From: a virus
Virus record (IMG/VR): IMGVR_UViG_3300027734_000010
Location: 1-39,452 of that record
Direction: 5' to 3' (one strand)
DNA length: 39,452 nt
Notes under the pieces: model-generated
What the model was told of the DNA's origin: nothing
The model's input: the letters and a program-made list of their open reading frames with translations, nothing else
The model's database searches: none
In this document: piece after piece, positions 1 through 39,452 of the stretch
How the letters are laid out: each line of letters opens with the position of its first letter
How positions within the stretch are numbered: position 1 is the stretch's first letter
Program-made: the position numbers and the translations under genes

Positions 1-127
1 CGGGGTCAATAGGCAAAGGAACACCGTTGTCATCAGGGATTATGCGCCCTGCGATTTGGTCTAACTTAGCCATAGCGACTATCTTCTTCATGCGGGCCAT
101 CTCGTCCTTGGCGAGGGGGAACCACAC
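1..127. repeat. 127-bp direct repeat shared by both contig ends (left copy)
   Basis: Positions 1-127 are identical base for base to 39326-39452. The repeat lies inside a coding region that reads continuously when the two copies are merged, which is the signature of a circular contig with a k-mer-sized overlap. A true short terminal repeat cannot be excluded from sequence alone, but exactly 127 bases matches a common maximum assembler k-mer. The unique genome length would be 39,325 bp. Confidence 0.95.
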
Positions 128-769
128 GTCATAGGGGATATGCCACTCAGCAAGTACCCGCCCAAAGTCATCAAGACCTGCGGCCCTACCTACACCCTTG
201 GAGATACCCTCCAGTGAGATGTGACCGATAACGATGGTGTCACAGTCGTTGGCAAAAGCGTTAATAGCCGCCTGTAGCACTGCGGTACGGCGTGGGCCTT
301 CGGGGTTCTCAAGTATCTTCTTCTGCTTCTTAAGGCCGATGGACTTCTCAAAAGAAAAGCCACCCATAGTCTTGAGTTCGTACAGGACCCTCTTACCGTC
401 CCAGTCGGGGATAACAGCAGTGATGACTGAACCGTCAAACACACCGTCAGCGTGCCCCGATACCATCTCAGCGACCTGAGACTTGTTCTCAAAGGTGGCT
501 CCGGGGAACCTGCGCCCGATAGCGTCCTGCACCCATTCGTGGATTTGCGTACCAAGGTGAGTGACCCACACAGAGGGGGCATCAAATGTATTGCTTGCCT
601 CGTACCCTAGTGCCTGATAGGAGAGCGCCCTAGAGCAGTCACCGGCTGATGAGTATCGAAGTGGGGTGTCAAAAGCAGTCGGCTTAGGACCCCTCTCTTC
701 ATCTTGTTGCACTAACTCTCGCAAGAGTGAGTCTGTAAATACTGGCGCTACTGGGATTTTCCAGTCCAT
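1..769 (-). CDS. Cas4/RecB-like PD-(D/E)XK exonuclease (5' part; gene crosses the circular join)
   Basis: The ATG at 769 opens a 290-codon frame that runs to position 1 and finishes at 39222 after closing the circle. The full protein shows Cas4/RecB-type nuclease motifs: Cys45 in DCSRALSYQ, His near 71-77, Asp108 in SGHADG, the ELK signature at about 131-133, and Gln166 after it. Three more cysteines at about 265, 268 and 274 (C-x2-C-x5-C) complete the four-cysteine set that holds a [4Fe-4S] cluster in Cas4 and AddB. A good AAAGGGGGCG ribosome site precedes the start. The next gene is an ERF annealing protein, so the role inferred is 5'-end resection for phage recombination. No CRISPR genes are present, so a spacer-acquisition role is unlikely. 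Confidence 0.88.
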   Translation of the reverse strand, partial: MDWKIPVAPVFTDSLLRELVQQDEERGPKPTAFDTPLRYSSAGDCSRALSYQALGYEASNTFDAPSVWVTHLGTQIHEWVQDAIGRRFPGATFENKSQVAEMVSGHADGVFDGSVITAVIPDWDGKRVLYELKTMGGFSFEKSIGLKKQKKILENPEGPRRTAVLQAAINAFANDCDTIVIGHISLEGISKGVGRAAGLDDFGRVLAEWHIPYDVWFPLAKDEMARMKKIVAMAKLDQIAGRIIPDDNGVPLPIDP

Positions 770-795
770 AACGCCCCCTTTCATTGTCGTGCCAC

Positions 796-824
796 ACTAT
801 ACACGGTGGCTGTGACATTTGCAA
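796..824 (-). promoter_or_regulatory. Candidate sigma70-type promoter for the Cas4-ERF operon (proximal)
   Basis: On the minus strand TTGCAA (819-824) is followed after 17 bp by TATAGT (796-801). Transcription would start about 20 bases before the ATG at 769. The call rests on consensus match and position only. Confidence 0.5.
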
Positions 825-838
825 ATGGGTGGGAGCCT

Positions 839-877
839 GCCGGGGACAGAAGGAAAGAGAATAACTTCTTCCCCGGC
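839..877 (-). other. Inverted repeat in the leader of the Cas4-ERF operon
   Basis: GCCGGGG (839-845) and CCCCGGC (871-877) can pair across a 25-base pyrimidine-rich loop on the minus-strand RNA. It lies between the two candidate promoters. It has no U-tract, so it is more likely an attenuator or leader structure than a simple terminator. Confidence 0.45.
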
Positions 878-923
878 GGCTCAACCGTGGCAACTGTGAA
901 AGGAGATAAACAGCGCCACCGCT

Positions 924-951
924 ATTGTAGCACACAACAGATACCTGCCAA
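924..951 (-). promoter_or_regulatory. Candidate sigma70-type promoter for the Cas4-ERF operon (distal)
   Basis: On the minus strand TTGGCA (946-951), a 16-bp spacer and TACAAT (924-929) form a strong consensus promoter. It lies downstream of the hairpin cluster that closes the structural operon and upstream of the nuclease gene. Confidence 0.6.
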
Positions 952-958
952 GTAGTTT

Positions 959-1035
959 CCCCTGCCGGGTGCTAACGCCGACAGGGGTTGTAACCCTTGA
1001 TACAGGCACTTTGCCTGCGCTGGTTACTTTACCAG
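959..1035 (-). terminator. Cluster of four consecutive hairpins after the structural operon
   Basis: Four inverted repeats stand almost back to back: CCCCTG.CGG/CCG.CAGGGG (959-987), GGGTT-GT-AACCC (985-996), CAGGC-ACTTT-GCCTG (1003-1017) and CTGGT-TACTTT-ACCAG (1020-1035). The HNH stop codon lies 17 bases beyond the last. None has a clear U-run, so intrinsic termination is uncertain. A factor-assisted terminator, a 3'-end stabiliser or a small structured RNA are alternatives. Confidence 0.45.
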
Positions 1036-1051
1036 AGCGGGATACTTCTTG

Positions 1052-1387
1052 TCAAGTGTTAAGGGATTGGCGGGTGCGTTCGTGTGGGCAAACCCTGTAA
1101 TAACCTTTAGCCTGGTTGCAATTATGGCAAAGCAATTGGTAGCGGTCCTTTGGATAGCCGTTACGTCTTAATTCCCGGTATAGGGTGGCACCAGACAATC
1201 CACGATCCCTGCGCTCTTTACCGCCGTCACAAAAAATGTGGTCTATTCCAAGAAATTCTGGAGTCCCCTCACCGCAGCAAACACATTTACCACCGTAGGC
1301 TTCTATAACATCCGCCCGTACACGCCTATAATTTTCCTTAGTAGCAGCGTCATGTTTTTCTTTGTTACGTTCGTACCAAGTTGTCAT
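1052..1387 (-). CDS. HNH endonuclease-like protein
   Basis: A 111-residue protein with a treble-clef HNH core: GKCVCCGE supplies the first zinc cysteines, GIDHIF gives the central Asp-His, and LCHNCNQAKG gives the second CxxC and the closing Asn-x3-Lys. The ATG at 1387 overlaps the stop of the metallophosphoesterase as ATGA, which favours it over the in-frame ATG three codons upstream. It is the last gene of the structural block. It could be a free-standing homing endonuclease or a DNA-packaging accessory nuclease; its position at an operon end beside a regulatory region suits the former. Confidence 0.85.
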   Translation of the reverse strand: MTTWYERNKEKHDAATKENYRRVRADVIEAYGGKCVCCGEGTPEFLGIDHIFCDGGKERRDRGLSGATLYRELRRNGYPKDRYQLLCHNCNQAKGYYRVCPHERTRQSLNT

Positions 1388-2223
1388 TGTGCCCATTCCG
1401 CTTTGTATTTCTTTTTCATAAAATCCTTAAGCCTTACCCCTTCGTAGCGGCGGCAAAGATAATCCAAAGATACAAACAAGGGGCAGTAACTCCCGTTCTC
1501 AACTTCGTAGCAAACTACAATACCCCTAAAATGGGCGTTGCCCTGAGGTCCCTTGTAGTCCTCATCGTGTAAATAGCAGGCTCCGGCTACTAGACCGTGC
1601 TGTGATTGACCAGCCACGAAGCGTAGGCCGTACATGAGGGTCTGCTGGTGGCCCATGGTGAACGAATGTCCGATAGTCTTAAGACGCGATTCTACGTTTC
1701 CGCCAAAGGGCTTGCCCGTCATGGGGTTATAGAAGAAGTGGCTGTAACCCACCCCGTCCAGCCATAGGATTTCCTTGAAGGGGACTACGTTCCAGCCGGT
1801 GCGGGCGTAGTTGAGGTCGTCCGTGGAGATGACATCCTCCAGTTGGGCATCCCCCTCTACGGCACGGTTGATACGGTCCTCATGGTTGCCTAGTAGGATG
1901 TAGCGTTCAGGCTTCCATGCTGCGTGCTTGGTTTTGCGCCGGTTGGCGTTAAAGTCGTCCATAGCCTTGTTCAGAATCGCCCAGGCAGAGTTGGCTGCTT
2001 CTATGTCAATGACGTAGCGCCTTCCCTCCATAGACCTCTTACCCTTGTCGTACATAGACAGAGAGGGCATATCGGCATGGTCTCCAAGGTGGATAATCTT
2101 GACGGGCTTATCGTGGAACTCGTCTACGATGTATTGCCCAATCCACTTTAGGTGGTCTGTCGGTACGCCCTCTTTAGCCTGAGTATCAGGGATGATTATG
2201 TGGGTGTTTGACTGGAGTTGCAA
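1384..2223 (-). CDS. Calcineurin-like metallophosphoesterase
   Basis: The motifs run in the usual order: PDTQ near the N-terminus (where the family normally has DxH), GDHAD, GNHED, then GH and GACYLHDE. These are the metal-binding residues of binuclear metallophosphatases. The start is set at TTG 2223, because a near-perfect AAAGGAGGT lies 3-5 bases before it; a GTG at 2241 would place that ribosome site inside the gene. Length is 279 residues. It follows the lysis genes in the same operon. The substrate (nucleotide, nucleic acid or cell-wall intermediate) cannot be told. The missing first-motif histidine is unusual. Confidence 0.85.
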   Translation of the reverse strand: MQLQSNTHIIIPDTQAKEGVPTDHLKWIGQYIVDEFHDKPVKIIHLGDHADMPSLSMYDKGKRSMEGRRYVIDIEAANSAWAILNKAMDDFNANRRKTKHAAWKPERYILLGNHEDRINRAVEGDAQLEDVISTDDLNYARTGWNVVPFKEILWLDGVGYSHFFYNPMTGKPFGGNVESRLKTIGHSFTMGHQQTLMYGLRFVAGQSQHGLVAGACYLHDEDYKGPQGNAHFRGIVVCYEVENGSYCPLFVSLDYLCRRYEGVRLKDFMKKKYKAEWAQ

Positions 2224-2247
2224 GTGACCTCCTTTGGTCACTCTATT

Positions 2248-2745
2248 CTACACGCTAAGAGCGATTGCGTAGGCTATTTCCGAGGGAGTTACAGTATATA
2301 AATCAGGCCATCCCTGGGTGCCCTTAAAGCCTGCATACATGAGGCTGGCGGCTGTCAGGCCGGAGCAAATCCAGGTGCCGGTCTTGCGTAGGCAAATACG
2401 GTCTGGGAGGAATAGGTCTAGGGCGCAGGAAAGGATGGTGGAGTACCCGTAGGCGGAACCCACCTGGCTACGGGCAAACTCTAGGAACTGGTCGGAGTCT
2501 AGGGATGCTGGGAGTTCAACTACCTTGTATTGCCCACCTGGGGCCACGGATTCCAACTTCTTGTCGTTAGTAACGCCTGCGGCTTCTGCCTGAATGACGC
2601 ACCACTCACCGTCCACCTCACGGTCAAGGATGGCAACGTGGTTGTACTTGGCATAGACCTCGCCGATGTCCTTACGCTGTGCCCATCGGATAGCAGCGCC
2701 AATAATCCCTTTGCTGGTGCAGAATACTAAATCCCCTGGCTTCAC
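2248..2745 (-). CDS. Permuted papain-fold (YiiX/NlpC-P60 superfamily) hydrolase
   Basis: 165 residues that open with MKPGDLVF, the strand that in ordinary NlpC/P60 proteins follows the catalytic cysteine. His36 in YNHVAIL comes before Cys127 in WICSGLTAASL, the reversed Cys/His order of circularly permuted papain-fold enzymes. These hydrolyse amide or ester bonds in peptidoglycan, lipids or acyl groups. Its start overlaps the holin-like gene as ATGA, placing it in the lysis cassette. No signal peptide is visible. A second lytic or envelope-active enzyme is the natural inference. Confidence 0.75.
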   Translation of the reverse strand: MKPGDLVFCTSKGIIGAAIRWAQRKDIGEVYAKYNHVAILDREVDGEWCVIQAEAAGVTNDKKLESVAPGGQYKVVELPASLDSDQFLEFARSQVGSAYGYSTILSCALDLFLPDRICLRKTGTWICSGLTAASLMYAGFKGTQGWPDLYTVTPSEIAYAIALSV

Positions 2746-2981
2746 TGCTGGGATTCCTGTCCTTTGTGGTAGGAGATATGCTTCTCTAGTTCGTGCTGGG
2801 TTTCCGTAACCATAGTTTCGATACGGTCCACGGCATCACGGAGGCTGGTGCCAGAGTTAGGCTCAAGTTCGTGGCGAATCTTACGCCAGAGAACACGCCC
2901 AAACCAGGCAATAAGTGCTAGGCCCGGTGCTGTAGCGGTAGTGTAGTTCGCCCAGTCGGACCAGGACATAGCGGCGGTCAT
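2742..2981 (-). CDS. Holin-like small membrane protein
   Basis: 79 residues with one clear hydrophobic segment at about 17-33 (TAPGLALIAWFGRVLW), followed by a charged, helical, probably coiled-coil C-terminus rich in Glu and His. It sits between two cell-wall hydrolase-like genes with ATGA overlaps on both sides. Position and topology fit an actinophage holin or spanin-like partner. Sequence alone does not show pore formation. Confidence 0.65.
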   Translation of the reverse strand: MTAAMSWSDWANYTTATAPGLALIAWFGRVLWRKIRHELEPNSGTSLRDAVDRIETMVTETQHELEKHISYHKGQESQQ

Positions 2982-3457
2982 GCGGTGTAATCAATCTTGG
3001 GCCACTTCTGGGTGGTGGAATAACGATAATACGTCACGGGCCTGTGGTCGTCGGTAGCCCTGCAGAACGAAGGGTCCCCTTCTTGCCCAAGGCTAACAAG
3101 GAGGGGGTTCTTAAGGTCCTTCTGAACTACTACAGCAACGTGCTGAGTGCTGAGGGGCTTGCCCACGTTAAAGATTGCTAGGTCGCCGGGGCGAGCCAAG
3201 GCAGCCGGAACCCTGCGTCCGTTGCGGGATAGGGTGTCAGTGTTGCCCCAGCCGTTGTAATGGTACTGCCCACCGTTGGGGTCGCCAGCACCGGCTACCC
3301 GATAGCAGAGAGCCGCAAAACTAGAGCAGTCGTACTTCATCACCTTGGTAATGGCGTACTGAACTGGGCGGTACTGCAGGTAGTGAAACCGCTTCTTGTT
3401 GTGGACGGCCCATACTGCGAACCAGCCGATGTCGTTTGCTACGTCTTGCTTTGCCAT
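2978..3457 (-). CDS. NlpC/P60-family endolysin (peptidoglycan peptidase)
   Basis: 159 residues from the ATG at 3457, which overlaps the upstream stop as TAATG; an open frame further upstream lies inside the tail-fibre gene and is not used. The catalytic cysteine is Cys44 in YDCSSFAALCY, preceded by the classical Asp. The second catalytic residue is His106 in TQHVAVVV, after ARPGDLAIF. This is the canonical order for gamma-D-glutamyl/DAP peptidases that cut the peptidoglycan stem peptide. No cell-wall-binding domain or signal sequence is seen. The neighbouring holin-like gene would provide access to the wall. Confidence 0.9.
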   Translation of the reverse strand: MAKQDVANDIGWFAVWAVHNKKRFHYLQYRPVQYAITKVMKYDCSSFAALCYRVAGAGDPNGGQYHYNGWGNTDTLSRNGRRVPAALARPGDLAIFNVGKPLSTQHVAVVVQKDLKNPLLVSLGQEGDPSFCRATDDHRPVTYYRYSTTQKWPKIDYTA

Positions 3458-4254
3458 TAGTTGAATCCAATCACAGTTAAAGTAGGGGTAGATAGGGTTC
3501 CTGATGCGCCAGTATTCTTGGATGCGCTGGCAGTAATGCTGCCACCAGTGCTTGTCACAAAAGATGTAGAAATGTACTGAACCCAATTAGCAGTACCAGG
3601 GTAGGATTGGCTAACAGTTTTGCTACCAGCAGAAAGTGTGACAGCACCAGAAGTAAAGGCGGTAGCGGGTTGTGTAAGTACCACATCCGCAAGAACAAGG
3701 TAGTTAGCAAATCCGCTAACCGTGTAGGTAGTCGCACCTGTCCAGACGTTAGAGGCATCCACCCAGGTAGGGGCCGCACTGGGGCCTCCGGAGGTCAGCA
3801 TCTTACCAGCAGTGCCAGCAGTAAGGGCAGCGAGGGCATTGGCACCAGAGCCGTACAGGATGTCCCCTTGTGCCGTTACCTTGCCTACTGTCTGAGCAAC
3901 AGCGTAGTTGGCTTCGTTGAGGTCGGTGGCAGTCATAACGACAACTACGGGGACTGAAGCATCGTGGGCTTGAGCGGTAGTGTTGTCTTGCCCACGGACT
4001 ACGTTAAGTAGGGTGACTGAGCCGGTACTCCAGGCTGGGGCGGAACTTTGGGCCGGGACGTAAACCTTCTCCTCGCTTTGCAGGCCGTAGCCGATAGACA
4101 GCCAGAAACCGTAGGTCGTGCCCAGGCTATCCCAGGATGCGCTAGTGTTGGCTAGTACCACTGTGGTACCAACACCATCGGTTAGAGCCGTGGCGAGACT
4201 AGCCTGTACTGCCCCTCCATCATAAGAGTTTCGTGAATATGCTGTGCGTGCCAT
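3457..4254 (-). CDS. Tail fibre-like protein
   Basis: 265 residues, Ala/Thr/Ser/Gly-rich. Residues about 75-105 have the VRGQDNTTAQAHD pattern seen in phage tail proteins. Residues about 110-170 have the tail-fibre linker LNEANYAVAQ...GDILYGSGANALAALTAG. The C-terminus is beta-rich and ends in TPTLTVIGFN, which may be a trimerising or receptor-contacting tip. It lies directly upstream of the endolysin. Function is inferred from these low-complexity fibre signatures and position. Confidence 0.75.
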   Translation of the reverse strand: MARTAYSRNSYDGGAVQASLATALTDGVGTTVVLANTSASWDSLGTTYGFWLSIGYGLQSEEKVYVPAQSSAPAWSTGSVTLLNVVRGQDNTTAQAHDASVPVVVVMTATDLNEANYAVAQTVGKVTAQGDILYGSGANALAALTAGTAGKMLTSGGPSAAPTWVDASNVWTGATTYTVSGFANYLVLADVVLTQPATAFTSGAVTLSAGSKTVSQSYPGTANWVQYISTSFVTSTGGSITASASKNTGASGTLSTPTLTVIGFN

Positions 4255-4270
4255 TGTTATATTTTACCTT

Positions 4271-6199
4271 CTAGTCGGTTGGTCGTGGGTTGTAAGTAAA
4301 GCCATTTACGGTTTTCATAGAGACAACTAGGCTTCCACGGTATCCACCCTGGAAGTTGTCACGCCGTTCTTCTGGGAGCCACGTTATATCGTCAATAAGA
4401 ACGTCTGCGTAGAGTGGTCCTTCGGTGTAGGCAATAGTTCGTGTCTGCCTGCGGATATTGTCTAGGTACAAGTACTCCACATACGGGTCGTAAGTGTAGA
4501 TAGTGCCGTTCACATCTACCACGTCAGACAGTTGGATAACCTGCGTAATCTTTGTTTCGGTGGAGATAGTAGGCGTAGCCTGGAGGGTCCAACGTGTCAA
4601 AATAGACGACTGGGTTACTCCCGCCAGGGTCAAACGGACGTTAAAGTATTCTCCACGCTGGTTGGGGAAGATTGGAAATACGGTGCTTTGCGCCGGGGCA
4701 CTCATCGTAGCCACATCCACAAAGGCACCACTGTTGTAGGATACTGCGGCGGTTACGTTGCCGATACTTTGGCTGGTGTTCAAGTGGATGAAGGAGGCAA
4801 TCTTGTCGTCAGGGATTCCGTATGTGATGCGCCCACTATCCACATATCCAGAGGTGACATACTTGGTGGTGTCTTGAGTGTAAAGACCATACTCTGCGCC
4901 GGAAGTGCTAGGGATGGACATAAGGGGGCCGTTTGTGATTGGGTCCCAGTCAAGGGTCATGGCAGCGTTTCCGCCCGTCCAGTCAACCATAAGGTCTGAG
5001 GCGTAGGCCGGGGCTAGAGTGTCTATAAACATGGAGACGTCCATGCGCCCGATACCCGTGCTGGCATCGTCATAGTCGTTCCATGCAAAATAAACAAAGC
5101 GCCCATTGGCGGTAATGCCGGTAACGGGGTACTTGACTGGCTCTGTAATCGATGGAAGCAGTGGCCCGGATGTAAGATAGTTTCCCGTTCCTGGCTGGGT
5201 CATGCGGATGCCACGGTTAGTCCCCACAAACATGTAGTTCAGGTAGCCGTACAAAGCAGTTGGATACTCTCCATTAGGCAGGGGGAGTGCGGAGATAGGA
5301 ACTGTCATGGTCCCATTGCCATCGTTGCTATACGTTGAATAGTAAACAGAGCCGTTAGAGTCTTTTCCGGATGTTGAAGAATACCCTCCCATGTACACAG
5401 CGCCCTGTGCGTTCCCGAAGCAAGTCCACAAAAAGTTGTCATCAGGGTGCGTCCATAGGGACGCTATTGTTCCACCAGATTTGACGTAATGTATGGTGGG
5501 TCCTATTGCCACTAGCAGCCTGTCTGCTTGCCAGGAGATGGCGTAAGCGCCCGTGGTATGTGTCAGGTTGGACGAGGTTGCGGTAGCGCCGATAGTAGAG
5601 TGGTAGATTTTTGTGACAGAGAACTTGGAACACCATACGTCACGCCCGTTTGATGTTATGTCGCTACATCCGGCAATACTGTTTGCCCCGTCTTTTAATT
5701 CCGTCCATGTTGCATAGTCCTGCGTGAAATAGCAGCCTGTGTCGGTGATGACATAGACGTAATTGTTGGCTTTGATAGCCTTTATAAGCGTGCCGGTGTA
5801 GCCAGTCTTTTTAACGGTGGCGGGGAGGGCATTAATCTGCCATCTAGTCCAGGGGTCAACACCCTTGGAGCGGTAGAAGCGGCTAGAGGTTGAGCCTTGG
5901 CGGTCTAGGAACAACTGCCCCGAACCCATGCTCCAGTCGTTTTGCTCACGTCGCCATAGGCCCTCAGTATTTACTGTGCCTTCTCCGGCGATGTTGGTAA
6001 GGTTGATGGACTGGCGCTGTGAGGGGTAACTAGAGTGCTGGAAGTTATTGCGCTGGTAGTCACGGTTCGTGTCCACGCCATACCAACGCCCTGCGATAGA
6101 CACGGTGAATACTCCCTGCGGGCTGGTCGGCAGGGAGTTAGTCAGCGAGTTAAAAGCAGCGCCGCCTAGATAGGCGTTAGTAATCTGCAGTGTTACCAA
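4271..6199 (-). CDS. Large beta-propeller-like tail protein
   Basis: 642 residues, all beta, with repeated blade-like strings ending in aromatic or Gly turns (YVYVITDTGCYF, DVWCSKF, GAVYMGGY, YMFVGTNRGIRM, FVYFAWNDY) between residues about 140 and 380. A C-terminal beta domain with many Tyr and Thr follows. The pattern suggests a propeller followed by jelly-roll or Ig-like modules, common in tail hub or receptor-binding proteins. The start overlaps the previous gene by 7 bases. Exact role is unknown. Confidence 0.7.
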   Translation of the reverse strand: MVTLQITNAYLGGAAFNSLTNSLPTSPQGVFTVSIAGRWYGVDTNRDYQRNNFQHSSYPSQRQSINLTNIAGEGTVNTEGLWRREQNDWSMGSGQLFLDRQGSTSSRFYRSKGVDPWTRWQINALPATVKKTGYTGTLIKAIKANNYVYVITDTGCYFTQDYATWTELKDGANSIAGCSDITSNGRDVWCSKFSVTKIYHSTIGATATSSNLTHTTGAYAISWQADRLLVAIGPTIHYVKSGGTIASLWTHPDDNFLWTCFGNAQGAVYMGGYSSTSGKDSNGSVYYSTYSNDGNGTMTVPISALPLPNGEYPTALYGYLNYMFVGTNRGIRMTQPGTGNYLTSGPLLPSITEPVKYPVTGITANGRFVYFAWNDYDDASTGIGRMDVSMFIDTLAPAYASDLMVDWTGGNAAMTLDWDPITNGPLMSIPSTSGAEYGLYTQDTTKYVTSGYVDSGRITYGIPDDKIASFIHLNTSQSIGNVTAAVSYNSGAFVDVATMSAPAQSTVFPIFPNQRGEYFNVRLTLAGVTQSSILTRWTLQATPTISTETKITQVIQLSDVVDVNGTIYTYDPYVEYLYLDNIRRQTRTIAYTEGPLYADVLIDDITWLPEERRDNFQGGYRGSLVVSMKTVNGFTYNPRPTD

Positions 6200-7218
6200 G
6201 AGCGCAACCTCACATTGTATTGACGGGCAAGGCGGTCCCCTTCGGCATCAATGCGGGCCTGGCGTTCCATCATAAGCGCACGGAATGAGGCGTTTGTAGC
6301 ACCGGCTGGCACGTCAGTAGCCTTGCGGCTGTCCGGCTGGCCTTCGATGAAGTTGCGCTTAATCTCACGGCTTTCCATCAACTTGATTTGTGCGCCTAGT
6401 GCGGGGATGTCAATAGCCGTGGAGGGCAGGTTGGCAATCTTGAGCGGCACACCATCTACCAGAGGAACTACACCGTTGTAGTTGTAGGGAGCGTCTGCGG
6501 CATCAAGGTTGCTGACCGGCGTAAGTGTAACGTCATCGGTAAGGTTCACCAGAGGGATAAAGGGCGCAGAGTACATGACGTACATAGGCAAGCCGGGCCA
6601 GCCCTGCTCGTACAACTGGATGCCTTGTCCCGATGGGAAGATACTGTCAGCCGTTCCTGACGAGCCAAACATCTGTCGCTGGATACGCCAGTTGCGGATA
6701 GCCGGGAAGTTGTGCGATGGGGGTGCGATGCGGAAGTTGACCGATAGCACGTCAGTAAAGTTGTTAGGCAAGTCTCCCAGGTCATAGCCCTGGAAGATAG
6801 GGTTGTAAGGGATGCTCGTACTGTCCACACGGAACAAGCCGTTGGTCGGGCTGGAAAGGTCACGCAGGTCATCGTTGATAGCAACGCCGATGTCAAACTT
6901 AGTGAACTTAGGGTTGACAAACACGGTAGCGTTGTTGCTGTGTGCAACAGCCGTAGAACCCTGGTAGCCACGGATAACCGTAGCGTTAGTACCGTCCCAG
7001 GTCAGGACGTACATAACCTCTAGGTCTACAGATAGGTAGCCACCAGGTGTGACCATGTTATTCTGGACACCCTTGAGGGGGATGGTGTCGGCGGTGTCAG
7101 TGATGGTTGAGCCAAGGATGGCAGTCATGTCACGCTGGCCCGATAGCAAACGACGATAGACCTTCTCAATCAAATCGTCGAAGGTGGCCCCAGAAGTCTT
7201 GGTAAAGGAGTAGGTCAT
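6193..7218 (-). CDS. Tail or head-tail connector structural protein
   Basis: 341 residues. An early helical stretch (TFDDLIEKVYRRLLSG) is followed by a beta domain with VIRGYQGSTAVAH at about 85-97, a motif found in many phage neck and tail proteins and echoed in the fibre gene at 3457. The C-terminus is helical and charged (ALMMERQARIDAEGDRLARQ). Its place between the FmdB-like gene and the propeller protein suggests a virion component. No specific family is recognised with certainty. Confidence 0.65.
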   Translation of the reverse strand: MTYSFTKTSGATFDDLIEKVYRRLLSGQRDMTAILGSTITDTADTIPLKGVQNNMVTPGGYLSVDLEVMYVLTWDGTNATVIRGYQGSTAVAHSNNATVFVNPKFTKFDIGVAINDDLRDLSSPTNGLFRVDSTSIPYNPIFQGYDLGDLPNNFTDVLSVNFRIAPPSHNFPAIRNWRIQRQMFGSSGTADSIFPSGQGIQLYEQGWPGLPMYVMYSAPFIPLVNLTDDVTLTPVSNLDAADAPYNYNGVVPLVDGVPLKIANLPSTAIDIPALGAQIKLMESREIKRNFIEGQPDSRKATDVPAGATNASFRALMMERQARIDAEGDRLARQYNVRLRSW

Positions 7219-7607
7219 ATCAAACCGCTTTCGCTCATAAAGGTCTTGCTTTCGTCAGCACGCTTGGCGATGTACTTATCCACAATTGTGCCGCTCTCAA
7301 CTTCGTACTTGGTAGAGGCGTGGGCCTCCAGTTGCGCTGCGCCTACCGTGGACTTAGGCTGCATGCCTTCCTTACGCAATCGCTTGTAGGCTGGCAGGTC
7401 TTTCTCTAGTTGCTTTTCATGGGCGTTGCGGGTGGCGGCATCGCTGCTACGGGTGGGCATGGCAGATGGCGAGAAGTTTACAGCGCCATAGTATTTAGTC
7501 ACAGCCCCCTCGCAGTTAGGGCAGGCTGTCAAAGTCTCGTCACGGAAAGACTGGACAACCTCAAAAATCTTCTCTTCGGTCTGGCAGATGTAGTCGTATC
7601 TAGGCAT
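7215..7607 (-). CDS. FmdB-type zinc-ribbon protein
   Basis: 130 residues that begin MPRYDYICQTEEKIFEVVQS, the start of the FmdB/CxxC-CxxC zinc-ribbon family, with the second knuckle intact as CPNC at about 34-37. The first knuckle is C-Q-T-E instead of C-x2-C, so one zinc ligand is missing or replaced by Glu. A charged helical tail follows. Phages often carry this small family among structural genes; its function is unknown. It overlaps both neighbours. Confidence 0.75.
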   Translation of the reverse strand: MPRYDYICQTEEKIFEVVQSFRDETLTACPNCEGAVTKYYGAVNFSPSAMPTRSSDAATRNAHEKQLEKDLPAYKRLRKEGMQPKSTVGAAQLEAHASTKYEVESGTIVDKYIAKRADESKTFMSESGLI

Positions 7608-8832
7608 TAGTTGTATCCATTAGGTCGGCGTAAAGGGGGTGTTCCCTTATCATTTGGTTGGCAGTTTCCTGGTCAATGTAGGAAACCTCACCACCCCAGA
7701 ATACTTGTTTTATGTGCGGGTCAAGGGTGAACGCTTCTGTGGTGCCATTCCAATAGGTGACAAAGGCGTACTGGTTGTCGGGGCTATTGGTAATCCACGG
7801 GTAGGGGACGTTGGCGTTGCCGTTCTCAACAGTGGGGTAGTCCTGAACATAGGTACCGTTGCTGAGTTGGAATACATTGACATGGCGATAAGTGGAAGCG
7901 TAGTGACGGAACAAAAGGTATGCCTGGCCCCTGGTTTCCGGCAGGATAGGCGGAACAACCTTGGTAAGCGGGGTGGTGAAGGAACGCTTAGGTAGGTACG
8001 CTAGGTCGCTGAACGTAATGCTTTCTCCAACGTTGATGACAATCTGTTTGTTGATGTTTAACGAGTCGGCAAGGGTGAGGGTGTCTGCGGTGTAGATATT
8101 CTGCACGGTGGCGTGACCGCTAGAGGAAGAATTTAGGACAAGCGATTCACTGACAGCGATATTGCGGGTTAAGCGCACTACGGCAGAATCCGCCAGAGTC
8201 AGTGCGTCTGCTGTTGCTTTAGTTGTAACCCTGCGAGCAGCAATACTTTCAGCAAAGGCAATAGTTTGTGACACGCCACGATTGCGGTTGACGTTGTTGG
8301 CTATGGAATCCCTAAAAGAGATGGTGTCAAAAATGTTGGCAGGAAGTCCACCAATAAGCACATAGAGGGAGCCAATGGCTTTAGAGGTGCTAGACACCGC
8401 CGCAGACAACCTAATAAAGTTGCTAGAAATGGCGGCTGTCTTTGTGTCCTGAAAGTTTTCGGTGCTGGTACCAAAGCGCACTAGAGCATTTGCAGGGATG
8501 ATGACACCAGCACGAATGAAGAACTGTACCAGGCCAGCCGTTACGGGGGTGCTTGCTTTACCTACCCAAATAATGCTGTTTACGGCTAGATTCAGGTTTA
8601 CGGTGGACGTGACCGTAATAGCCTTCGTTGTAAGGTTAGCGGAGGCCAGAGGGTAAGCGGCAGCAGTGGCGGCGGGGCCAATCCATACTTTGTAAGTTGT
8701 TGCGTTGGCGGCAGTTAGGCCGGGGGGCAACGAGTTCAGCGTAAGTGTCTTGCTATTTACAACGGCGGCGGTAAGGGATGTTGAGCCGTTTTCTGTAAAT
8801 ATTTCTGGGTACTTATAGAGGGTAAGGGGCAT
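7600..8832 (-). CDS. Virion structural protein with repeated LADS/FAES-type modules
   Basis: 410 residues. The N-terminal 150 are beta-rich. Residues about 165-295 contain at least six imperfect repeats of 19-22 residues, each with a hydrophobic strand then Asp/Glu-Ser (ISFRDSI, IAFAESI, LTLADSA, ESLVLN, LTLADSL, ITFSDLA). The C-terminal domain has paired Tyr/Trp strands (YAFVTYWNG, VFWGGEVSYI), a pattern seen in actinophage minor tail proteins. A tail spike or fibre shaft is the likely role. Confidence 0.65.
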   Translation of the reverse strand: MPLTLYKYPEIFTENGSTSLTAAVVNSKTLTLNSLPPGLTAANATTYKVWIGPAATAAAYPLASANLTTKAITVTSTVNLNLAVNSIIWVGKASTPVTAGLVQFFIRAGVIIPANALVRFGTSTENFQDTKTAAISSNFIRLSAAVSSTSKAIGSLYVLIGGLPANIFDTISFRDSIANNVNRNRGVSQTIAFAESIAARRVTTKATADALTLADSAVVRLTRNIAVSESLVLNSSSSGHATVQNIYTADTLTLADSLNINKQIVINVGESITFSDLAYLPKRSFTTPLTKVVPPILPETRGQAYLLFRHYASTYRHVNVFQLSNGTYVQDYPTVENGNANVPYPWITNSPDNQYAFVTYWNGTTEAFTLDPHIKQVFWGGEVSYIDQETANQMIREHPLYADLMDTTNA

Positions 8833-10592
8833 TAGACAAGACCGCCTTGGAACGGTGGTAGCGAACCATCTACGGGGTCAGGGACACCGATGATTTGTGG
8901 CACAACTGCCATAGCGTTTACAAAGTCTTGGAAGATAACCGTGCTTGGAACCAAGTAGGCCCATTCAAAATAAGGCCAGGACTGCGAACCAGTTGGGATT
9001 TCTTCCGCCAAAGTGATACGAAAAGCAGGGAAATCAGGGATTGGGTAGCCACCCGTGATGCTAACCGGCCCGACAATAGAGCCACTTTCACTTACAAAAA
9101 TAACCTGCATGCCAGGGTTAATCCAGTCAAGGTTTTCAGAAGCAACGAAGAACACATCTTCCCCGGCAGTGGCAAAGGCTTCAAGGGCTTGACCAGTGGT
9201 TCTCCGGTATTCTTCCGTTATCGCCGAAGGGTTGTACTGAAACTCTACTGGACCATAAGCATAGTTGTACGCAAAGGCTTCGCTAGGGAAAGCCGTGCGC
9301 TGGATTGCGCTTCCATCGCTAAGGGATATAGCATCAGAGGACGAACGTGTGAGGTTAAGCAGTAACCTGGGTAGGTCAATGAACTTGGCAGAGGGCCATG
9401 TACTCGTACCGCCAACATTTGGAACTGAGCCGTTAAGCGTAACTTTATACCCGTTGCCAGCCTCGTTGATAACCTGGTAAGAAATCGGAACTATTACCGA
9501 TGTCGAGCCATTGTCAAAAAGCATGTGGGTGGCCTTGGCTACCACATCGCTTAGACTGTTAACCTGAAAAAATGTATCACCAGCAGTGACTGTGCCTGAA
9601 TAAACCCAGCCTAGAACTATATCGTAATCAAGGGTTTGATAAATAAACTGATATCCGCTTGGATTATCTGTTACCAAAACATTGTCGCTAGAAGAAGAGG
9701 TCCTGGTCACTAACGACTTTTCGCCCAGAAGCCCTCCGGCTACGTTCAGGTTGCTAGAGGCGGAGGCGGTAACGCTGGTCGAACCGCTAAGGGCCACACC
9801 CGTTCTGTACAAGATGCGAACTAAGTTGTTGCCAATGCCGGTGGGGTTAATGAGTTGCGTGAGGCTGGCGCTCTGACCATTAAGCAGTGTCCCAGTTGCC
9901 ATGACAAAGTTAAACTGCTGCCCACCTGAAGGTGCCGTGGACCAGGTATTAAGGAATGATGCCACTGACGTACCTGTTGCGGCACGGGCATCAAGGGGTA
10001 GTTGAATCCACGTTTGGGCACCTGGGGCGCTGGTCAGTGTCGCTGCTGGAGTACCAGATACAGAAATGTCGGAGACAGCGCCGGTAGCCGTGGGGGAAAG
10101 GTTTGCAACCCTGCTGGGGTCGAAACTGATGACCGAACGGATTTGTGCGGTGTTAGTACCACTGACCGGCAGGTCACGTCCACCAGGGGCAGCGAGTCCA
10201 GAGAAGGGCGTGCCGTTAGTAAAGGTGGTTGTGTTGGTGACGCTAGCAATAGGGCTAAGGTTGGACCAACCAGAAAACTCTGCAACAATAATGCCGTGAA
10301 TGGCGGTGCTATTAAAGAACATACCGATATTGGTACTGGTACTAGTTACAGTACCAACCCAGGCAGAAAGGTTGTAGGAACCAGTTACGCCGGTTCGTGT
10401 GCCGATGCAACGGAAACTATCCACTGGCCCAGACATGGCCCAGCAGTAGACGCCAGCACCCGAAGCCTGGGGGGTAAGCGTAAAGACAACTAGTTGTCGC
10501 CCCACCGTTGGTGTGAACCCAAGGGTGTAGTTCCAGGAGTTTGCGGCGGTGCCGATTAAACCCGCAGACTGATTCGCTAGGGCAATAGCCAT
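8832..10592 (-). CDS. Large beta-rich virion protein
   Basis: 586 residues, rich in Ser, Thr, Gly and Val, with an N-terminal jelly-roll-like pattern (SWNYTLGFTPTVGRQLVVFTL) and a C-terminal half of different composition after about residue 430. The GAAGGGAAG ribosome site before the ATG supports the start. The stop overlaps the next start as TAATG. Probably a tail or capsid-surface protein; no specific family is recognised. Confidence 0.65.
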   Translation of the reverse strand: MAIALANQSAGLIGTAANSWNYTLGFTPTVGRQLVVFTLTPQASGAGVYCWAMSGPVDSFRCIGTRTGVTGSYNLSAWVGTVTSTSTNIGMFFNSTAIHGIIVAEFSGWSNLSPIASVTNTTTFTNGTPFSGLAAPGGRDLPVSGTNTAQIRSVISFDPSRVANLSPTATGAVSDISVSGTPAATLTSAPGAQTWIQLPLDARAATGTSVASFLNTWSTAPSGGQQFNFVMATGTLLNGQSASLTQLINPTGIGNNLVRILYRTGVALSGSTSVTASASSNLNVAGGLLGEKSLVTRTSSSSDNVLVTDNPSGYQFIYQTLDYDIVLGWVYSGTVTAGDTFFQVNSLSDVVAKATHMLFDNGSTSVIVPISYQVINEAGNGYKVTLNGSVPNVGGTSTWPSAKFIDLPRLLLNLTRSSSDAISLSDGSAIQRTAFPSEAFAYNYAYGPVEFQYNPSAITEEYRRTTGQALEAFATAGEDVFFVASENLDWINPGMQVIFVSESGSIVGPVSITGGYPIPDFPAFRITLAEEIPTGSQSWPYFEWAYLVPSTVIFQDFVNAMAVVPQIIGVPDPVDGSLPPFQGGLV

Positions 10593-10610
10593 TTGGCTAC
10601 TTCCCTTCTA

Positions 10611-11300
10611 CTAACTCTGGCTGATAGTTTCCGTGACTACCAGTTGGTCGCCGTTGGTCGTTACAGTCGGCGCTGAGGCAACCTGCGTGCAGAACAACAT
10701 CGTGTCGTTAGAACGGCTAGCAACATACGGAGCGTTGTAAACAGCAATGTCGTTTACAGTCACGGCGCTTGAACCTGTGTAGGTCCAGGTGTTTGACAGC
10801 GTGATGGTTGACGTGGTGTTAGTCGAACCTGTAGGAGTAGATACCGAGGTGACAGCAACAGTAGCCTTAGCACGGCCCAGGCCCGAAGCCGTGAGTTCCG
10901 TGAAAGTGCTTTCCGTGGTCTGACCGTAGTTCGTAATCGTGGCAGACGAGAGGCCCAAGTAGTAGGCCGGAAGGGGCTGCGCTACAAGGGCAACCGTCAG
11001 AGCGGAACCCGTCAGCGAAGATGTGACAGTCGTGGTGCCCTGCGTGAACCAGCCATCTACTACCAGCGTGGTGCTGGACGTGGTAGCGGCGGAGCAAAGA
11101 CCAACGTAGGTGGTGCTAGATACCGTCAGGATAACCTGCGTGTTAGCGGCAACAGACTGGGCAGAGCCAAGCGTAACCGTCAAGCCTGAAACGCTAGAAC
11201 CCGTCACAAGCGCAGCGTTAGCACTTGCAGCCGTAGCAGCGAAGTTGTAGCCAAAGAGCGACTTGATAAGGCTCTTTGAACCGTTCTGAGTAATTGCCAT
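10611..11300 (-). CDS. Beta-rich structural protein (possible head decoration or tail protein)
   Basis: 229 residues beginning MAITQNGSKSLIKSLFGYNF, then almost pure Ser/Thr/Ala/Val beta sequence. The first five residues, MAITQ, are the same as those of the major capsid protein. It sits between small capsid-proximal genes and the tail genes. Composition suggests a virion protein; nothing identifies its exact role. Confidence 0.6.
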   Translation of the reverse strand: MAITQNGSKSLIKSLFGYNFAATAASANAALVTGSSVSGLTVTLGSAQSVAANTQVILTVSSTTYVGLCSAATTSSTTLVVDGWFTQGTTTVTSSLTGSALTVALVAQPLPAYYLGLSSATITNYGQTTESTFTELTASGLGRAKATVAVTSVSTPTGSTNTTSTITLSNTWTYTGSSAVTVNDIAVYNAPYVASRSNDTMLFCTQVASAPTVTTNGDQLVVTETISQS

Positions 11301-11617
11301 TAGTTATCCTCTGGGGTAGTTTGCTCTCCAACGGGGCAACCGTAGATAGCACTGAGTTGTTCTTGTAGTTTTTCGTTGTCTGACCAAACCCATGAAGGGG
11401 ATTCAGCGAGTGAGTGGGACTTCCAGATGCCGTTAGGAGCGATAATCATAATGAGGGCTTCTGAGCCGGGCAGGTTGAACTGACCACGGAATACTTGAGC
11501 AATCGCATCCTGTACATCAATGGAATCGGCTACGCCAACTTCGTCTGGGAAGTCAATGTAAGTTACGCCGAGACCATCTTCGTTAATAGGCTTTGGATTG
11601 CCAAGTTGTACCTTCAT
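11300..11617 (-). CDS. Hypothetical protein in capsid-tail region
   Basis: 105 residues, mixed alpha/beta and acidic at the C-terminus. It overlaps the neighbouring start by a single base on each side, as do the genes around it. No family is recognised. Position between the capsid and tail modules suggests a head-completion or connector role. Confidence 0.7.
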   Translation of the reverse strand: MKVQLGNPKPINEDGLGVTYIDFPDEVGVADSIDVQDAIAQVFRGQFNLPGSEALIMIIAPNGIWKSHSLAESPSWVWSDNEKLQEQLSAIYGCPVGEQTTPEDN

Positions 11618-11892
11618 TACTTGAAACCACCTTCGGCCTTGTCGCCAAGGGCCTTGTAGTCAATCCAGCCACGGCTAGACGATGTAACGGAGCGACCTGG
11701 CTTTGCCATGCCAACAGGCATGGTCAGAGGAGTGAAGCCACCGTTTTCCTTTTCCTCAGCAAGTGAGGTAGGGCCAAAATCTACGGCAGCGTATCCACCA
11801 CGGCGGCGGTCAACTTGGTCGGAGCGCATCATGGATACTACGGGCTTAGCCGCATCTTCCTTGGCTTGGTTTTCTTCGCCGGGAAACGCCAT
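11617..11892 (-). CDS. Hypothetical protein in capsid-tail region
   Basis: 91 residues, hydrophilic with many charged residues and Gly. No domain is recognised. The TAATG overlap with the upstream gene and the continued reading frame support translation. A small virion accessory protein is possible. Confidence 0.7.
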   Translation of the reverse strand: MAFPGEENQAKEDAAKPVVSMMRSDQVDRRRGGYAAVDFGPTSLAEEKENGGFTPLTMPVGMAKPGRSVTSSSRGWIDYKALGDKAEGGFK

Positions 11893-12134
11893 TAGTTCAT
11901 CTCATCTTCGTAGGTGTCGTAAGGGTCAACCACAGGGATGCGGTCACTTACATACTGGATGTGAGTAACGCCCATTGGAGCGCCCATAGGGGCACCCTTG
12001 GACTTAGCGGTGTTGGCTTCTACTCCACGCATGACATTCAACTTTGTGTTGGTCTGCATGAGTGTCGTGTCGTCCTTCATGTTGGCCTTGCCAGCAAGTT
12101 CGGCCTGTGAAGCGAGGTGCGCTGCCTTGTCCAT
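11892..12134 (-). CDS. Hypothetical helical protein
   Basis: 80 residues if started at the ATG at 12132-12134, which overlaps the previous stop as TAATG; an upstream in-frame GTG at 12179 would bury 45 bases in the neighbour. The N-terminal half is predicted helical (MDKAAHLASQAELAGKANM). The C-terminus is acidic. No family is recognised. Confidence 0.65.
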   Translation of the reverse strand: MDKAAHLASQAELAGKANMKDDTTLMQTNTKLNVMRGVEANTAKSKGAPMGAPMGVTHIQYVSDRIPVVDPYDTYEDEMN

Positions 12135-12325
12135 TAGTTGAAGGGCTTTCTCTTCATGTCGCAACATCCGCAGTAACACGGGTCGGGCTGCTGGTCAAAC
12201 TTGGAATACTTTGAATCGTTGGCAGCAGAGTTAGCGGGGCGGTTGAAAGTTCCAGCAGGTACAGCCTGCATAGCCTCCATGCCACGGGTGAGTCCAAGGC
12301 CGGTGGGAATGTTATTCTCCATCAT
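12134..12325 (-). CDS. Small protein with C-terminal CxC-GCC cluster
   Basis: 63 residues from ATG 12325, or 62 from the adjacent ATG at 12322. A GGAGGT ribosome site lies just upstream and gives better spacing to the second. The C-terminus has four closely placed cysteines (PCYCGCCDM), suggesting metal binding or disulphides. Most of the rest is disordered. It overlaps a zinc-ribbon gene by 14 bases. Confidence 0.65.
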   Translation of the reverse strand: MMENNIPTGLGLTRGMEAMQAVPAGTFNRPANSAANDSKYSKFDQQPDPCYCGCCDMKRKPFN

Positions 12326-12470
12326 TTACCTCCGTGTTGTCGGGTCCGTACTGGTCAAGCAGGGATACGAGATTGCCTTGGGCATCCATTGTGCGTCCAC
12401 AGTTGAGGCACTGGTACTGGTGTACCGCAGCCTGAACATCCTTAGACTTACAGTTGGCGCAAGCGTACAT
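12312..12470 (-). CDS. Small zinc-ribbon protein downstream of the capsid gene
   Basis: A 52-residue frame beginning MYACANCKSKDVQ has two knuckles, CANC at about 4-7 and CLNC at about 21-24, a classic zinc ribbon. It fills the gap between the capsid gene and the next overlapping gene. Its function is unknown. Confidence 0.75.
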   Translation of the reverse strand: MYACANCKSKDVQAAVHQYQCLNCGRTMDAQGNLVSLLDQYGPDNTEVNDGE

Positions 12471-12492
12471 TCTCGTATCCCTTACTTAATGA

Positions 12493-13494
12493 CTAGTTGT
12501 TGATTGCAGGCTGGTTAAGCGTAATCGAAGAGTTACTGATTACCGCACGAACCGCAGCAGCACGGAAACCACTGTAACCACCCAGCCAGTACCAACCAAG
12601 CGGTACAAAGCGGCGGAGTGAGTCAGTGATTGGACCAGGGATGATGTGTGGCACTGAGCCGTTGCCATCCGTGATTGAGTGAGCCTTAGCAAGACCCTGG
12701 CGACCGATGCAGATTGACTGGTAAACGTCACCAGCAGTCGAAGCGGTGTCGGCCCAAGTAGGGGCACGGGGGGTCTCAATGAAGCGGAAGCCTTCGAACG
12801 CACCCATTTCACCGCTCCAGATTTCACCTGGCTGCGAGTAAACGTGGGGCAAGCGCCAACCGGCGGCTCCGGTGTCCTGCTGAATGTCGAACACAACGTC
12901 TGGGTGGACGTAAGCGGCGTAGAATCCACCGAACGAAGCAACGTTGTTCGAGCGCAGGTAGGTGCGCTGCTTAGCAAACGCAGCACCAGTGGCGTTGTTG
13001 GCAGCAGCCGTGGACGTTGGCGATTGGGTCCATGCTCCTGAGGCGTAGGACCAGGTACCAGTACCCTGACCGTTCCAGTAGTCGGAACCGTTGGCGAGGT
13101 TGAAGTCACGCAGCGTGTTACGAGCAACCGTGTCCAAAGAAACACCAGCGTTGTAACCAATAACGTTGGCAACAACAGGGTCGATTTCGATGAACGAGGT
13201 ACCACGCAACTTGGCGGTGGTGGTGATAGCGTTACCGTATTCAGCAAGAGTAACAGAAACAGTGCTGTTGCTCATGGTCGCAGGCGAGATGTCTGAGGTT
13301 TCGCTGATGGTACCAGAGGCTACGGCGAGGTCACTGATAATCGTGAACTGCACGGAGGCACCTGGCATGGACTGTGCCGTAGGCATGATGTCTGCAACCT
13401 GGTCAAAGTAGAGTTCAGGACGCAGAGCGAAGTACGCTAGGCGGTCATAGGCGGTCTGTGATACTGACAGACTTGATACTTGGGTTATTGCCAT
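12493..13494 (-). CDS. Major capsid protein (HK97 fold, N4-gp56-like)
   Basis: 333 residues with the N-terminal pattern of the N4-gp56-type major capsid family: a helix (TAYDRLAYFALRPELYFD), then GASVQFTII, SETSDISPATMSNSTVSVTLAEYGNAITTT, and a long helix from DPVVANVIGYNAGVSLD. The C-terminal part carries the HK97 A-domain pattern with YVHPDVVFDIQ and a closing RAVISNSSI strand. It follows the scaffold gene, the expected order. It should form the icosahedral shell. Confidence 0.9.
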   Translation of the reverse strand: MAITQVSSLSVSQTAYDRLAYFALRPELYFDQVADIMPTAQSMPGASVQFTIISDLAVASGTISETSDISPATMSNSTVSVTLAEYGNAITTTAKLRGTSFIEIDPVVANVIGYNAGVSLDTVARNTLRDFNLANGSDYWNGQGTGTWSYASGAWTQSPTSTAAANNATGAAFAKQRTYLRSNNVASFGGFYAAYVHPDVVFDIQQDTGAAGWRLPHVYSQPGEIWSGEMGAFEGFRFIETPRAPTWADTASTAGDVYQSICIGRQGLAKAHSITDGNGSVPHIIPGPITDSLRRFVPLGWYWLGGYSGFRAAAVRAVISNSSITLNQPAINN

Positions 13495-13523
13495 AATAGT
13501 TTTTTGCTTTCTTAGTTAGGGGC

Positions 13524-14009
13524 TTAGTTAAATGCACCCTTTGGAAAGAACCCAATGTCGGGATTTTCCCGATAAAACTGGGTCACAACAGCCATGGTTT
13601 CTGCTTCTGTCGTAGCGTTGGCAAGTGCGGTGGAGAAGGCAAGTTCTACATTCACTGGTGGGGTTCCACCGGCTCCTGTGGCTGCTCCTGCAACACGGCG
13701 CATACTGTCAAACTCTTCATCAGAGGTAGATGCTTGAGCGGGTTGAGCAAAGATTTGGTACTCTTCTGCTTGCTTGCGGATTGCTTCGGCTGTAAGTTCG
13801 CCTTCGTAAGCCCTGCGAAGTAATGCTCCTGCGCCTGTTTCTGGGATGCCAGCCTTAGTAAAGGCCATTTCCTTTTGCAGTTGAAGAAGTTGCTTCTGGG
13901 CTTCGGCGGCTTCTTTAATAGCCTTTTCGCCTTCTCGCAATTGCTTTCTGATATTGGGGTTCAATACCTGAGAGTCGTCTTGCTCGTACTCGTTCTCAAA
14001 TTCATCCAT
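13524..14009 (-). CDS. Capsid scaffold protein
   Basis: 161 residues, strongly acidic at the N-terminus (DEFENEYEQDD), then a long helix of Lys/Glu/Gln heptads at about 20-50 (GEKAIKEAAEAQKQLLQLQK), a disordered Ala/Gly linker and a small C-terminal domain. This layout and the position just upstream of the capsid gene are typical of scaffolds. GGAG lies 7 bases before the ATG. Confidence 0.75.
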   Translation of the reverse strand: MDEFENEYEQDDSQVLNPNIRKQLREGEKAIKEAAEAQKQLLQLQKEMAFTKAGIPETGAGALLRRAYEGELTAEAIRKQAEEYQIFAQPAQASTSDEEFDSMRRVAGAATGAGGTPPVNVELAFSTALANATTEAETMAVVTQFYRENPDIGFFPKGAFN

Positions 14010-14200
14010 GCTGTCGCTCCAAAGAGTATTTACGCAGATTCGGGGGAGGTCCCTAAATCCGATACTTGCTGCACTTGCTACGCACTCCGGGGCGTGCAGG
14101 CCCTAAGTGGATTGGCGGCCTTAGCATCACCTACCAACGGGTAGGGCCAGAGCATCTCACCTATGTATAGTTTAGACCATTATCCCAGTCTTTGGGGGTG
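14010..14200 (-). other. Structured intergenic region upstream of scaffold and capsid genes
   Basis: A 191-base gap without a convincing gene. The minus-strand RNA can form several stems: CTACC-CGTT-GGTAG, AGGCC/GGCCT, GCAC-GCCCCGGA-GTGC and CGGATT/AATCTG. It also contains a tandem GCAAGT repeat. A TATACA hexamer near 14168 could be a -10 box, but no good -35 is visible. It may hold the promoter, processing site or leader that raises capsid expression over the upstream genes. Confidence 0.4.
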
Positions 14201-14533
14201 TTACTTCTTAATCATTGAAGGTGATTTTGTTGAAGTGGACTTAGGCTTAGGCTTGCGGCCTGCGTCAATGTCTTTCATCTTTATATTCAGAGAACCGGAC
14301 TTGGGCTTAGGCTTCCGGCCTGTGTTAATGTCCTTCATTTCTTTATTCAAAGAACCAAACTTGGGCGCTGACTTTTGAGTAGGAGTTCCCTTGGTCGCCT
14401 TGTCAAACTCTTTGTCCCTAGGGGACGAAGAGACAGTCTTGGGGCCGCCCTTGACAGCGGTAGGTCGCTTGGGTCCACCAGTGTGGGTAACGCCGTAACT
14501 GTTGTTGCCAATCCCTGCGAGTTTCTTAGCCAT
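14201..14533 (-). CDS. Lysine-rich repeat protein
   Basis: 110 residues from ATG 14533, chosen because AAGGA lies 7 bases upstream; a longer frame to 14560 lacks a ribosome site. The protein is very basic and probably disordered, with two 20-residue copies ending TGRKPKPK and AGRKPKPK. Basic disordered proteins placed before the scaffold may bind DNA inside the head or be ejected with it. No family is recognised. Confidence 0.7.
   Translation of the reverse strand: MAKKLAGIGNNSYGVTHTGGPKRPTAVKGGPKTVSSSPRDKEFDKATKGTPTQKSAPKFGSLNKEMKDINTGRKPKPKSGSLNIKMKDIDAGRKPKPKSTSTKSPSMIKK
14238..14357 (-). repeat. 60-bp tandem repeat, two units, inside the lysine-rich protein gene
   Basis: Units at 14238-14297 and 14298-14357 differ at several mostly synonymous positions. 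The first nine bases of a third unit follow. They encode two copies of a 20-residue segment with GSLN..MKDI..GRKPKPK. Confidence 0.85.
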
Positions 14534-14593
14534 AATATATTCCTTCTTGAGTTGTAACAACAGTATAAGTTATTGACTGTATTTACGGGGGCG

Positions 14594-16045
14594 TTACTGA
14601 ACCGGAGCAGCGCCAATAACGCCAGCCTGGGTAGCCGCCATCTGGCCCCCAGCCTTGGATGCCTGCTCACGCTCTTGCTCGGCCCGACTGACCTTTTCAG
14701 CAGCCGCTACAGCCGTTGCAGAGTCAACAGCGAACTCTGGGGTAGTGGCCGAAATAACGTCTTGGGCAGTAGCCGTGGTCTGGTTATCCATACCGTATGA
14801 CTGCTGCTGGAGGTTCTGGTTAAGGGCAGCCTGCTGGATTGCCTGCTGTGCCTGCTGACCGCTAATCATGCCCTGGTCCATAAGACCTGTTAGGCGGTAG
14901 GCATCTGGTTCTGTTACGCCAACGCTCTTTCCGGCAACGTAGAGGTTTTGCGCCTTGATGTCATCTTCAACACGCTGAACACCGATGTTCTCTGGAAGCA
15001 TCAGGTAAGCCATGACTTGACTCTCGTTAAGGCCCCACTTATTAGCAAGGGCTTGCTTAATCTCTGAGGGGGCATTTTGGTAAGAGTTATAGGCTGTGTT
15101 GGCCCACTTACCAAGGTCTGATGGGAGGACATGGTTGAGCATCATTTGGTCGTAGTCGCCAGGCTTAAACATGGTGTTAAGCCCGTAGGAGCGAAGTTGG
15201 TTGATGTAGTCGTCCTTGAGGCGCATGTACTGTGCCGGGCTATCGACTGCTATCTGGATGCCTTGTTTGGCTGCTTGGGTCAAAGCGGGAAATGCTGCCT
15301 GAAACCTGCCAGCAGCCGTCCTCAAGGTGTTCTTGGGGTCATTGGGATTGGACTTATAGAGGGCTTGCTGAACCTCCCATGCGCTCTTACCGCTATTTAT
15401 AGCGGTAGCAATTTCACCGGCCACGGCAGTATTTTTAGCGCCAGTCCAAAAACCCATAAAATCGCTAATCTGCTGTCGCTGGCTTAGTTTCCAATCTGCA
15501 GATGGGCCGGAAGAACTGCTTGAAGTACCCGTACTTCTTTGTGGTACCAATTTGTAATAGTTGGACATGTCAACGGCATTGTTAAGATTTGCACTGCGAA
15601 CCGCTTGGTCGTAAAGTTTAGGCCCATTTTGCATCACGTCATTTAGTGCTGCAATAAGAAAGTTAGTTGCTTCTACGGGGCTACCATTCTGAGCAGCCCT
15701 CTGATACGAAATCAAATGCGATTGCGATGAGTCATACTTACCGGCCAACTGCCCCACAAGCAAACCAAAAATGGCGTTGTTGTAAGGCTTTACGGTGTTT
15801 ATGGCGGTGCTGTCGCTAATTGCTTGCGTCAACCACGCAAGGGTAGAGCCGGAAACGTAGTACTTGCCGTTGGCATTTGGTTTGACACCAAGGTTTTTGG
15901 CTGTGGTGGCATCAATCATCCATTGTTTGGTTGCATCGCTAAACCACTCTGATGCGTTGTTTTGAAACGCAGAAGGAAGTTCATTGTTTTTTGACTTTTT
16001 ATAAGCATCAAGCCATTCAATGTTGGTGCTGGCGTTTAGTGTCAT
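14594..16045 (-). CDS. Putative internal virion protein
   Basis: 483 residues, largely helical. It has a Gln/Ala-rich stretch near 395-415 and a C-terminal Ala/Glu/Lys helix with heptad character (AEKVSRAEQEREQASKAG). It overlaps the 179-residue gene by ATGA and belongs to the cluster with the giant protein, between portal and scaffold. Composition resembles phage internal or ejection proteins. No enzymatic motif is seen. Confidence 0.6.
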   Translation of the reverse strand: MTLNASTNIEWLDAYKKSKNNELPSAFQNNASEWFSDATKQWMIDATTAKNLGVKPNANGKYYVSGSTLAWLTQAISDSTAINTVKPYNNAIFGLLVGQLAGKYDSSQSHLISYQRAAQNGSPVEATNFLIAALNDVMQNGPKLYDQAVRSANLNNAVDMSNYYKLVPQRSTGTSSSSSGPSADWKLSQRQQISDFMGFWTGAKNTAVAGEIATAINSGKSAWEVQQALYKSNPNDPKNTLRTAAGRFQAAFPALTQAAKQGIQIAVDSPAQYMRLKDDYINQLRSYGLNTMFKPGDYDQMMLNHVLPSDLGKWANTAYNSYQNAPSEIKQALANKWGLNESQVMAYLMLPENIGVQRVEDDIKAQNLYVAGKSVGVTEPDAYRLTGLMDQGMISGQQAQQAIQQAALNQNLQQQSYGMDNQTTATAQDVISATTPEFAVDSATAVAAAEKVSRAEQEREQASKAGGQMAATQAGVIGAAPVQ

Positions 16046-16581
16046 TGGAAACCCCCAGGTCGGTGAAATGCTTGGTTAAGTTCATCAAGAAAAGACTCCG
16101 TTGCCATTTGTGCAGCATCAGTTTCCCCGTAACCATAAACAGGGTCAATCATCAATTGCTGTCTCCATTGGTCCATGGACATAGGGGCAGCACGGTTGGT
16201 AGCAGGGTCAACATTACCCGTTAAAGCCTTGTTCCAATGGGGTTGGCTCCAGTCAATCTGCGCATCTTCTCCCAATAAGTTTTTGGCTATCAAGCGATAC
16301 GGTTCCATAAGGGAGCGCACAGGTATGCCTTGCTGTATCTGGGCAGATAGCGTTGGGTACATTCCCATGGCCATAGGCTTAATGTAATCGGTAAACGTTT
16401 TTAGGACATCTTGATGCTTCGCTCCGCTATGCGCCGTTACCCAGTCGTGAACAGCATCTTGACTCATGGGAACCTGATAGTCGTCTGCTACGCCCTGCAG
16501 GGCCATGCGTGCGTGGAAGTCATGCAGAACATCCGAAACTGGTTCTTCTGCTGGAATGGGGGTTGGCTGGTTATCGGACAT
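16042..16581 (-). CDS. Putative internal virion protein
   Basis: 179 residues, helical and acidic at the N-terminus, with many Gln and Met. Overlaps of 11 bases with the giant gene and 4 with the next indicate translational coupling. Probably part of the same internal or ejection complex. No family is recognised. Confidence 0.6.
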   Translation of the reverse strand: MSDNQPTPIPAEEPVSDVLHDFHARMALQGVADDYQVPMSQDAVHDWVTAHSGAKHQDVLKTFTDYIKPMAMGMYPTLSAQIQQGIPVRSLMEPYRLIAKNLLGEDAQIDWSQPHWNKALTGNVDPATNRAAPMSMDQWRQQLMIDPVYGYGETDAAQMATESFLDELNQAFHRPGGFQ

Positions 16582-19500
16582 CTCGTAGGCTCAGATTCTT
16601 AAATAGGCTGTCGATGAGGACAGAGGCAACGGGGTTCTTTTTTCTAAAGGCTTCAACGTGCTGTTGCCATTCACCCTGAATAACATCAAAGTTTCCTGGC
16701 ATGGCTTGGGCTAAGTCGCTCTGGTAATCACGATAATCGCTGATTAACTGGCGTGCAAGCGGCACTGTTTCCTTAAGACCTGGGCGCTTTTCAATTCCCT
16801 TAATATTCAGCACATTTTCCAGCGAGGCAAATGCAGCCTTACGGTGAATATTGCCCTCATTCAGAGATTCTGCCCATGGAATATTTTGTTTAGCGTGTTC
16901 CCCAGCAAGTTCTCTTTGTCGGGTATCATCACCACCGTACAACTCTTCGGTCATTAGAGGCAAATATTCAAACACATATTCATTGCCCCACTTGCGAGCA
17001 ATGTTCTTGATGTATTCGTCTGGCGTGTACTTAGCACGAAGCCCCATGTCCTTCTGTAAGTTGTAAACATGGGAGTCACGCTCCGACCCCTTCTTGTGGT
17101 AGGGAAGGAGCATTGCTACGCCCGCAGTCGTCCTGCTGTCCTTAAAGAGGTCTTGGTTCTGCTCCTGATAGATACCCATGTTGATGCTGGCATCAAGTTG
17201 AATGCCAAGTTTGGAAGAACTTTGACTAGCAACAAGAAACGCCATTGTTTCGGGGTGTGTTTTTAGGAGGTCTATAATCTTCTGAGTCTGTCCCTTTGTT
17301 CCGTAAAGGTCATGGATAAACTTTTGCAGTTCAGGCTGCACCTGTGTAGCCTGGGTTGATAGCGGCGAAAAGAACGATATGGCAGTACGTCCAAGGTAAA
17401 CAATCTGTGCGGCGATAGAGGTGTCCCTTACCAACGCTTCTCGGGCCATGGGGTCACTCATGTATTCTGCCATTCCCTTAAAGCCACGGTTGGGGTTACT
17501 TGGGTCCTCGTAGCCGTTAGTTATGTAGGACAAAGTTTCGTCAGCAATAAAGTTCTTGTAGTCCTTGTAGTCCTCGTGGTTGGGGTCTGCTGCTTCTGGA
17601 CCGCCCCACTGGTTATTCCAGTCCCTCTTTGCCTGTGCCTGTGCCTTTTTCATAATTTCACTACTTTTATCCGCAAAGTATTGAGGAATAAGACCGTACT
17701 GAATAGCAGAGATTGGGTTAGTCAATTCGCTGCTCACATTACGCCCACCACTCGCTATGAACGAAAGCGAACCTGCAACAGCACGGAAGGCGGGGTTAGG
17801 GATGGCGGCGTGCATCATTCCGACATTTGCGCCGACATCTCCAAGAACACTCTCGCTTATTCCACGGGTACTAATGTTAATGTCGGTAAAGGGAACATGC
17901 ATGCCGTAGGGCCGGATTGATTCTAACCATTTAATCGGCATGGCGACTAGCGGGCCGAACTGTGGTCGCAAGTGTTCCAGCATAGCCATAGGGCTTCCGG
18001 TGTGCAGACCAGAGGTGTCGTTCCATGGGAATACTGAGTTGAGGGATGTCAGTGAACCAGCAAGACCAATCGGAACGTTACCACTAGGGGAAAACCCAAA
18101 TGTTTTAAGAAAACTGGTAAACGCACGTCCACCAAACATAGAACCTGGCAAAACAATTGTTCCGTTGGAACCAGTGCTTTCAGCGCCTCGGGCACCAGAC
18201 TCCATAAACATCAACTGCAATAGCATGTACTTCTCGAACGCTGCTGGGTTCTGCAGGGCCAATCGTCCCATACGCTTGAGAGCCTGGTTCTGGGCGAACC
18301 AGAAAGGTGCGTATGCCCTGGACCATTGTTCGAACACCATTCGGTCTTGAGGGTTGTGGACGTACTTGATGCCCTGGTTGATAGCACGGGACTGTGCGAT
18401 AGAGAACGCTAGGTCCTCTGTGATTGCGCCGCTCTTAACCAATGGCTCCAGGAAGTCCAACTGTGCGTTAAGTTCTACGCCGTAAAGTGGTCGGCGGGCA
18501 ACGCTGTCAATGACACGGCGAGATACAGTGTCGTGAAGGCGGTCTGAGAAACGGTCAACAAAATTGGGGGCATCATAATGCTTTCCCGATTGCACAGGTA
18601 TTTTGTCTGGGAACAAAGCGTGGACAACGCCACCAGTGTCGGCGTAACGCTTTGCGACTCCCTGCGCTCTTTTGCCGGTGGCTTTGCCCCCTCCGGCACG
18701 TCCACGCCATCTTGTTCCATGCACACCGGCAAGGCGTGGCTTGTGCTTTGCAATCAGTTTAGGGATTGTCTCAGCACCCTCAGTCAGCGCATCAAACGTA
18801 GACTGGTCGTGGAATCTAGAGGAAGGGTTGTAAAGCACTTCATGGTAACGCAGTCGCTCCCCGCCCTTCTCAGCCTTTGCTCGTGGCGGCAAAATTTCCT
18901 CTTTGGCACTGCTTTTCATGCGCTGGAGGACACGGGCGTGTTCCGCATCGGGAGTAATAATTAACTTTTCTACTTCGTTAACTTTCGTAGGAGCCTCGCC
19001 CTTACCAAGCATCGAAAGAACACGGCGGTGGAAAACACGGTCTCCCATGTCGGGGAACGAGAAACCACCCATGGAACCTCGCCCATGGCTAGCCCACAGG
19101 ATGTGCTGAATGTTGGCGCTGGCCCATTCTTCTAGGGAGTCAACCTTTTGCAAACGGTCCTTAAGTTGGTCAAGTAAACGTCCACGGATAGGGGTTCCAG
19201 CAGCAAGACCGTTTTCCGCTAAAATCTCGGCAGCGATACGGTCACGAGTAGTTGCTAGCAATTTGCCTTTTGCGGCACGGTCCATGTTATCAAACAGTCC
19301 AGGGTTATTACGAACCATTTGCTTTGTAACTTTGTTGATTTCGATTGTTGCAGCGTCAAGACGTTCTTGAAAAGTGGCACCGGGAAAGTTCAACGGTTGC
19401 ATGTAGTCGTCAAGAATGCTGGCGGTAGTACGTTGCATAGGGTCTTGAGCAATGTCTTGCCATACCTTGCCCAAACCAGCAAGGCTTTCGGTGTCTATTT

Positions 19501-22500
19501 CTGAGTTTTGCGCCCAGTGACCAGTGCCTTGACCATTAGCAAGGTTCCGGAACTGCGCACCAATAGCGTCCTTACCACCCTGGTAAACGTCAGCGTGGTC
19601 AGCAGACAAGCCGCCAACAGAGTAACCATTAAGTAGTGCGTCCTTAGTCATGCGCTCTACAAATTTGTCAAACGATTTACCGCTAGTAAGACCCTTCACA
19701 AAGTCACGTTCTATGCGCCGTGTGTAGCGTTTTAATTCCGAAGGGAAACTCTTGCCATAAAAATCAATCTCTTCTTTGGTCAAAGAAGTAAGCATGCCGT
19801 GAATGCGCTTTTGGATGTACGTCATTTCATCAAGGCTAACAACACGATTGTAATCTTTTGCGTATTGACGAGCGGCACGCTCAACGTGACTTCCCAAGGA
19901 AGCCTTGGTGTAAGTGCTGACTCCAACACGGAAAGCGTTGGGGATGGCTTCAGATATTGATACACGCATTGAGAACGAGCCAGTGGACAGCGCCATCTTA
20001 CGGAAGTAGTCGTCAATCAAACGCTGACGAACCTGTGTGTGGACGTAATGAGCGCCGTTGGACAGCATCATTTGCGCCCGTTCGGGAACTTCGTAGAACT
20101 TGTAGTCGCCAGTAGCAGCAGTGATAAGGTCACTCTTATCTTTTCGCAGTTTGTCTGACTCTTCTTTTAGCGTCAGCCAGGCAGGGTCGCTAGATACAGC
20201 CGAAGCCGCAAATGCATCCTTCTCTTTTTCTAATTGTTCTGACCGTCTTTGGACTTCCACCCATGCCGGGTTGCTGATTAACTTTTGGTCATCCGGGATT
20301 TTGGCCTTGTCAGCCTTAAGTTGGTCTGACCTTTTCTTAAGGTCTAGCCACACTGGGTCTTTCGTGTGGGGTGCTGCAGCAACTCCGGTCATCTTGACGT
20401 AATTGGCTTCAACAGCCTTCATCTGCTTTTGGACATTAGCCAACTTGTCGTTGATAGGCTTTGCCAACGTGTCGTTGATTGCGTCAATCATTTCCCTGCG
20501 CCCATTATTGGACTTAAGATACTTTGAAACGTCACGGACAATGTTATCCAGCGTGTTGTAGTCAAACATTGGAAGGTAGTGTTCGTGCATGGAACCAAGA
20601 CCTGCAGTTTCGGTCATCTCCCCGCCAGATGGGAAGGGACGCTTAGCATCAACAATGTTGTTAACATCTGCGCCAGAGTAAACGTTACGAGAGCCACCAC
20701 CACCGAAAGGGTTGCCAAGTTCTTCTACCGCATGACCAAACGATGAAGAAAGAAGGTTGCGGGCTTTCTTTGCCTCCTGGGGAGTCATTCCGGCCTTGGC
20801 TACAAGTTCTGCCAACTGCGACTCAACTTGAAGGTTAAACGTGTCCTTGGCCCAGTTCCAGTAAACAGTTTTCCATTCGAGGGAACTGTTGGACATAGCA
20901 AGGCGGTTGACAAGAAGGTCGGCGGTCAGTGGATTGACACCACTGGCACGCATGACACGGCCCAATAGGTCGAGGCTCTTAGGGTCGCCAATCTTGATTA
21001 CCCGGTTAGAGAACTTACGATATTCATCCCAGTAAACAGGCTTCATGCTAGTAAACATGCGGTAGAACTTGTTGTCCATAGCCGACTTCGCTGCATCAGC
21101 ATAACGGCCTTCGGCAATCAGTTTTTCAGTCCTGGCTTCAATGCGTCCTTCGACCTGCACTCTGGCCCAGTCCTTATACGACATGAAACGGCTGTAGGAA
21201 GGCGCACGGTAGGTGTTGAGGTATTGGTGCGCTTCTGCCACTGACGCAAAAAGTTCTACAACATCTTCTTTAGACTCCGCCTCTGAGAGCAACTTCATAA
21301 AGTTCTCTCCGGCCTCTAATTCGCTAGGGCGTACAGCGTGTGATAATTCTGGAAAGTTTTTGTAGATTCGAGAAATGCTGGAAGCCTTGGGATTTAATCT
21401 CCTGGCTGCCGCAGCCGCTTGCTCATCGGTAAAAGGTTGCATTTTTTTACTAGCAGCAATGCGAGCGTCAATCTGCGCTTGGGTAAAACCCTTCTTTTTC
21501 ATTGCAGCAGTTTTTTTGGCGATAGTTTCTAAACGAGTTTTCTTTACACGCTCTGCAGTCTCAAGACGGTGAGGGATAGCCTCCTTGTTAATATCAACTA
21601 CTTTGTCGACAAAAGCACGAAACTTAGGGCTACGAGCGTTGAGGTTGTAAACATCAGTGGCGCTACGGATGCCGATACCGCCGTACACACGCTTAAGCAT
21701 GCCCGTGTTTTCCAATTGTTTTGTCTGGCTGATTGGGTTAAGGATTGCCTGGAAGGGGTCAAATGCAAACCACGAAAGAAAGTCAAGTGGACCTGAGACC
21801 ATGTTGTACCACCAGGTATTAGGTTCTGCGCCTACTGCAGTAGCAACTTCACGTCCAAACGAAATGGGGGCATGGGTAATCGGGTCCATGTATTTTTCGC
21901 CGTCAGTAGTCTTTTCCCACGATTTGTCCCATTCGTGCCCTAGACCAAAACCGTTCGTGTTGCTGACCAGTTGAGCAGCAAGTTCAAGGTTAAGCGGAAT
22001 GTGTGCGTGGCGTGTGCCGTATGTGGAAACGTCCTTGAGAATCTTGCCGGTAGGAGAAAGGTTACGGCTAAGAAAAGCACCAGCCCATTCGGAGCCGGAA
22101 GCATCCTCCGCAACATTCAATGCTTCTCGCCCATAGCGCCCAAGCATGGGTTCGTCCATACCCTTGCGTGCATAGGCAGCAATGAGTTTGTTTCGCACTT
22201 CAGTGTTTGCTGAAGCGTGCATAAGCCAATCTTGCGAAGCCTGGATAAGCCGCATCCAACGCTTGTCTCCAAGTTTTGCTCCTTGTGCAAGAATATGCAA
22301 TTGTTCAAGAGTCGCTTTTTCAGCGCCACTAACCCCAGCCTTTTCAAGCGTAGATTTAAGTGCAGTCTTTTCAAGTCCCTTGAGAGCAAGGGCAAAACCC
22401 TTGCCCGATGCGTTAAGCAACGCTGCTGTAGAAAACCAAGTACCAAGGTACAGATTGGCCTGAGCATCGCCTTGGGTCCTGCGGATGTTGCTCTCCGTCC

Positions 22501-23428
22501 GGATGGCGTGTTGGATGCCAAACAGATGTTCGCCCGTGTTACGCCAAATACCACCAGCAACATTAGCAACAGTTTGTGCGCCGCCAAAGATTGCTGACGA
22601 TACTCCTTCGCCACCGGAGATGTTGAGCGATGCTGGCTGCATGCCTTTACCGCCGCCTACCTTTTCTACGGTTCTTCCTGCTGCGCTTGCCAGGATTGCT
22701 TCGAGGTCAGTTTGCAATTCCCCTGTAAATTCAATTACCTTTTGAACTCCGCCACCGACACCTTGTGCCATTTGAACACCGGGGCTAGCCATAATTCGTT
22801 TGTACATTGACTCAGACGCATTTTTTAATCCGTCATCGGACATAATTGCTGTAGCGTAAATCTTCATCATGTCGTCCATGGTGGCAAGGTACTTGACATC
22901 ATGCGCCTGCATGTCAGACAATGCCGCAGTCATAAGAAGGTAGGGTTTGGTAATAAGTTCTGGGTGAGCGGCCAACGCACGCCCAAGTGCTACTTCAGTG
23001 TTTTGATATTTGTATTGGTCTGGAAGATAAGCAGCCTTAGTCCAAGGGTCACGTTGCGAGGGGGCCAAAGTGTCCACTCCAGCACCGCCAGCGACGATGG
23101 TTGCTGTAGGAAATAACTCTAAAACGGGACCGGTAAGAAACTTTTTAACCTTATCGCCAAAAGTCTCACCTTCTGTCTTGAGGGGAAACTGCAACGAAGT
23201 TTTTTGATATTGCAAGTTGCCTTGCTGCTGGATGCGGGCATCCTGATAAGCCTGCTGTGTAAGGTTGGCGGCTACGTCTTTAGCAATATTGTGTAACTGG
23301 TCAAGTTCTTCTTGTTGCTTGCGGTTGTGTTCACGCTGCCTTTGCATTTGGACACCAGCACCCATAGCCTGAGTCTGCCCTGGCGCTGGTCGTAACCAAC
23401 CCCTTCCAACCTTGACTGGCTCTACCAC
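16571..23428 (-). CDS. Giant 2,285-residue protein, candidate DNA-ejection/internal virion protein
   Basis: One uninterrupted frame from GTG 23428, which overlaps the previous stop. It occupies about 17% of the genome. The N-terminus is Gln-rich and helical. Gly/Ala-rich, amphipathic or membrane-active stretches occur near residues 200-360 (GVGGGVQKVIE, GGAQTVANVAGG). Three coiled-coil repeats lie near 1020-1100. Lys/Arg-rich loops occur around 1480-1530 and aromatic-rich segments (WSRAYAPFWFAQNQ) around 1710. The long stretches of mixed helix, size and neighbourhood resemble the largest ejection proteins of podoviruses and large polyvalent phage proteins. No catalytic motif can be assigned by eye. 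Confidence 0.7.
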   Translation of the reverse strand: MVEPVKVGRGWLRPAPGQTQAMGAGVQMQRQREHNRKQQEELDQLHNIAKDVAANLTQQAYQDARIQQQGNLQYQKTSLQFPLKTEGETFGDKVKKFLTGPVLELFPTATIVAGGAGVDTLAPSQRDPWTKAAYLPDQYKYQNTEVALGRALAAHPELITKPYLLMTAALSDMQAHDVKYLATMDDMMKIYATAIMSDDGLKNASESMYKRIMASPGVQMAQGVGGGVQKVIEFTGELQTDLEAILASAAGRTVEKVGGGKGMQPASLNISGGEGVSSAIFGGAQTVANVAGGIWRNTGEHLFGIQHAIRTESNIRRTQGDAQANLYLGTWFSTAALLNASGKGFALALKGLEKTALKSTLEKAGVSGAEKATLEQLHILAQGAKLGDKRWMRLIQASQDWLMHASANTEVRNKLIAAYARKGMDEPMLGRYGREALNVAEDASGSEWAGAFLSRNLSPTGKILKDVSTYGTRHAHIPLNLELAAQLVSNTNGFGLGHEWDKSWEKTTDGEKYMDPITHAPISFGREVATAVGAEPNTWWYNMVSGPLDFLSWFAFDPFQAILNPISQTKQLENTGMLKRVYGGIGIRSATDVYNLNARSPKFRAFVDKVVDINKEAIPHRLETAERVKKTRLETIAKKTAAMKKKGFTQAQIDARIAASKKMQPFTDEQAAAAARRLNPKASSISRIYKNFPELSHAVRPSELEAGENFMKLLSEAESKEDVVELFASVAEAHQYLNTYRAPSYSRFMSYKDWARVQVEGRIEARTEKLIAEGRYADAAKSAMDNKFYRMFTSMKPVYWDEYRKFSNRVIKIGDPKSLDLLGRVMRASGVNPLTADLLVNRLAMSNSSLEWKTVYWNWAKDTFNLQVESQLAELVAKAGMTPQEAKKARNLLSSSFGHAVEELGNPFGGGGSRNVYSGADVNNIVDAKRPFPSGGEMTETAGLGSMHEHYLPMFDYNTLDNIVRDVSKYLKSNNGRREMIDAINDTLAKPINDKLANVQKQMKAVEANYVKMTGVAAAPHTKDPVWLDLKKRSDQLKADKAKIPDDQKLISNPAWVEVQRRSEQLEKEKDAFAASAVSSDPAWLTLKEESDKLRKDKSDLITAATGDYKFYEVPERAQMMLSNGAHYVHTQVRQRLIDDYFRKMALSTGSFSMRVSISEAIPNAFRVGVSTYTKASLGSHVERAARQYAKDYNRVVSLDEMTYIQKRIHGMLTSLTKEEIDFYGKSFPSELKRYTRRIERDFVKGLTSGKSFDKFVERMTKDALLNGYSVGGLSADHADVYQGGKDAIGAQFRNLANGQGTGHWAQNSEIDTESLAGLGKVWQDIAQDPMQRTTASILDDYMQPLNFPGATFQERLDAATIEINKVTKQMVRNNPGLFDNMDRAAKGKLLATTRDRIAAEILAENGLAAGTPIRGRLLDQLKDRLQKVDSLEEWASANIQHILWASHGRGSMGGFSFPDMGDRVFHRRVLSMLGKGEAPTKVNEVEKLIITPDAEHARVLQRMKSSAKEEILPPRAKAEKGGERLRYHEVLYNPSSRFHDQSTFDALTEGAETIPKLIAKHKPRLAGVHGTRWRGRAGGGKATGKRAQGVAKRYADTGGVVHALFPDKIPVQSGKHYDAPNFVDRFSDRLHDTVSRRVIDSVARRPLYGVELNAQLDFLEPLVKSGAITEDLAFSIAQSRAINQGIKYVHNPQDRMVFEQWSRAYAPFWFAQNQALKRMGRLALQNPAAFEKYMLLQLMFMESGARGAESTGSNGTIVLPGSMFGGRAFTSFLKTFGFSPSGNVPIGLAGSLTSLNSVFPWNDTSGLHTGSPMAMLEHLRPQFGPLVAMPIKWLESIRPYGMHVPFTDINISTRGISESVLGDVGANVGMMHAAIPNPAFRAVAGSLSFIASGGRNVSSELTNPISAIQYGLIPQYFADKSSEIMKKAQAQAKRDWNNQWGGPEAADPNHEDYKDYKNFIADETLSYITNGYEDPSNPNRGFKGMAEYMSDPMAREALVRDTSIAAQIVYLGRTAISFFSPLSTQATQVQPELQKFIHDLYGTKGQTQKIIDLLKTHPETMAFLVASQSSSKLGIQLDASINMGIYQEQNQDLFKDSRTTAGVAMLLPYHKKGSERDSHVYNLQKDMGLRAKYTPDEYIKNIARKWGNEYVFEYLPLMTEELYGGDDTRQRELAGEHAKQNIPWAESLNEGNIHRKAAFASLENVLNIKGIEKRPGLKETVPLARQLISDYRDYQSDLAQAMPGNFDVIQGEWQQHVEAFRKKNPVASVLIDSLFKNLSLRDVR
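20115..20360 (-). repeat. Three tandem 28-29-residue coiled-coil repeats in the giant protein
   Basis: Three successive copies begin DPVWLDLKKRSDQL, NPAWVEVQRRSEQL and DPAWLTLKEESDKL, at about residues 1024, 1053 and 1082. Each starts with (D/N)P.W and continues as a charged helix. The copies differ greatly at DNA level, so the duplication is old or under protein-level selection. Confidence 0.85.
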
Positions 23429-23904
23429 TACATGACCATCGTTTTCATAAACTCAGCAAGGTCACGCACAGCGTTAGACGAGAAGGGACCGTCAGCCAAA
23501 GACTGTGCAATATTGTACAAACGAGTGTGGTCTGGGTCCTGGCTTACAACACCACCGAAACCCATTTCAGGTGGGGTGTTAAGGTAATCCCGCATAGCGT
23601 CAATACCAGAACCCTGCTGGTCAATAGTGGGGACAGTGATGGGTCCAGGCTGAGGGCCGTTAGAACCCAGTGGCATTGGCTGTTTGACGGGAGGGCCATT
23701 AGTTTCGCCAACTTCAGGGACCATTGAGTTAGGTGTCTGCAAGGGAATGGCCCGTTGAGCGGCACGCTGCTCCCCTGCCTTACCGTAAGTTTGGTCTGGG
23801 GCTGCCTCAATAGGTAAATCTTCAGACACGTTAAGGTCAGAGCGGTTGGGATAGGCTTTACCGGCTGCGCCGCTTACTTTTCCACCACGTCCAGTTCTAG
23901 GCAT
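23428..23904 (-). CDS. Hypothetical, mostly disordered protein next to the portal region
   Basis: 158 residues rich in Pro, Gly and Gln up to residue about 105, then a short helical C-terminus (LYNIAQSLADGPFSSNAVRDLAEFMKTMV). Its stop overlaps the GTG of the giant gene. It may be an assembly chaperone or anchor for the giant protein. No family is recognised. Confidence 0.65.
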   Translation of the reverse strand: MPRTGRGGKVSGAAGKAYPNRSDLNVSEDLPIEAAPDQTYGKAGEQRAAQRAIPLQTPNSMVPEVGETNGPPVKQPMPLGSNGPQPGPITVPTIDQQGSGIDAMRDYLNTPPEMGFGGVVSQDPDHTRLYNIAQSLADGPFSSNAVRDLAEFMKTMVM

Positions 23905-24055
23905 TTTCTACTTCCTCTACTAAATCCAGCAAGTAAAACAAACAGGCAGTACAGACTGCTTGCTCAAATAGGGCTTCTTCGTCAAGGGGGTCAGGGTAGA
24001 GTATAACATTTTCACGCTCGCAACGCCAGCAGTTCCCGATAACGATGTAACCCAA
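23897..24055 (-). CDS. Small zinc-ribbon-like protein between portal and internal proteins
   Basis: A 52-residue frame starting at TTG 24055, immediately after the portal stop, and overlapping the next ATG by 8 bases. It has CWRC at about 9-12 and CTAC at about 35-38, followed by a hydrophobic helix. The gap would otherwise be the only empty stretch in this operon. The TTG start and lack of a strong ribosome site keep confidence moderate. Confidence 0.55.
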   Translation of the reverse strand: MGYIVIGNCWRCERENVILYPDPLDEEALFEQAVCTACLFYLLDLVEEVENA

Positions 24056-24056
24056 C

Positions 24057-25943
24057 TCACTGACCTAACGCCTGTTCTGCGGGTGACTGGTTCGCTGATG
24101 AACGCAGGCTCCGCAACATTGATGCTAGGTCCTGCGGGCCTTGTTCGGGGGCGGGCATGGGTGCGCCGGGCATGCCGGGTGGGGCCATACCTGGCATTTG
24201 GTCGACCATGTTTGGCTGCTCTGGGTTCATGGCTTCTTGTCCGGGCGGAGCAAAAGGCTGACCTTGTTGCTGAGCCTGCTGTGCCTGAGCCTGCTTCTTT
24301 TGCATCTCTTCGTGGACACGGCTAACAGCCACCTCCAACGGAACATGGTCGGTAGCCTTAATAGAGGCGATACGGGCAATGCTGGCTGGGTCCAACTGAC
24401 CCGATGCAGCCTGCTGCTCTAGACCAGTGAGTAGTGCTTGTCGGATTCCTTCGAGTTCAACTTGGTCTCGCTCACGGGTTGGGTCCTCAATCGCTGGGTC
24501 CATTTCACGGGCAGTCTGCTTAGACATGATGCCGGTTCCAACACGCTGTCCGATAGCGATGACCATTCCGTTGACATCGGACCCAGGTACGGAATATTTA
24601 ACATAGCAGAGGTCGGTTTCAAACGCTTCATTGGGTACATAGTCTTTCTGAGTGACGACTCCGGACGTGCCCATAACATATTGGCTTGGTTTGCTGCCAT
24701 GATAAGCCTTCTGGAAAGCAATAGCACGCCGGATTTCTGCTTCCATACTAGCAGCAAAAATCTCTTGCAGTTCCTGGATAGGCATATCTACAGTGCTGCC
24801 CATAACCATCTCTCCACGGCGAGCGGTACGGATGTTAGAGCCAGACTCTCCACCGAACTCTGATGGGATACCGGCGGTCAAGCGTTGTGCCCGCTCCAGA
24901 CGGTCAAGGGCCAGAGGGACGCCCTGGTTGGTCTGAATACCGACAACTTGCAAGTTACCGTTTTCAATGATTCCACGGCGGCCTTGCTTACCATCTGCTT
25001 CTTCAATAATGCGAGGCTTGCCGTTAGAGTTGGCGCTGGCAACAACCCATTCGTCTTGGAAAATACTGCGGAACACGGCGATGGTTTCGAGGGAGTCCAA
25101 CTTGGCTTGGCGCTGGTACATGCCTAGCAACTGGTCGAACATACCGCTCATGCGGTCTAGGGTGATGCGTCCTGGCATGACCACTGGGCAGATACCGGCC
25201 CGGTTGGGGATGCGCTCTAGAACAAGTTGCATGGACGACTGGACTACAGTTTGATTTTCTCCAGGTCGCCGGTCCACACCCATAGCAACCAAAACAGTCT
25301 CTTCAGCATCTACATACTCCAAAATGTTGATAAGAACATCGCCAGTTTCCTTAGCGGTGTAAAGAGCGTTGGCCTGCTGGGGGTACGTCTGACGAAGCCA
25401 TGCAAGGCTGCGCTTGTCAACAAAAATGCAGTTATCCGGTTCCATCGAGTCTGGGTCGTAGGACTGGGCGGGGTAAGTCGAAAGAGGGTTGCGTGGTCGC
25501 CAGAAGGGGATGGCTCGCTTGTCGTGTGAGTCTAGTGAAACTGGGGAGATGGAGACAGGGGAGCAACCGTAGGCGGTCATGTAGCGGGCACGGCGGCGCA
25601 TCTTCATGGTGGCTTTGTTCATGTCCAGCCAGCCCTTAGTTGCCATGCGGCGCTGGTACGCCTTATCCTCAGAGGCTTGGATGCCAGGGCGGAGGGCCGG
25701 GAAAGACACGTCTGGCATGACGGAAGCCACACGCATAGAGAACTGTTCGATACCCTGAGCGACTAGGTTAGCCACGGCGGGCTTCTCCATATCGTCTAGT
25801 TCAGGGAGTGGGACTACGACATCACCGTTGTAATGACGGCGAACGTCATCCATCTGGTTAATGTAAGGGCTACGGTCCTTCTTGCGCTGTTGATAAAGGG
25901 TGACAATTTGTTCTGCAGTAATCAAACTTTGGCCCTCAACCAA
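24057..25943 (-). CDS. Portal protein
   Basis: 628 residues, following terminase with a 22-base overlap, the standard position. The N-terminal helix-rich stretch (LYQQRKKDRSPYINQMDDVRRHYNGD), the clip/stem-like middle (DQLLGMYQRQAKLDSLETIAVFRSIFQDEW) and the long C-terminal helix with Glu/Arg fit portal architecture. The last 90 residues are a Gln/Pro/Met-rich disordered tail. It should form the dodecameric DNA channel at one vertex. Confidence 0.85.
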   Translation of the reverse strand: MVEGQSLITAEQIVTLYQQRKKDRSPYINQMDDVRRHYNGDVVVPLPELDDMEKPAVANLVAQGIEQFSMRVASVMPDVSFPALRPGIQASEDKAYQRRMATKGWLDMNKATMKMRRRARYMTAYGCSPVSISPVSLDSHDKRAIPFWRPRNPLSTYPAQSYDPDSMEPDNCIFVDKRSLAWLRQTYPQQANALYTAKETGDVLINILEYVDAEETVLVAMGVDRRPGENQTVVQSSMQLVLERIPNRAGICPVVMPGRITLDRMSGMFDQLLGMYQRQAKLDSLETIAVFRSIFQDEWVVASANSNGKPRIIEEADGKQGRRGIIENGNLQVVGIQTNQGVPLALDRLERAQRLTAGIPSEFGGESGSNIRTARRGEMVMGSTVDMPIQELQEIFAASMEAEIRRAIAFQKAYHGSKPSQYVMGTSGVVTQKDYVPNEAFETDLCYVKYSVPGSDVNGMVIAIGQRVGTGIMSKQTAREMDPAIEDPTRERDQVELEGIRQALLTGLEQQAASGQLDPASIARIASIKATDHVPLEVAVSRVHEEMQKKQAQAQQAQQQGQPFAPPGQEAMNPEQPNMVDQMPGMAPPGMPGAPMPAPEQGPQDLASMLRSLRSSANQSPAEQALGQ

Positions 25944-27808
25944 CTAGGTCGCCACGCCACAGACTTACGCCCGTGGGTGGGTGTGTATATGTTTGGCAGG
26001 TTCCACTCAAAGAACCACTGCGCCATAACACAGTCGTTCGTTCTGCCATACGGGTAATGCGTGACTTCATCAATCAGTTTCATACTGATGATTTTGCCTT
26101 CATTTCTGTATGGTAATCTTACCCTACCAAAGCGATAATGGGGGGCGATTGTCTCAACGCCATACTCTGCATCAGATTTATTGCGGGAAGTAGTGTGAGC
26201 AATAATGTCAACACCGTGCCTGGAACGCCACTGGCGCACATGGTCATACTGGAGTAGGAACCTTTGAGCAGCGTTGGCTTCAACAATCCAAGTGGTAATG
26301 GGAAACCCCAAAGCATCACTGGTATGTTGCCATTCGTTCATAATGCCCACATACTCACGGCTGTCGTGGATGTAGTCCAAGAAGTCTGGGGCATCCATCT
26401 TCTGACGAACAAGGTCAATCAAAAATCGCTGCTCTGATTCAGGATGATAAATCCACCATTGTACCGACCAGAACATTGTGGGACTGGGGTCAGCCGTAGC
26501 AATAGAGATGCAGTCGTTGGGGTTCAGTCCCTTGGGTATCTGAAGTCGGTCCCGTTCTTTGTCTAGGCAACCTGGGTAATCCCCATCGCCATAAATCCAA
26601 GCCTTCGGTACCAGGACTTCTGACGGGTCAGTATCTTCTTGTTGGTAAATAACGCTAAAACGTTCACCACGGTTTTCCTGTAGCGTCTGAATCTTGCGCC
26701 AAGGCAGTCGGTTGGGGGACAGCAGGCAACCTTCGGGGTACGGTTTGGCTTTTTTGCCATGGTCCTCCTCGCATCGGTCCTCGTAATGGGCCTTAAAAAT
26801 AATGTGGTGATACTTTTTGTCTAAACGGTCTGCTGTGTTGAGCCGTTCAATGTACTCTTCCTCGCCCTCTTCTTCCTCATCGTCTGAGGGGGCAGTCATG
26901 TCTAGGGCGTAGCGGTAAAGGTCGTCTGAGGAAATGCGCTGTCCCTGAAGGATAAGTAGTCCTCCTGGTTCCAGTCGAGTTTCACCCACGTCAACCCACA
27001 TGTCTTGCAGGGCTTCCTTCTGTTCCACGCTTCTAAGTTTGCGTGGGTCCACAAGGTCGTCCCAGATAACAAAGTCGTATCGTCCACCGATGAAGGCAGT
27101 GTCCATTCCGTAGGCCGACCACGTTGGTTCTTTTTCAGAGATTGCACCCGCATCTTCATACTGCATGACAATGAAACCATCGGATGTCCACATTTCTCTA
27201 TCAAGAGGTTTGAAACGTCCAAAATCCAAAGCCATAGTGGACTCGGCATCCAAGGCTGAACCCTTCCGTAGTAACGTGGGGTCTGCTTTTTCAGGGATAA
27301 CACGCTCAAGGCTCCTTCGTAGTCGTAGCACGTTGCGCTTTGCCAGCGACATTGTGTTAGACCCAATCATACCTCTGATGTTGCGATTGCGAGCAGTCAC
27401 CCAGGCGGGGATGTCGTGTACGAAGCAGGCAGTCTTACCAGCGCCCGGAGGGGCGTTGATTACTACATACTCTTCAAAGGGCGTGTCAAGAAAGGCTGCG
27501 ATGCGGTTAGCGGCTTCTACCTGCCAAGGATAAGCAATACGCCCAAAGTAACGGCGTTGAAAATAAGCAAAGTCCTCCAAGGCCCTAGCCGCTTCGGATG
27601 ATAAGTCCTCATGCTTGATGGGACCCGGTAAGTCCTCTTCGTTCTTAGCGATAAGGAGTTCCGTCTTAGCAAGACCCCCCGTTGTAGTGTTTTCCAGTCG
27701 GGCCGCAGTGCTACGGGAGAAGCCCGCTTGCTTTGCTGCTTTCTCCATTGAGTAGCCATTGTTACGAAGCGTCCAGTACTTCTGCCTTTGAATTGCGGTT
27801 ATCGCCAT
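25922..27808 (-). CDS. Terminase large subunit with an N-terminal helix-turn-helix
   Basis: 628 residues. Residues about 6-40 form a helix-turn-helix (NNGYSMEKAAKQAGFSRSTAARLE) of the kind usually found in small terminase subunits. The ATPase has Walker A APPGAGKT (119-126) and Walker B YDFVIWDD (about 254-261). The C-terminal RNase-H-like nuclease begins with the Asp in ATADPSP (440). No separate small terminase with an HTH is seen, so DNA recognition may be built into this chain. It powers DNA packaging and cuts the concatemer. Confidence 0.93.
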   Translation of the reverse strand: MAITAIQRQKYWTLRNNGYSMEKAAKQAGFSRSTAARLENTTTGGLAKTELLIAKNEEDLPGPIKHEDLSSEAARALEDFAYFQRRYFGRIAYPWQVEAANRIAAFLDTPFEEYVVINAPPGAGKTACFVHDIPAWVTARNRNIRGMIGSNTMSLAKRNVLRLRRSLERVIPEKADPTLLRKGSALDAESTMALDFGRFKPLDREMWTSDGFIVMQYEDAGAISEKEPTWSAYGMDTAFIGGRYDFVIWDDLVDPRKLRSVEQKEALQDMWVDVGETRLEPGGLLILQGQRISSDDLYRYALDMTAPSDDEEEEGEEEYIERLNTADRLDKKYHHIIFKAHYEDRCEEDHGKKAKPYPEGCLLSPNRLPWRKIQTLQENRGERFSVIYQQEDTDPSEVLVPKAWIYGDGDYPGCLDKERDRLQIPKGLNPNDCISIATADPSPTMFWSVQWWIYHPESEQRFLIDLVRQKMDAPDFLDYIHDSREYVGIMNEWQHTSDALGFPITTWIVEANAAQRFLLQYDHVRQWRSRHGVDIIAHTTSRNKSDAEYGVETIAPHYRFGRVRLPYRNEGKIISMKLIDEVTHYPYGRTNDCVMAQWFFEWNLPNIYTPTHGRKSVAWRPSWLRAKV

Positions 27809-27834
27809 TGGGGTCCAAAAAAATATAGAGAAAA

Positions 27835-27975
27835 TTACAGGTCGTAGTCAGCGTTAGTATACCCTGACTCTTCAGCCAACGCCGCCAACTCAGCGACCCT
27901 CTCTTCCAGCAGGGCGAGCGACAGCGAAATCTTTTCCAATGCTTCGAAGATGAGTTGTGCTTCCTGTTTGTCCAT
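27835..27975 (-). CDS. Small coiled-coil protein upstream of terminase
   Basis: 46 residues from ATG 27975, chosen because GGGTG lies just before it; the upstream TTG has no ribosome site. Nearly the whole protein is a leucine-rich heptad helix (LIFEALEKISLSLALLEERVAELAAL, split here between two turns). It is the first gene of the structural operon and could act with the terminase as an oligomerising small subunit, but it has no DNA-binding motif. Confidence 0.6.
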   Translation of the reverse strand: MDKQEAQLIFEALEKISLSLALLEERVAELAALAEESGYTNADYDL

Positions 27976-28152
27976 ACACCCATTGTAGTCGTGTGTTGAT
28001 TTGCTTGGGGTGCGCCGGGGCAAAACCAGACTGCGTGCCAGTGTAGAAAGTTAAACGAGTAGTGTTACGAGGTGGTATTTTTATATAACTAACTTAACTA
28101 CTAAGTAGGCAGGAAATCTTCGATTACTGACTACTGTTGTTTTTGATGTTGG

Positions 28153-28181
28153 AGCCTAGCACAAATCGAAACCCGTGTCAA
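28153..28181 (-). promoter_or_regulatory. Candidate promoter for the leftward structural operon
   Basis: On the minus strand TTGACA (28176-28181), a 17-bp spacer and TAGGCT (28153-28158). The -35 is perfect; the -10 keeps only the TA...T positions. It is about 180 bases upstream of the first structural gene, in the divergent region between the two main blocks. The leader also carries a short CTACT-T-AGTAG hairpin near 28098-28108. Confidence 0.5.
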
Positions 28182-28279
28182 GCGCATAGTCAGGGCCTAC
28201 TCAAACCCGATACTTAGCCATGCTAACTAAATGCCAAATCTTACATTCTGAGGCCGCCAAAAACGATAACAAAAAAGGC

Positions 28280-28307
28280 TTGACATGTCATACGGAGCGT
28301 GTATAGT
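28280..28307 (+). promoter_or_regulatory. Strong candidate promoter for the SSB operon
   Basis: TTGACA (28280-28285), a 16-bp spacer and TATAGT (28302-28307). It faces right, back to back with the structural-operon promoter. It would give a leader of about 95 bases before ssb. Confidence 0.7.
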
Positions 28308-28411
28308 TACAGAGCCGGAGGAAAGTCCAACGGCAACGACACTGCAAAACTGTGCTGTCGTCTGGTTAACTTGACCAGGCGGCAGCGTGTCAGCAGAGAT
28401 AGGAAATGTGT
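28308..28411 (+). other. Structured 5' leader of ssb with an RNase-P-like 11-mer
   Basis: The leader contains GAGGAAAGTCC, the same string as the conserved CR-I core of bacterial RNase P RNA. Stems follow: CGACA/TGTCG with inner GCA/TGC, and CTGGT-TAACTTG-ACCAG. It is far too short to be an RNase P RNA. It may be an ssb-controlling leader or a small RNA. Confidence 0.35.
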
Positions 28412-28771
28412 ATGTCAGTATCAATGGTTGGAAACATTACCCGTGACCCCGAACTCAAGTTCGCCGGTACAGGTAACGCAGTATTGAACTTTTCGATTGC
28501 CCAGAATCGTAAGTACAACGACAAGAACGGTAAAGAGCAGGAAGAGGTGTCCTACTTTGACGTGACGTGCTTTGGCACCACGGCAGAGAACGTAGCCAAC
28601 TCAGTCTCCAAGGGAGTCCGTGTGATGGTTATTGGACGACTCAAGCAGAACTCATGGACTGCTGATGACGGAGCCAAGCGTAGCAAGGTGGAAATCATTG
28701 CTGACGAGGTGGGCGTAAGCCTTCGCTTCAGCGCCGCTCTGATGGCCCAGACTGCCGGGCAAGTATTCTAA
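28412..28771 (+). CDS. ssb: Single-stranded DNA-binding protein
   Basis: 119 residues from ATG 28412; AGGA at the right distance favours it over an ATG two codons earlier. It has the bacterial SSB OB-fold pattern: MVGNITRDPELKF, VLNFSIAQNRKY, EVSYFDVTCFGTTAENVANSVSKGVRVMVIGRL and VEIIADEVG. The usual disordered linker and acidic tip (DDDIPF-type) are absent, the protein ending soon after the OB fold. It should protect ssDNA during recombination-dependent replication, but probably does not recruit host repair enzymes as host SSB does. The stop overlaps the next start as TAATG. Confidence 0.93.
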   Translation: MSVSMVGNITRDPELKFAGTGNAVLNFSIAQNRKYNDKNGKEQEEVSYFDVTCFGTTAENVANSVSKGVRVMVIGRLKQNSWTADDGAKRSKVEIIADEVGVSLRFSAALMAQTAGQVF

Positions 28772-29277
28772 TGGGGCATCTCTACGATGACGAGTGCCCT
28801 GAGTGCGAGGAAGAAACCCGCCTAGAAATCATCAAGGCGCTGGAGGACTGTGGCTGGAACGTTATCCAAGACGGTTCCAAGTTGACAGTAAAGCCTGCTG
28901 CTGAGGATTGGCTGTTCGACCCGGAACACCGCAAAAACGCCCGCAAGGTAGTGACGACTAGTAACCACATGTCATTTACTGCCATTTTGGACGAGATTGA
29001 GGAACTGCACGACAAGAAGCAGCAAGACTATGGTAGAGTATCTGACCCCTATGCAAACGTGCGAGCGTCCGAGGACTTCGGTATTCCAGGTTGGGTAGGG
29101 ACAATCGTGCGGGCAAATGACAAGATGCGCCGACTCCAGAAGTTCTCACAAGACCAGGCGTTGATAAACGAATCGGTTGAGGATAGCCTTTTGGATTTGG
29201 CAACTTACGCCATTATTGCCCTTGACTTATACAGACAGGAAAACAATCCAGCATGGCAAGAAGCGTGGCAAAACTGA
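28771..29277 (+). CDS. Nmad1/DUF1599-like (MazG-fold-like) protein with N-terminal zinc knuckle
   Basis: 168 residues. The N-terminus has CPECEEE, a single CxxC knuckle. Residues about 70-160 match the nucleotide-modification-associated (DUF1599) helical domain: LHDKKQQDYG, YANVRASEDFGIPGWVG, IVRANDKMRRLQKF and SVEDSLLDLATYAIIALDLY, with acidic residues as in all-alpha NTP pyrophosphatases. The likely role is nucleotide-pool metabolism or base modification. Assignment is by remembered motif pattern. Confidence 0.7.
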   Translation: MGHLYDDECPECEEETRLEIIKALEDCGWNVIQDGSKLTVKPAAEDWLFDPEHRKNARKVVTTSNHMSFTAILDEIEELHDKKQQDYGRVSDPYANVRASEDFGIPGWVGTIVRANDKMRRLQKFSQDQALINESVEDSLLDLATYAIIALDLYRQENNPAWQEAWQN

Positions 29278-29390
29278 GCAGGGACCCCTTGGGCCGGTAT
29301 CTATTTGACATCGGCAGGAAAACCTACTACTTTTGGAGTGAGGCCCACGCCCTCAAAGCCTTCGAGTTACTAACAAAGGAGAAACAATGA
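29253..29390 (+). CDS. Hypothetical 45-residue protein
   Basis: Starts inside the end of the previous gene (25-base overlap) and stops as ATGA over the next start. Basic and aromatic (LGRYLFDIGRKTYYFWSE). No family is recognised; the couplings on both sides support translation. Confidence 0.6.
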   Translation: MARSVAKLSRDPLGRYLFDIGRKTYYFWSEAHALKAFELLTKEKQ

Positions 29391-29494
29391 AAGATGTACT
29401 TTACACCGATTGGACCATGGAACACCCCGACCCCTGGTGGTGTGACGAGTGCGGCGCAGAAGATACCCCTAGCAACTGCACCTGTGATGACTGA
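29387..29494 (+). CDS. Tiny zinc-knuckle protein (35 residues)
   Basis: An acidic peptide with WWCDECG at about 18-24 and CTC near the end, giving four potential zinc ligands. GGAG lies 8 bases before the ATG, and it overlaps the previous stop as ATGA. The next start lies 8 bases inside it. Confidence 0.65.
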   Translation: MKDVLYTDWTMEHPDPWWCDECGAEDTPSNCTCDD

Positions 29495-29747
29495 GGAAGA
29501 AACTTACGCTGAGTACCTATGGCGTGAGAGAACTGAAAGTGGGGGAGAAGTGGACAAAACCACATCAGATATCCGTGCAAGTGCCACTTCTGACGTGCTG
29601 CCCACAGATGAGTGCAAGCACGTTCCCTACTGGACAATTTATCTGGTTGAGGAGATTAGAGATAAAGGCCGTATCACCAACGTCAGGCAAAACTACGAGC
29701 AAGGAACCGAGTGCGTTTACTGCCCTATGTGTGGAGAGAAACTATGA
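29487..29747 (+). CDS. Small zinc-finger-like protein
   Basis: 86 residues from the internal ATG 29487; the longer open frame before it is a shadow of the preceding gene. The first half is acidic. The second half has CKHVPYW and a terminal CVYCPMCGEKL, so a C/H...C..C..C metal site is likely. The stop overlaps the next start as ATGA. Confidence 0.65.
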   Translation: MTEEETYAEYLWRERTESGGEVDKTTSDIRASATSDVLPTDECKHVPYWTIYLVEEIRDKGRITNVRQNYEQGTECVYCPMCGEKL

Positions 29748-29824
29748 CCGACCTGCAGGGTTTCTGGGCTGTCTGGTCTGCGCTGATGGTATTTGCTATC
29801 TGGTGCATTTGGATTAGCCGATGA
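29744..29824 (+). CDS. 26-residue single-span membrane peptide
   Basis: Almost the whole chain is one Trp-rich transmembrane helix (FWAVWSALMVFAIWCIWI). ATGA overlaps on both sides tie it to its neighbours. Its function is unknown; small phage membrane peptides often act in superinfection exclusion or lysis control. Confidence 0.65.
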   Translation: MTDLQGFWAVWSALMVFAIWCIWISR

Positions 29825-29958
29825 GTCTCTGTAAAAACTGCGGAAAGCCAATCAACACCTATAACATCAAGCCTGTGTGGTACCACTGTGATACCGGCAG
29901 GGAGATGTGCGACTATGACGACCTACTAGACATCCGGGTGGCGCAACCATACCAATAA
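29821..29958 (+). CDS. 45-residue zinc-ribbon protein
   Basis: Begins MSLCKNCGKPINTY, then HCDTGREMC, giving two cysteine pairs with an intervening His. The ATG overlaps the previous stop. It is the last gene before the 1.1-kb control region. Confidence 0.7.
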   Translation: MSLCKNCGKPINTYNIKPVWYHCDTGREMCDYDDLLDIRVAQPYQ

Positions 29959-29986
29959 CGGTATAGTCTTGACAGACAGGTTTATT

Positions 29987-30052
29987 GTACCAACTTAGGT
30001 ACGATTTCGTGTGGCACGAAACTAGCCAATAAACGGTATCGTATCTGATACC
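29987..30052 (+). other. Three consecutive inverted repeats
   Basis: GTACC-AACTTA-GGTAC (29987-30002), TTTCGTG-TGG-CACGAAA (30005-30021) and GGTATC-GTATCT-GATACC (30035-30052) follow one another within 66 bases, just after the first rightward operon. A TTGACA box lies at 29969-29974. They could be operators, a terminator or processing hairpins; there is no U-tract. Confidence 0.55.
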
Positions 30053-30072
30053 ACATCTGCTATCATGGTACC

Positions 30073-30156
30073 ATGCCATTACCCAGGACCCCCGGCGCAC
30101 TTAAGCGAGCCTTCCAAGCCTGGCGCTGGCTCCGATACTACCGTAAGTCTAAGTAA
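30073..30156 (+). CDS. Possible 27-residue cationic peptide
   Basis: A short frame encoding a very basic, Trp/Tyr-containing peptide (ALKRAFQAWRWLRYYRKSK in its C-terminal part) that would form an amphipathic helix. No ribosome site is visible before the ATG, which lies next to the palindrome ATGGTACCAT. It may be chance; the strong amphipathicity is the only argument for it. Confidence 0.3.
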   Translation: MPLPRTPGALKRAFQAWRWLRYYRKSK

Positions 30157-30354
30157 CTCTGTAGTCCATTCAGAGGCCCCTATACGCCTCTCTAACGCTC
30201 TCTAACCCCCAGGGTGTCTCCTAGGTCCAAAGAGTATAAGTATGGGTGTGTTATGACACATTCTCGTTACGGTGATACACATACACATACATACCCCCCC
30301 TCAAGGCATACCCCCCGTCAGAAATACTACTAAACCACTAGGAATTGTAGGTGT

Positions 30355-30512
30355 TGCTTGTGAACTTGTGCGGAGAAATGCTAGTAATGCAATGGGATTA
30401 GGAGGAATGCATTGGCTATCCATACATTTTGAACCATTAGTACAATTAGAATTAGTTTCTATTCTGCTTGTGACCTTGTGAATCTGTACCCTCCACTAGT
30501 GCGCTTGTGAAT
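30355..30512 (+). repeat. Iteron-like CTTGTG repeats
   Basis: A 16-mer TGCTTGTGA(A/C)CTTGTG occurs at 30355-30370 and 30465-30480 with one mismatch, and a shorter GCTTGTGAAT at 30503-30512. In all, five CTTGTG hexamers lie within about 160 bases on one strand. The arrangement suggests a replication origin or a protein-binding array. Confidence 0.5.
30447..30461. promoter_or_regulatory. 15-bp palindromic operator, copy 1 (TAGAA-N5-TTCTA)
   Basis: TAGAATTAGTTTCTA, with arms TAGAA and TTCTA. First of five related 15-mers in the control region. Confidence 0.6.
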
Positions 30513-30542
30513 ACATATGCTACTAAGTCACTAGCAATACAT

Positions 30543-30557
30543 TAGAACTACTTTCTA
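30543..30557. promoter_or_regulatory. 15-bp palindromic operator, copy 2
   Basis: TAGAACTACTTTCTA, with both arms exact. It lies 96 bp from copy 1 and 26 bp before the first SOS box. Confidence 0.6.
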
Positions 30558-30582
30558 TTACTCTCCCCTCCATAGGAGATAA

Positions 30583-30596
30583 CGAACACTTGTTCG
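30583..30596. promoter_or_regulatory. LexA-type SOS box 1
   Basis: CGAACACTTGTTCG fits the Gram-positive/actinobacterial LexA core CGAAC-N4-GTTCG exactly in both half-sites. The identical 14-mer occurs again 82 bp downstream. Host LexA would be the expected binder, as no phage lexA is seen. Confidence 0.8.
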
Positions 30597-30644
30597 CTGC
30601 CAGGGGTTTGGCGCCGATTGGACTGACAGTCTAGACCCATAGTC

Positions 30645-30659
30645 TAGAGTTAATTTCTA
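30645..30659. promoter_or_regulatory. 15-bp palindromic operator, copy 3
   Basis: TAGAGTTAATTTCTA, with one mismatch in the left arm. It overlaps the second AGTCTAGA direct repeat and sits between the two SOS boxes. Confidence 0.5.
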
Positions 30660-30664
30660 TCACC

Positions 30665-30678
30665 CGAACACTTGTTCG
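30665..30678. promoter_or_regulatory. LexA-type SOS box 2
   Basis: A second identical CGAACACTTGTTCG. A weak promoter-like TTGGAC-16-TAGTCT (about 30619-30644) lies between the two boxes, so LexA on both could block transcription from it. Confidence 0.8.
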
Positions 30679-30796
30679 CCATTCCCTGAAAGGGGGCTAA
30701 TTCGCCCTCTAAGCCCCTGACCCCCCTCCCCTAGGGCTTTACCCTCGAAACAGATTTGCGGGGCATACAGAAAAACTCCTATTTCGGGGTATTTAA

Positions 30797-30811
30797 TAGA
30801 AAACATTTCTA
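30797..30811. promoter_or_regulatory. 15-bp palindromic operator, copy 4
   Basis: TAGAAAACATTTCTA, with six-base arms TAGAAA/TTTCTA, the most symmetrical copy. It is paired with copy 5 upstream of the strong promoter at 30842. Confidence 0.65.
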
Positions 30812-30815
30812 AATA

Positions 30816-30830
30816 AAGAAAACATTTCTA
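30816..30830. promoter_or_regulatory. 15-bp palindromic operator, copy 5
   Basis: AAGAAAACATTTCTA, identical to copy 4 except for the first base. Centres are 19 bp apart, about two helical turns, so two dimers could bind on one face. It ends 11 bp before the -35 box. Confidence 0.65.
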
Positions 30831-30841
30831 GTGTTTTTGAC

Positions 30842-30869
30842 TTGACAGGGGGCTAGGGGTGTGTATACT
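30842..30869 (+). promoter_or_regulatory. Strong promoter of the second rightward operon
   Basis: TTGACA (30842-30847), a 16-bp spacer and TATACT (30864-30869), immediately after the paired 15-bp palindromes. It shares the TTGACTTGAC string with the three downstream promoter modules. Confidence 0.75.
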
Positions 30870-30898
30870 GGACATTGTCAGGGGAGGAGATACCCCCG

Positions 30899-30979
30899 AT
30901 GAGGACGGCAACGAAACGAAAGTGGAAGAGGGCTACAACTTGTGCGATACCCACCGCAGGGGGTAATTGTTTCACGTGA
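30899..30979 (+). CDS. Possible 26-residue leader peptide running into parS
   Basis: A basic peptide frame (MRTATKRKWKRATT at its start) with GGAGGAG about 10 bases upstream. Its TGA stop falls inside the parS palindrome. It could be a leader peptide or chance; another frame over the same bases also reads well and ends NLCDTHRRG at a stop just before parS. Confidence 0.25.
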   Translation: MRTATKRKWKRATTCAIPTAGGNCFT

Positions 30980-30983
30980 AACA
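30968..30983. promoter_or_regulatory. Perfect host-type parS site (ParB binding)
   Basis: TGTTTCACGTGAAACA is a perfect 16-bp palindrome containing GTTTCACGTGAAAC, the chromosomal parS consensus of actinobacteria and of most bacteria. It stands in the leader between the promoter at 30842 and the gene at 31053. No ParA or ParB gene is recognised in this genome, so host ParB would be the expected binder. Confidence 0.88.
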
Positions 30984-30989
30984 GTCGAA

Positions 30990-31025
30990 ACGCCGTAAGG
31001 CGTCTACGGGGGATAGTCTCCCCGT
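30990..31025 (+). other. Two hairpins in the leader before the 83-residue gene
   Basis: ACGCC-GTAA-GGCGT (30990-31003) carries a GNRA-like tetraloop. ACGGGG/CCCCGT (31006-31025) has an 8-base loop. There is no U-run. They follow parS directly and precede the AGAGGA ribosome site, so an attenuator or mRNA-stability role is possible. Confidence 0.5.
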
Positions 31026-31052
31026 ACTGAAGAGACAGACGAAAGAGGAATT

Positions 31053-31304
31053 ATGCAAGCGAATTACCGACAAATCGAAGATATGCTGAAGAGCATGACC
31101 CCATTTAAAGGCAACTCTATGCGGGCAGTCATTGAGAATGGAAAGGAATATCGGGTGATTTCCTACAACACCACAATTGCAATGGCAACGCTAGACGGCG
31201 TGATTCACTACTACGACCCCACGAAATACAGCACCACCACTAGCCGGCAACAGAATCTAGTTAAGCGGGCGTGGGGGCTATCGGGCGAGGCGGTTAGCCG
31301 ATGA
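31053..31304 (+). CDS. Hypothetical 83-residue protein, first gene of the second rightward operon
   Basis: Has a clear GAGGA ribosome site. Mixed alpha/beta with VIENGKEYRVISYNTTIAMAT, then a Tyr/Asp/Ser-rich C-terminus (YYDPTKYSTTTSRQQN). It resembles small uncharacterised actinophage proteins; no function is known. The stop overlaps the next start as ATGA. It is the first gene after parS, from the most strongly regulated promoter, so it is a candidate regulator or maintenance factor. Confidence 0.75.
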   Translation: MQANYRQIEDMLKSMTPFKGNSMRAVIENGKEYRVISYNTTIAMATLDGVIHYYDPTKYSTTTSRQQNLVKRAWGLSGEAVSR

Positions 31305-31399
31305 CGTGCGGATATTGGTACGATTCACTCGAAGAGGCGATATCATACAACGGGAACTACCCCGCCTACGCCATAGACGAAGTGGAGGAATGGGGGTAA
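31301..31399 (+). CDS. 32-residue acidic peptide
   Basis: Starts MTCGYWYDSLEEAISYNG and ends EEWG. The ATGA overlap with the preceding gene supports translation. Its stop lies one base before the second parS-like site. Confidence 0.55.
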   Translation: MTCGYWYDSLEEAISYNGNYPAYAIDEVEEWG

Positions 31400-31400
31400 T

Positions 31401-31416
31401 TGTTTCACGTAAAACA
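31401..31416. promoter_or_regulatory. Second parS-like site (one mismatch)
   Basis: TGTTTCACGTAAAACA differs from the perfect site at 30968 by a single base in the right arm. Both sites are preceded by the same GGGGGTAAT, so the segment GGGGGTAATTGTTTCACGT (19 bases) is duplicated. The copies are 433 bp apart. Confidence 0.7.
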
Positions 31417-31425
31417 TACGGGAGT

Positions 31426-31480
31426 TTGTGAAAACTTTCACAAGGATTGACTTGACTTTAGGAATTAGACGTAGTAAGTT
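31426..31480 (+). promoter_or_regulatory. Operator-promoter module, copy 1
   Basis: The 18-bp palindrome TTGTGAAAACTTTCACAA (31426-31443) is followed after 8 bp by TTGACT (31452-31457), a 17-bp spacer and TAAGTT (31475-31480). The arms are eight bases with no mismatch. It drives the acidic gene at 31528. Two more modules with identical spacing follow downstream. Confidence 0.8.
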
Positions 31481-31527
31481 TATAAATGAGAGATGGGGCG
31501 ACCCAAAAAAGAGAAAAGGAATCAGAA

Positions 31528-31776
31528 ATGACCGAAAAGGAAATAATGGTAGAGTACCTATCGGAGAACGACTGGGAGGACGTGGGCGTAATCGAAATTG
31601 GCGAAAGTCTATACCTAACGCTACGTCAGGAGAATTGGAATGTAGCCGTTAGTTTTATGGCTAAGGGATTAGCACAATTTCTAGACGGTGACTATGAATT
31701 GGTAGATGTAAGTAAAATGATTTCACCTATTGACGGTAAAGCGGTTAGCATTACCCTAGAAGTAGTATCTAACTAG
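31528..31776 (+). CDS. Small acidic protein, possible anti-defence factor
   Basis: 82 residues from ATG 31528, with AAAGGA upstream; an open frame beginning earlier lies in the promoter leader. Strongly acidic (about 14 Asp/Glu against 4 Lys/Arg), with alternating strands and helices (MVEYLSENDWEDVGVIEIGE). No family is recognised. Its private operator-promoter module is shared in design with ArdA's, and its acidity would suit a DNA mimic. Confidence 0.7.
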   Translation: MTEKEIMVEYLSENDWEDVGVIEIGESLYLTLRQENWNVAVSFMAKGLAQFLDGDYELVDVSKMISPIDGKAVSITLEVVSN

Positions 31777-31784
31777 GAGGAGAA

Positions 31785-31919
31785 ATGAAAATGGATAAAG
31801 TACGAACAATTTACAGTCGCAAAACTCGAACTTGGTTCGTTCGTGGAATTGAGTTTTCTAGTAAACTTGACGCTTACCGCTACGCCAACACGCTACGGAC
31901 AAAGAACACAACGGTATGA
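31785..31919 (+). CDS. 44-residue basic protein
   Basis: Preceded by a strong GGAGGAGA ribosome site. Basic, with IYSRKTRTWFVRGIEFSSKLDAYRYAN, a strand-turn-helix pattern like small DNA- or RNA-binding proteins. The stop overlaps the next start as ATGA. Its function is unknown. Confidence 0.65.
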   Translation: MKMDKVRTIYSRKTRTWFVRGIEFSSKLDAYRYANTLRTKNTTV

Positions 31920-32098
31920 CCGCTACGGAATTGGCAAAACACTTAGGCAAGAACGGGGAGTACCGTATCAACGGGCTAGGCGTGATGGTGACGGTAGTAG
32001 ATGCAAGAATGAGATTTGGAGAAATGGATTTTAAGATTACCCCATTGACCGGAACCGGAGAAATTTGGACACGGGCTAGTGGAGTGAAACTAGACTAA
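31916..32098 (+). CDS. Hypothetical 60-residue protein
   Basis: The N-terminus MTATELAKHLGKNGEYRING resembles a short helix-turn segment, followed by beta strands (GVMVTVVDARMRFG). Coupled by ATGA to the preceding gene. No family is recognised. Confidence 0.65.
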   Translation: MTATELAKHLGKNGEYRINGLGVMVTVVDARMRFGEMDFKITPLTGTGEIWTRASGVKLD

Positions 32099-32099
32099 G

Positions 32100-32154
32100 T
32101 TGTGAAAAGTATCACAAGGATTGACTTGACTTTAAAAATAAAACGTAGTAATCT
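32100..32154 (+). promoter_or_regulatory. Operator-promoter module, copy 2
   Basis: TTGTGAAAAGTATCACAA (32100-32117), 8 bp, TTGACT (32126-32131), 17 bp, TAATCT (32149-32154). It drives the ArdA gene. A further GGTTAG-AAAA-CTAACC palindrome at 32162-32177 overlaps the expected transcription start. Confidence 0.8.
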
Positions 32155-32197
32155 AAAAATAGGTTAGAAAACTAACCCTAACGAAAGAGAGAATGAA

Positions 32198-32575
32198 ATG
32201 GACGTATCAAAGTTTGTAGAGGACGGAGTTATCCCCTACACGGTATTAGAGGGCAAGACTACGGGAGAGCAATCCCTAATCCTAGCCCTATGCCTTGAGG
32301 AGATGGGCGAGGACGTGGGAATGATTTGCGCCTACTATGAGAACATCGCCACCGTATCAGATATTGACCTACGGGAATTGATTGACGAGGCAGAGGGGTG
32401 CTACGAAGGGGAGTATGATTCATACACCGAATTTGCGGAGCAATTGGTAGACAATATCGGTGTGCTTGACGGAATGCCCGAAAACTTACGGTACTATTTT
32501 GACTACGAAAAGTTTGGGCGGGATTTGCGCCACGACTATTGGGAGCAAAACGGCTACTACTTTAGGAATAACTAA
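32198..32575 (+). CDS. ardA: ArdA-type antirestriction protein (short form)
   Basis: 125 residues, very acidic. The C-terminal half has the ArdA signature: YDSYTEFAEQLVDNIGVLDGM, PENLRYYFDYEKFGRDLRHD and a final Tyr/Phe-rich tip. ArdA proteins are DNA mimics that inhibit Type I restriction enzymes. Classical ArdA is about 165-180 residues with three domains; here the N-terminal domain seems missing. It has its own operator-promoter module, which fits rapid early expression on entry. Confidence 0.85.
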   Translation: MDVSKFVEDGVIPYTVLEGKTTGEQSLILALCLEEMGEDVGMICAYYENIATVSDIDLRELIDEAEGCYEGEYDSYTEFAEQLVDNIGVLDGMPENLRYYFDYEKFGRDLRHDYWEQNGYYFRNN

Positions 32576-32582
32576 CAGGAGT

Positions 32583-32637
32583 TTGTGAAAAAGTTCACAA
32601 AGATTGACTTGACTTTACCGATAGGCTAGACTACTGT
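32583..32637 (+). promoter_or_regulatory. Operator-promoter module, copy 3
   Basis: TTGTGAAAAAGTTCACAA (32583-32600), 8 bp, TTGACT (32609-32614), 17 bp, TACTGT (32632-32637). It drives the 252-residue gene at 32699. Confidence 0.8.
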
Positions 32638-32698
32638 AGGTATACAGGAGATAGCCCTAACGGGAAGTCTAAACAAAAAGAGAAAAGAGAGTATTAAA

Positions 32699-33457
32699 AT
32701 GTTTGACAAGAATGAAGAATACAAAAAGCCGGAATTTGATACGCTAGAAATTGAAGTGTACCTGACTACGGGGCAATCGGAGATAATTCGCCGGTACTTG
32801 GGATTGATTAAAGGTATCGGTGGAGTCACCTATCAGGGAGCCTTGTGGAACGATGACCGAAGTACCCTTACTTTCCTAGCCCCTAAACTTTCGGAAATCG
32901 TGACCGCACTAAAGGGTATCAATATTGACAGTTTGGAGGAATGGGAGCGGAAAAGTATCAAGAATAAGATTACTCGCACCGTCAATGCTCTAGAGGCTAA
33001 GGTATCGGAGCGTTGGGCAGTCAATAAAAACTACTACGATTCATCGGTACGCCGATTGAGGGAATACACCGAAAGGGAGCCAATCCCCTACACGCCGGTA
33101 CTAGTCTGTGGGCAGTATGGATTTAAGTGGGAGGCACATCAGGAGGGGCGTAATGTGTACCTATCCTATGTGACTATTGCCCCCGTACCCTTTATCTCAC
33201 TTGACGGTACGCCTACGATTGAGTGGGTATGTGACAATGAGGGGTTTTACCTTTCGTTGGGTAGTGGCAACGATAAGAGGGAGAAAAACGAAAACCGATT
33301 TGGTACGGTGGAAACCGCTATCGAACGGGGCAAGGCTATGATTGAAGGCTATATCGCTATGGCACTAGAGAAGGAGCAGAAGTCTCGCCAAGAAGCAATT
33401 GTCAAATTGGCAGAAATTGAAACGGACGCCTTTATCAAGGTACAACAAATCGCCTAA
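32699..33457 (+). CDS. Hypothetical 252-residue protein
   Basis: Mixed alpha/beta: an N-terminal beta domain (LEIEVYLTTGQSEIIRRYLG), a helical middle (WERKSIKNKITRTVNALEAKV), a beta-rich stretch with many Tyr/Trp near 135-200, and a terminal charged helix (GKAMIEGYIAMALEKEQKSR). It is the largest gene of this block and has a private operator-promoter. No family is recognised. Being under the same control as ArdA suggests a takeover, anti-defence or immunity function. Confidence 0.75.
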   Translation: MFDKNEEYKKPEFDTLEIEVYLTTGQSEIIRRYLGLIKGIGGVTYQGALWNDDRSTLTFLAPKLSEIVTALKGINIDSLEEWERKSIKNKITRTVNALEAKVSERWAVNKNYYDSSVRRLREYTEREPIPYTPVLVCGQYGFKWEAHQEGRNVYLSYVTIAPVPFISLDGTPTIEWVCDNEGFYLSLGSGNDKREKNENRFGTVETAIERGKAMIEGYIAMALEKEQKSRQEAIVKLAEIETDAFIKVQQIA

Positions 33458-33526
33458 TCTCCTTTGGGCAGTAGGGTGGGGGAGCAATCCCCTGCCCTAC
33501 CTGAAGGGATAGAAAGAAAGAAAAAA

Positions 33527-33760
33527 ATGATTAAGTACGGGAGATTGTACGCCGGACTAGCCGTAGGATTTGGGGTGTGGGCATTGACCTATCGCCACCT
33601 GACCCTACGAATGGATAATGTGATGTGGTGTGAGGACTGTTATAGTTATGCAACGGTGCTACACCTGAAAGAGATGTTGGTAAGTGCAGTACCGGCAACG
33701 CTGGCTATGCTGGCAACAACTAAGATAATGTCTATCTTGGATAAGAAAAGGAGAAAGTAA
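33527..33760 (+). CDS. Small two-span membrane protein
   Basis: 77 residues from ATG 33527; an upstream extension has no better start. Hydrophobic segments near 7-22 (YAGLAVGFGVWALTY) and 50-70 (MLVSAVPATLAMLATTKIM) flank a loop with CEDC. The C-terminus is KKRRK, so it is probably cytoplasmic. It may act in superinfection exclusion; function is not shown. The stop overlaps the next start as TAATG. Confidence 0.65.
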   Translation: MIKYGRLYAGLAVGFGVWALTYRHLTLRMDNVMWCEDCYSYATVLHLKEMLVSAVPATLAMLATTKIMSILDKKRRK

Positions 33761-34008
33761 TGAAAGTATCAGACGTAATCAAAATGATGGAGACAAACTA
33801 CAAGCCTGATGATGAACTTGTAATCCTATGGTGGGATAGGGAATGGGTTGAGAATTCACTTGACCCTACTATCTTGGATGAGGAAGAATGGAATGAGGCT
33901 ATCGCCCTAGCAGATGGAGCAGTAGGCGAAAGCGAACACTTGCAGAGCCGTATCGGTGATGTGATTACAGATGTAGTAAATGAATACTTAACACAAGGAG
34001 AGAAATAA
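33760..34008 (+). CDS. Small acidic protein
   Basis: 82 residues with a net charge strongly negative (VEEEW-like clusters such as ILDEEEWNEAIALAD). Coupled on both sides by TAATG. No family is recognised. It may be another DNA-mimic or host-takeover protein. Confidence 0.65.
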   Translation: MKVSDVIKMMETNYKPDDELVILWWDREWVENSLDPTILDEEEWNEAIALADGAVGESEHLQSRIGDVITDVVNEYLTQGEK

Positions 34009-34169
34009 TGAGTAAGGATTTTGACGGAACTAATTGGATTACCGTGAGGTTTATGGCGGAGGTTGAGGTGATGGCAGAGGAGGCTGATGACGCTATCTAC
34101 CACGCACGGCTGGCTATGAAAGACTACGACTTTAGTGACTGCTACGCAGAGATTGTGGAGGAGGACTAA
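34008..34169 (+). CDS. Small acidic protein (53 residues)
   Basis: One strand followed by a helix (ITVRFMAEVEVMAEEADDAIYHARLA) and an acidic end. It exactly fills the gap between two genes with TAATG overlaps. No family is recognised. Confidence 0.65.
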   Translation: MSKDFDGTNWITVRFMAEVEVMAEEADDAIYHARLAMKDYDFSDCYAEIVEED

Positions 34170-34402
34170 TGGATACGCAAGAGATTATGCTCTACCCTGT
34201 TATTGCACGATATAACGACACGGGGGTAGAGTTTGGTACTTATGTTGGTTATTTTCCTCACTTTTTTGTAGATGTGCCTGTGGAGATTTGCGATACCGTT
34301 TTTTGGTGGAGTGACGATGTGCCTCACGATGGTATGGATATGGACGATGCCGTGCTGGTGAGACTTAACGGGCAACCTACGCTAGTAAAGGTGGAGGTAT
34401 GA
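34169..34402 (+). CDS. Hypothetical 77-residue acidic protein
   Basis: Beta-rich with many aromatic residues (TYVGYFPHFFVDVPVEICD) and a closing RLNGQPTLVKVEV strand. Coupled at both ends. No family is recognised. Confidence 0.65.
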   Translation: MDTQEIMLYPVIARYNDTGVEFGTYVGYFPHFFVDVPVEICDTVFWWSDDVPHDGMDMDDAVLVRLNGQPTLVKVEV

Positions 34403-34551
34403 TGTTCACCGATGAGTTTGTAGAAGTCTGTTTTATCTGCCTACGGAGCGTGGAGTGGGGTAGCGGTAAGTATGTGAACCGTGTCCCCGCCTTTAGAGCA
34501 CCTGATGAGCCTAACGCCTATATCTGCGCAGACTGTGATGTGGTGGACTAA
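34399..34551 (+). CDS. 50-residue zinc-ribbon protein
   Basis: CFIC at about 11-14 and CADC at about 43-46 form a likely zinc site. GTGGAGGT upstream is a good ribosome site. Overlaps are ATGA before and TAATG after. Confidence 0.7.
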   Translation: MMFTDEFVEVCFICLRSVEWGSGKYVNRVPAFRAPDEPNAYICADCDVVD

Positions 34552-34760
34552 TGACTACCTACCTATCAGTCACGGGATTCTTTAGGTTCGCCTGTGAGCC
34601 GTGCCGTAAGGCTGAAAGATGTACCTTTGGGTGTGGACGGGAGCCTGACACGCTCTGTGAGCCTTGCTACGGCAAGACTTACCCTACGGGATATCAGCCC
34701 GTTATCGGTATCGAAGATGAGCCGGACTGTCTGTGTGATGACTGTGGAGATTTGTTCTAA
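34551..34760 (+). CDS. Cysteine-rich zinc protein (69 residues)
   Basis: Ten cysteines in knuckle-like pairs: CEPC, CTFGC, CEPC and CLCDDC. It probably binds two zinc ions. Coupled to both neighbours by TAATG. Its function is unknown. Confidence 0.7.
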   Translation: MTTYLSVTGFFRFACEPCRKAERCTFGCGREPDTLCEPCYGKTYPTGYQPVIGIEDEPDCLCDDCGDLF

Positions 34761-34945
34761 TGGAGAATGAATACCGAGTCACTTTTGTGTACCCCTATGT
34801 GACCATTAGCACTACGGTGTGGACTACCTCTGAAGATGAGGTGGAGATTAGGGATATCGCCTTACGAACGATTGAAAGCGAAACCGGATTCACGGTTGAG
34901 GCTGCCGATTGGGAAGTAAGGGGCTGGGCACTTACCTCTGACTAA
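34760..34945 (+). CDS. Hypothetical 61-residue protein, end of the rightward block
   Basis: An acidic alpha/beta protein (VTISTTVWTTSEDEVEIRD) of the small stand-alone type common in phage early regions. Its end overlaps the end of the oppositely oriented gene by 4 bases, so the two blocks converge with no room for a separate terminator. Confidence 0.65.
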   Translation: MENEYRVTFVYPYVTISTTVWTTSEDEVEIRDIALRTIESETGFTVEAADWEVRGWALTSD

Positions 34946-35286
34946 CCACCGGCTACTCTGTGAGATGTGGCAAGGGTTCGTAAGCCGTCTAATCGGGCTT
35001 GTGTGGCTCTCAAAACATCTCGCAGGGTAGTTAGGTTGTTGGTGGCGATAGTGCTGGTGAGGCGCAGTTCTGAAGTTTGAGCGTTGGCTAAGTCCTCCAC
35101 CTGGTCTATCGTGACCTTAGAGAGAGCCGTAGCCCGTGCCTTTAGTCGGGATTGGCTGAACGCAGACTTGTAAGCGTTATCTGCCCTAGCCTGTTCGATG
35201 GAAGCGGAACGGATTTCCTCTACAAGACTTTCTAGGTCTGATAGGCAACGCTCTATTTCGTTATGGATTTGTACGGGACTAAGCAT
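34942..35286 (-). CDS. Helical coiled-coil protein, end of the second leftward block
   Basis: 114 residues, nearly all helical with heptad Leu/Ile (IERCLSDLESLVEEIRSASI and LTTLRDVLRATQARLDGLRT). No family is recognised. The start overlaps the resolvase gene by 8 bases. Confidence 0.7.
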   Translation of the reverse strand: MLSPVQIHNEIERCLSDLESLVEEIRSASIEQARADNAYKSAFSQSRLKARATALSKVTIDQVEDLANAQTSELRLTSTIATNNLTTLRDVLRATQARLDGLRTLATSHRVAGG

Positions 35287-35617
35287 TAGTTTCCTTTAGG
35301 AGTAGGAGCAATACATCATACGGGATTACAACATAACTTTCGGACACGCCCTTGCCACGCTTTTTGACTAGGCACGCCCCGAAACGGGTCTTGGCATTGA
35401 CCATCTCAACCTTGAGTTCGGACAGGAAGGTGGGTAGGTCTATCTTGGCGTGGTTCTTAGCCTCTATCGTCCACCCCTCTAGCCCCCTGATATCGCCTCT
35501 ATCGTCTTGTCTGCCAGCCCCGTACATACGCTCTACCTTTGGGAAGCCAGCCTCATTGAGAGCCTTTACGATGTCTCGCTCGTACTGTGAGCCTTTGGCT
35601 TTGTTCTTAGTTGTCAT
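35279..35617 (-). CDS. Holliday-junction-resolvase-like nuclease (PD-(D/E)XK)
   Basis: 112 residues with the archaeal Hjc-type/phage resolvase layout: GSQYERDIVKALNEAGF with the first Glu, then RGDIRGLEGWTIEAKNH holding the Asp and the E-x-K pair, and a closing strand-helix. Such enzymes cut four-way junctions or branched DNA. It fits with ERF, SSB and the Cas4-like exonuclease as a self-contained recombination set, and could also trim branches before packaging. Confidence 0.8.
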   Translation of the reverse strand: MTTKNKAKGSQYERDIVKALNEAGFPKVERMYGAGRQDDRGDIRGLEGWTIEAKNHAKIDLPTFLSELKVEMVNAKTRFGACLVKKRGKGVSESYVVIPYDVLLLLLKETNA

Positions 35618-36023
35618 TGTGGTCTTTCTCGCAGGTGTGCCGGAGAGTGGCAGGTAGTGGGCAGTCGTACTTATCCCGTATCCCTTTCGCCAGCATTATG
35701 TCTAGTTCTGAGGCTGTTGCCGTGAGCATAAAGCCGTGACGGGTTGCCCAATCGGGGTGAGCCGTGAGCCAAGAATGGCAGTTGCGGCAAAGGCTTGTAT
35801 ACAAATCGGGAATGAGGTGTGCCCCCGGTTTGCGCCCCCTGGGAATAATCTCGTGGACATCTACCGCCGTGAAGTCACAGCCGACACCCAGGAGAGATGC
35901 TTCACAAAATGGGATTAAGTCTAACTGTGCTTTCACAAGTTCACGACGGACAGGAGCCTCCCGCCTACGCTTCTTGCTAACGGGATTGAGCCCCTTAGTT
36001 CGTTTGAGTGGAGTTCGCTTCAC
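35607..36023 (-). CDS. HNH nuclease
   Basis: 138 residues. The basic N-terminus (MKRTPLKRTKGLNPVSKKRRR) is typical of phage HNH proteins. The core is CEASLLGVGCDF, VDVHEIIPRG with the catalytic His, and LCRNCHSWLTAHP as the closing part of the fold. It overlaps whiB by 29 bases. The role could be in recombination (NinG-like) or packaging. Confidence 0.8.
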   Translation of the reverse strand: MKRTPLKRTKGLNPVSKKRRREAPVRRELVKAQLDLIPFCEASLLGVGCDFTAVDVHEIIPRGRKPGAHLIPDLYTSLCRNCHSWLTAHPDWATRHGFMLTATASELDIMLAKGIRDKYDCPLPATLRHTCEKDHNDN

Positions 36024-36246
36024 GCCGTTTACGCCTTATCCTATCACGATTGCGGAATGAAGTTCCACCCCACCAGCCCTCCTCAAAGTTGGCGATGGCA
36101 AACTCCCTACAATCGTCCATGATGGCGCAGGTCTGACAGACAGCCTGAATGTCGGGGTCGGGGTCAATCTCCTGGAAGGTGTCGGGGTCGTACCGAACGA
36201 ACAGGTTAGGGTCTAGCCCCAAGCACGCTGCCAAGTCTCTACGCAT
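35995..36246 (-). CDS. whiB: WhiB-family iron-sulfur transcription factor
   Basis: 83 residues with four cluster cysteines at 8, 37, 40 and 46 (C-x28-C-x2-C-x5-C), then the EGWWGGTS turn and a basic RNRDRIRRKRRE tail for DNA contact. WhiB proteins are confined to actinobacteria and their phages, where they bind the primary sigma factor and alter host transcription. The first spacing is longer than in most. No ribosome site precedes the ATG; its promoter places the transcript start near the ATG, indicating a leaderless mRNA. Confidence 0.92.
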   Translation of the reverse strand: MRRDLAACLGLDPNLFVRYDPDTFQEIDPDPDIQAVCQTCAIMDDCREFAIANFEEGWWGGTSFRNRDRIRRKRREANSTQTN

Positions 36247-36249
36247 ATA

Positions 36250-36283
36250 CTAGTATTGTACTAGCATTTGTAGAGATTGTCAA
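36250..36283 (-). promoter_or_regulatory. Near-consensus whiB promoter overlapped by a palindrome
   Basis: On the minus strand TTGACA (36278-36283), a 17-bp spacer and TACAAT (36255-36260). The palindrome CTAGTA-CAA-TACTAG (36250-36264) covers the -10 box exactly. The ATG begins 9 bases after the -10. A repressor or WhiB itself could bind here. Confidence 0.8.
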
Positions 36284-36501
36284 TCATTTAACTCCAAGTA
36301 GCCAAGACCGTCTGTTTCCCACTCAGCCTCGTTGCCTACACGCATGTAGACTAGGCACGGGTCGCCACCCTGCTCAAAGGCTTCGCCTTCGGAATCAGCG
36401 ATAGGGCCTCCATCGTGGGTTTCACAGAATGGTAGTGAGGCATAGCCATGCTCCACCCCGTAGCGTATCCATTGTTCTCTGGTCAAGTTAATAATCTTCA
36501 C
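36280..36501 (-). CDS. Small actinophage-type hypothetical protein
   Basis: 73 residues from GTG 36501, with GAAGGAGG at good distance. Contains FCETHDGGPIADSEGEAFEQGGDPC, a Cys/His-rich motif (shown in two parts of one loop) familiar in small actinophage proteins, possibly zinc-binding. Its function is unknown. The stop lies beside the whiB promoter. Confidence 0.7.
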   Translation of the reverse strand: MKIINLTREQWIRYGVEHGYASLPFCETHDGGPIADSEGEAFEQGGDPCLVYMRVGNEAEWETDGLGYLELND

Positions 36502-36878
36502 TACCAGCCTCCTTCACAGCCGTTTTGGTCAGGCACATATCCACTGCTGTTAATACGGGTAGCGATATACACTTGCTCTTCCTTACTTGCCAAACCTGGA
36601 TGCGGCGCAAATTGTAGCCCGCCATATTCTTCCCAGACTACTCTGGATATCCCTAGCCCACCTGCGAAGGTCAAACCGCTCATCTTCCAATCGCCGTGGG
36701 TTTCGCACCATGCCACCTTCTCCCATTTCGATACGGTTAGTGAATCCACTAGAGTTGTTGATGTAGTTGAAGTAATCGCCAACGCTGAATGTGTAGGGCT
36801 TGTAATAGGTTTCTTCGGGGTGTGCGAGGGCATCACAAACAGCGCAAGGCTGGTGATGAGGGCCGTTATGAGTCTCAT
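36501..36878 (-). CDS. Secreted Rpf-like transglycosylase (cell-wall lysozyme)
   Basis: 125 residues. Residues 1-16 are a hydrophobic signal sequence or anchor. A Ser/Thr linker follows, then the Rpf/transglycosylase-like domain: KWEKVAWCETHGDW with the catalytic Glu59, FAGGLGISRVVWEEYGG, and ASKEEQVYIATRI. The family cleaves peptidoglycan glycan strands and in actinobacteria resuscitates dormant cells. It sits in the regulatory/recombination block, not with the endolysin, so a role other than final lysis is likely. Confidence 0.85.
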   Translation of the reverse strand: MRLITALITSLALFVMPSHTPKKPITSPTHSALAITSTTSTTLVDSLTVSKWEKVAWCETHGDWKMSGLTFAGGLGISRVVWEEYGGLQFAPHPGLASKEEQVYIATRINSSGYVPDQNGCEGGW

Positions 36879-37057
36879 TAGTCACCTATAATCTCCAATT
36901 TAGGTACTTCCGGTTCTGGCACGGGCACAAGGGGAGCCAACTTGTCGGCTAAGTCCTTGTAGATAACCCGCTCTGTCTCTGGTAGCCGTGTGTCATGCGC
37001 CGCCCAGAGTAGGGCATTGATGATGACGATTAGGGCATCTGCGTTAAGGCTGAACAT
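36878..37057 (-). CDS. Hypothetical 59-residue protein
   Basis: ATG 37057 has AAGGAG 4-5 bases upstream, and the stop overlaps the Rpf-like start as TAATG. An N-terminal hydrophobic helix (ALIVIINALLWAAHD) is followed by a Pro/Glu-rich tail. No family is recognised. Confidence 0.65.
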   Translation of the reverse strand: MFSLNADALIVIINALLWAAHDTRLPETERVIYKDLADKLAPLVPVPEPEVPKLEIIGD

Positions 37058-37178
37058 CAGGCTCCTTTTGAAATGAAGTTAGTTTCTGTTTGTCTGACGG
37101 ACAACGATGTACTACTTCTGTGGCTATCGCTGTCACGATTTGCTTACAACGGGGACACTTCCATTTGATTTGTCTCAC
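37044..37178 (-). CDS. 44-residue basic zinc-knuckle protein
   Basis: GTG 37178 overlaps the previous stop as GTGA. CPRC at about 8-11 and an HRC motif near 24-26 suggest a metal site. The rest is basic. It overlaps the next gene by 14 bases. Confidence 0.6.
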   Translation of the reverse strand: MRQIKWKCPRCKQIVTAIATEVVHRCPSDKQKLTSFQKEPDVQP

Positions 37179-37804
37179 TTACGCAACCTTTCACTTAGCA
37201 CTCTGGCTAATTCCAACTTTAGCGGATTGCTCCTTACTTCAGAGGGAATGTAAAGCGCATAAACCCACTTGAGCAACGGGTCTGGTGCTGAGGCTGCTTT
37301 AAGGGTCTTGGTCATGTAAATCATTGGCAAGTTTCCGGTGCGGATTGCCCTGTCTGTGGGGATTTTGTCAGTCTCTTTTGCGTGCCACTTGTGGGCCTCA
37401 TCTACCACACGAACTAGGCTATCCAACTTAGCCACATCATCAGGGCCACGGTAATAGGTAGGGTGCTGATAGTGAGCCAAAATAGCGGAGGACCATGCTA
37501 AGGAAAGTTCTACGGCTTGGTCCTCTAAGAGCGTGCCGTAGCACTCCACTAGGCGTGCCCGCTCCCAAGATGACTGCGCCCCGTCACGACTCTCCTCGCC
37601 CTCTACTTCTACCCGATACAGGGAAGCAGGAAGGAAACGCCACGGGATATTCTCGCAGACGTGAGAGCCAGGGACTACTTGCCAGCCCTTCTTGTGGACG
37701 ATAGGGCTAATGACTGTCTCAGTCCATTCCCCTATTTCCATAGGCCACTGTCGCCCGTTGATTATCTCTTGGTGTTCATCGTTCAGCCAAACATAATAAG
37801 CCAT
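37175..37804 (-). CDS. Hypothetical 209-residue protein
   Basis: An alpha/beta N-terminus with many Trp/Tyr, and a helical C-terminus (LLEDQAVELSLAWSSAILAHY, split by one turn; LKLELARVLSERLRK). No motif is recognised. It lies between a tiny acidic helical protein and zinc-knuckle genes. Function is not assigned. Confidence 0.7.
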   Translation of the reverse strand: MAYYVWLNDEHQEIINGRQWPMEIGEWTETVISPIVHKKGWQVVPGSHVCENIPWRFLPASLYRVEVEGEESRDGAQSSWERARLVECYGTLLEDQAVELSLAWSSAILAHYQHPTYYRGPDDVAKLDSLVRVVDEAHKWHAKETDKIPTDRAIRTGNLPMIYMTKTLKAASAPDPLLKWVYALYIPSEVRSNPLKLELARVLSERLRK

Positions 37805-37932
37805 TATTTATCTCTCTCTAAATTCATTATCTCATCTCGCAGGTCGTAGATTTCTTCAATGAGCCACATAAAGTCGTCTGTGGTCATACGGTCCATCCCT
37901 CGCTCTGCGATGTCCTTTACTCTATCAATCAT
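37804..37932 (-). CDS. 42-residue acidic helical protein
   Basis: The start overlaps the stop of the proteasome-like gene as ATGA and the stop overlaps the next start. An all-helical charged chain (MTTDDFMWLIEEIYDLRDEI). Possibly a partner or regulator of a neighbour. No family is recognised. Confidence 0.6.
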   Translation of the reverse strand: MIDRVKDIAERGMDRMTTDDFMWLIEEIYDLRDEIMNLERDK

Positions 37933-38441
37933 TCTGTCACCTCCACGACATTGTAACTTGCGCTTGTGCCCGTCCATTTGTGTGATGCCTCAAACGCTAA
38001 GGCAATACGCTGACGTGCCGTTAGGCCATCGTTTGAAGTGTAGAGGGAACCAAGGGCAAACTGTGACCCACTGCCGATGGCGTGGTAGTCTCCCCAGATT
38101 TCCACATGGCCCAGGTCCGACTGAATCTCAAACCATTGACCGCTATAGCCAATCAGGAACGAAGTGTCATCGTTCTTAAAGTCTGCCTCTCGCCATGCTT
38201 CAGCGATAGCGGTTGTCATGTCGGTGATGTTGCAGTCAGGGCCATCTACCTCAAGGCTATTCACAGCCTCTACAGCAATCTCCCCGCCACGCCAGGAGCC
38301 AGCAAAGCCAATCACTACGCTGTCGCCTAGTCGGTACACTTTGGGCGTTAGGGATACAACGTTGGTAGCCCCGTCACTGGCAACCTTGTCGCCAGCCAGT
38401 ACCATCGTGCGCCCGTCTGTAATTCCTATAATCGTTGTCAT
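37929..38441 (-). CDS. Proteasome-beta/HslV-like Ntn hydrolase
   Basis: 170 residues. After removal of Met, the chain begins TTIIGITDGRTMVLAGDKV with Thr1, Asp17 and, further on, Lys33 in SLTPKVYRL. These are the nucleophile and catalytic partners at the same numbers as in HslV and 20S proteasome beta subunits. GFAGSWRGG matches the GFAG turn, and IGSGSQFALGSLYT matches the conserved GSGG...A segment. A threonine protease or related amidase is predicted, probably oligomeric. No HslU, Mpa or ARC-like ATPase is present, so it would act alone, use a host ATPase, or act on host proteasome assembly. Confidence 0.85.
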   Translation of the reverse strand: MTTIIGITDGRTMVLAGDKVASDGATNVVSLTPKVYRLGDSVVIGFAGSWRGGEIAVEAVNSLEVDGPDCNITDMTTAIAEAWREADFKNDDTSFLIGYSGQWFEIQSDLGHVEIWGDYHAIGSGSQFALGSLYTSNDGLTARQRIALAFEASHKWTGTSASYNVVEVTE

Positions 38442-38590
38442 TGAAACTTCCTTGGTATTTGTCCCAGATAACGGAACTGTTGGTTATCGGGTGTGAACTT
38501 ATCACCACAGATGCAGAACACCATATCAGGGCCTACTTTGGATAGGTTGATATACCATTCGTGCTTGTGGTCCACTACTACTTTGACCAT
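38438..38590 (-). CDS. Hypothetical 50-residue protein with a CxC motif
   Basis: ATG 38590 overlaps the ERF stop as TAATG and the stop overlaps the next ATG as ATGA. It has a His-rich start (VDHKHEWYINL) and FCICGDKF, which may bind metal. No family is recognised. Confidence 0.65.
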   Translation of the reverse strand: MVKVVVDHKHEWYINLSKVGPDMVFCICGDKFTPDNQQFRYLGQIPRKFQ

Positions 38591-39222
38591 TAAAACGCTT
38601 CGTGCCCCTCTGGTACGGCAGTGTTGAGTTCGTCAATCCATGCGGAGGCTTCTTGAGCGGTAAGTTCTTTCTCAGCCTTGCCCCAACGCTCAATAACTTC
38701 TACCTTGATTTCCCTGCCACGTCCCTTAAGGATGGCGTACAAAGCCTTGCTCTGAGCCTGTGTGATTGCGCCAGCCTTGGTTTCGTACTGTGGCTTGTCG
38801 GCCTTGGGAACGTAGGTGCGCTGTGCCTGTGGCTGACTAGCGGCGTTACCGTCATCGTCCACGTCTGCAACCAGACCTAGAGCCGCCATGTATGAGTACC
38901 GGCGTGCATAGGTGACTGCCGAACCCTGACCCTGTGGGTCGTCCTTAATCAAGTGTAACTTCATCGTGTGAGCGATGTACTGACCTGAAGAGTGGATTAG
39001 GTAGGTCATCAGCGCATCGTTGCCGTTGTCATCTACGGAGATGAACTGACTCACGGCTAGGCCGTACTTTGCAAGGACCGGCGTAGCGGTCTTGACTACC
39101 TCTGGCAGTGCGGCGTAAGACGACTTGAAGAAGGGGTTTGTGCTGTCCTTGGGGACTGCGGAAAACTCTCCCTGCGCCTTGGCTAGTGCGGCTGCCAACT
39201 CATTGATTTGTTCTGACTTCAT
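38590..39222 (-). CDS. erf: ERF-family single-strand annealing recombinase
   Basis: 210 residues. The N-terminal domain has the ERF signature: ELAAALAKAQGEF, NPFFKSSYAALPEVV, LAKYGLAVSQF, GQGSAVTYARRYSYMAALGLVADVDDDGN. The C-terminus after residue about 145 is a basic helix-rich domain (ALYAILKGRGREI...WGKAEKELT). ERF anneals complementary single strands; with the upstream Cas4-like exonuclease and SSB it makes a Red-like pathway. The ATG overlaps the exonuclease stop as TAATG. Confidence 0.92.
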   Translation of the reverse strand: MKSEQINELAAALAKAQGEFSAVPKDSTNPFFKSSYAALPEVVKTATPVLAKYGLAVSQFISVDDNGNDALMTYLIHSSGQYIAHTMKLHLIKDDPQGQGSAVTYARRYSYMAALGLVADVDDDGNAASQPQAQRTYVPKADKPQYETKAGAITQAQSKALYAILKGRGREIKVEVIERWGKAEKELTAQEASAWIDELNTAVPEGHEAF

Positions 39223-39452
39223 TATTTGTCCTTTCGATTGTTAATGGTTACGATACCACTTCCGTCTGCCACGCACAAGTCTTTGTACGAGCAGTAGTCA
39301 CACTTCCAATATGGGCGTGCGGCTTCGGGGTCAATAGGCAAAGGAACACCGTTGTCATCAGGGATTATGCGCCCTGCGATTTGGTCTAACTTAGCCATAG
39401 CGACTATCTTCTTCATGCGGGCCATCTCGTCCTTGGCGAGGGGGAACCACAC
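39222..39452 (-). CDS. Cas4/RecB-like exonuclease, 3' part (continues at 769-1)
   Basis: The C-terminal 76 residues of the gene begun at 769, of which the first part duplicates 1-127. It carries the WKCDYCSYKDLC cluster (C-x2-C-x5-C) of the iron-sulfur PD-(D/E)XK nucleases. Apparent truncation is only the contig end. Confidence 0.88.
   Translation of the reverse strand: MWFPLAKDEMARMKKIVAMAKLDQIAGRIIPDDNGVPLPIDPEAARPYWKCDYCSYKDLCVADGSGIVTINNRKDK
39326..39452. repeat. 127-bp direct repeat shared by both contig ends (right copy)
   Basis: Identical to positions 1-127; see the left copy. When merged, the exonuclease gene is uninterrupted. Confidence 0.95.

Follow-up and report, generated by a model that had tools for sequence, protein, structure and literature searches.

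Host-type parS sites on a phage with no detectable ParB: possible use of the host chromosome segregation machinery

Introduction

The closest described system to the locus considered here is that of Bacillus phage phi29, a virulent phage: the host protein Spo0J (ParB) is reported to trap its genome in spores, with Spo0A restraining its promoters (Meijer et al. 2005, cited in PMC9437464). A literature search of incomplete coverage returned this as the sole report found of a host ParB acting on phage sites, and returned no report of host parS sites in phages. The cluster A actinobacteriophage RedRock encodes its own ParA and ParB and carries repeats of an 8-bp motif (PMC7157519), and phages under LexA control exist, being cited in PMC9437464.

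Here, we describe a phage genome that carries host-type parS sites and encodes no detectable ParB. The window, as we call the whole stretch of DNA that was analysed, is a 39,452-bp IMG/VR virus record. Like phi29, the window phage has no detectable ParB of its own and host-type parS sites in its genome; handling of the phage DNA by host ParB and restraint of early genes by a host regulator are described for phi29, whereas both are only proposed here. The two also differ, phi29 being a protein-primed phage of 19 kb with a spore-forming host and Spo0A as its brake, and the window representing a 39-kb tailed phage of a probable actinobacterium, with LexA-type boxes and one good and one weak site. 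With RedRock it shares a (probable) actinobacterial host, centromere sites and the absence of an integrase, and it differs in encoding neither ParA nor ParB and in having the host's 16-bp parS instead. Bacillus phage GIL01 is a LexA-controlled phage, and the window phage resembles phages of this kind in having predicted host LexA boxes in its control region and apparently no integrase; unlike them, it has no LexA partner protein identified in the window. The phi29-Spo0J system is already known, and by analogy the window phage may be a variant of it outside the spore case.

Genome and host of the window phage

The first and last 127 bases of the window (1-127 and 39326-39452) are identical, which indicates a genome of 39,325 bp, circular or circularly permuted and probably complete. 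Since 127 bp is a common assembler k-mer size, the identical ends are probably a circular-assembly overlap and not a biological terminal repeat. Terminase, HK97-type capsid and Erf genes are the tailed-phage markers, and SSB, ArdA, Erf, a RusA-like resolvase and structural genes were recognised when the tested window proteins were scanned against Pfam, PHROG and NCBIfam. Three genes bear on the host:

35995-36246, minus strand: WhiB
36501-36878, minus strand: Rpf-type (Rpf-like) transglycosylase
37929-38441, minus strand: proteasome-like peptidase

Together, they point to an actinobacterial host, and the phage probably infects a freshwater actinobacterium, the host phylum being read from gene content. 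Spore formation by such a host is improbable, which weighs against the reading that we favour below.

The two parS sites and their surroundings

The following elements surround the sites, the two short ORFs among them being possible genes read from the sequence:

30583-30596: LexA/SOS-type box CGAACACTTGTTCG, copy 1
30623-30650: promoter-like CTGACA-16-TAGAGT, flanked by the pair of LexA-type boxes and weaker than the next promoter-like element
30665-30678: LexA/SOS-type box CGAACACTTGTTCG, copy 2
30842-30869, plus strand: promoter-like TTGACA-16-TATACT (11/12 consensus positions, a consensus match only), preceding site 1 and the early operon
30899-30979, plus strand: possible 26-codon leader ORF with a good Shine-Dalgarno sequence
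30959-30983, plus strand: 25-nt repeat unit GGGGGTAATTGTTTCACGTGAAACA, with a second copy, 96% identical, at 31392-31416
30968-30983: parS site 1, TGTTTCACGTGAAACA, an exact 16-bp palindrome of the host type
30983-31044, plus strand: type II hammerhead ribozyme (RF02276; 51.5 bits against a cut-off of 37, E 6.6e-8)
31053-31304, plus strand: 83-aa gene, the first early gene after the ribozyme, with a tblastx match to relative L155 at 3818-4090 (minus strand)
31301-31399, plus strand: possible 32-codon ORF, its stop 2 nt before site 2
31401-31416: parS-like site 2, TGTTTCACGTAAAACA, one mismatch to parS
31404-31460 (plus strand), 32078-32134 and 32561-32617: three copies, found by repeat search, of a 57-nt promoter module (TTGTGAAAnnTTCACAA...TTGACTTGACTTTA), in which the inverted repeat TTGTGAAAnnTTCACAA stands directly upstream of TTGACT

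A sequence-only reading that preceded this analysis had placed an exact 16-bp parS palindrome and a one-mismatch copy with a common flank at these positions, and both are there, but the mismatch in the second changes a core position (C6/G11). Judged by its bases, site 1 is a full parS, and beyond the two sites no parS match within three mismatches occurs anywhere in the window. Natural one-base variants lie mainly at outer positions, and that of site 2 was seen once among the host matches listed; with a changed core base and a variant so rarely seen, site 2 is probably weak.

That such a 16-mer is not expected by chance in 39 kb, as had been stated, is borne out by a first-order Markov model, in which 1.3e-5 exact parS sites are expected in the window and, at a distance of up to 500 bp from site 1, 1.5e-5 sites with one mismatch. 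The two sites also share the 9-base left flank GGGGGTAAT, for which the chance is 5e-6. Some single-site contigs in a collection of 2.9 million contigs are possibly due to chance, but for the window a chance match is barely credible, with about 1e-5 expected per site and the motif repeated in the relative L155. The earlier placement of both sites in non-coding DNA holds with respect to genes of annotated size, and fails for site 1 if the possible 26-codon ORF is counted, as its last codons overlap the site.

Two neighbouring elements had been missed, namely the hammerhead ribozyme adjoining site 1 and the LexA-type boxes around the upstream promoter-like site. The ribozyme starts at the final base of site 1 and stops 8 nt short of the 83-aa gene; its core (GAAAC, GUC, CUGAAGA) is intact, and cleavage is predicted after C31004. 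It has the full core of RF02276 type II hammerheads and scores above their cut-off, and differs from them in adjoining a parS in an early-gene leader. The palindrome might accordingly act as RNA, an 8-bp hairpin beside the hammerhead that tunes the folding or cleavage of the leader, and palindrome and flank do fold directly 5' of the ribozyme, where they would compete for bases of the outer stem II. We regard this as very unlikely, because no hammerhead was found at the Rfam cut-off at site 2, at the L155 sites or in the other relatives searched; because the site at L155:5194 has one arm changed without compensation, which a parS tolerates and a hairpin does not; and because the excess of parS in other phages (below) would be left unexplained.

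The two copies of CGAACACTTGTTCG, which we take to be LexA/SOS-type boxes, follow the pattern CGAACN4GTTCG, which occurs three times in the window against 0.017 expected, the third occurrence (28450) lying inside the ssb gene. Downstream, the first copy of the 57-nt promoter module overlaps site 2. Both sites are near promoter-like elements and lie within the longer common 25-nt unit, which would suit operators for a phage or host transcription regulator whose likeness to parS is coincidental. We consider operators unlikely: the identity to host parS extends over 16/16 bases, site 1 lies about 100 bp downstream of one promoter-like element and site 2 upstream of another, the L155 copies lie elsewhere, WhiB is the only DNA-binding gene recognised, and the same 16-mer, but not control palindromes, is in excess in unrelated phages.

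parS in chromosomes, viral contigs, cultured phages and plasmids

The assignment to the actinobacterial type of parS, made in the sequence-only reading, was upheld: parS with at most one mismatch is present in 42 of 61 actinobacterial genomes, often in clusters, and a reversed-pattern control palindrome in none of the 61. By this match, the window motif is the chromosomal parS of what appears to be the phage's own host phylum.

Among IMG/VR virus contigs, the exact 16-mer occurs in at least 120 rows, as does the 18-mer with A/T flanks (again at least 120), compared with 33 and 2 for two control palindromes; the parS counts are lower bounds and include short contigs, possibly bacterial. Only 9% of the DNA of these contigs is free of called ORFs, yet 66 of the 146 parS sites among the matches listed fall in it (binomial p ~5e-30), against none of 33 control-palindrome sites. 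The simple gene caller used can set spurious ORFs over true gaps (e.g. L155:2463), so that the non-coding count is probably conservative. More than one exact parS is found in 17 of the 120 contigs listed and in none of the controls. ParB exceeded the cut-off in only 3 of 39 long parS-bearing contigs, and two of 30 contigs checked (G079 and G084) have direct terminal repeats, with no ParB match in either.

In cultured phages, a 17-18-nt parS match was found in 198 of 50,697 records (2.3 Gb), a count that requires at least 17 matching bases in BLAST, a filter that site 1 of the window, with its T and G flanks, would itself fail; the 198 records are not independent, and those of Listeria are fragments without annotation, differing in length and possibly bacterial. 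For the two control palindromes the counts were 5, belonging to a single family of Erwinia RNA-polymerase genes, and 0. Among the groups named, phages of Microbacterium, Listeria, Gordonia, Arthrobacter, Bacillus and Lactobacillus predominate, with no Escherichia or Salmonella phages among the matches listed. Annotation was inspected for sixteen parS-bearing cultured records and for phi29. The site lies between genes in Woes, PatrickStar, Voltaire, DSS3P8, Arian, BcoS-136, Lpa804, Mimi, CUB-FM, CH17P1 and Vibrio phage phi 3, and so does the matched site of an inovirus; in CMP1 it meets the end of a gene, and in Paschalis, OneinaGillian and Emotion it falls inside genes. ParB_N was below the cut-off or absent in 16 of these 17 phages, the exception being Paschalis. 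The inovirus, Bajarodino virus 3 (L438, PQ006097.1), has six exact parS and no ParB in 6,183 nt (sites at 704, 740, 3041, 3583, 4380 and 5921, two of them inside annotated genes by coordinate), and other 'bajarodino' records likewise have 5-6 parS. phi29 itself carries four copies of TGTTTCACGTGGAACA, a one-mismatch parS, where 0.025 are expected within two mismatches. Host-type parS occurs in phages that lack ParB far more often than chance would allow.

In Vibrio phage phi 3 (L453), a T5-like phage, parS is located at 1001-1018, in the terminal repeat between the pre-early genes A1 and A2, and its position inside the repeat implies two copies per genome.

Plasmids carry a 17-18-nt parS in 18 records in 7.3 Gb, which is rarer than in phages (198 in 2.3 Gb) and weakens a purely plasmid-like role. 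Most plasmids in the collections come from hosts in which this parS is not in use, and with so many hosts lacking ParB the contrast is only suggestive. Some of the parS-bearing plasmid records are as large as chromosomes, and two Enterococcus faecium 'plasmids' have, at 18 kb, the apparent size of a phage.

Several phage groups generally regarded as virulent (phi29-like, N4-like, T5-like and Herelleviridae) have members with an exact or variant parS. This argues for a strong rival to the reading that we favour, less probable than it in our estimate, in which host ParB binds the sites and serves lytic growth, whether by bringing the incoming genome to the nucleoid or origin, by SMC recruitment, by protecting the DNA, by spreading over early promoters and modulating them, or by being titrated to the detriment of host segregation. 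That phage parS is often found in an early region, as in the terminal repeat of Vibrio phi 3, that it is less frequent in plasmids and that the window family lacks an integrase also speak for a lytic use. Speaking against it are the LexA-type boxes, which hint at a phage held in check, the small number of sites (one or two), which would titrate ParB poorly in a host possibly carrying several, and phi29, which employs ParB for inheritance and not lysis, according to PMC9437464.

Partition, integration and lysogeny genes

ParA and ParB genes, which had not been seen in the sequence-only reading, were not found among the window proteins in the protein scans run either, and for ParB six-frame profile searches of the window with PF02195 (ParB_N, E<=0.1) and PF17762 (HTH_ParB, E<=10) gave no match. 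A phage ParB overlooked by annotation was considered and rejected, the six-frame searches being negative. AlphaFold models, made without alignment, of the two largest unassigned early-side proteins had mean pLDDT values of 42 and 35 and no interpretable fold, so that a diverged ParB-like fold could still be present.

Tyrosine integrase (PF00589) and serine recombinase/resolvase (PF00239) are absent from the window and 19 relatives (20 family records), an absence to be expected of virulent phages no less than of extrachromosomal ones. No Rep or repressor was recognised by Pfam, PHROGs or NCBIfam among the window proteins scanned, and several genes have no assigned function. The proposal, made from the sequence, that host ParB acts on the phage gains from the host-phylum parS, the lack of a detectable ParB and the above-chance association in phages; the plasmid prophage state that formed part of it is unproven. 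We caution against the plain plasmid-prophage reading because no lysogeny genes were recognised in the phage group and parS is scarce in plasmids. Virulent phages often carry an exact parS and plasmids seldom do, so plasmid-style partition should not be assumed, and a dormant or plasmid state is no more than possible, as neither Rep nor repressor was found and the integrase-less family may be virulent.

parS in relatives of the window phage

A scan of relatives for parS, which had been put forward as a check, gave a mixed result. L155, an 8.6-kb contig with 80% terminase identity, has two sites: at 2463 an exact parS, located in the gap between two early genes, and at 5194 the variant TGTTCCACGTGAAACA, also known from phi29, next to a cluster of LexA-type boxes (5066-5193); L156, nearly identical to L155, has the second (variant) site. 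In G002 (82% terminase identity, 41.9 kb), the early region is without parS and without LexA-type boxes, but the early region itself differs between L155 and G002. The two phages with early-region LexA-type boxes, the window phage and L155, both carry parS, and G002 has neither. The contigs of the closest relatives, L003 (98%) and L005 (94%), break off some 100 bp before site 1 would be reached, and about 45 more distant contigs have no parS within two mismatches. In 1.65 Mb of relatives, parS gave six matches, which are three distinct places as both contigs are present twice, and eight control palindromes gave none at 0-1 mismatch. Matches in G002 at 25584 (2 mismatches) and in G003 at 9894 (3 mismatches), about 22 kb off and in a late-gene position, were set aside.

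The parS positions in L155 differ from those in the window, though they are in the same early region. Position shifting while sequence stays favours a position-independent centromere over an operator, and parS appears, disappears and moves within one phage group, as would be expected of a small position-independent element.

A proposed role for host ParB

Our tentative best reading is that the window phage, encoding no detectable ParB, carries a genuine host-type parS through which host ParB segregates or positions its DNA while lysis is restrained. The parts of this reading differ in strength: binding of host ParB to the window sites is likely, as judged from their sequence, and segregation as the purpose of the sites, drawn from the analogy with phi29, is plausible at best. 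Host ParB would bind site 1, and site 2 weakly, load as a CTP clamp and spread across the early region, and the phage DNA would then be retained, placed and distributed by the host ParA/SMC machinery. The likeliest use would be in an interval without lysis, when early transcription is kept down, probably by host LexA at the upstream SOS-type boxes, such that infected cells would hand phage DNA to their daughters until lytic growth restarts. This logic is modelled on phi29 in sporulating Bacillus, where host Spo0A is the brake and host Spo0J/ParB provides segregation. Counted against it are G002, which lacks the site, and the changed core base of site 2.

Phages with parS and no ParB probably borrow the host chromosome-sorting protein. 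It is conceivable, if somewhat doubtful, that host parS without ParB is a widespread and repeatedly evolved strategy by which tailed, protein-primed and filamentous phages, infecting hosts with this type of parS, borrow host ParB, and that in non-sporulating hosts it serves an undescribed carrier state or infection function. The window phage, going by its predicted elements, may possibly pair borrowed ParB sites with borrowed LexA sites. If host ParB acts on phage DNA beyond phi29 and spores, phages lacking integrase and partition genes could persist in growing cells by way of the host's chromosome segregation, and proteins of the host cell cycle would serve phages generally as a resource. Cultured parS phages at hand are Woes and PatrickStar of Gordonia, Mimi of Arthrobacter and phi29 of Bacillus.

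Further observations on the phage group

No cultured phage among those searched matches the window closely at the DNA level, and the closest cultured terminases, those of Streptomyces phages, share about 30% identity across 30% of the protein; a related terminase is found in more than 200 IMG/VR contigs. A genome scan for the host produced only two hits, both distantly related terminases, one in a MAG of Acidimicrobiaceae and one in a MAG labelled Gammaproteobacteria, and these were considered insufficient for naming it. The early region of L003 contains an apparent DNA methyltransferase gene (468-1091, minus strand; judged from its sequence) that is absent from the window. In G072 (L071), six in-frame TGA codons interrupt the terminase reading frame at 29137-30840, which suggests a recoded phage.
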